Below, in pieces: positions 1 through 64,000 of a stretch of 64,000 nucleotides of DNA. The notes below the pieces were generated by a model. That model was not told the DNA's origin and made no database searches. It was given only the letters and a program-made list of their open reading frames with translations. Each line of letters opens with the position of its first letter. Position 1 is the first letter of the stretch. A program made the position numbers and the translations under genes. This DNA comes from Micavibrio sp. (GTDB taxonomy: Bacteria > Pseudomonadota > Alphaproteobacteria > Micavibrionales > UBA2020), in the NCBI GenBank assembly GCA_028283745.1, contig JAPWJZ010000010.1:62001-126000 (forward strand), given 5' to 3'.

Positions 1-2
1 TT

Positions 3-290
3 TCCAACCGCAAAAAAGACACCGTCGAAGCGCTGCTGGAGCGCGGGGTAAGTGTTGATGCTGTTGACCGCAGCGGCAAAACCGCAGAACAGCTGGCGGA
101 GGCCACCGGCCACCGCAGCGTCGCCGGCATTATCCGCCGCGAGCGCGATGCCCGCATGCTGCGCGAAAAAGCCCGCGCCGCCACCATCAACGATGTGGTG
201 CATAGCCTGACCGTCGGCGGCGTCAACAGGGACGTGCGCATGAAACCGATGCGCTTCAAGCCACCCGGAAATTCTTCCAATACGCCATGA
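3..290 (+). CDS. ankyrin-repeat protein, C-terminal fragment (5' truncated by window edge)
   Basis: Frame 3 reads SNRKKDTVEALLERGVSVDAVDRSGKTAEQLAEATGHRSVAGIIRRE...SSNTP*; the stop overlaps the next ATG (ATGA at 287-290). Confidence 0.7.
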   Translation, partial: SNRKKDTVEALLERGVSVDAVDRSGKTAEQLAEATGHRSVAGIIRRERDARMLREKARAATINDVVHSLTVGGVNRDVRMKPMRFKPPGNSSNTP

Positions 291-814
291 TGGCGGGGGA
301 TGATATGGCCCCGAATGACGCCCAGATACGCGCCTTCATCAGCGCCGCGTGGGAGGGCGATACCGTGCATATCCGCCAGTTCCTGTCTATCTTCGGGCCC
401 GATTACCTTGATGTCACGCGCGGGGAACCAATCAACTGGACAGCCCTGTTCTGGTCCGCCAAAAGCGGGCAGCGCGATACTGTGGCAGCGCTGCTGGATG
501 CCGGCGCGGATGTTAACCGCCGCGATGCCAGCGGCTCTACCGCGCTTATCTGGGCGGCAGGTATGGGCAACGACGATGTCGTGGCCCTATTGCTGGAGCG
601 CGGCGCGGATATGTCCGTCATCGACCGCGAAGGCCGCACCGCCCTCGGCTTCGCGCTGGAGGGAAAAAAGGCGGCCACCGCTAAACTCCTGACCGATGAA
701 ACTGCCCGCAAAGCCGCCGCCGAGAAAGCCGCCTGGGAAGACGCCATGCGCATCTTCACCAACGGCACCAAGCGCGACATCCGCACCCACAAGGTAAAGT
801 TCAGGCCGAAATAA
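287..814 (+). CDS. ankyrin-repeat protein
   Basis: Repeats such as NWTALFWSAKSGQRDTVAALLDAGADVNRRDASGSTALIWAAGMGNDDVVALLLERGADM. Confidence 0.85.
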   Translation: MMAGDDMAPNDAQIRAFISAAWEGDTVHIRQFLSIFGPDYLDVTRGEPINWTALFWSAKSGQRDTVAALLDAGADVNRRDASGSTALIWAAGMGNDDVVALLLERGADMSVIDREGRTALGFALEGKKAATAKLLTDETARKAAAEKAAWEDAMRIFTNGTKRDIRTHKVKFRPK

Positions 815-1147
815 ATGGCACGCGATTCAGGACTGGAAGAGCTTATGCGGGAACAGCTGGCGGATATTTCCGGCCTTGCGGAAAGACCTATGTTTGGCGG
901 GCTTGCGTGGTTGCTGCATGGGCATTTGTTGTGCGCGGCGCGCAAGGATGGCGCGTTGTTCCGGCTGGGCAAGGGCAACGATGCGGAGGCTTTGAAAATT
1001 GAAGGCATCACGCCGATGGTTTTGAAAGACCGCGCCATGCACGGCTGGGTCTGGGTTTCACCCGAACTGATGGGTGACGATGCCATCGCCCAAAGCCTGC
1101 TGGCCAGTGCGCTCGCTTTTATCCGGTCGCTGCCGGAAAAGAAATAA
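815..1147 (+). CDS. TfoX/Sxy N-terminal domain protein
   Basis: MFGGLAWLLHGHLLCAARKDGALFRLGKGN..., typical of the TfoX N-terminal family; starts directly after the upstream stop. Confidence 0.75.
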   Translation: MARDSGLEELMREQLADISGLAERPMFGGLAWLLHGHLLCAARKDGALFRLGKGNDAEALKIEGITPMVLKDRAMHGWVWVSPELMGDDAIAQSLLASALAFIRSLPEKK

Positions 1148-1169
1148 TCAAGAAGTTATAGCGCAGCCC

Positions 1170-2024
1170 TTAGCTGGAAGGTCTTACGCCGCGCGGCAGC
1201 TTGTCGCCGTAGTGGGCGGCGGGGGTATCGCTGCCATAGCCCTGGCTGGGGGCGATGACGAGGGTGATTTTGTGGGTGTTATCTTCCACCGCGGCCTGCG
1301 GCATTGCATCTTCGCGGCGTTTGCGGCGCGCGCCGAGGAAGGAGAGGGAGAGCAAGCCGCCAAGGGTGCCAATGCCGCCCTCAAGGCCTTTTTGCCATTC
1401 ATTGGTGTCGGAAGCATCATCGGCCGCGCGGGCGGCGGTGACAACGCGCTCGGCGTCCGCCTCGGTCGCTTGGGCGGCGCTTTGCGGGGCGTGCAGCCTG
1501 GCGATGGTTTCATCGCGGTACGCCATCGCATCCTTGAAGGGGGAAAAGAAATTGCGGTAATCGCCGGTGGTGGATTGTTCCCACAAGGCTTCATACAGCG
1601 TGGTCGCTTCTTTTTCAGACAGCGCGGGGTTGAACAGCAATTCGCGGCGCAGGGTTTTCAGGCGTTCCATCTGTTCGGCGCGGCTGGCTTCGTAGGCGGT
1701 GAAGCCCGCGTTGACATCCGCCAGCTGTTCGGCAATTTTGCCGCCGTTCTTGCCGATGTTTTCTTTGGCGGCCTGCAGGGCCGTCCAGCTGAAGTCGATG
1801 CGCTCCTGCGATGTGGTGATGTCCTGCACCATCTTGTTCACCTTGTCGGCGGCGGCGTTGTGCATTTCAACGTTCGCCTGCGGGGCGACCGCGTTTTGCA
1901 CGCCATCCAGATAGTTCGACACTTCATAGCCCGTGCCCGCGCTCATGATGACGCTGGCGGCAATAAATGCGCCATGGGTGACGGTGCGGTTAAATGCGCG
2001 GCTCAGCTTGCGGGCGAAGGACAT
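1170..2024 (-). CDS. hypothetical membrane-associated protein
   Basis: 284-aa ORF with an N-terminal hydrophobic segment and a C-terminal hydrophobic segment followed by RRKRR. Confidence 0.6.
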   Translation of the reverse strand: MSFARKLSRAFNRTVTHGAFIAASVIMSAGTGYEVSNYLDGVQNAVAPQANVEMHNAAADKVNKMVQDITTSQERIDFSWTALQAAKENIGKNGGKIAEQLADVNAGFTAYEASRAEQMERLKTLRRELLFNPALSEKEATTLYEALWEQSTTGDYRNFFSPFKDAMAYRDETIARLHAPQSAAQATEADAERVVTAARAADDASDTNEWQKGLEGGIGTLGGLLSLSFLGARRKRREDAMPQAAVEDNTHKITLVIAPSQGYGSDTPAAHYGDKLPRGVRPSS

Positions 2025-2195
2025 GGCGGGGGCTTCCTATCAAATAAAGCGCCATTTTAGGGAAAACGACCCCGCTGTCAATCATAAACGGAACCATAAT
2101 CAGGCCGCATTTGTTGACGTTGCTGAGGCATGCATACACTTTTCGGCCGCAATAGCGGCATAACCGGTAATTAACGAATTTCAGGAGACATATTC

Positions 2196-2747
2196 ATGAA
2201 AAAGACACGCAACTTCATTTTTGCGCTGGTTCTGGCCGCGCTTTCTTTTGCGGTCGCGGGCTCTGCCCATGCCGCAACGTCGGACGACCTTGACCGCGAT
2301 TCCAAGCAGGCGCTGACACAGCTGTACAAAACCAACACGCTGGCGGAAGAACTGTCGCACAAAGCGAAAGCTATTCTGGTCTTCCCGAACATCGTCAAGG
2401 CCGGCCTTATCTTCGGCGGCGCCTACGGCGAGGGCGAGCTGCGCCAGGATGAGAAAATCGATGGCTATTACAACTCCGTCAGCGGCTCCTGGGGCCTGCA
2501 GGCGGGCGCGCAGTCCTACGGCTACGTCGTGTTCCTGATGACCGATAGCGCAGTGCAATACATTCACGACACCCATGGCTGGGAAATTGGCGTTGGCCCG
2601 ACCGTTGTGCTGGTGGATGAAGGCGTCGCCAAAAACCTGTCGACCTCGACCATGAAAGACGATGCTTATGCTTTCGTCTTCAGCCAGCAGGGTTTGATGG
2701 CGGGCCTCAGCATCGAAGGCACCAAAATCTCGCACATCAAGCGCTAA
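2196..2747 (+). CDS. SYLF/Ysc84-domain lipid-binding protein, secreted
   Basis: Signal peptide, then AILVFPNIVKAGLIFGGAYGEGEL...GYYNSVSGSWGLQAGAQSYGYVVFLMTDSA. Confidence 0.85.
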   Translation: MKKTRNFIFALVLAALSFAVAGSAHAATSDDLDRDSKQALTQLYKTNTLAEELSHKAKAILVFPNIVKAGLIFGGAYGEGELRQDEKIDGYYNSVSGSWGLQAGAQSYGYVVFLMTDSAVQYIHDTHGWEIGVGPTVVLVDEGVAKNLSTSTMKDDAYAFVFSQQGLMAGLSIEGTKISHIKR

Positions 2748-2765
2748 GCCTTAACGCGCTAATTT

Positions 2766-2800
2766 AAAAAGCTCCGGTTGCAAAACCGGAGCTTTTTTTA
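2766..2800 (+). terminator. Rho-independent terminator of the SYLF gene
   Basis: aaaaaGCTCCGGTTgcaaAACCGGAGCttttttt. Confidence 0.9.
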
Positions 2801-2818
2801 TGCGGAATATATGTACTG

Positions 2819-3094
2819 TTACGTCTTGCCCTTGCGCAGTGCGCGGTCGGCTTCAGCCTTCGCTTCTTCGGCGGTGGGGGCGGGTATGCCAAAGCCCGCC
2901 ATGCGCGACCAGATGATGACTTCGGAAGCGCTGGGGCCTTCATAGCCCGGAATTTTCAATTGCTGAATGTCATAGGCGGCATCAGCCGCGGAAAGGTCGC
3001 CGGCGGCGTATTGCTCGAGGATGGGGTAAAGCCGCTTGTCGGGCGGGGCAACGCCGTTATCGTTATTTGTGCTGTTGTTATTGCTGCTTGTCAT
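2819..3094 (-). CDS. hypothetical protein
   Basis: 91-aa ORF with an N/S/T-rich N-terminus; no family recognised. Confidence 0.45.
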   Translation of the reverse strand: MTSSNNNSTNNDNGVAPPDKRLYPILEQYAAGDLSAADAAYDIQQLKIPGYEGPSASEVIIWSRMAGFGIPAPTAEEAKAEADRALRKGKT

Positions 3095-3445
3095 GGCGTG
3101 GGCACCTGCACGGTTGGCGTGGAAGATTTGGTGCTGATGGGCGTGACCATACTATACTTCGTGCGCGTGGGGCTGGCCGTCGCCATGGCATCCCATGATT
3201 TTTCGGCGTTCTCGACAAACCCGATGCGTTCGCCAAACATCTATCTGGCCGCCTATGGCGAAGTTGATGAGCGGGCCGGGTATCTACAACGCAGTATTCG
3301 GTCTTTGACATGCAAGGGCCTGAACTGTTGGAGTTTGCTATTCATAGAGTATATATGCACCGCGTGATTTATGCAAATGTTTGCACGTAAGTCGCTGAAA
3401 AAAATGAAATGTCATTTCAGACGACGTCGGGGAATGGCAAGTATG

Positions 3446-3481
3446 AAAAAAGGGCGCCCCCTTGCGGAGACGCCCTTTTTT
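3446..3481 (-). terminator. terminator downstream of carD
   Basis: aaaaaaGGGCGcccccttgcggagaCGCCCtttttt hairpin, adjacent to the carD stop. Confidence 0.8.
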
Positions 3482-3495
3482 CAAGGAGAGATTTA

Positions 3496-4320
3496 TTAAG
3501 CGACGTTGGAAAGAACAGCCTCGAGCTTCTCGGCAGCTTTCTTTTCGTCAATTTTCTCGATCGCGGCGACTTCGCGGGCAAGACGCTCCAGCGCGGCCTG
3601 ATAGATTTGGCGTTCGCTGTAGGATTGCTCGGATTCATCCGTGTCTTTGCGCAGGTCGCGCAGGACTTCAGCGATGGCAACGGGGTCACCGGAGTTGATT
3701 TTTGCTTCGTATTCCTGCGCACGGCGCGACCACATAACGCGGCGGGTCTGGCTGCGGCCCTGCAGGGTCGCAAGGGCGTCCTTCAGGCGGTCTTTCGACG
3801 ACAGTTTGCGAAGGCCCGACGATTTCACTTTCGAAATCGGCAGTTTCAGGCGCATGCGGTCTTTTTCAAAGCAGATGGTGTAAAGAGTGATTTCCATGCC
3901 GGCGATGCTGGTGGTTTCAACGCCTTCGACAAGGCCAACGCCATGCGCGGGGTAAACCACGAAGTCACCGGGGCCGAAATCCAGCTTTTCCTGTTTCTTC
4001 GGCGCGGCGGGGGCGGCAGCAACGGGCGCGGCTTCAGGCGCTTTTGCTTCGGGTTTTGACTTGACGGCAACAGGCGCTGCAACCGGGGCTTTCGCCTTCA
4101 CGGCAGCGGGCGGTGCAACCTTGACGGCGGTTTTGCCTTTCATGGTGACCTTCACGGCAGTGGCCGGGGTCGCTTTGGCGGCAGGGGCCGTGTTAACTTT
4201 TGCAGCAGGCGCGGCGGCTTTCGCGGCGGGGGCCTGTTTTTTGGTGGCGGCGGTTTTGGTGGTGGTCGTTGCAGCAGGCTTCTTCGTCGGTTTTGCTTTC
4301 GCCTTCGTAATCTTTGCCAT
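3496..4320 (-). CDS. CarD-family transcriptional regulator with Ala/Lys-rich N-terminal extension
   Basis: CarD core DFVVYPAHGVGLVEGVETTSIAGMEITLYTICFEKDRMRLKLPISKV; N-terminus is repetitive K/A/P/T. Confidence 0.9.
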   Translation of the reverse strand: MAKITKAKAKPTKKPAATTTTKTAATKKQAPAAKAAAPAAKVNTAPAAKATPATAVKVTMKGKTAVKVAPPAAVKAKAPVAAPVAVKSKPEAKAPEAAPVAAAPAAPKKQEKLDFGPGDFVVYPAHGVGLVEGVETTSIAGMEITLYTICFEKDRMRLKLPISKVKSSGLRKLSSKDRLKDALATLQGRSQTRRVMWSRRAQEYEAKINSGDPVAIAEVLRDLRKDTDESEQSYSERQIYQAALERLAREVAAIEKIDEKKAAEKLEAVLSNVA

Positions 4321-4381
4321 TGTGCCTCTCTAATGTGGATATTCTGCGCCGGAAAATAATTTTACAGAATAATCTAATAAC

Positions 4382-4397
4382 TGACGGACTTCCGTCA
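4382..4397. promoter_or_regulatory. perfect inverted repeat upstream of carD
   Basis: TGACGGA-ct-TCCGTCA, about 60 bp upstream of the carD start. Confidence 0.4.
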
Positions 4398-4663
4398 CTT
4401 AGAGAGACGTTACAGGAAATGTCATAAAATTTCAAGATAAATCTTAAGAAAGCATTAAAATTCAAATAAATAGGGGGCTTGCTGCGCCGCTTTAAAGAGC
4501 GCTGTCACCTTGCAAAACCACCTGAAACGACGCACCTAACCGGCTGAATTATATTCATAATATATAAAGATTATCCACAAGACATAACCCAAGACTGTGG
4601 CGTTTAGCGGTTGGGGAAGGGATGAAGAAATTATGAAGACCTCGCGAACAAACCCGGCAGAAT

Positions 4664-5706
4664 CTACTTCTCAAACGGTAGTTTGAAAGCCCGGTGCGGC
4701 TGGAGGAACGGCTTGATAGCCTCCCACGGGATGGTGGCATGGTACACGCCGCCGGCATGTCCATTTACGTAGCGGAAGTTTAGGTCGATCCCGTCGGGTG
4801 TTAAAAGCCAGTTTTCCCCCTGTGCCAACATGCGTTCCGCTTCTTCTATTTGTGGCCCGCCATTCTTCTTCTCAAGCTCATTATCCGTTAAAGGTGCTAG
4901 CTTGGGTGACCAGTCGGAGGAAAGGTCGAAAATATCGGCAACCGACATCTCTCGTGGATGCGGGGCGAGGATGTAATTTTTGACTTCTTGAGAAGGCCAG
5001 CCGGATGATCCGCCGGGGCATTGCCAGTTTTTTGTATAAACGATTGAAATAAAATTATCTGACGTATAGCCAAACTCGAACGAGACATCCTGGTTGCTAA
5101 AGCGCCCTTCGCAGTCGCCAAGTTCTACATCGGCACGGGTTTGGCTTTTGACCAGTTCATTCCACTCTTCTTCGGCTTTGGTGAGAGGGTTGCCGTCTAT
5201 TTGCGGCCATGAAAAGTATTTGTGGACGTTATCATCTGCGTATACGGTTTTATAGAGCACGGCACGCGGGTCATCCGCCACGGGTATTTCATATGAATAT
5301 TCTTCGCGCACGAAGGTACGGCCCCCAGCTTGAATAATCATGTTCTTCAGACTGTATTCGCGTCTTTTGACTTCATCCAACTGGCAGGCTTTGCGTTCCG
5401 CTTCAAGCGCAGCATTACAAGCTTTCGTCAAATTTATCCGCCAGTGTTCTTGCTTCCCTTTAAAAGTATCAGCCCCTTTGGGCGACAGTTTTTTCAATTG
5501 CTCATCAAGCAGGGCATCAAGCTTGGCAATTTCCGGGGCAAGCTCTGGCGTAGCGGCGAGCTGTTTGTAAATATCCAGCGATTCCTGAGGTAGCACGTGC
5601 GCGGGTTTTTGCTGTGCATATGCGGGGGACGAAAGAGCGGCAATGAAAAATGCAGATGTAATGAAAGAGATAAAAACCCGCTTCATCATTTCCGGCTTCC
5701 CCACGC

Positions 5707-5710
<4 letters not shown>
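4664..5710 (-). CDS. hypothetical secreted protein
   Basis: 348-aa ORF with a signal peptide ([26 protein letters not shown]). Confidence 0.65.
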
Positions 5711-6045
<335 letters not shown>

Positions 6046-6115
6046 GATGCGGTATTCCTTTTAACGCTGGCGGGATATATACGCTGCCGCCCTTTAGTTT
6101 TCAAGTTTGCCTTCA

Positions 6116-7426
6116 TCAAAGGCCGATTTTATCGCGGATCTGGTACCACGTCATGCCCAGCACGAACAGCGGGCGCTTCAACAGGTCGCCGCCGGGGAAG
6201 GGCTGGTGCCTGATTTTGGCGAAAACGTCAAACCTGTCCAGTTGGCCCGCCACGGCTTCCGCCAGCACCTTGCCAAGCATGTTGGTGGCAACCACGCCTT
6301 GCCCGCCAAAGCCGTGCGCAAAGTACACCTGTGGGGAAAGGCGGCCAAGGTCCGGCATGCGGTTGATGGTGAACTCAAGCGGTCCGCGCCAGCAATGGTC
6401 GATGGCGACATGCGCCAGCTGGGGGAAAATATCCACCATGCGATGCCACAGGCGTTCATCTTCTCGGGGGTAATCCATGTCGCTGTAATTGCAGTTGCCG
6501 CCGAACAACAGGCGGTTATCCGCGGAAAGGCGGTAATAATCCATGATAAAGCGCGCATCGCACACGGCTATGTCGCGCGGCATGATGCTGCGGGCAAGGT
6601 CTTCCGTCAGCGGTTCGGTCGCAATCATGTGGGCGGCGGCGGTGATGGAGCGGGCGGCCATGCTTTCCGACCCCTTCAGCTTGATGGCGCCGGCCAGAAT
6701 AACAAACTTCGCCTTTACGCTGCCACCGCCGTCGGTCACAACGGTCAGCGGCTCCCCCTCGCTAATGCTGAGGGCTGCGGTATGGTCATAGAACTGGCAG
6801 CCCGCCACCTGCGCCGCGCGGGCAATGCCCAGCGCATAGTTAAGCGGGTGGAAGTGGCCGCCTTTTGCATCGTAAAGGCCGCCGATGTAGGGCTTTGCCC
6901 GCACCATCTCCTGCGTTTCATCGCGGCCGAGCACCTGCAGGTCATCGTGGCCCAGTTGTTGCCAGCCCTTGCGGTCGTCTTCCAGCAGTTTTTGCTGGCT
7001 GTCGTCCAGCGCGGCGGTGAGCTGGCCGAATTTCAGGTTGCAGCGAATGTCATGCGCCTTCACGCGCCCGGTGATCAGGTCGATGCCTTCAAGCGTGATG
7101 TCGTGCATCAGCTTTGCGTCATCAAAACCGTAACGGCCGATCAGCTCCTGTGGTGATTTTGGGAAGCCACGCTGCAGCTGCCCGCCGTTGCGGCCCGAAG
7201 CGCTGCCGGCGAGGGTGTCTTTTTCCAGAACAATAACGGACAGGCCTTTCAGCGCCAACTCCAATGCTGCGGAAAGTCCAGTAAATCCGGCTCCAATCAC
7301 GCAAATATCGCAGTTGACCTCTTTTTTGAGACTGCCTAGAGTCGCAACGAGCTTGTTAGAAGAGACCGCATAATACGGGAGATGATACGTCTCTGGGTGT
7401 GTGTAATTTTTTTCCAAGTCATTCAC
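6116..7426 (-). CDS. puuB: FAD-dependent oxidoreductase, gamma-glutamylputrescine oxidase-like
   Basis: HLPYYAVSSNK...NCDICVIGAGFTGLSAALELALKGLSVIVLEK...SGRNGGQ; GTG start at 7426 chosen because the longer ORF runs antisense through the neighbouring GS gene. Confidence 0.75.
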   Translation of the reverse strand: MNDLEKNYTHPETYHLPYYAVSSNKLVATLGSLKKEVNCDICVIGAGFTGLSAALELALKGLSVIVLEKDTLAGSASGRNGGQLQRGFPKSPQELIGRYGFDDAKLMHDITLEGIDLITGRVKAHDIRCNLKFGQLTAALDDSQQKLLEDDRKGWQQLGHDDLQVLGRDETQEMVRAKPYIGGLYDAKGGHFHPLNYALGIARAAQVAGCQFYDHTAALSISEGEPLTVVTDGGGSVKAKFVILAGAIKLKGSESMAARSITAAAHMIATEPLTEDLARSIMPRDIAVCDARFIMDYYRLSADNRLLFGGNCNYSDMDYPREDERLWHRMVDIFPQLAHVAIDHCWRGPLEFTINRMPDLGRLSPQVYFAHGFGGQGVVATNMLGKVLAEAVAGQLDRFDVFAKIRHQPFPGGDLLKRPLFVLGMTWYQIRDKIGL

Positions 7427-7448
7427 ATAATAAAAACAGGGGCTATCA

Positions 7449-8798
7449 ATGGACAAGTTAGAAGAATTCATCCGCGAACACAAGATTACGGAAGTTGAAT
7501 GTCTTGTCCCCGACATGGCCGGCATCGCGCGCGGTAAAATCGTCCCTGCGGACAAGCTGCTGCGCATTCTGCGCGAACGCGGCATGCCGCTGCCGGAAAC
7601 CGTCTTTGTGCAGACCGTCACGGGTGACTATCCGGATGACCTGGATGATTACGTAAACCCTACCTACGGCGACGTTTACCTGACGCCCGATGAAGCCACC
7701 GTGCGCATGGTGCCGTGGTACCAGGAAGCAACCGCCCAAATCATTTGCGATGCGTTTTATGCGGATGATACGCCCGTTCCCATGTCCTCCCGCTACATGC
7801 TCAAGAAAGTGGTGCAGGAATACGAGAACCGCGGCTGGTCGCCGATTGTCGCGCCGGAACTTGAATTTTACCTTGTCGCCGTCAATACCGACCCCGACAT
7901 TCCGCTGCAATCGCCCGTCGGCCGTTCGGGCCGCCAGGAAATTGGCCGTCAGGCCTACGGCATCGACGCGGTCAACGAATTCGACCCCGTGTTTGAAGAT
8001 GTCTACGATTATTGCGAAAAGCAGAACATTGACATTGATACCCTGTCGCATGAAGCGGGCGCGGCGCAGATTGAAGTGAACTTCAACCACGGCAACCCCG
8101 TTGAAGCTGCCGACCAGGCCTTCCTGTTCAAGCGCACGGCACGCGAAGTTGCCATGCGCCATGGCGTGTATGCCACCTTCATGGCACAGCCGATGCAGAC
8201 GGAGCCGGGTTCCGCCATGCACATCCACCAGTCGGTTGTTGATACCAAGACGGGCAAAAACCTGTTCGCCACCGATGATGGTCAGGATACCGAAATGTTC
8301 CGCCATTACATCGGCGGCCTGCAGCGTTACCTGCCTTATGCCGTGCCGATGTTCGCGCCGAACGTGAACTCATACCGCCGCTTCGGCCACAAGCAGACGG
8401 ACAGCCCCATTAACGTCGAGTGGGGCGTGGACAACCGCACCGCCGGCCTGCGCGTGCCGATCTCGAAACCCGACAGCCGCCGCGTTGAAAACCGCCTGCC
8501 GGGCGCCGATGGCAACCCGTACCTTACCATCGCCTCGACGCTTGCCTGCGGCCTGCTGGGCATCATGGAGAAAATCGAGCCGACCGAGCAGATCAAGGGC
8601 AGCGCCTATAAAAAAGGCCAGACGCTGCCGTACCACCTGGCGGATGCGCTTAAAAAGTTCAAGTCCTCCAAGCCGCTGGCGGCATTGCTGGGCGAGCGCT
8701 TTGTGAACAGCTACGTTTCCATCAAGGATGCGGAATTCAAGGCTTATAACACCGTGATTTCGTCGTGGGAACGCGCCAACCTGCTGCTGAACGTTTAA
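7449..8798 (+). CDS. puuA: glutamine synthetase family protein, gamma-glutamylputrescine synthetase-like
   Basis: GS fold motifs GSAMHIHQSVVD and NSYRRFGHK...NVEWGVDNRTAGLRVP; divergent to a PuuB-like gene. Confidence 0.8.
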   Translation: MDKLEEFIREHKITEVECLVPDMAGIARGKIVPADKLLRILRERGMPLPETVFVQTVTGDYPDDLDDYVNPTYGDVYLTPDEATVRMVPWYQEATAQIICDAFYADDTPVPMSSRYMLKKVVQEYENRGWSPIVAPELEFYLVAVNTDPDIPLQSPVGRSGRQEIGRQAYGIDAVNEFDPVFEDVYDYCEKQNIDIDTLSHEAGAAQIEVNFNHGNPVEAADQAFLFKRTAREVAMRHGVYATFMAQPMQTEPGSAMHIHQSVVDTKTGKNLFATDDGQDTEMFRHYIGGLQRYLPYAVPMFAPNVNSYRRFGHKQTDSPINVEWGVDNRTAGLRVPISKPDSRRVENRLPGADGNPYLTIASTLACGLLGIMEKIEPTEQIKGSAYKKGQTLPYHLADALKKFKSSKPLAALLGERFVNSYVSIKDAEFKAYNTVISSWERANLLLNV

Positions 8799-8870
8799 TT
8801 AATCCGGCCTTATTCCCCCGCATCCGCTTTACGGCGGGGCGGGGGATAATGCTGCCGCAAGATCAGACAC

Positions 8871-9218
8871 ATGAGCAACGACGACGAAAAAATCCGCCCC
8901 GATAGCAGCGCTTCCTTCGAGGAAGATATTTGCATCCATATCTTCTCCGCCTCGGCAACGCTGCTGGGGGTGTGCCTGACCGTTATCGGCATCATCCGTG
9001 TCGTCATTACCAGCACGCACGTCAATACTTTTGCAGATGATATCGTGGCCTGCGGCGCGGTCATTTTTATGCTGTGCTGCTTTACATCCTATTGGGCCAT
9101 TCGCGCCCGCAGCGTGGGGCGCATGCGCCGGCTTGAAAAAATAGCCGATACGCTTTTCCTTCTCGGGCTCTGCCTGCTGGCGGTGGCCTGCATGTTCATT
9201 ACTTATGCGATTGTTTAA
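8871..9218 (+). CDS. hypothetical membrane protein (about 3 TM)
   Basis: 115-aa ORF with three hydrophobic segments. Confidence 0.55.
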   Translation: MSNDDEKIRPDSSASFEEDICIHIFSASATLLGVCLTVIGIIRVVITSTHVNTFADDIVACGAVIFMLCCFTSYWAIRARSVGRMRRLEKIADTLFLLGLCLLAVACMFITYAIV

Positions 9219-9230
9219 AGGAATAGTTTC

Positions 9231-9740
9231 ATGAAAAATCTTCTCGCCACATTTATGCTGCTGTCACTTGTACTGGCGGCCGGCGTTTCCCATGCCGCCG
9301 ATAGCCGCGATATTGGTGCGGTCAGCACCGCCTTCAAGCTGCTGGGGCCCAACCACAAAATTGTCATTACCGCGTTTGACGACCCCAAGGTTACCGGCGT
9401 GACCTGCTATGTGGCGCGCCCGCGCACCGGCGGCATTAAGGGCGGCCTTGGCCTGGCGGAAGACCCTTCCATCGCCTCCGTATCCTGCGTGCAGACCGGA
9501 CCCATTTCCTATACCGATAAAATCGAAGGCGATGATGAAGGTGAAAAAGTTTTCGACGAGCATCGCTCCTTCATTTTCAAGACGCTGCAAATCGACCGGC
9601 TGTACGACCACCAGAACGGCAGCCTTGTCTACGTCGTGCGCACCACGCGTATTATCGAAGGCTCGCCCGACACCTCCATCTCCGTCGTCGCGCCCATGGC
9701 CTGGAACGGCACCCAGCCCGCAAAGCCGGTACTGAAGTGA
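9231..9740 (+). CDS. creA: CreA family protein
   Basis: FDDPKVTGVTCYVARPRTGGIKGGLGLAEDPSIASVSCVQTGPI. Confidence 0.88.
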   Translation: MKNLLATFMLLSLVLAAGVSHAADSRDIGAVSTAFKLLGPNHKIVITAFDDPKVTGVTCYVARPRTGGIKGGLGLAEDPSIASVSCVQTGPISYTDKIEGDDEGEKVFDEHRSFIFKTLQIDRLYDHQNGSLVYVVRTTRIIEGSPDTSISVVAPMAWNGTQPAKPVLK

Positions 9741-9741
9741 C

Positions 9742-10476
9742 GTGACCGCCGCCGTCGATATTCTTGCGCAGGCTGCTGCGGGCATCTTCGTGCATGTCGG
9801 CGATTTTTTAGCGCTGGACGGTGCGCAGGTGAATGCGGCGGATGCGCAGGGATGGACGCTGCTGCATTATGTCGCCGCCGCCGAAGCCAGGGGGCAGGAT
9901 GTGGATGATAGCGTCCATATGCTGCTGCAGGCAGGGGCGGATATTCATGTCGTGAACGGGCAGGGCGATACGCCGTTTAACATTGCCGCGCCGGCATCCC
10001 CCACATGTGGCCGCTTGATGACCGAGCATTGGCTGGGGCAGGCGCTGATGGGGCGGGGTGCGAAAGGGGTGAACGACCGCAGCGGTTCCCACCAGTCGAC
10101 CCTTGCGCAATACATGGCCAAATGGTCGCGGGATGAAGACATTGAAACGCAGCTGACGCAGGCCGTTGCCGCGGGTATGAAGCTTGATGTCAGGAACGGC
10201 GCGGGCTGGACGCCGGTTACCGCCGCAGCCGCCATGGGCAGGGCCGCGATTGTGGAGGCTTTTGTCTGGCACTACGATTACGCCGCCATTGCCGCCCGCA
10301 CGGTGGAGGAATATGTGGCGCAGTACGGCGGCTGCCGCGTGGTGTATGCGGCAGGGCTGGATGCCGGCGGAGTCGCACAGGCCCGCCTGACGCAGGACAA
10401 AAACCTGACATCTGTTCAAAAGAGTGATTATGCAAAAACGATCGCTTTTATTTTGCTAAAGCTTTCAGGCGGCTAG
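9742..10476 (+). CDS. ankyrin-repeat protein
   Basis: GTG start; GWTLLHYVAAAE...VHMLLQAGADIHVVNGQGDTPFNIAA. Confidence 0.7.
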   Translation: MTAAVDILAQAAAGIFVHVGDFLALDGAQVNAADAQGWTLLHYVAAAEARGQDVDDSVHMLLQAGADIHVVNGQGDTPFNIAAPASPTCGRLMTEHWLGQALMGRGAKGVNDRSGSHQSTLAQYMAKWSRDEDIETQLTQAVAAGMKLDVRNGAGWTPVTAAAAMGRAAIVEAFVWHYDYAAIAARTVEEYVAQYGGCRVVYAAGLDAGGVAQARLTQDKNLTSVQKSDYAKTIAFILLKLSGG

Positions 10477-10578
10477 CAGGTAACGCTCCAGTTATCCCCA
10501 GTCTTTGCTTGCCCGCTGCCGTCATCGGCGTAGCCTGAATAGGCTTACACAAAACCACTAAAAAACTAGGAGGCACTC

Positions 10579-10653
10579 ATGACAAAGCCCAATCAACAGA
10601 AACCGGCTCAAAAAGCACCGCAACCGCCCAAACCGGCTGCGCCGAAGCCTTAA
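10579..10653 (+). CDS. 24-aa Pro/Lys/Gln-rich small protein (MTKPNQQKPAQKAPQPPKPAAPKP)
   Basis: AGGAGG about 6 nt upstream of the ATG, and a terminator shortly after the stop; below the ORF-track cutoff. Confidence 0.5.
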   Translation: MTKPNQQKPAQKAPQPPKPAAPKP

Positions 10654-10672
10654 GTCGCTTCCCTAGCTAAAG

Positions 10673-10707
10673 AAACCCCGCTGTGGTCGCGAACCGGCGG
10701 GGTTTTT
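10673..10707 (+). terminator. Rho-independent terminator
   Basis: gaAACCCCGC...GCGGGGTTttttat. Confidence 0.8.
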
Positions 10708-10847
10708 TATGCCTGCGAATAGCGGGTTCTATTATTGCGAAGATTTATGCTGCAGTGCGTTTTTACTTCTCCCGCACGTGATTGGTTGATTATAGTGCGG
10801 CTCATTTCAACAGCCTTTTAATGCAAAACAGGAAACGGGTCATCACC

Positions 10848-11969
10848 ATGACGAACGCGCCTCAGAACAATTCATCCCGCTGGACGGAAAAAGCCGCCAA
10901 TGACTGGTACAAGGCACAACCGCTGCTGATGGGTGCAAACTATGTGCCCGCCAGCGCCAGCAACCAGATTGAAATGTGGCAGAAGGATACGTTCAATATT
11001 GCCGAGATTGATAAAGAACTCGGCTGGGCGAAAAACCTTGGCATGAATACCATGCGCGTTTTCCTGCATGACCTCGTCTGGCAGGAAGATGCGGAAGGGT
11101 ACAAGCAGCGCCTCGAGCAGTTTTTGCAGGTCGCTGAAAAACACGGCATCAAGCCGCTGTTCGTGCTGTTTGATTCCGTCTGGAACCCCGCGCCGCATAC
11201 CGGCCCGCAGGAAGAACCTGCCTTTGGCGTGCATAACGCCGGCTGGGTGCAGGGCCCCGGCGCTGCAGTATTGCAGGATGCATCGCAACATGGCCGTTTG
11301 AAGGATTACGTCGAAGGCGTCGTTGGCGCTTTCGCGCAAGATAAACGCGTGCTGGGCTGGGATGTCTGGAACGAGCCAGACAATGAAAACGGCGCAAGCT
11401 ATGGCAGCAAAGAAGCGGCCAATAAAATCGCGCTGGTTGCGCCGCTGCTGGATAAAGTCTTTGACTGGGCGCGCAGCGTATCACCCGCGCAGCCGTTGAC
11501 ATCCGGCGTATGGATTGGCGAGTGGGACAATATCAACGCTGTCAACGAAGTGCAGCAGGTGCAGCTGAAACAGTCTGACATCATTACATTCCACAATTAC
11601 GCGCCCGCCGATGATTTCGAGCGCCGCGTGAAATATCTGGCGGAAAATAACCGCCCGCTGCTTTGCACCGAATACATGGCGCGCCCCGCCGGCAGCACCT
11701 TCGAGGCGATTTTGCCAGTCGCGGAAAAACACAACATCGGCCTTTATAACTGGGGTTTCGTGCAGGGCCGCACCCAAACGCACCTGCCGTGGGATTCATG
11801 GCAGAAGCCGTACGATCAGGCTCCGCCGCCCGTCTGGTTCCATGAAATCCTGAAGGCGGATGGTTCGCCTTACCGCGACGCTGAGGCTGACCTTATCAAG
11901 AATTACAACCAGCGCAACGCCAAGGCCACCCCCGCACCTGCGAGTACGCCGAAGTTCAAGCTGGGCTGA
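10848..11969 (+). CDS. glycoside hydrolase, GH5/cellulase-like TIM barrel
   Basis: GANYVPAS...GWDVWNEPDNEN (acid/base NEP) and LLCTEYM (candidate nucleophile Glu). Confidence 0.7.
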   Translation: MTNAPQNNSSRWTEKAANDWYKAQPLLMGANYVPASASNQIEMWQKDTFNIAEIDKELGWAKNLGMNTMRVFLHDLVWQEDAEGYKQRLEQFLQVAEKHGIKPLFVLFDSVWNPAPHTGPQEEPAFGVHNAGWVQGPGAAVLQDASQHGRLKDYVEGVVGAFAQDKRVLGWDVWNEPDNENGASYGSKEAANKIALVAPLLDKVFDWARSVSPAQPLTSGVWIGEWDNINAVNEVQQVQLKQSDIITFHNYAPADDFERRVKYLAENNRPLLCTEYMARPAGSTFEAILPVAEKHNIGLYNWGFVQGRTQTHLPWDSWQKPYDQAPPPVWFHEILKADGSPYRDAEADLIKNYNQRNAKATPAPASTPKFKLG

Positions 11970-11995
11970 TTCATTCAGCGCCATAAAGGCCAAAG

Positions 11996-12029
11996 AAAAA
12001 CCCCGCCATCGCTGGCGGGGTTTTTTTAT
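11996..12029 (+). terminator. Rho-independent terminator
   Basis: aaaaACCCCGCCatcgctGGCGGGGTttttttat. Confidence 0.88.
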
Positions 12030-12049
12030 CGCTTGAAGGCGAGGGGAGG

Positions 12050-13372
12050 TTACGACGCGGCGGCCGTTTCCTCTTCATCCTTCTTGTCTTTTGCTTCCTT
12101 GGCTTTCTTGTCCTTGTCTTTCGCTTTCTTCTTGTCGGAGAAGACGAGGACAGGAGCGGTGCCGTTGGTGACGTTTTCGCCCTTCACGAGAACTTCCTCA
12201 ACGCCTTCCATGCCCGGCAGGTCGAACATGGTGTCGAGGAGGATGATCTCGAGGATGGAGCGCAGGCCGCGGGCGCCGGTGTTGCGCTCGATAGCGCGTT
12301 TGGCGATTTCGCGGAGTGCGTCGTCCTGGAAGGTCAGCTTGACGCCTTCGATGTCAAAGAGGCGCGCGTACTGTTTGGTCAGCGCGTTCTTCGGCTCGGT
12401 CAGGATGGTGATGAGCGCGGTTTCATCCAGGTCGTCCAGCGTTGCCAGCACGGGCAGGCGGCCGACGAACTCGGGGATAAGGCCGAATTTCAGAAGGTCG
12501 TCCGTCTGCATTTCGCGCAGGACTTCGCCGGCGCGGCGTTCATCGGGGCCCTTCACGTCGGTGCCGAAACCGATGGAGTTGGTACGGCCGCGTTTCGAGA
12601 TGATTTTGTCGATGCCCGCAAAGGCGCCGCCGCAGATGAAGAGGATGTTGGTCGTATCCACTTGCAGGAATTCCTGCTGCGGGTGCTTGCGGCCGCCCTG
12701 CGGCGGAACGGAGGCCATGGTGCCTTCCATCAGCTTCAGCAGGGCCTGCTGCACGCCTTCGCCCGACACGTCGCGGGTGATGGACGGGTTATCCGACTTA
12801 CGGGAGATTTTATCAACTTCGTCGATGTAGACGATGCCGCGTTGTGCACGCTCGATGTTGTAATCGCACGCCTGCAGCAGCTTCAGGACGATGTTCTCCA
12901 CGTCTTCGCCGACGTAACCGGCTTCGGTCAGCGTCGTCGCGTCGGTCATGGTGAAGGGAACGTCAAGAATGCGGGCAAGGGTTTGCGCCAGCAGCGTCTT
13001 GCCTGAACCGGTCGGGCCGATGAGCAGGATGTTGGATTTGGCGAGTTCGATTTCCGAACCTTTCGCCAGGCCTTCATCGATGCGCTTGTAGTGGTTATGC
13101 ACGGCAACCGACAGCACGCGTTTCGCGCGGTCCTGGCCGATGACGTAATCATCAAGCACCTTCTTGATCTCTTTCGGGGTGGGGATGCCCTTGCCCGACT
13201 TGACCAGCTGCGTCTTGTCCTCTTCCTGGATGATGTCCATGCAGAGTTCGACGCATTCATTGCAAATGAATACATTGGGGCCCGCGATCAGCTTGCGCAC
13301 TTCATGCTGGCTTTTGCCGCAGAAGGAGCAGTACAGCGTGTTTTTCGAATCCCCTGAACCGGTCTTGCTCAT
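12050..13372 (-). CDS. clpX: ATP-dependent Clp protease ATP-binding subunit ClpX
   Basis: Zn finger [50 protein letters not shown]. Confidence 0.97.
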
Positions 13373-13583
13373 ATTATTCTTTTTCCTTTTCTATTCCGCC
13401 CCCGGCCTTTCCCAAGACCAGGGTTATATCCTTAAGATAGAACAGTGCGCGCGCGTTGCCAACCGTTCTTGATCAGTGATTTAGTGACAAAATGCAGTCC
13501 CGAGGAAATAGCCCACTTCGCCCTTGGCTTTCAAGCCTGATTCACCCTATTTTAAGCCTGTATTGCATTAAGAAAGACTTAGC

Positions 13584-13997
13584 GTGAATATGTCTATTGA
13601 CGAGCTTGTGGATAACTTTCAGGCCTTTGACGACTGGGAAAGCCGGTATGAGTACCTGATTGACCTCGGCAAACACCTGCCGCCGATGGATGACGCCCTT
13701 AAAACCCCCTCCACGCGGGTTTCCGGCTGCCTTTCTGAAGTTTGGATGGTTTTAAGCTGGGACAAGGACGGCCGCGTAGCTTTGCTGGCGGATAGTGATG
13801 CCGTGCTGGTGAAGGGGCTTATCGCCGTTGTATCCGCCCTGTTTGTCGGCAAAACAGCGGCAGAGGCCGCCAAGGTGGATGTCGCAGGCGAATTCGCGCG
13901 GCTTGGCCTTGACCAGCACATCAGCCCCAACCGCCGTAACGGCTTCTTTTCGATGGTGCAGCGGGTAAAGGTATTTACCGCAGCCCCGAATACTTGA
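13584..13997 (+). CDS. sufE: SufE family protein
   Basis: RYEYLIDLGKHLPPMDDALKTPSTRVSGCLSEVW. Confidence 0.85.
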   Translation: MNMSIDELVDNFQAFDDWESRYEYLIDLGKHLPPMDDALKTPSTRVSGCLSEVWMVLSWDKDGRVALLADSDAVLVKGLIAVVSALFVGKTAAEAAKVDVAGEFARLGLDQHISPNRRNGFFSMVQRVKVFTAAPNT

Positions 13998-14589
13998 TGG
14001 ATTTGGACATGGTGTCGTACCATGTCTGGTACATTTTATTTTCAACGCTATAGCTGACTTGCACAACCATGATGCTGCTGAGGCCCACAAGGTAATGCAC
14101 GGCGTTGAAGTGCAGGGCGTTATTCTGGTCGGCAGAAAAACCCGTTACCGTTGCCCACTTGAGTGTGTCGCTGCCGCCGGAAAAATGCTCTTCCCGCTGG
14201 TCCAGCTGCACATCTTTTAGTGAATCGCCAATTGCCTTCATCATCTTTTCCTTGGTGAGGGAGATGAGGAAGTCGCGCTCCGCCTTCAGGAAGGTGATTT
14301 TAACGTCAAACGTATCGCCGGTATCAGGATCGACGCGGGTCAGCGTGGCAATTTCACCAACCGAGCCGAATTTAGGCGGCGTGTCGAGGAAGGGGATGAC
14401 ATATTTGCCATCGGCCCACAAAGTCTGGCCGGTCGGCGCATCCGGCAGCTGGATGCTATATTCCGCATCGTTCTGGATGTAGGTATAGCCGCCGTGCAGA
14501 ACGTTGGCCTGCGAAGGCTGCGCTGCCGCAAGGGTCATCAGAAAAGCTGCCACCAAGCTGATAATCTTCTTTGTCATGCCTTCATCCAT
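13975..14589 (-). CDS. hypothetical secreted protein
   Basis: Signal peptide MTKKIISLVAAFLMTLAAAQPSQA; 3' end overlaps sufE tail-to-tail. Confidence 0.6.
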   Translation of the reverse strand: MDEGMTKKIISLVAAFLMTLAAAQPSQANVLHGGYTYIQNDAEYSIQLPDAPTGQTLWADGKYVIPFLDTPPKFGSVGEIATLTRVDPDTGDTFDVKITFLKAERDFLISLTKEKMMKAIGDSLKDVQLDQREEHFSGGSDTLKWATVTGFSADQNNALHFNAVHYLVGLSSIMVVQVSYSVENKMYQTWYDTMSKSIKYSGLR

Positions 14590-14650
14590 TTCCGGCGGAA
14601 TGTTTTAAGTTGCGAGCGTCATTATAACACTTTTAAAAGTCCCGTGAATA

Positions 14651-15991
14651 TCAAGCTTTCGCGGGTTGCCAAGTTGCGGCTTCCGCCGCTGCCTGCTCGC
14701 CGTTTAACATATTCTTGACTTCATGCGGCTGACCATCCTTGAAGGACGGGAACCAGACGTAGGGGATGCCTTTTTTCTCCGCATAGGCCAGCTGGCGCTT
14801 AATTTTGCTGTCGGAGTGGAAAAGCTCCACATTCAGTCCCTTGGCGCGCAGGGTTTGCGCCACCTGCGCGGCTTCGGCGCGGCGCGCTTCTTCCGGCAGC
14901 ACCACCAGCACATCGGTCGGGGCCTTGCGTCCGGCGGGAATTTGCCCGCGGTCCATGAGCAGGCCGAAAAGGCGGGTGAGGCCAATCGACAGGCCAACGC
15001 CCGGCAATTTCTGGTGAATGAAGGAACCGGCAAGGTCGTCGTACCGTCCGCCGCCGCCAATCGCCATGGGCGGCATGGGCTTTGCCGCTGTTTTATCTTC
15101 GGCAAAGCGCGCTTCCAGCACGGTGCCGGTGTAGTAATCCAGCCCGCGGATAATGCCAAGGTCCGCCACCACCGCGCCCTTCGGCAGGTGGCCAAGGTTG
15201 TCGATGACGAATTTAAGTTCGGAGATACCTTGCGTCATAAGGTCGCTGGATACGCCCAGCGACTGCACCTGTTCAGCAAAGCCGGAATCGAATGTTTTGA
15301 TATTGACGAAGGAGAGCGCTTTTTGCGCAATGTCTGCCGCGATGCCTTGCTCTGCCAGCATTTTCAAAACAGCTTCCGCGCCGATTTTATCGAGCTTGTC
15401 GAGCGTGCGGGTGACAATGCCGGGGTCGCTGATGCCAAGGCCCGCAATATAACCCATGAGGATTTTGCGGTTGCTGATGCGCAGCTCCACCGGCGGAATA
15501 CCAAGGGCTTGGTATGCCTCGAACAGCACGGCGGGCAGTTCGGCATCGAAGTGCAGCGGCAGCTCGTCGATGTTCACGACGTCGATATCGCACTGGTAAA
15601 ATTCGCGGTAACGACCTTTTTGCGGACGCTCGCCGCGCCACGACTTCTGCATCTGGTAACGCTTGAAGGGGAAGGTGAGGTCGCCAAAGTGCTGTGCCAC
15701 GTAACGCGCCATCGGCACCGTCAGGTCAAAGTGCAGGGCAAGGCGCGCTTCCTTGTCGCCTTCCTCGGCATGCAGGCGAGTGAGGGTGTAGATTTCTTTT
15801 TCAGTCTCGCCGCCCTTGGCCAGCAATGCGTCAATTTCCTCGACCGCGGGAGTTTCAATGTTGCAGAAGCCGTAGCTTTCAAAAACCTTGCGGATTTTAT
15901 CCATCCACTCCAGCTCGACGGCGCGGTATTCCGGCAGCCATTCGGGAAAACCGGAGACGGCTTTGGGTTTGTGGACTTTTTGGTCGGACAT
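14651..15991 (-). CDS. hisS: histidyl-tRNA synthetase
   Basis: Class II motifs LHFDLTVPMARYVAQ, GRYREFYQCDIDV, IRGLDYYTGTVLE and GGGGRYDDL. Confidence 0.93.
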   Translation of the reverse strand: MSDQKVHKPKAVSGFPEWLPEYRAVELEWMDKIRKVFESYGFCNIETPAVEEIDALLAKGGETEKEIYTLTRLHAEEGDKEARLALHFDLTVPMARYVAQHFGDLTFPFKRYQMQKSWRGERPQKGRYREFYQCDIDVVNIDELPLHFDAELPAVLFEAYQALGIPPVELRISNRKILMGYIAGLGISDPGIVTRTLDKLDKIGAEAVLKMLAEQGIAADIAQKALSFVNIKTFDSGFAEQVQSLGVSSDLMTQGISELKFVIDNLGHLPKGAVVADLGIIRGLDYYTGTVLEARFAEDKTAAKPMPPMAIGGGGRYDDLAGSFIHQKLPGVGLSIGLTRLFGLLMDRGQIPAGRKAPTDVLVVLPEEARRAEAAQVAQTLRAKGLNVELFHSDSKIKRQLAYAEKKGIPYVWFPSFKDGQPHEVKNMLNGEQAAAEAATWQPAKA

Positions 15992-16176
15992 GGTTTTTCT
16001 TTCTAAAAACAGCGCTTTTGACCGAATGAATTTAAACGAAAACAAGGGGCTAACGCCAGAGGGAAGTACCGTATGGAACCATAAGCACCTCCGCTCGTTT
16101 GTCTATCCGATACAAACCTTCAGGGGCCAGCGTCCGGCTTCAATGCGTAACCCACTAAAGACAAAGGAAAAAACAC

Positions 16177-16566
16177 ATGAAAAAGATTCTCCTCACCGCA
16201 GCTATCCTGTCCTTCGCTTTCGCCGCCCCCGTTTTCGCGGCTGATACTGAATTTAAAAGCGAAACCAGCGTTTCCAAAAGCGACGACGGCGACGTAAAAG
16301 CCGAGACCACGTCCAGTGCGACCGACGCTGCCGGCACCGATACCAAAGCCGAGAAAAAAGTGACCGTCGATAAAGACGACAAAGGCAACTACAAGAAAAC
16401 GACCGAGACGAAAGCGAAGAAAGACCCCAAAGGCCTCTTCAACTCGTCCAAGTCCTCCACCAAGGACACCGTTGAGAAAAAAGACGGCAAAATGACCACC
16501 GAGCATGAGAAAAAAGTCGACGGCGATACCGTTGAAGAATCCAAAACCGAAGGCAGCGCAGAATAA
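16177..16566 (+). CDS. low-complexity Lys/Asp/Thr-rich secreted protein
   Basis: Signal peptide MKKILLTAAILSFAFAAPVFAA, then repetitive charged residues; terminator follows. Confidence 0.65.
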   Translation: MKKILLTAAILSFAFAAPVFAADTEFKSETSVSKSDDGDVKAETTSSATDAAGTDTKAEKKVTVDKDDKGNYKKTTETKAKKDPKGLFNSSKSSTKDTVEKKDGKMTTEHEKKVDGDTVEESKTEGSAE

Positions 16567-16584
16567 CTTCTGACGCTTTCAATA

Positions 16585-16622
16585 GAAAAACCCGCCGGAT
16601 TTATTTCCGGCGGGTTTTTTTG
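16585..16622 (+). terminator. Rho-independent terminator
   Basis: aaaaaCCCGCCGGatttatttCCGGCGGGttttttt. Confidence 0.9.
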
Positions 16623-16628
16623 TTGTCC

Positions 16629-18482
16629 TTATTTTCGCTTCTTCCGGCCCTTGCCGATTTTTTCGGCGAAGAGTTCTGCGAGTTTTTCGGTGATGGCGCC
16701 GCCAAGCTCTTCAGCATCCACCAGCGTCACGGCGCGCTGGTAATAGCGGGTGACATCGTGGCCGATGCCGATGGCGAGCAGCTGGATGGGGCTTTTGTTT
16801 TCGATGAAGTGAATGACGCGGCGCAGGTGTTCTTCCAGGTAATTGCCCTGGTTGGCGGAAAGGGTGGAATCATCCACCGGCGCGCCGTCGGAAATGACCA
16901 TCAAGATTTTGCGCTGCTCGGGCCGTGCCATCAGGCGGTTATAGGCCCAAAGCAGGCCTTCACCGTCGATGTTTTCCTTCAGCAGCCCTTCGCGCAGCAT
17001 AAGGCCAAGGTTGCTGCGCGTGTGTCGCCACGGGTTATCCGCCGCTTTATAAACAATGTGCCGCAGGTCGTTCAGGCGGCCGGGGTTGGCGGGCTTGCCG
17101 TCCGACAGCCATTTTTCGCGGGATGAGCCGCCCTTCCACGCGCGCGTGGTAAAGCCCAAAATTTCAACCTTCACGCCGCAACGCTCCAGCGTGCGTGCCA
17201 GAATATCCGTGCTCATGGCGGCAATGGTAATGGGGCGGCCGCGCATGGAGCCTGAATTGTCGATCAGCAGCGTGACGACGGTATCGCGGAAATCCGTCTC
17301 GCTCTCCTGCTTGTAGCTGATGGGCATGTAGGGCTGCGTGACGATGCGGGAAAGGCGCGCGCTATCCAGCACGCCTTCTTCAAGGTCGAAGTGCCAGCTG
17401 CGGGTTTGCTGCGCCATTAATTTACGCTGCAGGCGGTTGGCAAGGCGCGTGATGACGCCCTGCAGGTGCGTCAGCTGCTTGTCGAGCATCTTGCGCAGTT
17501 TTTGCAGTTCTTCCGGCTCGCACAAATCTTTGGCGTTCACGTCTTCGTCAAACTGGTTGGTATAAATTTTGTAATCGCCGTAGAGCTGGTTGTTAAGGCT
17601 GTCGCGCGGGTCGTTACGGCGGGCTTCATCCTTCGCATCCGCGTCTTCCTCGCCTTCCATCTGCTCAAGGTCTTCGCCGGCCATGGAATCCGCGTCTTTT
17701 TCGCCAAGCTCGCCGCTGTCGGCGTCTTCGGTCATGCCGATGGGGGGCGTACTTTTCTGTTCGGAATCTTCGGATTCCTTATTTGCGCCGTCGCCTTCCT
17801 GCTGGTCCTCGCTTTCGCCGCTTTCGGGCGCGGGCGGCGGCTCGGCGGGGGTGGAGGTCATGTCCATCCGGTCGATCAGCTTGTGTGTCAGGCGGGCGAA
17901 AGCTTCCTGGTCGTTCAGCGTGGCGCGCAGCTGCTCGAACCCGTCGGTGCCGAGGTGTTCGTTAATCCACGACTTCCAGATTTTTGAGATCTTGGCGGCT
18001 TCCTTCGGCGGCTTGCGGCCGGTGAAGGCTTCGCGCGCCAGAAAGCGCATTGCATCGGCCAGCGGCGCATCTTCCATGGCGGTGACTGAATCGAGTTTCT
18101 GGCGGCGGGCTTCGTGGCGGAGCGCGGCTTCAATGTTGCTCGACGCGCCGGGGTAATCTTGCGTCCCGGCGGCTTCAATGCGCGCGTCTTCCAGTGCCTG
18201 ATAGGTGGCGCGGGCCTTGGGGTCGGCGGGCAGGTGCTTTTGGTGCAGGGCGATATCATGGTAGCGCAATTTAAGCGCAAACGTATCTGCAAGGCCGCGG
18301 ATAAGCGCCGTTTCGCCGCTTTCCATCGACTTCGGCAGGGCAGGCAGGCGAATTGAATTATCCGACATTTCGGCTAGGTGGCCGCCGAACGACACTTCCA
18401 CATCCTCACGCCCTGACAAGGCGCGCGCCGTCGACTGCGTCGCAAGCTTGAAGTTTTCTATGGGGTCATGCTGGTCGGACAT
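16629..18482 (-). CDS. cobT: cobaltochelatase subunit CobT
   Basis: Acidic linker, VWA domain [34 protein letters not shown]; next to cobS. Confidence 0.93.
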
Positions 18483-18506
18483 TGCCGTGGCCTCGAATAT
18501 GAGTGC

Positions 18507-19472
18507 TTAATCTTCCTTCTTCAAAATCGCGCGGTCGAAGCAGCGTTGGTAGTATTCAGCGACGATGGATTTTTCAAGCTCGTCGCACTTGTTGAGGAAG
18601 GTGAGGGTGAAGGCGAAATCAAGGTCGCCCATAATCTGCGCGTTTTCCGCCCAGTGAATGACGGTGCGGGGCGACATAACGGTGGAAAGGTCGCCGGCCA
18701 TGAAGCCCTTGCGGGTCAGGTTGGCCATGCGCACCATTGCGGTGACGGTTTTTTTGCCTTCATCCGTTTTGTAGGCGGGCGCGCGGGCGAGGATGATTTC
18801 AACTTCCTGTTCCTGTGGCAAATAGTTGAGGGTGGAGACGATGTTCCAGCGGTCCATCTGGCCCTGGTTGATTTGCTGGGTGCCGTGGTACAGGCCCGTG
18901 GTGTCGCCAAGGCCAACCGTGTTGGTGGTCGCAAAAATGCGGAAGGCGGTATGGGGGCGGATGACTTCGTTCTGGTCGAGCAGCGTCAGCTTGCCTTCGG
19001 ATTCCAGCACGCGCTGAATGACGAACATGACATCCGGGCGGCCGGCGTCGTATTCATCAAACACGATGGCGACGGGGTTTTTAAGCGCCCAGGGCAGGAT
19101 GCCTTCTTTAAACTCTGTCACCTGCTTGCCTTCTTTCAGCGTAATCGCATCCTTGCCGATAAGGTCGATGCGGGAAACGTGGCTGTCGAGGTTGATGCGG
19201 ATGCAGGGCCAGTTGAGGCGCGCTGCCACCTGTTCAATGTGCGTTGACTTACCCGTGCCGTGATAGCCCTGCACCATGACGCGCTTGTTGTGTGCGAAGC
19301 CAGCCAGAATGGCGAGGGTCGTGTTTTTGTCAAAACGGTAAGCTTCATCTACTTCCGGCACGTTTTCGGTGCGCTGGGAAAAAGCGGGTACCTGCATGTC
19401 ATCGGTATCAATGCCGAAGAGTTGCTTGACGGAAACCATGATGTCGGGGATGCGCTTGGCGGAGGCGGTCAT
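18507..19472 (-). CDS. cobS: cobaltochelatase subunit CobS
   Basis: AAA+ motif [44 protein letters not shown]. Confidence 0.94.
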
Positions 19473-19476
19473 AACG

Positions 19477-20106
19477 TCACTTCTCGAGGTTTGTATAATG
19501 TTGGTAGGATAACTTGAGGATGGAATAGGCAAGGTTGATTTTTTTCAGCAGTTCTTCTGCCGTTTTGTCTTCCTTGTTCGTATCAGGATGGTATTTTTTG
19601 GCAAGGGTCTTGTAGCGTATCTTCACCTGGTCCCAATCGATGGGCGGGTACAAATCAAGCACCGCCAGCGCTTCGATTGTGGGGTGGGGAATGGTGCGGA
19701 TGTCGATATGCGCTTCGACTGGTTCTTCATCTTCCGGCCCGCGGCCGCTGAAGTCGCCAAAAACGCTTTCGCCCTTGGTGAAGGCTTCATATATGCGCTG
19801 GCGGGTTTTTTCCTCGTTGAAGCCGGCTTGCGTTGAACGCCATGTCGGGCGGTCCCACACGGCGGTCTTGTGCATGTGATGCTCGATTTCAATGCGGCTC
19901 ATGCCCTTGAAGAAGTCCCAGTTGGCATTGTATTCGCGCACGTGGTCAAGGCAGAACCAGTAATAATCCCGCAGTTCATAGCGTGATTTGGGCGCGCGGA
20001 ATTCGCCCAACCCGTCGCAGCCGCCAATATCGCAATTCTTGCGAATAGCGGGGATATTGTCGGACAGGTCTTCGCCGAGGAAGGATTTGAACTTGAAATG
20101 CCACAT
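19477..20106 (-). CDS. J-domain (DnaJ-like) protein
   Basis: C-terminal [32 protein letters not shown]; adjacent to cobS. Confidence 0.88.
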
Positions 20107-20550
20107 GCCGAGATACTATGAGCCTCCAGCCCTTTAAAAACAAGTTTAGCCGCACCCCAACGGGGAGAAAGCGCAAACCGAACAGCGCGGCTTCCCCTTG
20201 AAAATGCACATTTAAACTGCACATCCCTCCATTTTATCACAAGGGTTAGATTATGATAAAGCGAAGGTGAGCCAACCGTTTTTTCAAGATAGGCCGGTAC
20301 TGCAGAAAAACACTTGGATGAAGGGACTTGCGGCGCTTTCCTGCAAAAATATTGCTGCATAAAAAAGCATGCAGCCGCATTTTGGGAAAAACCAATGGGT
20401 GCGGAACATTGCCGGGCGTGAGGGGCGGGTTTTTATCATACAGCCGCATGTTGTAACATTTGTTTAAATACAATTAACAGTTGTATATGGTCTTTTTTGG
20501 TCTTAAAATAAGTACATACGTATGATGACTGAACGATTGGGGGCACAATC

Positions 20551-20913
20551 ATGGCTGACATTTCACCGGCTACTTCTCAAATACAACCTATGGATGTTTC
20601 ACTGCAAATTGCGCAACCTTACGGCGGGTTGGTCAGCAAGAACATCCGTATTCACGACCGCCGCACCAGTGTGCGGCTGGAGCCTGAAATGTGGGATGCC
20701 TTGAAGGAAGTCGCGGGCATTGAAGGTTGTTCTGTCCATGACCTGTGCGGCGCGGTGGATGATATGAAGGCGGCGGGGGCATCATTTACAGGCGCGCTGC
20801 GCGTCTTCCTCATGGAATATTTCCGTGCGGCGGCAAAAACCAGCCCGCAGGTGGGCATGGTGCAGCGACGGCTGAATATGGCACCTGTCAAGAATGCGGC
20901 GGGCAGCCGTTAA
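20551..20913 (+). CDS. ribbon-helix-helix domain protein
   Basis: IRIHDRRTSVRLEPEMWDALKEVAGIEGCSVHDLC...LRVFLMEYFR. Confidence 0.75.
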   Translation: MADISPATSQIQPMDVSLQIAQPYGGLVSKNIRIHDRRTSVRLEPEMWDALKEVAGIEGCSVHDLCGAVDDMKAAGASFTGALRVFLMEYFRAAAKTSPQVGMVQRRLNMAPVKNAAGSR

Positions 20914-20977
20914 ACCCAAAAACCGCCCGCAAAAAACCCGCTGACGCCTGTTTACCGCCTTGTGGTATTATTGACCT

Positions 20978-22975
20978 ATGCAGGGCAGCACAGGCAAAAA
21001 AAAGAACCGTCCGTTTTTCACCCCCTTCGGGCTGATGCTGTTTGTCTTCAGCCTTTTTTACATTGGCGCTGAGGCGGTGTTTAACATGCAGCTGCTGGAA
21101 GTGGCCGGCAGCGTTAAATCCAACCCGCAGGAAATCACCAACCTCCAGTATTTCGGCCGCACGGTTTCGGCCTATGGCTTTACGCTGCTGGTGCTGGGTG
21201 TGTTTGAAAATACCGGCTTCCGCCTGCGCAGCCGCCGCGACTGGGCGCTGTTTCTGGGGGTTGCGCTGGTCTGCATCCTGCCGTTCCTGTCTATCTTCCG
21301 TCATACCTTTCCCGTCTCGGTGGACGGTGGTGCTTATGCCGCGCCGCTGAAGCTGGAACCGCTGGATGTAATGCTGAGCATTATGCCCTGCCTTGGCCTG
21401 CTGGTGGCGGTGATGAGCGCGGGTCGCTACCGGCCGCAAGTCTTTATCGCGCTGTTGCTCATGGCGTGGCCCGCGATGTTTTTAGGGCAGAAACTGCTGA
21501 TTGAAAGCTTTGTCATTGACCGCACCACATGGCAGGAACGGCAGAACGCCCGCTATATGCTGATGCTGCGGGCGGGCCTTGAGGATTGCGCCATTACCCT
21601 TGGCGACCTGCAGTTCTGCGATGACAAGCAGGGCACGGCCGACATGAAGGCCGCCCGCGTGATTGTTTCCGCCCTCTGGATGATGCATCCCGACGGCGTG
21701 CTGCAGGATTTGAAAGACAACAAGGAAGAAATTGTGGAGCGCGCGGCGCTGAAGGGCGTCTGGTTCTCCCCCGGTGACCAGTACAAAAAATATGTCGAAA
21801 AAGTCACCACCGCCCGCGACCAATACGCCAGGACGGCGGCGCAGCAGTTCTATAGCAAATATTATGCGCCGTACAAAAACGCCTCCGACCTGTATTTGAA
21901 GACGCTCGATCGCGCCGGCATTGAGGCTCAGGCGGAAAAAGCGGCGGTGGATGTAGACGGGCAGATTGATGCAGGCTGGGTAAAATACCAGACCGCCGTG
22001 CGCGATTTCCGGCAAACCCTTTCCGTCATGGTCGGGCAGGCGATGCGCAGCGGCCTTGCCTATGCGGGCGCGGTGAACGCTATTTGCGGCAAGCGCGGCG
22101 ACTGCCCTGACATCGACACCGGTCCGGCACTGGAGCAGGGCCAGAAAAAGGCGATTGCGGAATTCACCAGCAAATCCGGCTATCCGCCCACCATCACCGA
22201 AAAGGATGATTTTTTAAAAGAGCCCAAGACACAAAAGCTGATCCGCGACCAGGTGCAGCAGTCCATCCGCTATAAATTCGGCATGAAAGATTTTACGCTA
22301 CCTGACGACTGGGTTTATGACCGCGAGTCTTTTAAAACCACCGTCGCCGCCTTGATTGACAAGCAGGCGAAGGGCAAGTGGCACGAAAAATTCGGCGACC
22401 GTCTGCCGCCCGGCCTCAGCGAAAAGGAATTCATGGATGTGCTGGGCATCAACCCGCAATTGCCGCCGGTTGAAAGCATGCTGTTGAACGAAGAAGATTT
22501 CTTCAAAAAATACGTGCTGCCCGGCAACAAGAAGATGATTGATAGCATGCTGCAGGAACTGGCGGATGACCGCCGCAAGCATGATGACAATACAGTTGCA
22601 ACGGAGGAGGGGAAAGATTACGTCGAGGCGCTGTATATCCCGACTATCTCTCTCGTCGTGTCGCTGTCGGTCGTGATGATGACGTTGTTCCGGGGGTTAA
22701 TGGTGCTGCCGGAAACGTTGATACGCACCGGCAGGATTAAAATGAATGCGGACCCGCGCGCGCTGCGCCTGTTGCTGGCGGGCGCCTTTCTGGCCGCGCT
22801 TATGCTGATGCCGCTGGCAGCCCCCAACCCCTATGCTCACGGCGGTACATATAGCCGCTACCTTGCCGATGCCCGCAAGGACCATATCCTCATCGCCTCG
22901 CTGCTCAACTGGGCGGCGCAGGTGCAACCTGTCATTTATCGCGCAGGGGATGGCCTTCGGCGTGCGTTTAACTAA
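20978..22975 (+). CDS. large uncharacterised membrane protein
   Basis: 665-aa ORF; several N-terminal and C-terminal hydrophobic segments flank a large soluble region. Confidence 0.7.
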   Translation: MQGSTGKKKNRPFFTPFGLMLFVFSLFYIGAEAVFNMQLLEVAGSVKSNPQEITNLQYFGRTVSAYGFTLLVLGVFENTGFRLRSRRDWALFLGVALVCILPFLSIFRHTFPVSVDGGAYAAPLKLEPLDVMLSIMPCLGLLVAVMSAGRYRPQVFIALLLMAWPAMFLGQKLLIESFVIDRTTWQERQNARYMLMLRAGLEDCAITLGDLQFCDDKQGTADMKAARVIVSALWMMHPDGVLQDLKDNKEEIVERAALKGVWFSPGDQYKKYVEKVTTARDQYARTAAQQFYSKYYAPYKNASDLYLKTLDRAGIEAQAEKAAVDVDGQIDAGWVKYQTAVRDFRQTLSVMVGQAMRSGLAYAGAVNAICGKRGDCPDIDTGPALEQGQKKAIAEFTSKSGYPPTITEKDDFLKEPKTQKLIRDQVQQSIRYKFGMKDFTLPDDWVYDRESFKTTVAALIDKQAKGKWHEKFGDRLPPGLSEKEFMDVLGINPQLPPVESMLLNEEDFFKKYVLPGNKKMIDSMLQELADDRRKHDDNTVATEEGKDYVEALYIPTISLVVSLSVVMMTLFRGLMVLPETLIRTGRIKMNADPRALRLLLAGAFLAALMLMPLAAPNPYAHGGTYSRYLADARKDHILIASLLNWAAQVQPVIYRAGDGLRRAFN

Positions 22976-23043
22976 CATACGCTGGCAATACAAACCGGCG
23001 TTGGCTGTTATTCGGACATGTTTTCAGGCAGATGGGGCATTTC

Positions 23044-23844
23044 ATGCAAAAAGGCTTTACGCTGGTCGAACTTGCAATTGTGATGACGATTATCGGCCTT
23101 CTCATCGGCGGTATTCTAAAAGGGCAGGAACTTGTCAATAATGCCCGCATCACATCCACCATTGCACAGGTAAAGGGTGTTGAGGCGGCTGTGAGCACTT
23201 TTCGTGACACTTATAATGGCGTTCCCGGTGATATTTCCGGTGCTTCAACGCGCATTCCCGGCTGTAATGCAAACTGCAATCCGCCCTTGTTTACGGGGGG
23301 TGATGGGATTGTGGGCGCTATCAATTGGGAAAGTGCTGGCTATCTCCCTCAATTGCCGGCCGCAGGAATGCCGAACCCGGCAACGGCGATCGGGGACGAG
23401 ACAGAACTTTTCTGGATACATTTGTTCAAAGCGAACCTCATTACAGGCCTGACCTCGGATTCGCTGACGTCTGTTGTTACACCGCAGTGGGGCGTGACAC
23501 ATCCGGCTGCAAAAATCGACGGTGGATTTGTTGTGGGCTATGGGGATGGTTCTGTGCCGTTAAACTCTCCGCAAACGAACGGCACGGGTGTTGCGGGAAC
23601 CGTGCTTGTTTTGCAAAAAGCACCGAATACGCGGCCTACCGCGACGGTTGACGGCTCTATGCCGCTGACCCCCGGCTATGCGGCGCAGATTGACCGCAAA
23701 CTGGACGATGGTAACCCGTCCACCGGCTATGTGCAGGCATACGGCAAGCAGACCAGCTGCTTTATGCCTTTCGGTGCCACGTATACTTACAATGAAAGCG
23801 TGACGCAAAAAGATTGCGGCCTGTTTCTGCGCATTCAGGGGTAA
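23044..23844 (+). CDS. type IV pilin-like / pseudopilin protein
   Basis: Prepilin motif MQKGFTLVELAIVMTIIGLLIGGILKGQEL. Confidence 0.85.
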   Translation: MQKGFTLVELAIVMTIIGLLIGGILKGQELVNNARITSTIAQVKGVEAAVSTFRDTYNGVPGDISGASTRIPGCNANCNPPLFTGGDGIVGAINWESAGYLPQLPAAGMPNPATAIGDETELFWIHLFKANLITGLTSDSLTSVVTPQWGVTHPAAKIDGGFVVGYGDGSVPLNSPQTNGTGVAGTVLVLQKAPNTRPTATVDGSMPLTPGYAAQIDRKLDDGNPSTGYVQAYGKQTSCFMPFGATYTYNESVTQKDCGLFLRIQG

Positions 23845-23850
23845 ATAAAT

Positions 23851-24144
23851 TTAATCCGCGGTTTTTTCGCAGGCTCCTTGCGCGAGGGAGGAAACCTTGC
23901 GGCGGATTTCGTCGCCGGATTTTATTTTCAGCGGTTGCGGTTCGATGCCGTCGTTGAAGGACAGCGTTTCAATTTCCCGCACTTTCAAATGCACGAGTTC
24001 GTCAATGTCCGTCACGGCGGCGGTGATGCGTTGCTGGCCGATGGCATCGGGCTTGCCGCGCTTTTTCGCGGGCGGCGCCCAGATGGGCTCAACCCAGCGG
24101 ATGATGTCATCGACGAAAATATCTTCGCAGGGCTGGAAGTTCAT
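23851..24144 (-). CDS. hypothetical protein
   Basis: 97-aa ORF in the gap between neighbouring genes. Confidence 0.45.
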   Translation of the reverse strand: MNFQPCEDIFVDDIIRWVEPIWAPPAKKRGKPDAIGQQRITAAVTDIDELVHLKVREIETLSFNDGIEPQPLKIKSGDEIRRKVSSLAQGACEKTAD

Positions 24145-24168
24145 TGCGGTCTGTGGCCTTTTTAAAAA

Positions 24169-24528
24169 TTAACGGAAGGGATTGAGTTTTTTGAGCAGCG
24201 TTGAAAGCGGCGCGCGCGGGGTGGCAGCCTGCTTTTGCTTCACGTATTCCCAGATAGTGCCAACATACATTTCCTGTCCGGGCTGGCTGATGATGACGGT
24301 GCCGCTGTTGTTGGGGTGGCAGTTCAATTCATCCAGATAAACAGAGGCGCTGCCGGTGGATTGATCGGCCTTGTTATAAATACGCATGCCGAGGGAGATA
24401 CTATCTTCCACGCGAATAAACCCGTCCAGCGCCAGAAAAGTTTCAGCCTTTATCAACTCGCGCGCCGAATAAAGCGGGCCTTTGGAATAGCGTTGATAGG
24501 CCGCATTGGCCTTGGGGGAGAGGGACAT
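24169..24528 (-). CDS. hypothetical protein
   Basis: ORF from MSLSPKANAAYQRYSKGPLY. Confidence 0.5.
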   Translation of the reverse strand: MSLSPKANAAYQRYSKGPLYSARELIKAETFLALDGFIRVEDSISLGMRIYNKADQSTGSASVYLDELNCHPNNSGTVIISQPGQEMYVGTIWEYVKQKQAATPRAPLSTLLKKLNPFR

Positions 24529-24608
24529 AAAAGCGCTCCGGTTGCAGGATATGCCGCAATAATTATGGCAAAATGGAGGGCTTGTCAAGCGTGCCGTGGG
24601 GCAAAGCC

Positions 24609-25076
24609 TTAATTGATCCGCGGCGTATCCGGCAGTTCGACTGTATCGCAGTAGTGGCGCAGCATATCCACAATCTGCGCCATGTCGCTGCCGGAGCTGT
24701 CCTTGATGATATAACCCGCGATGTTCAGGTTATACGCGTCAATCTGGTCCTGCTTGCTTTTGGAGGTGGTGAGGACAAAAACAATCGAGCGTTTCAGTGT
24801 TTCATCCTGCCGGAGCGCCGCAATGAATTCGAGGCCGTTCATGCGCGGCATATTAATATCGACCAGCATAATGCGCGGCTGGCGAATTTGGCGGCTGTCG
24901 CTGGAGCGCAGCAGTTCAAGCGCGGCTACGCCGTCTTCGGCGCGATGCAGGGGGTTGTCAATCTTTTCACGGGCAAAGGCGCGCTTCACGCCCATGGCGT
25001 CAATATCGTTATCCTCCACCAGCAGAATGCTGACGTTCTTGTGAAGGGGGTTAACGATTTCAAGCGTATTGTTCAT
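24609..25076 (-). CDS. single-domain response regulator
   Basis: ILLVEDNDIDAMGVKRAF...RIMLVDINMPRMNGLEFIAALR...FVLTTSKSKQD; ATG overlaps the kinase stop. Confidence 0.88.
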   Translation of the reverse strand: MNNTLEIVNPLHKNVSILLVEDNDIDAMGVKRAFAREKIDNPLHRAEDGVAALELLRSSDSRQIRQPRIMLVDINMPRMNGLEFIAALRQDETLKRSIVFVLTTSKSKQDQIDAYNLNIAGYIIKDSSGSDMAQIVDMLRHYCDTVELPDTPRIN

Positions 25077-26143
25077 GATAACTGTTTTTGCCATGTAAAA
25101 TGGAACTTTACGCCAGCTTCGGGGGGGCTTTCAATCCATATTTTTTGGCCCGCCTGCAGCAGAATTTTACGTGTCAGCGCAAGGCCCATGCCGCTGCCTT
25201 CGGAAATGTCGCGTGGTTTCAAGGTCTGAAACAGACCAAAAACTTTTTCGTGGTATTCCGGCGCAATTCCGGGGCCGTCATCCGCCACGCTGAAGACATA
25301 GCTGGCATCGTGGTCTTCCATATCAATGTTAATTCTTTTTTCCGCCTTGTCGTTGTGGCGGATTGCATTGTCGATCAAGTGGACAAAAACCAGCGTCAGC
25401 GGCATGCTGCGCACCCGCGCGCCTGCCAGCAGCGGCGACAGCGTGATGTTGAGGCCCGGCGGCGGGCTGAGCCATTTCAAGACACCCTGCACTATTTCTG
25501 CGACGCTGATAATCTCGCTCGAATTGTCCATTGCCTGCATGTGCGCATCGGAATAGGCGGCAATATCATCCAGCAGCTTTTCCATGCGCTGGGTGCGGCT
25601 GGCGATAAGGTCGAATTTTTCGGCGCAGTCGGCGGGAATATCCATCGGCAAGTCTTCGCGTATCCAGCGCGAGAGCTGGTTGATGTCGCGCAGCGGGGCC
25701 CGCAGGTCATGGCAGGCAATACGCGTCATTTCCTGCAGGTCGCTGGCAAGGCGGCGCGATACTTCTTCCATCTTCTTCAGACTGCTGAGGTCGCGCAGAA
25801 TTTTTGATGCGCCGATGATGGCGCCGTCTTTATCCCGCAAGGGGGAGACGGAGAGGGCGGTTTCCAGCAACGTGCCGTCCTTGTGCAGGCGCTGCGTAAC
25901 GTAATGATCGATTTTTTCGCCGTTTAAAATTTTTGCGCGGATGCGGTTTTCATCATCATGCAGGTCGGCGGGAATGATAAGGCGGATGTGCTGGCCCACA
26001 GCTTCCGCCGCGCTATGGCCGAACAACCGCTCGGCCGCGCCGTTCCACGTTAAAATGGTGCCATCCAGCCGTTTGCTGATGATGGCGTCATCCGATGATT
26101 GCACGATGGCCGCAAGCAGGGCCGTTGAATTTTTGTCTGACAT
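25073..26143 (-). CDS. PAS-domain sensor histidine kinase
   Basis: PAS region, ACHDLRAPLRDINQLSRWI (H-box), VADDGPGIAPEYHEKVFGLFQ, GSGMGLALTRKI. Confidence 0.9.
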   Translation of the reverse strand: MSDKNSTALLAAIVQSSDDAIISKRLDGTILTWNGAAERLFGHSAAEAVGQHIRLIIPADLHDDENRIRAKILNGEKIDHYVTQRLHKDGTLLETALSVSPLRDKDGAIIGASKILRDLSSLKKMEEVSRRLASDLQEMTRIACHDLRAPLRDINQLSRWIREDLPMDIPADCAEKFDLIASRTQRMEKLLDDIAAYSDAHMQAMDNSSEIISVAEIVQGVLKWLSPPPGLNITLSPLLAGARVRSMPLTLVFVHLIDNAIRHNDKAEKRINIDMEDHDASYVFSVADDGPGIAPEYHEKVFGLFQTLKPRDISEGSGMGLALTRKILLQAGQKIWIESPPEAGVKFHFTWQKQLS

Positions 26144-26317
26144 GACGAGCGTAAAAATATAGTGGCCGCCGCACAATGCCGCAGCCCGAAATAATTTGGC
26201 CGGTCCCGCGCCGGGACTCGCCGGTTATCAATAATCGCCACTAAAGGCGGCCGGTATAATGCCAGCGTAGTATCAATGTAATATCAATATTCAGTCGTCG
26301 TACGTAAGACGGGCTTG

Positions 26318-27265
26318 TTAAAGTGTATGCCCCATCTCGAGGTATTTTTGGCGGCGGCGCGTTTTCAGCGTCGGGCCGTCAAGCTTGGAAAGGTCGGTGA
26401 GGGAAGCCTCGATATAATCGCCGACGACGTCGATTGTGCGGTCGGGCTCGCGGTGCGCGCCGCCCATCGGTTCCTCGATAATGGTGTCGATGATGCCGAG
26501 CTGCTTCAGGTCTTGCGCCGTCAATTTAAGGGCGCGCGCGGCGTCCTTCGCGAATTCGGCGGAGCGCCACAGAATGGAAGCGCAGCCTTCCGGCGAAATG
26601 ACGGAGTAAATGGAATGCTCCAGCATCATCACGCGGTCAGCGGTGGCAATGGCGATTGCGCCGCCGGACCCGCCTTCGCCAATGATGACGGAAATAACCG
26701 GCACGGTTGCGCGCAGGCAGCTTTCAATGGATTTGGCGATGGCTTCGGACTGGCCACGTTCTTCCGCCTCAATGCCGGGGAAGGCGCCGGCGGTATCCAC
26801 CAGCGTCACGATGGGCAGCTGGAACTGACTGGCAAGCGCGATCAGGCGCTGCGCCTTGCGATAGCCTTCGGGCTTCGACATGCCGAAGTTGTGGTGAATG
26901 CGGGTTGCGGTATCCGAGCCTTTTTCCTGGCCCATGACCACGACGGACTGGCCGCGAAAGCGCCCAAGGCCGCCCAGCAGAGCGGAATCTTCGCCAAACA
27001 AACGGTCGCCAGCGAGGGGGGTAAAATCTTGAATAAGGCGTTTCGTGTAATCGACGAAATGCGGGCGCGCGGGGTGGCGGGCGACTTGCACTTTCTGGTC
27101 AGCGGTGAGCTTGGAATAGGTTTGCGCCAGAATACGGTCGGCCTTCTCCTGAATGCGCTCGATCTCTTCCTTCAGGTTGACGCCGCCGCCTTTATCCATG
27201 TTCTGCAGATCAAGGATTTTCGCTTCCAGCTCGACGACGGGTTTTTCAAATTCCAGATGGTACAT
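26318..27265 (-). CDS. accA: acetyl-CoA carboxylase carboxyltransferase subunit alpha
   Basis: MYHLEFEKPVVELEAKI...RPHFVDYTKRLIQDFTPLAGDRLFGED...GGSGGAIAIATADRVMMLEHSIYSVISPEGCASILW. Confidence 0.95.
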   Translation of the reverse strand: MYHLEFEKPVVELEAKILDLQNMDKGGGVNLKEEIERIQEKADRILAQTYSKLTADQKVQVARHPARPHFVDYTKRLIQDFTPLAGDRLFGEDSALLGGLGRFRGQSVVVMGQEKGSDTATRIHHNFGMSKPEGYRKAQRLIALASQFQLPIVTLVDTAGAFPGIEAEERGQSEAIAKSIESCLRATVPVISVIIGEGGSGGAIAIATADRVMMLEHSIYSVISPEGCASILWRSAEFAKDAARALKLTAQDLKQLGIIDTIIEEPMGGAHREPDRTIDVVGDYIEASLTDLSKLDGPTLKTRRRQKYLEMGHTL

Positions 27266-27475
27266 GCACTCGCCTTCCATAGACCCGCCGTGAACAGCCG
27301 TCCGCATATGCGGGCTCCAGTCGGGCGGATTGAAGCATCCTTATAGTAAATATGGATGATTTTTGCAAAGGTCGGATGCGTTTATATTTGACAGAATCGT
27401 TCCATATCTGCATTATACTCATAATGAGTTTATTTATACTCAATAATATAATAATAAAGAAAAGGCGCAGAAAAC

Positions 27476-27820
27476 ATGACAAATCAAACCGAGCAAGCCA
27501 TCATCACGCGCATCCAGGATGCCATTGAGACCTACAAAAAACCCGACTTCCGCGAAGGCGGGGAGTATTTTGAAGCCGCGGCCGTGCCGGTCTTCCAGCG
27601 CCTCGCCAAGGAAGCCGCGCAGCTGATCGAACAACAGGGCATCGGCCAGACATGCGAGCCTCTCGCCAACCTCGCCGCCGGGCTGAAGCAGTTTGGCGAA
27701 CAGTGGGGCGATATGGGCTGGAACCACAACAGCCTTTGCTACGCGTTTGAAAAAGCGCTCGCCAGAACCGGCGACAACAAGCGCAGCCAGAACCCGTTTA
27801 TGCGCATGAAGCTGGGGTAG
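27476..27820 (+). CDS. hypothetical protein
   Basis: 114-aa ORF; terminator follows. Confidence 0.55.
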   Translation: MTNQTEQAIITRIQDAIETYKKPDFREGGEYFEAAAVPVFQRLAKEAAQLIEQQGIGQTCEPLANLAAGLKQFGEQWGDMGWNHNSLCYAFEKALARTGDNKRSQNPFMRMKLG

Positions 27821-27853
27821 GGCGCAGCGAAGAATCTTCCTTCATTGCAGCAC

Positions 27854-27893
27854 AAAGAAAAGGCAGCACCCGCGAAGGCGCTGCCTTTTCTTT
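27854..27893. terminator. bidirectional terminator between convergent genes
   Basis: AAAGAAAAGGCAGc...gCTGCCTTTTCTTT. Confidence 0.8.
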
Positions 27894-27915
27894 TATGCCG
27901 CTAAGGCAGTAAAGC

Positions 27916-28164
27916 TTAGTTCTGCCATTCCGCACGCACATCGGCGGCGGTTTTGGACAGGTGGACATGCGCATCCACATGATCAACCCACTCGAGGGGG
28001 ATGAAGTGGTGCTTGCCGCCAGCGTCTTTGTCGCTCTTGGTCAGCTTGATCTGGTCATCGCCGTCCAGATGGTCGACAACGCCGACGTGCTTGCCGTCAG
28101 CAGATTTAACTTCCATATGCTCGGTGATGTCGTTGATGTCGATTTCTTGTGCGTTCATGGTCAA
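27916..28164 (-). CDS. DUF2171-like protein
   Basis: ITEHMEVKSADGKHVGVVDHLDGDDQIKLTKSD...HHFIPLEWVDHVDAHVHLSK. Confidence 0.75.
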   Translation of the reverse strand: MTMNAQEIDINDITEHMEVKSADGKHVGVVDHLDGDDQIKLTKSDKDAGGKHHFIPLEWVDHVDAHVHLSKTAADVRAEWQN

Positions 28165-28278
28165 TCTCCTTGGCTTTTGATTGAAGGCAATATCAATGGT
28201 TGCCGCACCAACCGTCGGGAAGGAAATTCATCCGGTGCTATGTAAATGCTTATTTTGTCGTTTGGGAAATGCGCATAG

Positions 28279-28308
28279 AAAAAGGGGGAGCTTATAAGGC
28301 TCCCCCTT
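28279..28308 (-). terminator. terminator downstream of xerD
   Basis: aaaAGGGGGAGCttataagGCTCCCCCTt. Confidence 0.8.
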
Positions 28309-28333
28309 CGTCTTTATCTATGTGCCGGAAAAA

Positions 28334-29314
28334 TTAGCCCACTGCTTTCGCGAGGGGGTGTTTTTCCGTAGCGGCTTTCGCCTGATCGCCGACCACTTGC
28401 GTGTAGATCTGGGTCGTGGCGATGTCGGCGTGGCCGAGCATTTTCTGGACAGAGCGCAGGTCTGCGCCGTGCTTCAGCAGGTGGGTCGCGAAAGCGTGAC
28501 GGAGAACGTGCGGGCTGACGCGTTCCGGATCGATGCCGGCGTTGCGGGACAGCTCTTTCAGGAGCTGCGCGAAGCGCTGGCGGGTCAGGTGACCGGATTC
28601 CGAGGTACGCGACGGGAAGAGCCATTTGCTCTGGCTGTCGGTGCGGTCGGGCATCAGGAACTTGGTGCGGATGTCCATGTAGCCTTTCATGGCTTTCTGG
28701 GCGGGTTCGGACAGGGGAGCCATGCGCTCGCGGCCGCCTTTGCCTTCGACAGTCAGGTAGCGGCTGTCGGGGCCGATAGCGGTGAGGGGCAGGCCAACCA
28801 GTTCGGAAACGCGCAGGCCGGTGGCATACAGGATTTCCAGAAGGGCGACGAGACGGATGCTTTCCGGACCGCCTTGTTTCTGTGCGGTGTTGATGAGTAC
28901 GGTGACTTCATCTTCGCTCAGAATTTTCGGCAGGGTGCGGGTTTGCTTCGGGCTTTCGATGGTGGACGTCGGATCATCCGAGCGTTTGCCTTCGGAAACG
29001 AGGAAGCCGTAGAACTGGCGCAGCGCAGAGATGCGGCGGGCAATGGTACGGACAGCAGTTTTGCCGCCGCCTTTGCTTTTCGCGTTTTCGCGGGAACCGA
29101 GTTCATTCAGATAGGATTTGAGTTCGATGGTGTTTGCATTATCGATATCTTTGCCGGCTTTCTTAAGGAAAGAGCAGACATCCGCGAGGTCACGCTCGTA
29201 AGCGTGGCGGGTGTTGAGTGCTGCACCGCGTTCAGCGATCAGCATATCGAGGAATGCGTCAACGGTCCCGGGAAGGGGAGCCTTGGGCATTCTGGGACGA
29301 CCTGGACGAGCCAT
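28334..29314 (-). CDS. xerD: tyrosine recombinase XerD-like
   Basis: LYATGLRVSELVGLPL...HVLRHAFATHLLKHGADLRSVQKMLGHADIATTQIYT; next to aroK/aroB. Confidence 0.92.
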   Translation of the reverse strand: MARPGRPRMPKAPLPGTVDAFLDMLIAERGAALNTRHAYERDLADVCSFLKKAGKDIDNANTIELKSYLNELGSRENAKSKGGGKTAVRTIARRISALRQFYGFLVSEGKRSDDPTSTIESPKQTRTLPKILSEDEVTVLINTAQKQGGPESIRLVALLEILYATGLRVSELVGLPLTAIGPDSRYLTVEGKGGRERMAPLSEPAQKAMKGYMDIRTKFLMPDRTDSQSKWLFPSRTSESGHLTRQRFAQLLKELSRNAGIDPERVSPHVLRHAFATHLLKHGADLRSVQKMLGHADIATTQIYTQVVGDQAKAATEKHPLAKAVG

Positions 29315-29646
29315 TTGTAGTTTTCTCCTTTGTAAAGTTTCTTTGTATAAGCAAAATCAGCCGGTTCTAGCGGTCTAATCGAGCCTATACTCCTCCGTAA
29401 CAAGTGAACTTTAAGACATAAAGCCGCATCCATAACGGAATTGCAAGGGGGAATATGTGAAAAATTATTTTTAGTATTGCATGGAGTTAATGCCGTAGTT
29501 GAGCATAACCACTAAACCCATGAATATCGTTGTCTTTTTCACAATAACCCGTGCATCACTCTGCAGTCTTCATCTCTCGCCCTACATACCTAAAAAGCCC
29601 CATATTTGAGTACCTTAAGGGTATTTGGCTGGCCCGTTTTCCAATC

Positions 29647-29679
29647 TCGAATCAAGGGTGCAAAGCACCGCTGATTCGA
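29647..29679. repeat. compound inverted repeat / hairpin
   Basis: TCGAATCA-ag-GGTGC-aaa-GCACC-gc-TGATTCGA. Confidence 0.6.
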
Positions 29680-29728
29680 CCCCGGAAGGTGAACCCTGCA
29701 AACAGCTGTTTAATTGTGCGCTTAAAGC

Positions 29729-29881
29729 TTAAATGCTCTTATCAAGGTAATGAGCAGAGTCGAGCGCTTTCTCAACAGGTGTCTGCGATACGGGAACATC
29801 CCAGGCCGCCAGAGCCACGAAACCACCTGCGACAGCGATAATACCCATAAACACAAGAGCCATAATCAGTCTGGATAGCAT
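29729..29881 (-). CDS. 50-aa single-TM small protein
   Basis: MLSRLIMALVFMGIIAVAGGFVALAAWDVPVSQTPVEKALDSAHYLDKSI*; not in the ORF track because of length. Confidence 0.65.
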   Translation of the reverse strand: MLSRLIMALVFMGIIAVAGGFVALAAWDVPVSQTPVEKALDSAHYLDKSI

Positions 29882-30157
29882 AAGTACTCTCTATATATTT
29901 ATGGACATTTGTAATGCACTGTCCTGAAGCATGCCTTGCAACATACTTCGTGGTTCGCGTTCTGGCTACACTCTTCTGGTGAATTTTTGCGAAGATCGCT
30001 CGACTCACCAGAGGGGTATATACCATAAAGCTGATTACTTATTACATAACGACGAGGTGTCCGTCAATAGTATTTTTTCATAAGATAAAAAATGCCGGAC
30101 GGGCTTGATTTCAGCCCCGAGGCCTGCGAATATAACACGTTGTATTTGCGGGAAAAA

Positions 30158-30697
30158 ATGCATAATTCGGCTAAAATCATTGTTCTGGTCGGCCTGATGG
30201 GCTCTGGCAAAAGCCGGGTCGGGGCGGAGCTTTCGCGCCTGCTGAAGCTGCCTTTTGTTGACGCAGACAAGGAAATTGAAAAAGCGGCAGGCATGAAGAT
30301 CCCGGAAATCTTTGAAACCCTGGGCGAAGCTGAATTTCGCAGCGGGGAGAAAAAGGTCATGCTGCGCCTGCTGGCGGCGGGGGATAAAGTGCTGGCCTCC
30401 GGCGGCGGCGGCTTCATCCAGCCGGAAATTCGCGCAGCGATAAAAGAACATTCAATTTCAGTATGGTTAAAAGCCAGCCTTGATACTTTGGTGGAGCGAA
30501 CTTCGCGGACCGATCACCGCCCGTTGCTGCGCGGCGTTGACCGTGCGGAAAAGTTGCAGGAGCTGATTGATAAACGTTACCCCATTTATGCCGAAGCCGA
30601 TATTACACTGGTGACCGACCACCAGTCGCCCAAGGAAATGGCCCGCCGTATCATGGCGGAAATTGATAAACGCGAAACTGCAGGAAAGAGCGCTTAA
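30158..30697 (+). CDS. aroK: shikimate kinase
   Basis: IIVLVGLMGSGKSRVGAELSRLLKLPFVDADKEIE; LASGGGGFI; TDHRPLL. Confidence 0.93.
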   Translation: MHNSAKIIVLVGLMGSGKSRVGAELSRLLKLPFVDADKEIEKAAGMKIPEIFETLGEAEFRSGEKKVMLRLLAAGDKVLASGGGGFIQPEIRAAIKEHSISVWLKASLDTLVERTSRTDHRPLLRGVDRAEKLQELIDKRYPIYAEADITLVTDHQSPKEMARRIMAEIDKRETAGKSA

Positions 30698-31803
30698 TGG
30701 CTGATAATACTGTTCATGTTGCCGCCGCTTCAGCATCTTACAACATTACCATCGGCGCGGGCGTGTTGAAGACGGCGGGGGCGCGACTGAAGCCGCTGCT
30801 GGCCTCCCGCAAAATCTGCATTGTGACAGATGCGCAGGTCGCCAAAATCCACCTTATCGATACCATGAAAGCGCTGGAGGCCGCAGGCTTTACGCCCGCA
30901 CCGCCCATTATTTTGCCGGCGGGAGAAGAAACCAAAAGTTTCGATCATCTGCAATACATTATCGAGAAATGCTTAAGTTATAAGTTAGACCGTAAATCAA
31001 CCCTTATCGCTCTCGGTGGCGGTGTGGTGGGGGACATTACCGGTTTTGCTGCCGCCATGCTATTGCGCGGCGTGCCGTTTGTGCAAATCCCCACGACTCT
31101 ATTGGCGCAGGTCGATAGTTCGGTCGGCGGCAAGACGGCCATCAATACCAAGCACGGCAAGAATCTTGTTGGCGCTTTTTACCAGCCGAAGGCCGTGTTG
31201 ATTGATACGGAAACACTGACGACCCTGCCGGAGCGGGAGCGCAGGGCGGGCTATGCCGAAATTGTCAAATACGCCCTCATCAATGATGCCGCGTTTTTTG
31301 ACTGGCTCGAGGCAAACGGCAAGGCTGTGTTGGCGGGCGACGTTGCCGCTTTGTCAGAAGCCGTGCGCGTCAGCTGCCAGTCGAAGGCGGATATTGTTGC
31401 GGCCGATGAAACCGAAACCAAAGACATCCGCGCGCTGCTCAACCTCGGCCATACCTTCGGCCACGCGCTCGAGGCGATTGGCAAATTCGACGGCCGGCTT
31501 CTGCATGGCGAAGCGGTTGGGATTGGTATAAAATTGGCCTTCGACTTTTCGGTGGCGCTGGGGCTGTGCCCGGCGGAAGATGCGGGCAAGGTTGCCCGTC
31601 ATCTGAAAAATCTGGAGCTGATGACAAAAGCCCCGTTCACAGCCGGGGCAGACGAGGTGCTGGAAAAAATGCGCGGTGACAAAAAAGCGGAAGACGGCAA
31701 GCTCACCCTCATCCTCGCCCGCGGCATCGGCCGGTCCTTCGTTGCGCGGGATGTCGATGCCGCAGCGCTTGCGGCGTTCCTGCAGAAGAATTTTGTTTCC
31801 TGA
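30697..31803 (+). CDS. aroB: 3-dehydroquinate synthase
   Basis: ALGGGVVGDITGFAAAMLLRGVPFVQIPTTLLAQVDSSVGGKTAIN. Confidence 0.96.
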   Translation: MADNTVHVAAASASYNITIGAGVLKTAGARLKPLLASRKICIVTDAQVAKIHLIDTMKALEAAGFTPAPPIILPAGEETKSFDHLQYIIEKCLSYKLDRKSTLIALGGGVVGDITGFAAAMLLRGVPFVQIPTTLLAQVDSSVGGKTAINTKHGKNLVGAFYQPKAVLIDTETLTTLPERERRAGYAEIVKYALINDAAFFDWLEANGKAVLAGDVAALSEAVRVSCQSKADIVAADETETKDIRALLNLGHTFGHALEAIGKFDGRLLHGEAVGIGIKLAFDFSVALGLCPAEDAGKVARHLKNLELMTKAPFTAGADEVLEKMRGDKKAEDGKLTLILARGIGRSFVARDVDAAALAAFLQKNFVS

Positions 31804-31819
31804 AAGTTAGGTAGTTTCC

Positions 31820-33163
31820 ATGTCTCCAAATTACTGGTTTGACCTTGCGGCCTTTGTGGCGCTGTTGATTGCATCGGGGTTCTTTGCGGGGGCGGAAACG
31901 GCGCTGACGGGCGCATCCCGCGCGCGCATGGTGGCGCTTGAAAATACAGGCCAGAAAAAGGCAACGCTGGTGCTGGCACTGCGGGAGAAAAAGGAAGAGC
32001 TTATTTCCGCCCTGCTGCTCGGCAACTCGTTCATGAACATTTTTGCCTCCGCCCTGGCAACCTCCGTCCTTATGCAGTTTTTCGGGGAGCGGGGGATTGC
32101 GATTGCGACGCTGGGCGTGACGGTTATCGTTTTCGTCTTTGCCGAAGTCATGCCCAAAACCTATGCGCTGATGCATGCGGACCGCATGGCGCTTATTCTG
32201 GCGGGGCCGGTGAAGTTTGTGGTGCTGGTCTTTTCGCCCGTCACCATTACTGTTGGCAAGGTCGTCGGGTTTACCTTCCGGCTGTTCGGCATTGATACCA
32301 AGGGCCATTCCGAAACCGCGCACGAGGAAGAATTGCGCGGCGCGATCGAGCTGTTCAAAAGCTCCGATGCGGAGGAAAAAGTCGAGCAGGCCAAGGGCGC
32401 CATGCTGCGCTCCATCATGGACCTTGCCGATGTGACGGTTGAAAAAATCATGGTTCACCGCAAGAACGTGAACATGATCAACCTTGATACCCCCGTGCCG
32501 CAGGTGGTGGATGAAGTGCTGCAAAGCGCCTTCACCCGTATTCCCGTCTGGAAGGACACGCCGGATAATATCGTCGGCGTTATTCATACCAAGCTGCTGC
32601 TGCAGGAATTGCGCAACTGCAACGGCAATATTGCCAAGGTTAACGTGAACAATGCGATGATGGAGCCGTGGTTTATTCCTGAATCCACCACGCTGCTGGA
32701 CCAGCTGCAGGAATTCCGCCGTCGCCGCGAGCATTTTGCCATCATGGTGGATGAATACGGCATCGTCACCGGCATGGTGACGATGGAGGATATTCTTGAG
32801 GAAATCGTCGGCCAGATTGATGACGAGCATGACATTGCGGTGTCGGGCGTGCGCCCGCAGCCGGACGGCACCTATATTGCCGACGGCAAGGTCACCATCC
32901 GCGACCTGAACCGCGACTTTGAATGGCGCTTGCCGGATGAAGAATATTCAACCCTTGCGGGGCTGCTGCTGTTTGAAACCCAGCGCATTCCCGCCGTGGG
33001 GCAGATGTTCAACTTCTATGATTTCCGCTTCGAGGTGCTGAAGCGCCAGCGCAACCAGATTACGCTGATACGCGTGACGCCGCCGCAAAAGCAGCTGACG
33101 CCCGCGCAGGAGAAGGCGCAGGAAAAAGCCGCGCAGGAAAATATGAAGGAAGCACAGGCATGA
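31820..33163 (+). CDS. HlyC/CorC-family (CNNM/CBS) transporter
   Basis: N-terminal TM domain; CBS-type TRIPVWKDTPDNIVGVIHTK...FAIMVDEYGIVTGMVTMEDILEEIVGQIDDEHD. Confidence 0.9.
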   Translation: MSPNYWFDLAAFVALLIASGFFAGAETALTGASRARMVALENTGQKKATLVLALREKKEELISALLLGNSFMNIFASALATSVLMQFFGERGIAIATLGVTVIVFVFAEVMPKTYALMHADRMALILAGPVKFVVLVFSPVTITVGKVVGFTFRLFGIDTKGHSETAHEEELRGAIELFKSSDAEEKVEQAKGAMLRSIMDLADVTVEKIMVHRKNVNMINLDTPVPQVVDEVLQSAFTRIPVWKDTPDNIVGVIHTKLLLQELRNCNGNIAKVNVNNAMMEPWFIPESTTLLDQLQEFRRRREHFAIMVDEYGIVTGMVTMEDILEEIVGQIDDEHDIAVSGVRPQPDGTYIADGKVTIRDLNRDFEWRLPDEEYSTLAGLLLFETQRIPAVGQMFNFYDFRFEVLKRQRNQITLIRVTPPQKQLTPAQEKAQEKAAQENMKEAQA

Positions 33164-35088
33164 GCGGTATTGCGGGCTATCTTGGCCACGCGCAGGAACT
33201 TTCCGTCCTGCAGACCATGGTGCGCAAGCTGAACCACCGCGGGCCGGATGCGGAGGGCTTTCATATTGAAGCACCCGTCTACATGGGCGTGCGCCGCCTT
33301 GCCACCATCGACCCGTCCGAAAACTGGCTGCCGTTTTACAGCGAAGACCGCAAACACGCGATTGTTTTTGCGGGGGAGCTGTATAACCACAACGAACAGC
33401 GCAAAAAGCTGGAGGCGCGGGGGCATGAGTTTCGCACCCAGACGGATACCGAAGTTGTTTTAAAGCTGTACCAGACGCTTGGCCCCAACTGCGTCAACCA
33501 GATGCGCGGCGTTTTTGTTTTCGCCATTCACGACATGCAAAAAGACCTCGTCTTCATGGCGCGTGACCAGTTGGGCGTGCAGCCGCTGTATTACACCACA
33601 ACGCAATCAGGATCGTTCGTCTTTGCCTCCGAAATCAAGTCGCTGCTGGAACACCCCGCCGTGCGCATGATGCCTGACATGGTAGGGGTGGATGCGTTTT
33701 TGTCGCTGCATTACAGCCCCGGTACCGCCGGCATGTTCAAGGGCATCCACAGCCTGCCGCCCGGCCACCGCCTTATCTGGAACCATGGCCTGCACGTGAT
33801 GATCGAGCCATACTGGCAATGGGAAACCTTTGCCGCGCCCGACCCCGTGCTGAAAACCGATGCGGATTTTCAGGAACGCTTCGACGAATTGCTGGAAGAC
33901 AGCGTGCATTTGCGCCAGTTTGATGACGTGCCGTATGGCGCATTCGCCGGTGCGGATCTTGAAAGCGCGGCAATCCTGCACATCATGTCGAAAAAATCAA
34001 CGCGCCCGCTGCGCGTTTTTTCGGCCCCCTTCGATGTCTCGCGGGATGGCGTGCCGCCGGTTTCGGAGATTGCAGGCCGCGTTGGCGCTATGCATGAAGA
34101 AGTTGAATTCCTGCCCGAATACATGGACCGCCTGCCCGAATTGATCTGGGCGCTTGATGAACCGGTGGCGGAGCCGGAAATTCTGCTGTCCAGCCTTATG
34201 GCGCGCGCGGCGGGGCAGAACCTGAAGGCCGTTGTCGCGGGCACGGGCGCGGATGCGCTGTTTGCCAATTACCCGCTGCACGATACGTTGCTGGCGGCAA
34301 ATAAAATGCCCATTTCACTATATGGCGTGATGCGCGAATTTAAATCGCTGCTGCCAGTTTCCATGCTGGCGCGCAAAATTGGCACGCGCGGCAATATTGG
34401 CCAGCGCACCCGCCAGAAGCTGTTCGATTTTGCGGAAGCCGTGCGCGGCGGGTCTTTGTACCAGCAGCATATGTGCCTTGCCGCGGTTTTTGATTCACGC
34501 GACAAGCAGGAAATTTCCGTCGGCGCGCTGGCGCAGGTTGCAGGCACCTTTGCCGACCAGCAGAAAAACCCCGCCGGCTGGCCAACGCTGATGGCATCTA
34601 TGGTAGCGCACCAGCGGGAGCATTTTTTACCGGATGGTGTTTTGACGCCGTTTAACAAAATGACCATGGCCAATGGCGTTGCCTGCCGCCTGCCGTTTGC
34701 CGACCCGAAAATGGCGGAATTCATGCTGGGCGTGCCGGATCATCTGCGCCGCGGCGGCAAGGGGCGCAAGACGTTGCTGCGCAACTACGTTGACCGCGTC
34801 ATGCCGGGCCTTGCGGGCCAGCCGGCCAAGCCGCATGAATTGCCACAGCATAAAAACCTGCTGGAAACATGCCTTGGCACCAATCCCCTTCGTGAAATGG
34901 TTGAAACCTGCCTTTCCGAAGCCAGCATCAAGCGCCGCGGCATGTTTGATTACGCGGCTGTGCGCCGCATTATGGCGGGCGCGAAGGCCGGCGAAGCGCT
35001 GTTCATGCGTCAGGTTTTCTCCTTGCTCGTCCTCGAACTTTGGTTCAGGATATTTGTGGATCACGAGAAGGGCTGGATTTCCAAATAA
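33160..35088 (+). CDS. asparagine-synthetase (AsnB)-like protein with degenerate active sites
   Basis: AsnB layout (GIAGYLG, LNHRGPDAEG, GELYNHNEQRKKL, TDTEVVLKLY, RDQLGVQPLYY, VPYGAFAGADLESAAI, GTGADALFANYP). Confidence 0.85.
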   Translation: MSGIAGYLGHAQELSVLQTMVRKLNHRGPDAEGFHIEAPVYMGVRRLATIDPSENWLPFYSEDRKHAIVFAGELYNHNEQRKKLEARGHEFRTQTDTEVVLKLYQTLGPNCVNQMRGVFVFAIHDMQKDLVFMARDQLGVQPLYYTTTQSGSFVFASEIKSLLEHPAVRMMPDMVGVDAFLSLHYSPGTAGMFKGIHSLPPGHRLIWNHGLHVMIEPYWQWETFAAPDPVLKTDADFQERFDELLEDSVHLRQFDDVPYGAFAGADLESAAILHIMSKKSTRPLRVFSAPFDVSRDGVPPVSEIAGRVGAMHEEVEFLPEYMDRLPELIWALDEPVAEPEILLSSLMARAAGQNLKAVVAGTGADALFANYPLHDTLLAANKMPISLYGVMREFKSLLPVSMLARKIGTRGNIGQRTRQKLFDFAEAVRGGSLYQQHMCLAAVFDSRDKQEISVGALAQVAGTFADQQKNPAGWPTLMASMVAHQREHFLPDGVLTPFNKMTMANGVACRLPFADPKMAEFMLGVPDHLRRGGKGRKTLLRNYVDRVMPGLAGQPAKPHELPQHKNLLETCLGTNPLREMVETCLSEASIKRRGMFDYAAVRRIMAGAKAGEALFMRQVFSLLVLELWFRIFVDHEKGWISK

Positions 35089-35131
35089 TCAAGCTTTCTT
35101 CGTGCCGCTCGGGCAAAAAAGGGCAGGCGCC

Positions 35132-35866
35132 ATGATGTTGCGGATGACGGCGATAATAGCCGCACTGGTTTTAATACCTTCCATCGCCATGGCTGCAGAA
35201 GCCGGCGCGGAAAAAACAATCGTTCAAGAAGAAAAGCAGGAAGAGGCGCCGAAGGCCGAAACACCTTGGGGCAGCTTTTCCGCAACGCTGACCGGCGTGA
35301 CCGATTACCGCGACCGCGGCATTTCACAATCCGATGAAAAGCCCGCCCTGCAGGGCAGTATCGACTGGGAGCATGACAGCGGCTTTTATCTTGGCATCTG
35401 GGCATCCAACGTCGATTTCAACGATGCCGCCAATGCGCGCATGGAGCTTGATTATTACGGTGGCTATAAAACCACGCTTGCCAATGCCTTCGATGTTGAC
35501 CTGAGCGTCATGGAAACGACGTATCCCGGCGTTGCGGGCAGTTACGATTACAACTTCTATGAAGTGATTGGGGCGATTGGCCATGACTTTGGCCCTGCCA
35601 GCGGCAAGCTCAGCTTCACCTGGTCGCCTGATTATTTCGCCGATAGCGGCACGGAAACGTATACGCGCCTTTCCGGCGAAGCACCGTTGTGGGACAGCGG
35701 CTTTACGCTGAACGGCTGGCTTGGTTACCAGACGGTTGAAAATGAAAGCCGCGGCGGCCCGGATGCTGTCGACTGGGCGGCGGGTGTTGATTACAGCTGG
35801 AAGGGCCTTGACCTTGGCCTTAAGTATATCGATACCAACCTTGGCAACGGCACGTGTCCGGATGTC
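35132..35866 (+). pseudogene. TorF-family putative porin (TIGR02001-like), 3' truncated at the junction
   Basis: Signal peptide; WGSFSATLTGVTDYRDRGISQSDEKPALQGSIDWEHDSGFYLGIWASNVDF...; expected C-terminal strand missing after ...NGTCPDV. Confidence 0.75.
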
Positions 35867-35867
35867 A

Positions 35868-36629
35868 GTGGCCGGTCTCGTAACTTTAGGCAAAGGGCGC
35901 AAGGTGCAGGCTGCCGCGCCGATCAGCCTGCAGCCGGCCTATCGCAACATGAATGCCGAGATGTCCGAGCACGACGCCAAGCGGTTGCTGGCGCAGGCTG
36001 GTGTTCCTTCGCTGCCCGAGCGCCTGGCGAATTCGGCGCAAGAGGCCGTCGAGGCAGCCGAGACGATAGGATATCCGGTCGTCATGAAAATCTGCTCTCC
36101 AGTGATCCCGCACAAGACTGAGATTGGCGGCGTTCTGCTTGCCGTTCCGGATGGCGCGGCCGTACGTGCGGGCTATGATCTTCTACTCTCCCGCGCCACG
36201 GCCGCCGGTTATGAAAGCGCTGCCATAGAGGGCGTTCTTGTCGCGCCAATGGCGCCGAAGGGGATAGAGACGATACTTGGCGTCAATGTCGACCCGACTT
36301 TCGGGCCGGCCGTCATTTTCGGTCTGGGCGGTATCCATGTCGAAGTGTTGAGGGACAGTACGCTTCGGCTTGCACCTTTCGACGAAGCCGAAGCGCAAAA
36401 GATGATCCGTGAAATCCGTAGCTGGCCTCTGTTGGAAGGGGTCCGCGGCGGCAAGCCCGCAGACACCGATGCCCTAGCAAAGGCGCTCGCCGCGCTATCG
36501 CGCTTCGCAGCAGCCAATGCCGACACGCTGGTTTCGATCGACGTCAATCCTTTCGTAGTTTGGGAACAGGGTAAGGGCGCGGCCGCCTTGGATGCCCTCA
36601 TCACCTTTGCCGAACCGGATGAGATCTGA
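35868..36629 (+). pseudogene. acyl-CoA ligase (ADP-forming) ATP-grasp region, 5' truncated at the junction
   Basis: VAGLVTLGKGRKVQ...MSEHDAKRLLAQAGVPSLPERL...AAETIGYPVVMKICSPVIPHKTEIGGVLL; first internal ATG at 35949. Confidence 0.8.
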
Positions 36630-36632
36630 AAC

Positions 36633-37805
36633 ATGGAATTCGCTTTTTCCGCCGAAGAGAACCAGTTTCGCGACAAGGTCCGGACCTGGCTAGCCGAAAA
36701 CAAGCCAAGCGAAGCCCGGCCGCATGATGGCGTTCCGATGCGCGAGTTCGATCTGGCATGGCAGCAGCGCAAATATGAAAGCGGCTGGGCAGGCATCAAC
36801 TGGCCGAAAGAATATGGCGGCCAGGGCCTCTCGTTGGTTGAACAGATGATCTGGCACGAAGAGTGCGCCCGCGCAAGAGCACCGGGCGTCGGCTGCCTCA
36901 GCATCGCACTCAACCATGCCGGCCCGACTATCATTCTGACCGGCACCGAAGAACAGAAGGCCACCTATCTGCCTTCGATCCTTCGGGGTGAATTGGTCTG
37001 GTGCCAGGGATTTTCCGAACCGGGCGCCGGCTCCGATCTCGCCGGCCTCCGCTTGAAAGCAACGATCGACGGCAATCATCTCGTACTCAATGGACAAAAG
37101 ATCTGGACCAGCCACGCCCATCTGGCGACTTATCAGGAAACTTTAGTGCGTACAGGTCCGACGACGCCCAAGCACAAGGGCATCACTTGGCTTATCGTCG
37201 ACATGCGGACGCCCGGCATCCGCATTCGCCCGATCCGCACCATGGCGAACAACTATCACTTCTGCGAAGTCTTCTATGATAACGTTCGGGTACCGCTCAG
37301 CAATGTCGTTGGCGAAGTAGACAACGGCTGGCGCGTCGCAATGTCGACTTTGTCGTTCGAGCGCGGTTCCCTGACTGTGGGACGGGCCGCGGACCTTCGC
37401 TATGTCGTCGAAAAGCTGATCGACATGGCGCATGAGCGCAGCGGTCCCGATGGACGCAAGGCCGCAATCGATGATGACGACATCGGCGTCCGCCTCGCTA
37501 TTCTACGCGCCGAAATCGCCGCCCTGCAGGCCATGAACTACGAAACGATGTCCAAGGATCGGCAAGGCCAGGCCCCAGGCGCGGAAGCGTCGATGGATTT
37601 TCTTTACTGCAGCGAATTGCTGCAGCGCGCGCGATTGCTGGCGCTGGACATATTGGGAGCCGACGCGCTGGAATTATCAGGCGAAACCGGAAATTGGACA
37701 ATCTCCTATCTTGACGACCGCCACTATCTAATCGCCGGAGGTTCCGCAGAAATTAGGCGAAACATCATCGCCGAGCGTATACTTGGCCTGCCGCGGAGTT
37801 CGTGA
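36633..37805 (+). CDS. acyl-CoA dehydrogenase family protein
   Basis: GFSEPGAGSDLAGLRLKA...NGQKIWTSHAH...GGSAEIRRNIIAERILGLPR. Confidence 0.93.
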   Translation: MEFAFSAEENQFRDKVRTWLAENKPSEARPHDGVPMREFDLAWQQRKYESGWAGINWPKEYGGQGLSLVEQMIWHEECARARAPGVGCLSIALNHAGPTIILTGTEEQKATYLPSILRGELVWCQGFSEPGAGSDLAGLRLKATIDGNHLVLNGQKIWTSHAHLATYQETLVRTGPTTPKHKGITWLIVDMRTPGIRIRPIRTMANNYHFCEVFYDNVRVPLSNVVGEVDNGWRVAMSTLSFERGSLTVGRAADLRYVVEKLIDMAHERSGPDGRKAAIDDDDIGVRLAILRAEIAALQAMNYETMSKDRQGQAPGAEASMDFLYCSELLQRARLLALDILGADALELSGETGNWTISYLDDRHYLIAGGSAEIRRNIIAERILGLPRSS

Positions 37806-37806
37806 C

Positions 37807-38835
37807 ATGATAGACTTGCTCCCAGATGCGGACCAGCGGCAGATCATCGACAGCATTGCGGGATATCTCGGTAACCAATTCCCGGTTTCGCGGCTGAGCA
37901 CGGAATATTTAGACGGCGAGAACGAACATCGCGACAGCTGGAAGGGCCTCGCCGAGCAAGGCCTATTCGGCCTATCCGTGGCCGAGAATATGGGGGGCGC
38001 CGGCTTCACTTTGGTCGAAGACGTGCTCGCCGCCCGCGAGTTCGGGCGATTTCTTTTATCGCCTTCGGTACTAGCCTCCAGTCTGGCGGCGCACGTCGCA
38101 GCTACGGCAGGCGATGCCGAATTGGCAGCGGCGATCATCGATGGATCGACGCGCGTCTCCTTTGCGCGGCTCGCGGGGCCTGGCAGAATCGGCGTTCGGA
38201 TTGTCGGTGAAATCCATTTGGTCGATGCCCACCCGGATGATCTGCTGCTGGGATGGGGCAACAACGGCATCGCTCTCTTCGCTCGCGCCGGATTGGCCGA
38301 CTTACGGTCCGTGACGCCGATGGACGGATCGGTCAGACTTGAGCGGGCCTGGGCGAATGGCTTGGCCACCCGAATTTTCCTTCCCACCTCTACAGCACCA
38401 CTGGCGCGTCGCGCCAACCTCATGATGGCGGCGGCGCAAGCCGGCAATGCCGATGCGACCTGCAAGATGGCGGTCGAATATGCCAAAGTGCGCGAGCAGT
38501 TCGGCAAGCCCATAGGCGCTTTCCAAGCCATAGCCCACCATTGCGCGGACATGGCGATCCGCGCCCGAGCGGCGAGTGCGCAAACGGCGTTTGCGTCTAT
38601 CGCCGTGCGCGACGGTCGGGCCGACGCCGACCTTCAAATCGCCTCGGCATCGCTCGTCGCCTCAGACGCAGCCCTGCGCAATGCCACTATTGCCATTCGC
38701 GTACATGGGGGGATGGGCTTTACGGCGGAATGCGATGTCCATCTCTACCTGAAACGCGCCCATCTGCTCGATCATCTGAACGGCGGCGCACGCTTGCATC
38801 AAGAAAAGCTCCTTTCAGGCACGTTTACCGAATGA
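37807..38835 (+). CDS. acyl-CoA dehydrogenase family protein (second, adjacent)
   Basis: LFGLSVAENMGGAGFTLVEDVLAAREFG...YAKVREQFGKPIGAFQAIAHHCADM...HGGMGFTAECDVHLYLKRA. Confidence 0.9.
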   Translation: MIDLLPDADQRQIIDSIAGYLGNQFPVSRLSTEYLDGENEHRDSWKGLAEQGLFGLSVAENMGGAGFTLVEDVLAAREFGRFLLSPSVLASSLAAHVAATAGDAELAAAIIDGSTRVSFARLAGPGRIGVRIVGEIHLVDAHPDDLLLGWGNNGIALFARAGLADLRSVTPMDGSVRLERAWANGLATRIFLPTSTAPLARRANLMMAAAQAGNADATCKMAVEYAKVREQFGKPIGAFQAIAHHCADMAIRARAASAQTAFASIAVRDGRADADLQIASASLVASDAALRNATIAIRVHGGMGFTAECDVHLYLKRAHLLDHLNGGARLHQEKLLSGTFTE

Positions 38836-38875
38836 TGGCGACGGATAGCTGCAGGCTAGGCACAGGACTATTTGA

Positions 38876-40072
38876 ATGAACAGAGCTGCCATTGTCAGTC
38901 CGCTACGGACTCCCGTCGGCCGGTTCCTGGGCAGCCTAGCACCCATTCCGGCGGAGCGGCTCGCGGCACACATCATCACCGCTGTAGTCGAACGCAGCGG
39001 TGTGGATCCGGCTCGGATCGAGGATGTGATCTTCGCGCAGAGCTATGCCAACAGCGAAGCACCTTGCATCGGCCGCTGGGCTGCGCTGGCGGCGGGCCTG
39101 CCGGTCGAAGTGCCCGGCGCACAAGTGGATCGACGCTGCGGCGGCGGCCTTCAATCGATCGTCACTGCCGCGATGATGGTACAGACCGGCGCTGCCGATG
39201 TCGTGCTGGCGGGCGGCGTCGAGAGCATGAGTAACATCGAATATTATACCACGTCGATGCGTGGCGGCGCACGCGCAGGCAGTGTGCAGTTCTACGACCG
39301 GCTCGACCGCGGGCGCGAACGTTCGCAGCCCGTGGAACGCTTCGGCGTGATTTCCGGAATGATAGAAACCGCCGAGAATCTGGCGAAGGACTATGGCATC
39401 AGCCGCGAAGCCGCTGATGCATTCGGTGCGCAGAGCCAGCAACGGGCAGCGGCCGCATGGGATGCGGGCAAATTCGATGACGAAGTGGTGCCGGTCCCGG
39501 TGCCGCAACGCAAGGGCGATCCGATGCTGTTCACCCGCGACGAGGGCATCAGGGGCGACACTACTACCGAAACGCTTTCGAAACTGCGTGCAATCACGTC
39601 TGGCGGTACCGTCACTGCCGGCAATTCAAGTCAGCAAAATGACGCTGCGGCGGCTTGCCTGATCGTCAACGAGAACAAACTCGCGGAACTGGGGCTGCAG
39701 CCTATAGGCTATCTGAGCGGCTGGGCATCGGCAGGTTGCGACCCGTCGCGCATGGGCATCGGCCCCGTCCCCGCCGTGCGCCGCCTGTTTGAGAAGACCG
39801 GCATGTCCTGGGACCGACTGGATTTGGTCGAGATCAACGAAGCCTTCGCAACACAGGTATTGGCTGTGCTCAAAGGCTGGGATTTCGACGATCAATCGCG
39901 GATTAACGTCAATGGGTCAGGCATTTCCCTTGGCCATCCGATCGGCGCGACCGGCGTTCGTATCATGACCACCATGCTGCACGAATTGAAACGCCGCAAG
40001 GGCCGGTTCGGGCTCGAAACCATGTGCATCGGCGGTGGCCAGGGGATGGCTGCACTTTTCGAAGCCGCGTAA
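38876..40072 (+). CDS. thiolase (acetyl-CoA C-acyltransferase family)
   Basis: RTPVGRFLGSLAPI; DRRCGGGLQSIVTAAMMVQTGAADVVLAGGVESMS; NVNGSGISLGHPIGATG; CIGGGQGMA. Confidence 0.94.
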   Translation: MNRAAIVSPLRTPVGRFLGSLAPIPAERLAAHIITAVVERSGVDPARIEDVIFAQSYANSEAPCIGRWAALAAGLPVEVPGAQVDRRCGGGLQSIVTAAMMVQTGAADVVLAGGVESMSNIEYYTTSMRGGARAGSVQFYDRLDRGRERSQPVERFGVISGMIETAENLAKDYGISREAADAFGAQSQQRAAAAWDAGKFDDEVVPVPVPQRKGDPMLFTRDEGIRGDTTTETLSKLRAITSGGTVTAGNSSQQNDAAAACLIVNENKLAELGLQPIGYLSGWASAGCDPSRMGIGPVPAVRRLFEKTGMSWDRLDLVEINEAFATQVLAVLKGWDFDDQSRINVNGSGISLGHPIGATGVRIMTTMLHELKRRKGRFGLETMCIGGGQGMAALFEAA

Positions 40073-40086
40073 AAAAAGGAAGCAAA

Positions 40087-41007
40087 ATGACGCAGCCGGT
40101 CGGGCTAACAGGCAAAGTCGTCGCAATAACCGGCGGTGGACGGGGCATCGGGCGCGAAATCGCGCTGTTATGCGCGCGCGAAGGCGCAGCCGTAGTGGTC
40201 AATGATTTCGGCGGCTCACTAAGCGGCAGCGGCACGGATTCCGGGCCGGCGGCGGAAGTCGCCGGACAAATCGAGGCGGCGGGTGGTCGCGCGATAGCGA
40301 ACCTTGCCAATGTCGCCGATCCTGAAGGCGCCACGTCGATCGTCGAAGACGCGATCAAGGCTTTCGGACGGATCGACAGTATCGTCAACAATGCCGGTGT
40401 CTCGCGCGACGGCATGTTCCACAAGATGAGCGCCGCAGACTGGCAAGCCGTAATCGACGTCCATCTGGGTGGAAGCTTCCATCTGTCACGCGCGGCCGCC
40501 CCGGTATTTCGCGAGCAAGGAAGCGGTGCGTTCGTACATATGACCTCGACCTCTGGTCTCATCGGCAACGTCGGGCAATCCAACTATTCGGCTGCAAAAA
40601 TGGCGATCGTCGGCCTCTCGAATTCGATCGCGCTCGACATGCAGCGTTTCGGTGTCCGTTCCAATTGCGTGGCACCATTCGCCTGGAGTCGGATGACCGC
40701 GAGCATTCCGGCCGAGACTGAGGCGCAGAAGGAGCGGGTCGAACGGCTCAAGACGATGACCGCCGACAAAGTGGCGCCCATAGTAGCCTTTCTCTGTTCG
40801 GACGCGGCCGCTGATGTCACCGGCCAAATCTTCTGCGTGCGCAAGAACGAGATATTCCTGTTCTCACCGCCTCGCCCGGTCCGGTCAATGCACCGCGATC
40901 ATGGCTGGACGCCCGCGACGCTCGCATCGGAACTTCTACCAGCCTTCAAGCCGAGCCTATTTCCGCTGCAGGTATCTGCCGATGTGTTTGCGTGGGATCC
41001 CGTCTGA
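40087..41007 (+). CDS. SDR-family oxidoreductase (multifunctional-enzyme-type dehydrogenase)
   Basis: VVAITGGGRGIGREIALLCAREGAAVVVNDFGG; NNAGVSRDGMFHKM; YSAAK. Confidence 0.92.
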   Translation: MTQPVGLTGKVVAITGGGRGIGREIALLCAREGAAVVVNDFGGSLSGSGTDSGPAAEVAGQIEAAGGRAIANLANVADPEGATSIVEDAIKAFGRIDSIVNNAGVSRDGMFHKMSAADWQAVIDVHLGGSFHLSRAAAPVFREQGSGAFVHMTSTSGLIGNVGQSNYSAAKMAIVGLSNSIALDMQRFGVRSNCVAPFAWSRMTASIPAETEAQKERVERLKTMTADKVAPIVAFLCSDAAADVTGQIFCVRKNEIFLFSPPRPVRSMHRDHGWTPATLASELLPAFKPSLFPLQVSADVFAWDPV

Positions 41008-41036
41008 GGGCAAACTGATGGGGCAATCGGCCGGGG

Positions 41037-41864
41037 ATGATCCAGTTGAAAGATGATAGGCCTATATTTGGTGTCAGCCAGAGCGTTCTGTTCAACGCGG
41101 ATATGGCGAGCGACCTCGATACGGCGCTGGAATCGGGCTTTACCCATATTGCACTGCTGGATCAGATGGTGCATCGAACGGGGCTAGGCGAAACACTTCG
41201 CCTACTCCGCGAACGTCCGCTCGCTGTCAGTTCCTATCACACAGGGTTGATGATCGTCGAAATGGCCGAGGCGGAAGCGGACGCCAGGCTACGAGAGGAA
41301 ATCGCGATCGCCGAAGCCTTGGGTGCTCCCGCGATGGTCGTCTGCCCGGGGTACGGCGGCAATCGGTCCGCTTATGCTGCCGAAGCCGTTTTGACGGAAC
41401 GGCTGCAACGCGTTGGCCCCCTCGCCCGTCGGTCGGGCGTGGTCATCGGGATCGAGCCGCTTCATCCATTTCTTCACGCCAGCAGTTTTCTGCATACGGT
41501 GCGCGATACGGCTCGTATCGCAGCACAAGTAGAATCCTGCGGCGTGATCGCCGATCTTGTCCATCTTTATTGGGATCGGCAGTTCCTAGACGATATCTTT
41601 CGACATATCGACGCAGTCTGCATGGTCCATCTCGCCAATCTTGATAAAGCCGCCATGCAGGAGCGACGTTGGCGTCGCGCGGCGCTGGACGGAGATGTGG
41701 TGCCGGTGGCTAAACTGGTGCACGCATTTCAAGAAGCCGGATATCGCGGCAACTATGAAAATGAGATCATCTGCCGTCAGTCAGCAACGGAAAGCCGGGA
41801 CGCGGCGGCAGCATCTCGTATCTGGTTCGAAGGATTGTGGCGCATCGAAAACGCTGCCGAATAA
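41037..41864 (+). CDS. sugar phosphate isomerase/epimerase-like TIM-barrel protein
   Basis: AP-endonuclease-2-like pattern: GIEPLHPF, VIADLVHLYWD, NYENEIIC. Confidence 0.7.
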   Translation: MIQLKDDRPIFGVSQSVLFNADMASDLDTALESGFTHIALLDQMVHRTGLGETLRLLRERPLAVSSYHTGLMIVEMAEAEADARLREEIAIAEALGAPAMVVCPGYGGNRSAYAAEAVLTERLQRVGPLARRSGVVIGIEPLHPFLHASSFLHTVRDTARIAAQVESCGVIADLVHLYWDRQFLDDIFRHIDAVCMVHLANLDKAAMQERRWRRAALDGDVVPVAKLVHAFQEAGYRGNYENEIICRQSATESRDAAAASRIWFEGLWRIENAAE

Positions 41865-41893
41865 CTGCAATGGCAATTGCGCGATGTTATTTT

Positions 41894-41903
41894 TTGTATA
41901 CAA
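41894..41903. promoter_or_regulatory. candidate GntR operator TTGTATACAA
   Basis: Palindrome TTTGTATACAAA about 23 bp upstream of the DUF35 gene ATG. Confidence 0.6.
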
Positions 41904-41926
41904 ACTCTGCCGAGAGGAAGGCAGAT

Positions 41927-42385
41927 ATGACATCGACCAATGACAGCCCGGCCCCCGTTCGCGTGTCTTTGCGCGAGGGGCTGTTGCTCGGCGAGTTGTA
42001 CAATATCAGCAGCGTACGCCTGGCAGGCTGCAAATGCGCCGATTGCGGGGAAACGTCGCTTGGCGAACGGCTGATCTGCCCCAATTGCGGGCAGAGCGAC
42101 GTATCGACCGTCGCCCTAGGTAATGTCGGCACATTGTGGAGTTTCACCGTCATCCGCCATCGTCCGCCCGGCGACTACCGCGGACCGACGCCCTTCGCTC
42201 CGTTCGGCTTGGGCCTTGTCGAGCTGACGGAGGGGTTGCGGGTGCTTTCCCCCATCGACGTCGATGTCGATGCGCTCGAGATAGGCCTACCATTGCGGTT
42301 CCACCCATATGTCAGGCACGATCCAGAAAAGGATGTGGTCGCCTTTTCCTATGTACCCAATTTAGGGGCTACGCTCGATGTCTGA
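41927..42385 (+). CDS. Zn-ribbon / OB-fold (DUF35) protein
   Basis: CKCADCGETSLGERLICPNCGQSDV Zn ribbon followed by an OB-like domain. Confidence 0.9.
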   Translation: MTSTNDSPAPVRVSLREGLLLGELYNISSVRLAGCKCADCGETSLGERLICPNCGQSDVSTVALGNVGTLWSFTVIRHRPPGDYRGPTPFAPFGLGLVELTEGLRVLSPIDVDVDALEIGLPLRFHPYVRHDPEKDVVAFSYVPNLGATLDV

Positions 42386-43526
42386 CGTCGTCATCCTGGG
42401 CACGGGCATCCACCCTTTCGGTCGCTTCGAGACGCGGTATCAGGAAATGGGGGCGCAGGCCGCTTCGGACGCACTGCGCGACGCGGGCGTCGAATGGCGC
42501 GATATCCAGGCCGCCTATCTGGCACGCATGTATTTACCTGCGACATCTGGCGCGCGAATTCTCAGCCGGCTGGGCAGCACCGATATATCGATCTTGGATA
42601 TCGAGGCAGCCTGTGCCAGCGGCGGTGTCGCACTGCGTCAGGCGATCCTCGCGATCCGGTCTGGAGAGGTCGATCTGGTGCTCGTACTGGGCTGCGAAAA
42701 GATGCCGCGCGGGTTCATGGACCCCAAGATGCTCTACGACGACTGGCAGATCGAGTTAGGCACCTCGGTCAACCCATCTTACTGGGCAATGCGCGCGATG
42801 CGGCACATGCACGATTATGGCACGACCGAGGAGCAGATCGCCAAGGTCGCTTACAAGAACCACCGCAACAGCGTCCACAACGTCAACGCAATGTACCGTA
42901 AGCCCTTCAGTATGGAAGCGATTTTGAACTCTCCGCTGGTGTGTGACCCGATTAGACTGCTCGAAATCTGCGCTCCGAACGATGGGGCTGCCGCCGTCGT
43001 GCTTGCCTCGCCGGAACGGGCGCGGCGGATCGGCATAAAGGGCAAGGCGATCCAGATTGCGGGTGTCAGCCACACGGTCGCGCGCTATTCCGCCGACTTC
43101 CGGTGCCCGGCCGATAGCATGAGCGCCACCGCTCACAATCCCGGGCCGACCAGCATCACGGCGGCCAAGGCCTATGAGCAGGCCGCCGTAGGTCCAGCGG
43201 ACATCAACTGCTTCGAGGTGCAGGATACCGACGCCTTCTGCGAGATCGAGGCCTGCGAAGATCTGGGCCTCTGCCCCACGGGTGCAGGAGGCGCGCTCAT
43301 CGACGCCGGTTTCACCGAGATTACCGGTACAAAGCCGGTCAATATGAGCGGCGGCCTGATCAGCAAGGGCGAACCGATGGGCGCGTCGCATCTCGGCCAA
43401 GTTGTGGAAATCGTGGCGCAGTTGCGCGGCGAGGCGGGCCCTCGGCAGGTCGCCGATGCCAAGGTCGGGCTGGCGCACGTGCTGGGCGCCGGCGGCAATT
43501 GTGCCGTGACCATCCTAAAAAGGTGA
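42378..43526 (+). CDS. thiolase-family protein (SCP-X/Ltp-like)
   Basis: DIEAACASGGVALRQAILAIRSGEVDLVLVLGCEKM; C-terminal GAGGNCAVTIL; overlaps the DUF35 ORF. Confidence 0.88.
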   Translation: MSDVVILGTGIHPFGRFETRYQEMGAQAASDALRDAGVEWRDIQAAYLARMYLPATSGARILSRLGSTDISILDIEAACASGGVALRQAILAIRSGEVDLVLVLGCEKMPRGFMDPKMLYDDWQIELGTSVNPSYWAMRAMRHMHDYGTTEEQIAKVAYKNHRNSVHNVNAMYRKPFSMEAILNSPLVCDPIRLLEICAPNDGAAAVVLASPERARRIGIKGKAIQIAGVSHTVARYSADFRCPADSMSATAHNPGPTSITAAKAYEQAAVGPADINCFEVQDTDAFCEIEACEDLGLCPTGAGGALIDAGFTEITGTKPVNMSGGLISKGEPMGASHLGQVVEIVAQLRGEAGPRQVADAKVGLAHVLGAGGNCAVTILKR

Positions 43527-43560
43527 GAATCTCCGCGATGATCCGCCATGGGAGAAACAA

Positions 43561-44334
43561 ATGACCAGCTTGGTCAAAACCACGCGCGAGGGCGAGATCG
43601 CGATCGTCACGCTCAATCTGCCGGAGAAGCGTAATGCTCTTTCGGTGGATTTGCGCCATGCGCTGATCGAAGCGCTGGAACCATTACAGATCGACCCAAC
43701 CTGCCGTGCCATCGTCGTCACCGGTGCGGGGGGGACGTTCTGTGCCGGCGGCGATATATCCGCCATGCGCTCCGACGATATAGCAGGGTCGCGCTATCGC
43801 CTGATCCTGGCCCAGCGGAGTGTTCGGATGCTGGCTGCGGGAACGAAGCCCACGATAGCCGCCGTCGAAGGCTTCGCCCTAGGCGGCGGCATGGCCCTGG
43901 CTCTGGCATGCGATCGCGTCGTCGCCAGTCCGACGGCGAAATTCGGTGCATCTTATTCCAAGGTGGGCCTAATGGCCGACATGGGCCTGTTGTGGACACT
44001 TCCCCGGCGGGTCGGCAGCGGCAAGGCTGCGGAAATCCTGATGCTGGGCGATACATTCGACGCAAGCGAAGCCGCAGCCATCGGCGTCGTGGACAAGATC
44101 GCTGGAGAGCAGAGTGTATTGGATACGGCGGTGGAAGAAGCAAAACGCTTCGCCGCGGCTCCCCCGCTCGCCATCGCGCTAACTAAGAATGCATTGGGGC
44201 GCGGCGTGGGCGACCTGGAAGTGGCTTTGGCGATGGAACTGGACGGCCAAGCAATTCTGTACCGCAGCAGCGACCACGCCGAAGCGCGCGCTGCATTCGG
44301 GGAAAAGCGGGCACCTGTCTTTTCCGGCACATGA
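43561..44334 (+). CDS. enoyl-CoA hydratase/isomerase
   Basis: GAGGTFCAGGDISAM; VEGFALGGGMALALACD. Confidence 0.93.
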   Translation: MTSLVKTTREGEIAIVTLNLPEKRNALSVDLRHALIEALEPLQIDPTCRAIVVTGAGGTFCAGGDISAMRSDDIAGSRYRLILAQRSVRMLAAGTKPTIAAVEGFALGGGMALALACDRVVASPTAKFGASYSKVGLMADMGLLWTLPRRVGSGKAAEILMLGDTFDASEAAAIGVVDKIAGEQSVLDTAVEEAKRFAAAPPLAIALTKNALGRGVGDLEVALAMELDGQAILYRSSDHAEARAAFGEKRAPVFSGT

Positions 44335-44399
44335 CCTCGAACATATCAGCGTCCCAGCAGCCAGGATAGCGCGACCTGCCCCAGGCCATCTCAAACAGG

Positions 44400-44430
44400 T
44401 TGCACTCCCTCTACCTTTGTATGCTATAAT
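44400..44430 (+). promoter_or_regulatory. candidate sigma70-type promoter upstream of the GntR gene
   Basis: TTGCAC-N19-TATAAT. Confidence 0.35.
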
Positions 44431-44509
44431 GACATGATCTGCTGCTGGGAGGCCCCTGACGTCCATCCCCATGGAGCGATTTTTGAGCGCGAAGAATTGA
44501 GGACGGACG

Positions 44510-45265
44510 ATGCGGAAAATGGAGCAGGGTACGAAAGCCCTGATCATGCTCAGGGACTCGATCTTGAACGGGGACCTGCCCGCTGGGGAGCGATTGCTCG
44601 AACTCGCGCTGGTCGAAAGATTGCAGATCTCCAGAACGCCTATTCGTTTCGCGCTGGATCGGCTGGCTGACGAAGGCCTCCTCGAAAAAATCAATGGCGG
44701 CTACGCTGTTCGTGCTTTCACACGACAGGAAATACGCGACGCAATCCGTGTCCGCGGCCTCCTGGAAGGTATGGCCGTGCGAATGGCCGCCGAACGCGGC
44801 CCCTTGCCGGAGCCACTCCAAGCCGCGCGACAATGCATCCAAGATCTGGAATTGGTCATAGCCAACCAAAGCTCCAAGAAGGTCGATGTAGAAAGCTACC
44901 TGTCAATAAATCGCCGATTCCATCAGGCGCTCATCGAAATGGCTGATAGTTTTGTAATTACTCGAATGTTGAACAGTATCTGTAGTCTTCCTTTTGCCTC
45001 GCCCAACTCATTCGTTATGGCGCAACGTCAGGTCGGTGATATTCGTCAGGTGATTTTCACGTCGCAGGTGCAACATCGCACCATGCTGGAAGCCATTGAA
45101 AATGGGGAGGGCGCGCGCGCGGAATCCATCGCACGCGAGCATGCTGAGCTTTCGCTGACCGCCATGCGAAAGACGCTGGAGAAACCGCAGCTGATCAATA
45201 AGATTTCTGGCATGGAACTGCTAAAGCTGACGGAAGACGAGATACCGGAACATAGTCGCTCTTAG
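44510..45265 (+). CDS. GntR-family (FCD domain) transcriptional regulator
   Basis: ILNGDLPAGERLLELALVERLQISRTPIRFALDRLADEGLLEKI...GYAVRAFTRQEIRDAIRVRGLLEGMAVRMAAE. Confidence 0.9.
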   Translation: MRKMEQGTKALIMLRDSILNGDLPAGERLLELALVERLQISRTPIRFALDRLADEGLLEKINGGYAVRAFTRQEIRDAIRVRGLLEGMAVRMAAERGPLPEPLQAARQCIQDLELVIANQSSKKVDVESYLSINRRFHQALIEMADSFVITRMLNSICSLPFASPNSFVMAQRQVGDIRQVIFTSQVQHRTMLEAIENGEGARAESIAREHAELSLTAMRKTLEKPQLINKISGMELLKLTEDEIPEHSRS

Positions 45266-45309
45266 TACGCTCTGATGATCTCGAAAATCGTCTCTGGACC
45301 AAGCACGCC

Positions 45310-46554
45310 TTACGCATCGCGGCTACCGTAGCTCGAGGCGAGGTCAGCCTGAAAGGCCGGGCTGGCTATCGCAATCAGGGCCTCGGCTCTTGCCTGAGCC
45401 GATTTTCCGCGCAAATCTGCTACGCCGAATTCAGTTACGACGAAGTCGACCGCATGCCGCGGAACGGCGATGGGCGTTCCTGCTGCGAAACGAGAAACGA
45501 TACGCGATGCCTTGCCTTTCCTGTCGGTCGCCGGCAAGGCGATTATGCTCTTGCCGCCTTTTGCCTTGTGCGCGCCGATCGTGAACTCCGGCAATCCGCC
45601 TGCACTGCTGACATAGCGGCCGCCAACCATTTCCGTGTTGCACTGGCCAAGCAGATCGACCTCGATCGCTGAATTGATCGCGGTCAGCTTGGGGATGCCA
45701 ACAAGTTTCGCCAGATCGTGGGTTTCGCTGACCTCGGCAAGTGTGACTTCGCGGCTCTGTTCAAGCCAGTCGTAAAATGCCTGGTCGCCTGCACCCGAGG
45801 CCGCGACGATTGTGCCGACTCCTTCTATAACCCCGCCTTCGACCAAATCCCGAGCGCCAGGAAGCACGATGCCGGAGTGTATGCGCAAGTTGCGCCGTTG
45901 CGACAGCGCCTTCAGCACTTGGCCCGGAACCTTGCCGATCCCGGTCTGGATCGTCGCACCGTCTTCGATCAAGGAAGCAACATGGCTTGCGATCTTGATC
46001 GAGACCTGGTCCGCGCTTGGCGTAGGGATATCGAGAATTGGACGGACCGTGCGTACCGCATAGTCGAAATCCGACAGTGCAATGGCCGCCCCCCCCAGAC
46101 CAGGCCGGATATTCTCGTTGATCACGGCGATGCTGCACTTTGCGGCGGCCGCAGCCTCCACCCCGAATTCGACACAAGGGCCGAGCGAGCAGCGCCCGCT
46201 CGCATCGGGTGGCGAAACTTGCAGGACGGCGACGTCCAGGCCAGCGCACCGGATATATTCTAAAATTTCATGGTAGCTTATCGGGACCACCGTCATGCGT
46301 GCAGGGCCATCAAGCGCTGCGGTCGGCAAAGGAAAAAAGCTGGTCACCCGCACACTTGGTTCGATTGTCGCAAAATCAAACATATTGATCCCGGCGATGA
46401 AACTCGTGACTATTTCGCTGCCCGCGACCAATTCCGGACGTGCCTTGAGCGCATCCAGAAAATCTGTAGGCTCACCTGAGGAGCCGGGTATAAAGACGCG
46501 GCGCCCGGCGATCACCGATCCGTCCATCGTTTTCCAATCGATCCAGTTGGTCAT
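45310..46554 (-). CDS. acetyl-CoA hydrolase/transferase-family CoA-transferase
   Basis: QTGIGKVPGQVLKAL...RIHSGIVLPGARDLVEGGVI...INSAIEVDLLGQCNTEMVGGRYVSSAGG. Confidence 0.88.
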   Translation of the reverse strand: MTNWIDWKTMDGSVIAGRRVFIPGSSGEPTDFLDALKARPELVAGSEIVTSFIAGINMFDFATIEPSVRVTSFFPLPTAALDGPARMTVVPISYHEILEYIRCAGLDVAVLQVSPPDASGRCSLGPCVEFGVEAAAAAKCSIAVINENIRPGLGGAAIALSDFDYAVRTVRPILDIPTPSADQVSIKIASHVASLIEDGATIQTGIGKVPGQVLKALSQRRNLRIHSGIVLPGARDLVEGGVIEGVGTIVAASGAGDQAFYDWLEQSREVTLAEVSETHDLAKLVGIPKLTAINSAIEVDLLGQCNTEMVGGRYVSSAGGLPEFTIGAHKAKGGKSIIALPATDRKGKASRIVSRFAAGTPIAVPRHAVDFVVTEFGVADLRGKSAQARAEALIAIASPAFQADLASSYGSRDA

Positions 46555-46636
46555 TTTCCTCGGCCGCAGGTGAAATCGTTGGCTTTGCCGTTTGCGTAAA
46601 AATGCGGCACCGATGCCGTTTATAATGGAATACTCC

Positions 46637-46650
46637 AATTGTATACAATT
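46637..46650. promoter_or_regulatory. candidate GntR operator, 14-bp palindrome
   Basis: AATTGTATACAATT, upstream of the CoA-transferase gene. Confidence 0.65.
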
Positions 46651-46693
46651 AAAGCCTGCAAGCGCTACCGTGCGGTGAGCTTGACAGCAGGCT

Positions 46694-46707
46694 TATTGTA
46701 TACAATA
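46694..46707. promoter_or_regulatory. candidate GntR operator, 14-bp palindrome
   Basis: TATTGTATACAATA, upstream of the MaoC gene and 57 bp from the previous palindrome. Confidence 0.65.
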
Positions 46708-46772
46708 TGGAGAGACGGACGCAGCCGGCGCTGTCGTATGCATTTCCGTCGGTCAGGGCTACGGGATTGAGT

Positions 46773-47894
46773 GTGGCATACGAAGCTATAGATACGTCTG
46801 ATGTTGAACGCTGGATCGGAGAGACGATCGGCGGAGAACAACTGCGAGAACCGATTTCCGTGTCGGATATGCGACGCTGGGTTCAGGCGATGCACAACCC
46901 CAACCCCGTTCACTATGACGACGATTATCGCGATGCCGAGGGCGTTTTCGTGGCACCTCAGTCGTTGATCCTGGCCTGCGCCATTCGGCACGGCGTCACG
47001 CCTTCCATGCAGGGACAAATTCCCGGCGGCCGGCAGATGAACGGCGGCGATGAATGGTGGTTCTACGACCGTGTCAGTATTGGTGATCGAGTCACATCGG
47101 TGCGCCAGGCATTCGACTACCGCGTGACCGAGACTGCCTTTGCCGGTCCCACCATTTTTCAGCGTGGGGACACAGTCTACGTCAACCAGAATGGCAAAGT
47201 CCTTGCCAGGCAGCGATCGACCGCAATCCGCTTTCTTGCCGTCAATCTCAAGCAGAAGTCGAAAAAAGAGGACGGTTCCGCGCTTCCCGAAACGACGGAC
47301 GAGATGATCGGGGCGTTCGAACAAGAGCGTCTGGCCTATGCTCGAGCCCTTCGCGAAACGCCACCGCCTGTGGCGGCGGACGTAAAGGTCGGCATGAGCC
47401 TGCCTCGCCGGCTGGTCGGGCCCCATTCGATCCAGAGCTTCACGACCGAACAACGCGCGTTTCTCTATACGATTTGGGGGAATCTGTCGGACGATGGCCT
47501 GCCACGCACAGAGCGTGTGTTCCGGTCAGCCGATGCGGCGCTCGATCCCGAGTTCGGCGACGGCCTCTATCATGGCGCATCCGCAGGCCACACAGATTCC
47601 AAGTCGGCCGCGCAACGGGGCATGCCGCGTGCCTACGGCGCCGGCGCATCCGTATGCGCCTTCATCATCGATTATGCGGCGAATTGGGCTGGCGGCTCGG
47701 GGTGGGTGGAGCATTGTTCAATCCAGTATCGCAGCCCTGTGCTTGTCGGCGATGCTACCTATATTTCTGCCGAAGTCATCGGCATCGAACAGGCTGACGG
47801 GCATCATGTCGTGAAGCTTTCGGTCGAGGCCGCCAACCAGGCAGGTATCATCAATACGCGCGGCAAAGTCACCGTCCGCCTGCCGGTCACATAG
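46773..47894 (+). CDS. MaoC-like / FAS1-type dehydratase (double hot-dog)
   Basis: MHNPNPVHYDDDYRDAEGVFVAPQSL...SIQYRSPVLVGDATYISAEVIG; GTG start at 46773 preferred over ATG at 46707, which abuts the operator. Confidence 0.75.
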   Translation: MAYEAIDTSDVERWIGETIGGEQLREPISVSDMRRWVQAMHNPNPVHYDDDYRDAEGVFVAPQSLILACAIRHGVTPSMQGQIPGGRQMNGGDEWWFYDRVSIGDRVTSVRQAFDYRVTETAFAGPTIFQRGDTVYVNQNGKVLARQRSTAIRFLAVNLKQKSKKEDGSALPETTDEMIGAFEQERLAYARALRETPPPVAADVKVGMSLPRRLVGPHSIQSFTTEQRAFLYTIWGNLSDDGLPRTERVFRSADAALDPEFGDGLYHGASAGHTDSKSAAQRGMPRAYGAGASVCAFIIDYAANWAGGSGWVEHCSIQYRSPVLVGDATYISAEVIGIEQADGHHVVKLSVEAANQAGIINTRGKVTVRLPVT

Positions 47895-47990
47895 AATATT
47901 TGCGAGGCCGATCTGAATTCGTCGGCCTTGCGCGACCCCCACACTTCATCCCTGGCACCGTCGGGGCAAAAAAATCCTGGAGAAGGCGGC

Positions 47991-50165
47991 ATGGACGACG
48001 CGATTAGTGGCTTAATTTCCGACCTGCGCCGGCAGGCATTCCCGCTCAAGGATACGCCTGAGTTCTGCATCCCCGAGCCGTTCGTGAAGCAACTGCTGCG
48101 CGCCGCCGGTGTACGTACACCAATTGGCGCCTTGGTCGGTCCGGCCGGCGTCGTCACCGCCGCCGAGACCATGCAGGCTCCCTTCGTTCTGAAGGCCTGG
48201 GGGCCGGGTATTGTCCACAAGAGCGAACTGGGAGCAGTCAAGGTCGGCGTGGGGCGCGAGGAACTCGATACCGCCGGCGCAGCCATGTTGAAGACGGTCG
48301 CCGGGTTCGGGATCGAAGGTGCGCAGCTCTACGTGGAGGAAATGGCGGAACCGGCCACCGAAATACTGTTCGGCATGATCTCCCGTCCGCCCTTCGGGAC
48401 GCTGGCCATATTGGGAATGGGCGGCACCAAGGCGGAGCTATTCGGCGCGCCGGTGGTCCGGCTGTGCCCTCTGTCGGCAGAGACCATCGGCGAGATGGTC
48501 GACACGTTCAACGGCGCCGCGCTCCTAAAAGGCTATCGTGGGGCGCCGGCCGCGGATCGCGACGCGCTGATCGCCACCATCCTCGCCCTTGCGGGGAAGG
48601 ATGGAATGGTGCAGCAGTTGGGCCCCGACTTCGCCGAATTCGAGTGCAACCCTTTGTTCGTTGGGCCATCCGGCGTGATTGCGGCCGACGCGCGACTCAT
48701 CCTGAACCCGGAAAAGAAAGGCGAAGCGCCGCAGCGCGCTCCGTTCGACGCCACCGCATTCTATACCCCAAAATCCGTAGCAGTGGTCGGCGCATCGACA
48801 AACCGCAAGACCGCCTGGGGCAATCGCACACTGGCGCGCTACCGCGCACTGGGCTGGACCGAAAATCTCTATGCGGTGCATCCGACGGCGGAAGAAATTG
48901 ACGGTGTGCCCACATACAAGACGCTGGGCGACATCCCGGGCGGGGTGGACTATGCCGAGCTCAGTGTGGCGGCCAATCTGGCGCCCGATGTTCTAAAGGC
49001 CGCGCGAGGTAACGTGAAGACTGCCACAGTTACCGCTGCGGGCTTTTCCGAAGTAGGCGACGCAGGCAATTCGCTGGAAGCCAGCCTGATCGCCTCGGCG
49101 GCGGAAGGCGGCGTGCGGTTCATTGGTCCCAACTGCATGGGCGTATATTCGCCCGGTGGCCGCCAAGCGTTCAGTGGCGCGACCTCGACCGAGACTGGCC
49201 ATATCAGCGCCGTCCTGCAAAGCGGCGGCCTCGCCACTGACCTCATCCAAACTGCCGCCGCGCAAGGGGTCCGCTTCAACAGCGTGGTGTCGGCCGGCAA
49301 TACTGCAGACGTTCGCCTCAGTGACCTCGTCCGCTATCTGGCACAGGACGATGCGACCCAGACGATCGGCATCCATATCGAGGGTGGCGCGGACATCGCG
49401 CTGATCGAAGCACTGCGGGATCTCGACGGACGCAAGCCGGTAGTCATCCTTCTTCCTGGCCTCAGTGCCACGGGCGGCCGCGTCGCCGCCTCCCATACCG
49501 GATCGATGACCAGCGAGCGGCGTGGTTGGGAGGCCTTGGTGGCGGCGACCGGCGTTACCGTTACCGAGACTTTCGAGGAGTTCCTGGCAGCCCTCGTCTA
49601 CCTCGATAAATATCGCGATCAGCGCGGCGGTGCCGATGAGTCGGTGCTCATCATGGGTCTGGGCGGCGGATCATCGGTGCTCGCTGCCGATGCATGCGAT
49701 GCACAGGGCCTGAGTGTGCCGATCCTCGCTGAAAATCTTCAGGCCAGGCTGGGCGACAAGAAGGGTGGAATTTCGATCAATCCCCTCGACGTCCGCCTCG
49801 GCCCGGCAGGCCCGCCAGCCGCCGCGCGCGAGATACTCGATCTGGTCCTACCGGTTCAGCCCTTCGCCGATACCATCATCCACGTGAATGCGATGAACTA
49901 CGCCAACTCGGTCGTGCCAGGGCGTTTGGCCGGCATCGATCATTTCATCGGACTGCTCGAAAACCTGACGAAGGGCACCGCCCCCCACACACGCATTGCT
50001 ATCGTCGTGCGCAATCTGGGTCATGCCCCCGGAGAATATCGCGACCTTATCCGGAATTTCATCGCAAGCGCCACGATCCCCGTGTTCGAGCGATTTTCCG
50101 ATGCAGCGGCAGCCATAGCTGCAGCACAGCGGTTCGACCGCCATCGCGAAGCGCGAAAGGCATGA
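47991..50165 (+). CDS. acetate--CoA ligase family protein (ADP-forming, fused ATP-grasp and CoA-binding domains)
   Basis: APFVLKAWGPGIVHKSELGAVKVGV...ECNPLFVG...PKSVAVVGAS...GGVRFIGPNCMGVYSPGG. Confidence 0.9.
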   Translation: MDDAISGLISDLRRQAFPLKDTPEFCIPEPFVKQLLRAAGVRTPIGALVGPAGVVTAAETMQAPFVLKAWGPGIVHKSELGAVKVGVGREELDTAGAAMLKTVAGFGIEGAQLYVEEMAEPATEILFGMISRPPFGTLAILGMGGTKAELFGAPVVRLCPLSAETIGEMVDTFNGAALLKGYRGAPAADRDALIATILALAGKDGMVQQLGPDFAEFECNPLFVGPSGVIAADARLILNPEKKGEAPQRAPFDATAFYTPKSVAVVGASTNRKTAWGNRTLARYRALGWTENLYAVHPTAEEIDGVPTYKTLGDIPGGVDYAELSVAANLAPDVLKAARGNVKTATVTAAGFSEVGDAGNSLEASLIASAAEGGVRFIGPNCMGVYSPGGRQAFSGATSTETGHISAVLQSGGLATDLIQTAAAQGVRFNSVVSAGNTADVRLSDLVRYLAQDDATQTIGIHIEGGADIALIEALRDLDGRKPVVILLPGLSATGGRVAASHTGSMTSERRGWEALVAATGVTVTETFEEFLAALVYLDKYRDQRGGADESVLIMGLGGGSSVLAADACDAQGLSVPILAENLQARLGDKKGGISINPLDVRLGPAGPPAAAREILDLVLPVQPFADTIIHVNAMNYANSVVPGRLAGIDHFIGLLENLTKGTAPHTRIAIVVRNLGHAPGEYRDLIRNFIASATIPVFERFSDAAAAIAAAQRFDRHREARKA

Positions 50166-50245
50166 AGCGCCGAAGCGCCGAAGCGCTCGGCTTGCGTGAG
50201 ATTTAACGTGCCGAACGCCAAGGCTGATTTGATACCCTCATAAAC

Positions 50246-50278
50246 GACAAGGGCCGCAGCAGCGCTGCGGCCCTTGTC
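50246..50278. terminator. perfect 15-bp stem hairpin between convergent genes
   Basis: GACAAGGGCCGCAGC-agc-GCTGCGGCCCTTGTC; no T-tract. Confidence 0.55.
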
Positions 50279-50319
50279 ATATGGCGGCGACCCAACCCCG
50301 GGCGATGCCCGGACGTTGT

Positions 50320-51699
50320 TTATCCAGCCATTGCCGTTGCCCGACGCATCGGAGCCTGCGCAAGGCGGAACAATATGGCAGCCGCGATACTGAAGATGAC
50401 GAGCGTGACACTGATCGAAAGGCCGACCTTCTTTTCGTCTTGGAAAACATAATCGGTGAAACATGCGACGATCGAAGGGCCAAACGTTGCACCGCAAAAG
50501 ACCGTACAAATCCCGTAAACTGCAGTAATCCGACCACGCAGGTTGCTAGGGATCACAAGTTGCAAACCGGCGGTAGCCACGGCGGAGAAATTGGCCGCAA
50601 ACTTCGCCGGCGCCAGCAAGATCAGATATAACAGAGGCGAGCCGGCAAAAATCGTCGCGACTCCGGATGCCCCGGTGATGACCGATATCGCCAGATAATA
50701 GCGTGCCTGCGCATCCAGATGGCCTTTGTTATAGAGACGATCGACGAAGACACCGCTGGTCAAGGTGCCGATTATTCCTATGATCGCCACATAGGGACCA
50801 AGTATCAGGCCCACATCGCCAGGGGTCCAGCCCCAGTTCCTCTGCAACTGAGCGGGTACCCAGGACATCGCGGCATAGCCCGTCACCGCAAGGCACGAAA
50901 AACCACCGATATAGCAGCTGAAGAAGCGCGGATGTGCGCCTATGAACGCCCACACTTCGCTCCAACGCGGCTTCTGCGCGACACTGTCCAGGGCCGTCGC
51001 CCGTCGAGCGGGTTCCGGTATCAGGAAGATCGTGAACGCCAGAAACAAGCCGGGAAAGCCGGTGACGATAAATGCGACCTTCCAAGGGGCCATAAAGCCG
51101 AGCAACGGTAGCGTCAGCCCGCCCCCCGCCCAGTGGAGCACTGCACCGCCGACCATGAAGGCACCAGCGGACCCGATAAGCGACCCTACCCCCACCACCG
51201 AAAAGGCGAAAGCCAGCCGCCGTTTGGGAAACAGGTCGGTTAACATCGAAGCAATGGCTGGGTTCAGCGCCGCTTCTCCCAGTCCGACACCCAGTCGTGC
51301 CGCAAGCAGGGTAGAGAATGAGCCGGAAAGTCCACATGCACACGCGGCCAGCGCCCAAAGGAACACACCGAAAAAAATCGTGCCGCGCCGGGAATAGCGA
51401 TCGACGGCGTAGCCAAAGGGCAGCGCAGCGAGCGTATAGACGATGCTGAATGCAGCGCCCTGTAACAGACCAATCTGGGAATCATTGACCGCAAAGTCCG
51501 CCTTGATCATTCCCACCATCAAAGAAACGATCTGACGATCCAGAAAGGCGAGGAAGGACAGCGTCAGCAGGATCGCGACCGCCAACCAGGCGACGGCTGC
51601 ATTGGGAAAGGGAGATTCGAGGCACGGGGCGGCAGTCGTCTCACTTCCGGCAATCCCAGTAGGCTTGGCGGTTCGATCAATTGACATATCGAGACTCAT
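50320..51699 (-). CDS. MFS transporter (spinster-like)
   Basis: About 12 hydrophobic segments; FLDRQIVSLMVGMIKADFAVNDSQIGLLQGAAFSIVYTLAALPFGYAVDRYSRR. Confidence 0.92.
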   Translation of the reverse strand: MSLDMSIDRTAKPTGIAGSETTAAPCLESPFPNAAVAWLAVAILLTLSFLAFLDRQIVSLMVGMIKADFAVNDSQIGLLQGAAFSIVYTLAALPFGYAVDRYSRRGTIFFGVFLWALAACACGLSGSFSTLLAARLGVGLGEAALNPAIASMLTDLFPKRRLAFAFSVVGVGSLIGSAGAFMVGGAVLHWAGGGLTLPLLGFMAPWKVAFIVTGFPGLFLAFTIFLIPEPARRATALDSVAQKPRWSEVWAFIGAHPRFFSCYIGGFSCLAVTGYAAMSWVPAQLQRNWGWTPGDVGLILGPYVAIIGIIGTLTSGVFVDRLYNKGHLDAQARYYLAISVITGASGVATIFAGSPLLYLILLAPAKFAANFSAVATAGLQLVIPSNLRGRITAVYGICTVFCGATFGPSIVACFTDYVFQDEKKVGLSISVTLVIFSIAAAILFRLAQAPMRRATAMAG

Positions 51700-52195
51700 G
51701 ACAGCGCGACTTTCATAGGAAATATTACGTGTACGTTAGTGGCCGAACGCTGAGGCAATGTAACCATCATGCATCTTCTGAACAGCGCGGTTATCATGAC
51801 GGCCGCCAGACTGACTAGAAAGCAGACATAGCCGGGAATTCGATCGGTTCGATATGGTGCCCGATCGTCCTATCACGCCGTACCCGGTTCGCAACCGGCA
51901 TTGACCGACTGGGGTGCGACGATTGCCGCCATGTCTAAACGGCCTCCAACGCTATGCGATAGAGACCGCTAAGATTGATATCGACTATTCTATCGGCAAA
52001 ACCGAGGACGAATTTCAGCGGGTCCGCAACATTCAGGATACCACCACGTCGATTTTGCTGCTTCTCCGGGTGCCGATTGCCGAAATGTGGAAAAATGCCT
52101 TTCTACCATCAAGCTGCCATAACGCGGCTCTCATACTGATCGCCTCGACACAGATAAGGCAGCCGCTGATACCGCTGAAGCTGAATCGGCGATGA

Positions 52196-53378
52196 TTAGA
52201 GAATCGCCAGATCGACCTCGCGTATGTCCTCGGCGGTAACGTTGGCGGTCGGCGTGAAGTCGTCGGGGATGTTGAATGCACGACGGCCGTTGGTGTCGGC
52301 AATCTTGCGCCGAACACGAATGTCAATGTCCTCGCGCTCCATCAGTGCGGTGTGCGCCAGCGGATCGGAGCCATTGTCATTGTGACACATGTCGGTGCCC
52401 ATCATGATATTGTCTTCGCCCAGGATGGAGACGAGATACGGAATATCTTCATCAGTTTCAGCCGCGACGAACATATTGCGCTTCCGCATCTCTTCCTTGG
52501 GGTCCATCTCGACGATCTGCCGGGTCGGCCCTTTGGGCGTCAGCAAAAAGGACTCCGCGCGCTGCGCTGCACGCATCCGCTGAAAGTGATGGAAAGCGAA
52601 GGGCACCCAGGACGCACCCGATTCGACAAAGGCGAACCGCAGCTTGGGAAAGCGCTCGTAAAGGTCCGATTCCAAAACTGCGTAGAAGGCCTTCATCACC
52701 GTGGCGGCATAATGAAGGTTGTGTGCCATAGAGACCTTGTAGCTCGAGATGCCCAACCCCTCGATATGCTCGCGCGCTGCACCCTGATGGACGACAATGG
52801 TCAGATCCAGTTCCTCTGCCCGCTTGTAGAGCGGATAGAAATAGGGGTCGGACAGGAAGAAACCGTGATCGACGCCCTTGAGCATGATGCCAGTCGCGCC
52901 GTTGGCTGCCCCCGAACTCCAGCTCCTCGATCGCCTTTTCCATCGTACCGGTGGGGCAGACGAGTACCCAGCGCAGGCGATCGGTATACCCTTTGGTGGC
53001 TGCAGCCATCCAGCGGTTCCAGCTGCGCATCACCGCGACTTCGGCGTGCGGGTTTTCCAGTTCCGCGGCAATGAAATTAGTGGAGATCACGATCTGGACA
53101 TCGATGCCCAGCGCATCCATCTTGCGAATGCGTACGGCGGGATCGGTCAGGTGGCTAACCTCGCTGCTATATTCCGCACCATAGCCGCCTGGGCGGCCAT
53201 CTGTCGGAAAGCGGCGAGCGAAACTTTCACCGATCAGATACATCTGTTTTGGCGGAAGCCCCGGAACGGAGGCCGGCGATTCAACCACCACAGGACGATA
53301 CTGGCGCTCCGAGGGATCCATGTAATCCCAGCTCGCTTCGCAATCGATGATGTGCGTGTCGGTATCGATATAGCCCAT
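52196..53378 (-). pseudogene. amidohydrolase family (ACMSD-like) gene interrupted by a +1 frameshift
   Basis: N-terminal part (MGYIDTDTHIIDCEASWDYMDPSERQYRP...EELEFG) and C-terminal part (MLKGVDHGFFLSDPYFYPLYKRAEELDLTIVVHQG...MMGTDMCHNDN) join if one base of the C5 run at 52909-52913 is removed. Confidence 0.8.
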
Positions 53379-53489
53379 TTTCTTCTCCTTCGGACCATTC
53401 TATCGGCTGGCTGGAGCGGCCTCCGCCCTACCTCTGCCCCCTTGACGTCGGTGCGTGGCACCAATGTCGAGACCAGCCGACGAACGTAA

Positions 53490-54593
53490 TTATAGTGCGA
53501 CGTTGTATGCCTTGGCCGCATTGCCCCAGGTAATGTCGTAAGTGTCCTTTTCGGAAATGCCCGCGAAATCCTTCTCGACTACGTCCTGCGACACCGGCCA
53601 CGTCGAATCGCCATGTGGATAGTCGCTGGCCCACATGAAATTGGTATATCCCGCTAGAACATTGCCGCGCACGCCGGAATCCTGCTGGAACGTCGCGAAG
53701 ATGTTCTCCCGTATATATTCGCTTGGCGGACGCTTGAGCGGCGACTGGTGGCGCAACCAAGCAAAGTCGTGATTGGTCGCGAAACCGAGCATCCAGCCAA
53801 CGCCGGATTCAACGGTTATCACTTTCAGATTTGGGAACCGGTCGAATACGCCGCCCTCGATCATTTGAGTGAGCGCTTCCTGCAGTTCGATTACATACTG
53901 CAGTCGGAAGTAAAGCGGCTGCGCTGTAAGAACGTCGCGCATTAGACGACGCGGCCCCGTACCGGTCAACACGTGCATCGACAGTGGGATGTTCATTTCG
54001 GACGCTGCAGCCCAGAAGGGATCGTAGATATCGCTGGTATACGGCCTATCTAACGGCGGCGAACTGGAGATCATCACGCCCCGGTGCCCCATCTTAACGC
54101 AGCGCTCCAGTTCCTTGACAGCAGCGGGGATGTCGTCGGTTTCGATCATGGCGGCCGAGAGCAGCCGGTCGGGCGAATGCGAGACATATTCGCCCATGCG
54201 GTCATTATGCGCCTTGAACAGAATGCTGCGCAGTTCGGGACTTTCGATCGTGTAGGCACGCAATCCGATGGTTGGGTACAGCACCTCTGCACTTACCCCG
54301 TCTTTGTCCATGTCCACCAGACGCTGGACGGGATCGAACGCACCGCCGGGCGTCTCCCAGTACTCGCCGGAATCGCGACCTGCCTGGCCGACCGCATTGG
54401 GAATATGACCCTTCGCCACCAAATTCTTGAACCCTGGGAAATTGAGGATCATCATCTTGCCGTCGGCATTCTTCTCAATACGCGGCACCTGATCACGATA
54501 TTGGCGATCTACGCGCCCCGACCACCAATCCGGCGTTTCGATGATATGAGAGTCGGCTGATATCAATTTACGGGCTGCCATATCCATCCTCAA
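53490..54593 (-). CDS. amidohydrolase family protein (ACMSD-like)
   Basis: LISADSHIIETPDWWSGRV...VESGVGWM...FMWASDYPHGDSTWP. Confidence 0.9.
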   Translation of the reverse strand: MRMDMAARKLISADSHIIETPDWWSGRVDRQYRDQVPRIEKNADGKMMILNFPGFKNLVAKGHIPNAVGQAGRDSGEYWETPGGAFDPVQRLVDMDKDGVSAEVLYPTIGLRAYTIESPELRSILFKAHNDRMGEYVSHSPDRLLSAAMIETDDIPAAVKELERCVKMGHRGVMISSSPPLDRPYTSDIYDPFWAAASEMNIPLSMHVLTGTGPRRLMRDVLTAQPLYFRLQYVIELQEALTQMIEGGVFDRFPNLKVITVESGVGWMLGFATNHDFAWLRHQSPLKRPPSEYIRENIFATFQQDSGVRGNVLAGYTNFMWASDYPHGDSTWPVSQDVVEKDFAGISEKDTYDITWGNAAKAYNVAL

Positions 54594-54613
54594 AATTTAT
54601 GCTGTAAAAATTA

Positions 54614-54623
54614 TTGTATACAA
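54614..54623. promoter_or_regulatory. candidate GntR operator TTGTATACAA
   Basis: Palindrome about 21 bp upstream of the amidohydrolase start (minus strand). Confidence 0.6.
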
Positions 54624-54773
54624 GTATGGCTCCGTTGAAAATGGCTAAATTCGGCGGTTTCGAAGCCATTTCAGTCCGACAGTTAGGGTGTTTTTGCCAT
54701 TTCAGGTCCACTGATCGGGTTGACGGGCATATTTTGGTCCGACAATAACCTTCGCAGGATTGGATGGGTTACG

Positions 54774-55904
54774 ATGACCACTGTTTCGAACGACCCCATG
54801 CTTGTGCACGTGCGCGCCGGTGCCCCGGTGATTCCTTTTCCCCCAACTGCATCATTGCGCCACGAAGCCGAGGCGTTCCCGCTGGATTGGGGACGGATTG
54901 CTGGTCACCTTGCGCTTCAGGGATTCTTTGTCGACAAATCGGTCCCGCCACGGCAGTTTTCCGGTGGCCTCGCCAACCTCAATTATCTGTTGCGCGTGAA
55001 CGACGACTGGATGGTTTTGCGTCGTCCGCCTTCGGGACCGCTCCCGCCGGGGGCAAACGACATGCGACGCGAACATCGCATCTTGTCCCAACTGGGGAAG
55101 GTACTTCCGCTTGCTCCACGCAGCCACATGTTATGCGAAGATGTGTCCATAGCCGGCGCGCCCTTCCAACTGCTCGAATTCCGCGAGGGTCTGGCGATCA
55201 GAGGGGATGTCGTCGATCCGCTTCCGGACACGCCGGAAACGGGGCGTGCGCTTTCCGCCATGCTGATCGATACGCTGGCAACTGTGCATGATGTCGATGT
55301 CAATGCGATCGGGCTAGGTCAGCTCGGCCGCCCCGAGGGCTTTTTCGCACGCACGGCGAAAGGCTGGGCCGATCGGGGCTTGCTGATCTGCGATGGAGCG
55401 ATGTCTCCCGCAGCGCAGGCAGTAGCAGACTGGCTAAGCGCCGTTCCAACGATGGCTGAAGGAAAGCCGGTCCTGCTCCACAACGACTTCAAGCTCGACA
55501 ACATATTGGTGGAGGCCGACACTCTCACCCCGCTCGCGATCTTCGACTGGGACATGAGCACGCGCGGCGACCCGTTGTTCGATCTGGCTACGCTGCTCAG
55601 CTACTGGACGGAACCAGAAGATCCCGATTGCATGCGAAGGCTCGCTCAGATGCCTACCGCCCAGCCCGGCTTCTATTCACGCGAGCAGGTCGCGGTCGCC
55701 TATGCCGATGCGACGGGTCGCTCGATTGTCGATCTCAAACCCTTCCGCGTCCTGACCATGTTCAAGCTGGGCGTCGTCTTCCACCAGTTGCACCGCCGTG
55801 CCCTTACCGGCGACGCAGTCGATTCCCGTTACGCCACTTTCGGCACTTTGGCGGAGGAACTGTTCGAGTTCACGCTCGACATCGTGGCCGACAAGGTTTT
55901 TTGA
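54774..55904 (+). CDS. phosphotransferase (APH) family protein
   Basis: FSGGLANLNYLLRVNDDWMVLRRPPSGPLPPGANDMRREHRIL...LLHNDFKLDNILV...FDWDMSTRGDPLFDLA. Confidence 0.9.
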   Translation: MTTVSNDPMLVHVRAGAPVIPFPPTASLRHEAEAFPLDWGRIAGHLALQGFFVDKSVPPRQFSGGLANLNYLLRVNDDWMVLRRPPSGPLPPGANDMRREHRILSQLGKVLPLAPRSHMLCEDVSIAGAPFQLLEFREGLAIRGDVVDPLPDTPETGRALSAMLIDTLATVHDVDVNAIGLGQLGRPEGFFARTAKGWADRGLLICDGAMSPAAQAVADWLSAVPTMAEGKPVLLHNDFKLDNILVEADTLTPLAIFDWDMSTRGDPLFDLATLLSYWTEPEDPDCMRRLAQMPTAQPGFYSREQVAVAYADATGRSIVDLKPFRVLTMFKLGVVFHQLHRRALTGDAVDSRYATFGTLAEELFEFTLDIVADKVF

Positions 55905-55917
55905 AGGTTACAATCGC

Positions 55918-57090
55918 ATGGATTTCTCCATCCCCGACGACCTTATTGCCCTGCGAGATCGCACTCGAGCCTTCGTCCGCGACGTGGTCATTCCGTTCGA
56001 GCACGATCCGCGCCGCGGCGCTCACGGGCCGCAGGAAGCTCTACGCACCGACCTCGTCAACAAGGCGCGTGAAGCCGGACTGCTGAGCCCGCATGTATCG
56101 AAGACATGGGGAGGCCTTGGTCTGTCGCACGTCGAAAAGGCAGTCGTGTTCGAAGTGGCGGGTTATTCGATGCTAGGCCCTGTTGCGCTCAACATCGCCG
56201 CGCCCGACGAGGGTAATATGCACCTGCTCGAAATGGTGGCTAGCGAAGCGCAGAAGCAGCGCTGGCTCGATCCCATGAGCGCAGGAACCGCCCGCTCCTG
56301 CTTCCTGATGACGGAGCCACATCCCGGCGCCGGGTCGGACCCGGCGCTGATGAAGACGGTGGCGGTTAAGGACGGCGACGACTTCGTCATCAACGGCCGC
56401 AAATGGCTCATCACCGGGGCGGATGGCGCTGCGTTCGCCATCATCATGGCGCGCACGATCGTCTCTGGGGAAGATGTCGGTGCGACGATGTTCCTGACCG
56501 ATCTGCCGGTGAAAGGCTTCAGTGTCGTTCGCGATCTCGACACGATGGACTCATCGTTCACCGGAGGCCATTCCGAGATAGATTTGAAGGATGTCCGGAT
56601 CCCCGCCAGCGATGTGCTCGGTGAGGTCGGGCAGGGTTTCCGCAATGCACAGGTACGCTTGGTCCCTGCCCGCCTGACCCATTGCATGCGTTGGCTCGGC
56701 GCAGCGCAACGCGCGCATGACATCGCCAGCGACTATGCGCGTCGCCGCGAAGCGTTCGGCAAGCCGCTGATCGCGCATGAAGGCATCGGCTTCCAGCTTG
56801 CAGACAACGAGATCGATCTTCACACGACCCGTCTCGGAATATGGCACACGGCCTGGCTGCTCGACCAAGGCGAGCGCGCAAGTGCGGAAAGCAGCATGAT
56901 CAAGGTTCACGCATCAGAAGCGGTGTGGCGCGTGGTCGATCGCTGCGTTCAGATCCTTGGTGGCATGGGCGTAACCCGCGATACGGAAATTGAACGTATT
57001 TTCCGCGATATCCGCGCCTTCCGCATCTATGACGGCCCATCTGAGGTGCATCGTTGGAGCATTTCGCGCAAACTGGCGAAGGTGGGCTGA
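55918..57090 (+). CDS. acyl-CoA dehydrogenase family protein
   Basis: FLMTEPHPGAGSDPALMKTVA...INGRKWLITGADGA...LGGMGVTRDTEIERIFRDIRAFRIYDGPSEVHRWSI. Confidence 0.93.
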   Translation: MDFSIPDDLIALRDRTRAFVRDVVIPFEHDPRRGAHGPQEALRTDLVNKAREAGLLSPHVSKTWGGLGLSHVEKAVVFEVAGYSMLGPVALNIAAPDEGNMHLLEMVASEAQKQRWLDPMSAGTARSCFLMTEPHPGAGSDPALMKTVAVKDGDDFVINGRKWLITGADGAAFAIIMARTIVSGEDVGATMFLTDLPVKGFSVVRDLDTMDSSFTGGHSEIDLKDVRIPASDVLGEVGQGFRNAQVRLVPARLTHCMRWLGAAQRAHDIASDYARRREAFGKPLIAHEGIGFQLADNEIDLHTTRLGIWHTAWLLDQGERASAESSMIKVHASEAVWRVVDRCVQILGGMGVTRDTEIERIFRDIRAFRIYDGPSEVHRWSISRKLAKVG

Positions 57091-57857
57091 TGTCGACACC
57101 CGACTATGGCCTTTCCGGCAAGATCGTGATCGTTACAGGCGGGGGCCGAGGCTTGGGCCTCGCCCTCTCTCGCGGCTTTGCTGCCGCAGGCGCCAAGGTC
57201 GCGATTGTGGGCCGCACGATGGAGACACTGGAGGCGGCGGCCGAAGGCATTCGCGCTGCGGGCGGCACCGCCCAGGCCTTCACCGCGGATGTTGCCAGCG
57301 AGGACAGCATCGCCGCCCTATGCAGCGACGTGCTGGCGCTTTGGGGAAAGATCGACGTGCTGGTCAACAATGCGGGCATCAATCCATGGTACAAGCGGCC
57401 CGAGGACACCGAATTGTCCGAATGGCAGCAGATCATCGACGTCAACCTGACCGGGGTTTTCCTCGCCTGCAAACATGCGGGTCGCGCGATGATCGCAGCG
57501 GGCGAAGGCGCCATCATCAACATCACCTCGGTCGGCGGTCGCGTAGCGCTGGCCCGCACCACGTCCTATTGCGCGGCCAAGGGCGGCGTCGAACTGCTGA
57601 CCAAGCAACTGGCGTTCGACTGGGCGGCGAAGGGCATCCGCGTCAATGCTGTCGCGCCAGGCTACTTCGAAACCGACCTGACGGAAGGTCTGCGCAATCA
57701 TCCAGGCCTCAGCAGCCAAGTCACCGGGCGCACGCCGATGGGGCGCTTCGGCCATCCGGATGAATTGATCGGCGCCTGTCTGTTCTTGGCGTCACCAGCC
57801 TCGAGCTATGTCACCGGACATTCGCTCGCCGTCGATGGCGGGTGGACCGCGGCATGA
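57090..57857 (+). CDS. SDR-family oxidoreductase
   Basis: KIVIVTGGGRGLGLALSRGFAAAGAKVAIVGR; NNAGIN; YCAAK; GGWTAA C-terminus. Confidence 0.93.
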   Translation: MSTPDYGLSGKIVIVTGGGRGLGLALSRGFAAAGAKVAIVGRTMETLEAAAEGIRAAGGTAQAFTADVASEDSIAALCSDVLALWGKIDVLVNNAGINPWYKRPEDTELSEWQQIIDVNLTGVFLACKHAGRAMIAAGEGAIINITSVGGRVALARTTSYCAAKGGVELLTKQLAFDWAAKGIRVNAVAPGYFETDLTEGLRNHPGLSSQVTGRTPMGRFGHPDELIGACLFLASPASSYVTGHSLAVDGGWTAA

Positions 57858-59047
57858 GCAAGACCGAAACTCCCATGGCGCTGGCGGGCCTCAAGGTGCT
57901 CGACCTCACTCGCCTTCTCCCCGGCGCCTTCTGTTCCCAGATGCTGGCCGATCTCGGCGCCGATGTCATCAAGATCGAGCAACCCGATGGCGGCGACTAT
58001 AATCGCACCTTTCCGCCGATCTATAAGCAGGAGTCCGGCTCTTTCCTGCTGCTCAACCGTAACAAGCAGAGCATCACCATCGACCTGAAGACGCCAGGCG
58101 GGAAGGAAATATTCCGGCGCATGGCGCGCGATGCCGACGTGTTGCTGGAGGGATTCCGACCCGGCGTCATGGACCGCCTCGGCCTGTCCTACGACAGCCT
58201 GTCGCAAGAAAATCCCGGCCTCGTCTACTGCGCCATCTCGGGGTACGGGCAGACCGGCCCCGACCGGTTGAAGCCCGGCCACGACATGAATTACATGGCC
58301 GAGGCTGGGGCCCTGCAACTGTTCGGCAAGGCAGGCGGAGCGCCGATGGTCCCCGGCCTGTCGATAGCGGATGTTGGCGGCGGGTCGCTGATGGCCACCA
58401 CGGGCATCATGGCCGCCCTGCTGTCGCGCAGCGTCACCAGACGCGGACAGTTCGTCGACGTATCGATGTTCGATGGCTGCATCTCCTGGCTGGCTCTCCA
58501 CGGCGCCGAATATCTGTTCGCCGGGATCGAGCCGCGCGGCGGCGAACGGCCCTTCATCGGTCAGGCGCCCTGCTACAATGTCTACACCTGCTCCGACGGC
58601 AAGCACCTGGCGCTTGGCCTGATCGAACAGCATTTCTGGCATCGCTTCTGCGACGCGATGGACCTCGCGGATCTCAAGGCCGAACAATGGCCCGCCGATG
58701 ACGCCGCCGACCAGCAATTTGCTAGGTTACGCGCCATTTTCGCGACCCAGTCGCGCGATACCTGGGTTGAAAAGCTGGCAAGCGCGGACATCCCGGTCGG
58801 CCCCGTGTTGAGTATGGAAGAAGCGTTCGCCGCCCCGCATGCCCAGCACCGTGAAATGTTGCTGAGTGTGGAACATCCCGTCGAAGGGACGATCCCGCAA
58901 CTCGGCTTCCCAGTGAAATATTCGCATACCCCCTGCTCCATACGTTCAGCACCTCCCCTTCTTGGAGAGCATACCGACCAGATATTGTCAGCGCTGGGAT
59001 ACCGCACTGAAGACATCGCAGCGTTCCGCGAAACGGGCGCCATCTGA
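57854..59047 (+). CDS. CaiB/BaiF family CoA-transferase
   Basis: LAGLKVLDLTRLLPGAFCSQMLADLGADVIKIEQPDGGDYNR...FRPGVMDRLGL...AISGYGQTGP. Confidence 0.93.
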   Translation: MSKTETPMALAGLKVLDLTRLLPGAFCSQMLADLGADVIKIEQPDGGDYNRTFPPIYKQESGSFLLLNRNKQSITIDLKTPGGKEIFRRMARDADVLLEGFRPGVMDRLGLSYDSLSQENPGLVYCAISGYGQTGPDRLKPGHDMNYMAEAGALQLFGKAGGAPMVPGLSIADVGGGSLMATTGIMAALLSRSVTRRGQFVDVSMFDGCISWLALHGAEYLFAGIEPRGGERPFIGQAPCYNVYTCSDGKHLALGLIEQHFWHRFCDAMDLADLKAEQWPADDAADQQFARLRAIFATQSRDTWVEKLASADIPVGPVLSMEEAFAAPHAQHREMLLSVEHPVEGTIPQLGFPVKYSHTPCSIRSAPPLLGEHTDQILSALGYRTEDIAAFRETGAI

Positions 59048-59249
59048 CGGTCATGCCAGTCCCCGCCCGTCTGGAAGGAGCATGACAAACGACGAGACCA
59101 TCTTGGCAAACGATATGCTCAGAGCCGCCGTCTTCGAGACCGAGCCTAGCCAGAGTTCGCTGACCGACCACCCCCTTTTCCCAAATACTCCGCCACGCAG
59201 TGTATCGGAAACAGCCGCGCCCTAGACGGGAAGATAGGCAGGACATGCA

Positions 59250-60941
59250 ATGACCACATTGGCTACCCACGGCGAGAGCGACGGCAAGCGGCCGGAGGAA
59301 CCCCGGCGCAATATGCTTGATTATGCGGCAACTCATCGGACGTTTCGGTTAGACGTACCCTGCACCTTCAATTTCGGCGCCGATGTGGTCGATCGTATCG
59401 CCCACGAAGCCGATGGCCCGGCACTGATCTGGGCCAATGCAGCCGGGGATGAGCAGCGGTTCCTCTATTCCGACATTGCTCGTCTTAGCGCCCGTTTCGC
59501 CTCGATGCTGGCGACGCGCGGCATCGGCAAGGGCGACCGCGTGCTGGTAATGACGCCTCGCATCCCGGAATGGCAGATCGCGATCGTCGGTTGCCTGAAG
59601 CTGGGCGCCGTTCCGATCCCCAGCATCGAAATGTTGACGGCCAAGGACCTCGCATTCCGCGTTCGCCACGCCGGCGTCAGCGCAGTATTTGCACGGGCGG
59701 AAAGCGCACCCAAATTCGAGCAGGTCATGGACGAAGTGTCCGTCAAGATCTCCATCGGCGCCGCAGCCGGGTTCGAGGATTATGCGACCGCGATGTCTAC
59801 CGCCGACGAGGATTTCCTGCCGGTGACAGTCGCTGCCGACGATCCTGCAATCCTGTACTATACCAGCGGTTCCACCGGTGACCCGAAGGGCGTACTTCAT
59901 CCGGCACGCAGTCTATTCGCCTGGAAGGTTTCCGGGCACTATTGGCTCGACCTCGCACCGGGCGACGTCATCTGGTGCACCGCAGACGTCGGCTGGAGCA
60001 AGGCAGGCACGTCTATCCTGTTCGGCCCCTGGGGATGCGGGGCGACCAGCTTCTTCTACGACGGCCCGTTCGATCCCGTCGAACGCCTGCGTCTGCTCGC
60101 CAAATATGGCATCACGGTCTATTGCGCGCCAGGCACCGAACTGTTCCGTATCGTCGATGCGGGCATTGGCGACCATGACATTTCGCGCCTGCGCCATACG
60201 GTTTCGGCCGGGGAGCGCTTAAACGATGTGGTTGCAGACCGCTGGCGTGAGGTAACCGGCCTGCCAGTGCTGGAAGCCTATGGGCAGACTGAAACGCTGA
60301 TGACACTAGCGAATTACGCCTGCACGCCACCGCGGATCGGCTCGATCGGCCTGCCGATGCCGGGGTTGGAGTTGGCAATCGTCGATGACAAGGGCGCGCC
60401 CTTGCCCGTTCGCGAAGAAGGCAATATCGCCCTGAAAATGCCCAACCCGCAGATGATGCTCGGCTATTATAAAGATGATGCCCGCACGGCGGAAAGCTTT
60501 GTCGACGGTGCCCATGGCCGCTGGTTCATCACGGGCGACAAGGGCGTCATGGACGAAGACGGCTATTTCTACCATCGTGGCCGCTCGGACGACGTCATCA
60601 ATTCAGCGGGATACCGCATCGGTCCAAGCGAAGTGGAAAACGCCTTACTCGACCATCCCGCCGTGCTGGAATGTGCCGTAATCGGTGCGCCTCACGGTGA
60701 ACGCGGGGAAATCGTGAAAGCGTTCATCATCTTGCGCGACGGTGTGGTGGCAGACCTCGCCCTTACGCGCAATATTCAGGATCATGTCAAAGCCAGCACT
60801 GCGCCGTATAAGTATCCCCGCGCCGTCGAATATGTGAGCGAACTGCCAAAAACCCACACCGGCAAGATACAACGCAAGGCGTTGCGGGATATGGAAAAGC
60901 AGCGCTTTCTGCAGTCTTCAGGATCTGGCATTGTCGATTAA
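59250..60941 (+). CDS. AMP-dependent acyl-CoA synthetase
   Basis: ILYYTSGSTGDPKGVLH; EAYGQTETLM; TGDKGVMDEDGYFYHRGRSDDVINSAGYRIGP; KTHTGKIQRKALR. Confidence 0.95.
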   Translation: MTTLATHGESDGKRPEEPRRNMLDYAATHRTFRLDVPCTFNFGADVVDRIAHEADGPALIWANAAGDEQRFLYSDIARLSARFASMLATRGIGKGDRVLVMTPRIPEWQIAIVGCLKLGAVPIPSIEMLTAKDLAFRVRHAGVSAVFARAESAPKFEQVMDEVSVKISIGAAAGFEDYATAMSTADEDFLPVTVAADDPAILYYTSGSTGDPKGVLHPARSLFAWKVSGHYWLDLAPGDVIWCTADVGWSKAGTSILFGPWGCGATSFFYDGPFDPVERLRLLAKYGITVYCAPGTELFRIVDAGIGDHDISRLRHTVSAGERLNDVVADRWREVTGLPVLEAYGQTETLMTLANYACTPPRIGSIGLPMPGLELAIVDDKGAPLPVREEGNIALKMPNPQMMLGYYKDDARTAESFVDGAHGRWFITGDKGVMDEDGYFYHRGRSDDVINSAGYRIGPSEVENALLDHPAVLECAVIGAPHGERGEIVKAFIILRDGVVADLALTRNIQDHVKASTAPYKYPRAVEYVSELPKTHTGKIQRKALRDMEKQRFLQSSGSGIVD

Positions 60942-61662
60942 GAATACGCTAGGCGAACCCGCGTTCCGTCAGGTAGCAAGGGCTATCGAAGCAAGAATAT
61001 TGGCGCGGGAGATTGCGCCAGATGAACAACTCCCGACAGAGGTCACACTGGCCGCGCGGCTCGGCGTGAATCGTTCGACGGTACGAGAAGCGATCCGCGT
61101 GCTGGAGCAAAGCGGCTTCGTACGGCGCGAACCCGGCCGAAAAAAGCTCTACGCCTCGATGCCTCGATCACGGGACATCGCCCAGCGACTGACGGTCGCC
61201 ATGGTGATGAACCAAGTGACTTTTGAGGAGCTTTGGGAGGCGATGTATGCGCTGGAACCCGCCGCGGCGGCCGGCGCGGCCAAGCGCTGCACGGACGAAG
61301 ACATCTTAGCGATCGAAGCCAATCTTGCGGCCACGCGCCAGGCACTTGCCGACAGCCTCAGCCTGACCGACCTCGACATCGAATTTCACGATCTTGTCGC
61401 GCGCGCGACCCGTAATCGCGCCATCCAGATGTCGCGTCAGCCGCTGGGAGACTTGTTCTATCCTCCTTTTCATGCCGTCATGTCGCGGCTGAACGCGGGC
61501 CAGCGACTCTTGTTCGCGCATGAGAATATTGCCACTGCAATCCGGGCGCACGACGAGAAGCAGGCGCGCGAGTGGATGGAAAAGCACATACTCGATTTCC
61601 AACGCGGCTATGAATTGGCAAATCTCGACATGGGCGGCCAAGTTGGCATGCCGACCCGCTAA
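60931..61662 (+). CDS. FadR/GntR-family (FCD) transcriptional regulator
   Basis: ILAREIAPDEQLPTEVTLAARLGVNRSTVREAIRVLEQSGFVRREPGRKKLYAS. Confidence 0.9.
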   Translation: MSIKNTLGEPAFRQVARAIEARILAREIAPDEQLPTEVTLAARLGVNRSTVREAIRVLEQSGFVRREPGRKKLYASMPRSRDIAQRLTVAMVMNQVTFEELWEAMYALEPAAAAGAAKRCTDEDILAIEANLAATRQALADSLSLTDLDIEFHDLVARATRNRAIQMSRQPLGDLFYPPFHAVMSRLNAGQRLLFAHENIATAIRAHDEKQAREWMEKHILDFQRGYELANLDMGGQVGMPTR

Positions 61663-61724
61663 CAGCATGAGGCTTCCCTGGCGAAGCGAGCGCCACTCGC
61701 TGGCATTGCGCCGTCAGCGTCCTG

Positions 61725-63227
61725 CTATGCCTCTTCGCACTTGGCCTGCTCCGTAAATAGCGCCAGCACACCGGGGATGCTCACTTTCATCGATGGTGTC
61801 CGCGGCAGGGCATCGACTATAAGAAAACAGACGGGCACATGTGTCGCGGAGAGATGGCGCCGGGCATGTGTTTCTAGCTCGGTCGCTGAAGGCGCAGGCG
61901 ATCCGGGGCTTAACTCGACGGCAGCCACCGGAACTTGACCAAGGCGCATGTCGGGCAATCCCACAACGGCCGCAGCCGCAATTGACGGATGCTTTTGCAA
62001 AGCTTCCACCACCATTTCCGGTATGATCTTGAAGCCGCCGCGCATGATCGCGCCGTCCGCACGTCCCCGATGAAAGATGAAACCATCCTCATCGATCATC
62101 GCAAGGTCGGTGGTGCGTATCCAATCCGGTCCGATCCGCGGCGTGATGACTTCCAGCAACCCCTCTTCACCTGCTGCCAGCGGCTCCCAGGTGACGGGAT
62201 CCACGACACGGAGTTGCGCGCCCGCCCACGGGCGGCCCACGCTGTCAAATTTGTCATCACCGAACGCCTGCCGCAACTCGTAAGTCATGAGCGTGACGGG
62301 TCCACCGAACTCGGTGGCACCATAGGACAGTAGCAGGGGAATATCATACCGCTTTTCAAACGCCCGATGAACCAGCGGATCGATCCCGGCGGCCCCGGAA
62401 CTCACATATTTCAGACTGGAAAGATCCGCGGGGTCGACGTTCTCGGCAAGGACCATCTGCACGCCCGCCGGCGGCAGACCCACTGTCATCGGGCGATATG
62501 TCGTGACGACGTCACGCCAAAGCGAGACGGAAAATTTTTCGGCCAATATCGATGGATGTCCGGCCGCCGCCTTCGGAAGATACGAATAGAGCCCGGAAAT
62601 ATTGCCGAAGGGCAGGAAAATATAGGCGGGCGCCACGGCTGCCCCGCTCGTGTCGACCTTGACAATGTTTTCGCCAACCATGGACCGCGAGATCAGGTCG
62701 AAACTCATCAGAAACCGCTTTGGCACCCCGGTCGTGCCGCTAGTCAGTGTTTCGATGCCCGGCACGGCAAAGGACTCACGATGAGTGCCTGCACCAACCC
62801 GGTCGAGGCCCGGAACCAGATTGATCGGTCGGTGGTCATTGGAATCAACTGCGATGGCGAGCGTTCCGGCAGCCCGAGCTGCGTCTTTGACGACCTCTGT
62901 CCAATCCTGCGTGTCGGCGACGATGGCTGCGAGATTAAGCTGTGCAATATCCGTCGCGATAGCCTCCGCAGATTGAAACGCATAGATCATCACTACCGAA
63001 CGGGAGTCCCGAAGACAGCCCAACAACGACGCCGCGAATGCAGGGCGATTCCGAGCAATGATGCCAATCGGGGTGTCGGCAGAGATACTGGCCGCCTGCA
63101 GAATATCTCCAAGCCGATCGGCAACGAAACGCATCCATCCCCATTCGTAATGGCGATCGCCAAACCGGATAGCGGGTTCTGCGCTGGTGGTCTTGAGCGC
63201 TTCGTTCATGATCGACGCCAACGTCAT
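61725..63227 (-). CDS. AMP-binding (adenylate-forming) CoA ligase family protein
   Basis: ETLTSGTTGVPKRFLMSFD; SYGATEFGGPVT; RTTDLAMIDEDGFIFHRGRADGAIMRGGFKI; RTPSMKVSIPGV. Confidence 0.9.
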   Translation of the reverse strand: MTLASIMNEALKTTSAEPAIRFGDRHYEWGWMRFVADRLGDILQAASISADTPIGIIARNRPAFAASLLGCLRDSRSVVMIYAFQSAEAIATDIAQLNLAAIVADTQDWTEVVKDAARAAGTLAIAVDSNDHRPINLVPGLDRVGAGTHRESFAVPGIETLTSGTTGVPKRFLMSFDLISRSMVGENIVKVDTSGAAVAPAYIFLPFGNISGLYSYLPKAAAGHPSILAEKFSVSLWRDVVTTYRPMTVGLPPAGVQMVLAENVDPADLSSLKYVSSGAAGIDPLVHRAFEKRYDIPLLLSYGATEFGGPVTLMTYELRQAFGDDKFDSVGRPWAGAQLRVVDPVTWEPLAAGEEGLLEVITPRIGPDWIRTTDLAMIDEDGFIFHRGRADGAIMRGGFKIIPEMVVEALQKHPSIAAAAVVGLPDMRLGQVPVAAVELSPGSPAPSATELETHARRHLSATHVPVCFLIVDALPRTPSMKVSIPGVLALFTEQAKCEEA

Positions 63228-63291
63228 TCCCGTGACTCCGTAAAAGGCTCGGCGCTCCAGACCTGGGAAGGCAGATGCCAACGTCGACGAT

Positions 63292-64000
63292 CTAGAGCAA
63301 TTCGACAGCCATCGCAGTCGCCTCACCTCCGCCTATGCACAATGCGGCCACGCCCTTGCGCAGCCCGCGATTTTGGAGCGCGGCAATCAGCGTCACCAAA
63401 ATCCGCGTGCCTGACGCGCCAATCGGATGCCCGAGCGCGGTAGCTCCGCCGTTCACATTCAACACCGCATGCGGAATGCCCAGATCTCGCATCGCGATCA
63501 TTGCAACTACGGCAAATGCTTCGTTGATCTCGAACAGATCGACATTGCTGATCGCCCACCCCGCTTTATCGAGCACCTTGGATATGGCCGGGACCGGAGC
63601 AGTCGTAAAAAGGCCGGGCTGTTGCGCATGGCCGGCGTGAGCAACGACCCTCGCGATCGGCGACAGACCTAGTTTTTCCGCCACACTTGCGCGCGTCATG
63701 ACGATCGCGGCCGCACCGTCAGAGATGGACGAGGCATTCGCGGCCGTCACTGTACCGTCCTTCGCAAAGGCGGCCTTCAAATGCGGAATTTTCTCGGGCA
63801 TCGCCTTGCCCGGCTGTTCATCAGTTTGGACGACATCGACACCCATGCGCGTCTCAATGTCGACGGCGATAAGTTCGCGGTCGAACGCCCCGCCATCGAT
63901 CGCGGCGAGAGCGCGATTGAGCGACGTTAGGGCATAATCATCCTGCGCTTCGCGTGTAAACTGATAGGCGCGTGCTGCGTCCTCGGCAAAAGCCCCCATT
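63292..64000 (-). CDS. thiolase (acetyl-CoA acetyltransferase family), partial at window edge
   Basis: AANASSISDGAAAIVMTRASVAEKLGL...EINEAFAVVAM...NVNGGATALGHPIGASGTRI...ALCIGGGEATAMAVE. Confidence 0.93.
   Translation of the reverse strand, partial: MGAFAEDAARAYQFTREAQDDYALTSLNRALAAIDGGAFDRELIAVDIETRMGVDVVQTDEQPGKAMPEKIPHLKAAFAKDGTVTAANASSISDGAAAIVMTRASVAEKLGLSPIARVVAHAGHAQQPGLFTTAPVPAISKVLDKAGWAISNVDLFEINEAFAVVAMIAMRDLGIPHAVLNVNGGATALGHPIGASGTRILVTLIAALQNRGLRKGVAALCIGGGEATAMAVELL

Follow-up and report, generated by a model that had tools for sequence, protein, structure and literature searches.

A probable inter-genome chimeric contig in a Micavibrio sp. assembly, with foreign-type tracts at four further contig ends

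Joins between sequences of different genomes have been reported for all assemblers tested (PMC11261854, PMC7881036), and species with low to intermediate coverage are involved in them more often (PMC7881036, PMC11261854). The break described here is similar to the inter-reference misassemblies of these benchmarks (PMC11261854, PMC7881036), in that the parts of one contig match different organisms and meet at one sharp breakpoint, but it differs from them in that five contig ends of one 10-contig genome are involved, with tracts of 11-77 kb. It also has a likeness to genomic islands and integrative elements, because accessory catabolic genes lie beside host sequence in a block whose composition is foreign. 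However, neither a tRNA site nor a second boundary was found for this block, the foreign gene at its edge is truncated, and, in contrast to an island, the pattern is repeated at other contig ends with several sources, some of which carry chromosomal core genes.

A joint that cuts a gene on each side

The window, by which we mean the whole stretch of 64,000 nucleotides that was analysed, covers positions 62001-126000 of C7, a contig of 131,010 bases in a host assembly of 3.37 Mb and 10 contigs, for which a completeness of 96.8% and a contamination of 6.83% are stated. The host part of the contig (1..35863) is poor in the word GATC and collinear with genomes of the same genus; in a blastn comparison, for instance, the window from 5.9 kb to 35.4 kb was collinear with one of these, G002, at 67-88% identity. 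The last complete host gene before the break (33160..35088, plus strand) is an intact ORF of 642 residues, whose length and context are identical in G002 and which, from recognition of its sequence, we take to encode an asparagine-synthase-like protein. It is followed by a Gcw_chp/TorF-type outer-membrane gene (35132..35863, plus strand), the frame of which is open from an ATG at 35132. The match to Pfam PF09694 (Gcw_chp; E 2.7e-42) covers profile positions 9-202 of 230, and the 3' end of the gene is therefore missing. The product is normal up to ...IDTNLGNGTCPD, with the last codon (GAT) at 35861-35863, and the reading then passes from ...GNGTCPD into VSGRSRNF..., which is unrelated to the homologues. 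Three homologues from the same genus end in ...CPDGC[ASD]ATAVF[TS][VI]SH[KT]FGG with a stop codon a few residues later, so that the conserved last ~20 residues have been lost from the gene in the window. When the lost 3' end was sought elsewhere in the genome, only one weak match of 41 residues, interrupted by stop codons, was found on contig C2, and it was rejected because it overlaps unrelated ORFs and lies away from the contig end.

On the other side of the break, the plus-strand stretch 35865..36629 encodes the C-terminal ATP-grasp part of a fused acetate--CoA ligase (Pfam ATP-grasp_5, E 8.9e-67). When it was aligned with fused ligases of ~700 residues from four plasmids, the fragment started at about column 459 of the 719-column alignment, and ~460 N-terminal residues are absent. 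In Sulfitobacter sp. W074, the intact order is ligase, acyl-CoA dehydrogenase, acyl-CoA dehydrogenase and SDR, and the ligase fragment in the window is likewise followed by two acyl-CoA dehydrogenases. The breakpoint thus ignores gene structure, as judged by the alignments and the Pfam matches, and because both genes are cut the joint can be placed to ~3 bases from gene homology on both sides, at 35863|35865, where the last host codon ends at 35863, the foreign frame is homologous from 35865-35868 and a change-point in GATC lies nearby. The sequence-only reading had described an abrupt junction at 35855-35875 that breaks a gene on each side, with a TorF-like frame turning to nonsense before its proper end and a different frame entering an ADP-forming acyl-CoA ligase midway. 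Its coordinates were right and are refined here, both truncations are borne out by Pfam and the homologues (the three from the same genus and the profile match reaching 202 of 230 positions for the first gene), and the entry into the ligase falls at about residue 460.

Composition and content of the two sides

The density of GATC rises from 1.37 per kb left of the joint to 8.25 per kb right of it, in agreement with the earlier impression of more GATC on the right, and is 7.98 per kb over the final 5 kb of C7. A change-point computed from GATC alone fell at 35,900-35,920 and raised the log-likelihood by 94.7, as compared with at most 27.3 in 1000 block shuffles. Since the first GATC right of the joint is at 35,921, this agrees with the gene evidence as closely as the word allows. 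Comparison of the tetranucleotide profiles, a check that the sequence-only reading had proposed, showed the two halves of the window to be sharply different (r = 0.53). The left half correlated at 0.82-0.92 with other 20-kb samples of the genome (0.59 with an AT-rich sample, L009), and the right half at 0.44-0.58 with the same samples. Two different genomes are indicated by this composition together with the collinearity of the left side with same-genus genomes and the near-absence of DNA matches for the right side: a search of 34 relatives gave no match to the tract except one hit of 34 bases. As a separate observation, GATC is strongly depleted in the host part of the window (z of -13.6 against the trinucleotide expectation) and also in the sampled interiors of the genome, which would suit a restriction or methylation system directed at GATC that is, or once was, active in the host.

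The foreign tract (35865..64000 in the window) reaches 5,010 bases past the window to the end of C7, for a total length of 33.1 kb, with a single boundary inside the contig and no return to host sequence. Its Pfam content (acyl-CoA dehydrogenases, thiolases, SDRs, a CoA-transferase and CoA ligases) is that of the catabolic cluster recognised earlier from the sequence, and among the matches there were no replication or partition genes. An amidohydrolase within the tract (window 52,199-53,378, minus strand) looks frameshifted near 52.85 kb, its N-terminal part and its Pfam-matching C-terminal part being in different frames.

The source would be another, probably proteobacterial, organism. When the first complete acyl-CoA dehydrogenase of the tract was compared with genome contigs, the best match had 58% protein identity and the matches were scattered over many taxa. 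Similarly, comparison of the tract with 386 genomes of the same class, eight named genomes and a plasmid collection yielded mostly single-gene matches of 64-73% DNA identity, or else short hits. The tract on C7 may share its source with the one on C3 described below, as would be weakly suggested by tetranucleotide correlations of 0.49-0.70 between the two, the correlation between the two halves of the C7 tract itself being 0.61.

High-GATC tracts at other contig ends

A survey of the assembly took in both ends of the nine larger contigs, the small contig C9 in full and 600 kb of interior sequence, sampled as 30 stretches of 20 kb. High-GATC tracts were found at five contig ends, on C1, C3, C4, C6 and C7, each with one switch in composition after which the tract runs to the contig end. 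No further tract was found in 300 interior bins of 2 kb, in which the mean GATC count was 3.1; two bins reached 10, one of them being the start of the C1 tract. The five tracts sum to ~192 kb, or 5.7% of the assembly, a share close to the stated contamination, which is, however, a measure of a different thing. The tracts also differ among themselves in profile. An ORF-overlap proxy for frameshift density, considered as a sign of low coverage, failed to separate the tracts from the host and was dropped.

The tract on C1 (~478.2 kb, ~478,200, to 555,511, the contig end; 77 kb) is Acidobacteria-like. Its carboxypeptidase-regulatory TonB-linked protein has three near-full-length plasmid matches, all of them in Granulicella and Acidisarcina (Acidobacteria), and we take some of its ORFs, from recognition, to be ispG, ksgA, murI and mreB. 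A match to a fluoride riboswitch also lies inside this tract. The tract on C4 (1-~22,250, the contig start; 22 kb) has 66% GC and resembles the core of a Caulobacter-like chromosome, with ORFs that we read, again by recognition, as presumable mnmE, mnmG, rsmG, parA, parB, holA and leuS. MAGs labelled Caulobacter sp. and Caulobacteraceae gave matches to it, mostly at 67-76% DNA identity and in single stretches of up to 4.2 kb; it is collinear with MAGs of Caulobacter type at 69-75%, and its gene order is kept in the Caulobacteraceae MAG. Furthermore, profile searches found SecB twice, in the host at C1:397142 and in the C4 tract at C4:21072, and UvrC twice, in the host at C5:769480 and in the C1 tract at C1:537392-539299. 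Contamination of the same kind is thus present on other contigs, at four further ends and with duplicates of secB and uvrC.

High GATC also marks the tracts on C3 (~334,750-382,200, the contig end; 47 kb) and C6 (~357,970-369,523, the contig end; 11.5 kb). When the joints were read by eye, the phosphoketolase of the foreign side and the RND pump of the host side each appeared to be cut on C3, a Tim44-type protein ended at the joint on C4, and the joint on C6 may lie between genes. Among the ORFs of the C3 tract are ones resembling DnaK, GrpE and HtpG. The tract also has an unbroken stretch of 94 G at C3:371,768-371,861, which looks like a technical artefact and counts in favour of misassembly.

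The missing coaBC gene and the origin of the break

In genomes of the same family, coaBC lies within a few kb after the asparagine-synthase gene, on the other strand (for G001, G005, G006, G009 and G011 this order was judged by coordinates), and in G002 and G004 the TorF-type gene sits between the two. Of 14 related genomes searched, 13 have a match to the coaBC protein of G002; among these are all five other members of the genus as well as genomes of other families. With the same protein as query, coaBC was absent from the whole host assembly, as is to be expected if the host's true continuation is not at the joint. The synthesis of CoA is normally indispensable, and the simplest reading of the absence is therefore that this continuation has been left out of the assembly. 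Conversely, an insertion would leave coaBC somewhere, and its presence on no contig is evidence against one.

Taken with the other tracts, these results make it almost certain that the break in the window is a join between genomes in a chimeric contig, a misassembly and not biology. In such a case the host sequence would end inside the TorF-type gene at 35863, where assembly of the host may have stopped, a chimeric read or a false overlap would have extended the contig with reads from an organism that occurred alongside the host, and the real continuation of the host, from coaBC onward, would have been left out. The moderate level of the stated contamination, the length of the contigs and the fact that no core gene was recognised among the Pfam-scanned proteins of the C7 tract count against a chimera.

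The same lack of core genes would suit a real and recent horizontal acquisition, in which illegitimate recombination attached a catabolic island, 33 kb long or longer, to the end of the TorF-type gene; transfer of catabolic clusters between bacteria does occur. Nevertheless, such an acquisition is very unlikely. No tRNA or Rfam gene was found in the 64-kb window and no integrase among the proteins scanned with Pfam, a scan that took in not every small ORF; this accords with the sequence-only reading, which had noticed no tRNA or integrase at the point, and leaves the edge of the tract with neither of the marks of an island. The foreign ligase gene is cut as well, and within the contig host sequence lies on one side of the block only, foreign composition reaching the contig end; a second boundary might lie past that end, but the coaBC that should lie beyond an insertion is nowhere in the assembly. 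Four other contig ends show this pattern too, their foreign DNA coming from different sources, and some of those tracts hold pieces of chromosome with core genes from unrelated bacteria, which are not islands.

The sequence-only reading had left the choice between a chimeric contig and illegitimate recombination. The first is upheld by the five contig ends, the duplicate secB and uvrC and the missing coaBC; recombination alone explains neither the four other ends nor the duplicates nor the loss of coaBC. It would also be highly improbable that the other contig ends arose as separate assembly errors while, at this one, the host took up the catabolic cluster through a very recent illegitimate recombination, with loss of both the end of the TorF-type gene and the coaBC region. 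Finally, although plasmids of other bacteria carry gene clusters like this one and secondary replicons can differ in composition, it is scarcely credible that the C7 tract represents a secondary replicon of the host that became linked to the chromosome, whether in error or through real co-integration, since other tracts carry chromosomal core genes and a second secB and uvrC and have mutually different profiles, the 34 relatives lack matching DNA save for the single short hit, and replication and partition genes are missing from the Pfam matches of the tract.

With the break read as a chimeric joint, the sequence right of 35,864 should not be credited to the host and should be set aside before the genome is used. 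The assembly is the sole genome for its species in the searched collection, and the ~192 kb at its five contig ends, including the catabolic cluster, is probably from other organisms. Any claim on pathways, horizontal transfer or gene neighbourhood that rests on these tracts would be mistaken, and the lack of coaBC would wrongly be taken for gene loss; the earlier warning against gene-context claims across the joint was thus correct. The feature matters for annotation hygiene only, and tracing a single depleted short word through each contig as far as both ends is an inexpensive way to screen for chimeras.

Along the contigs of this assembly, GATC is also raised at the starts of C6 (1-~18,000), C8 (1-~12,000) and C10 (1-~4,000), which may be mobile DNA or short foreign pieces. 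The starts of C6 and C8 were discounted as foreign tracts, as their profiles are host-like (r = 0.72-0.84 with host samples). In addition, the start of C5 overlaps the end of C10 by 671 bases at 99% identity, and the start of C2 overlaps the end of C4 by 2 kb at 97%; these overlaps may be true adjacencies or repeats.
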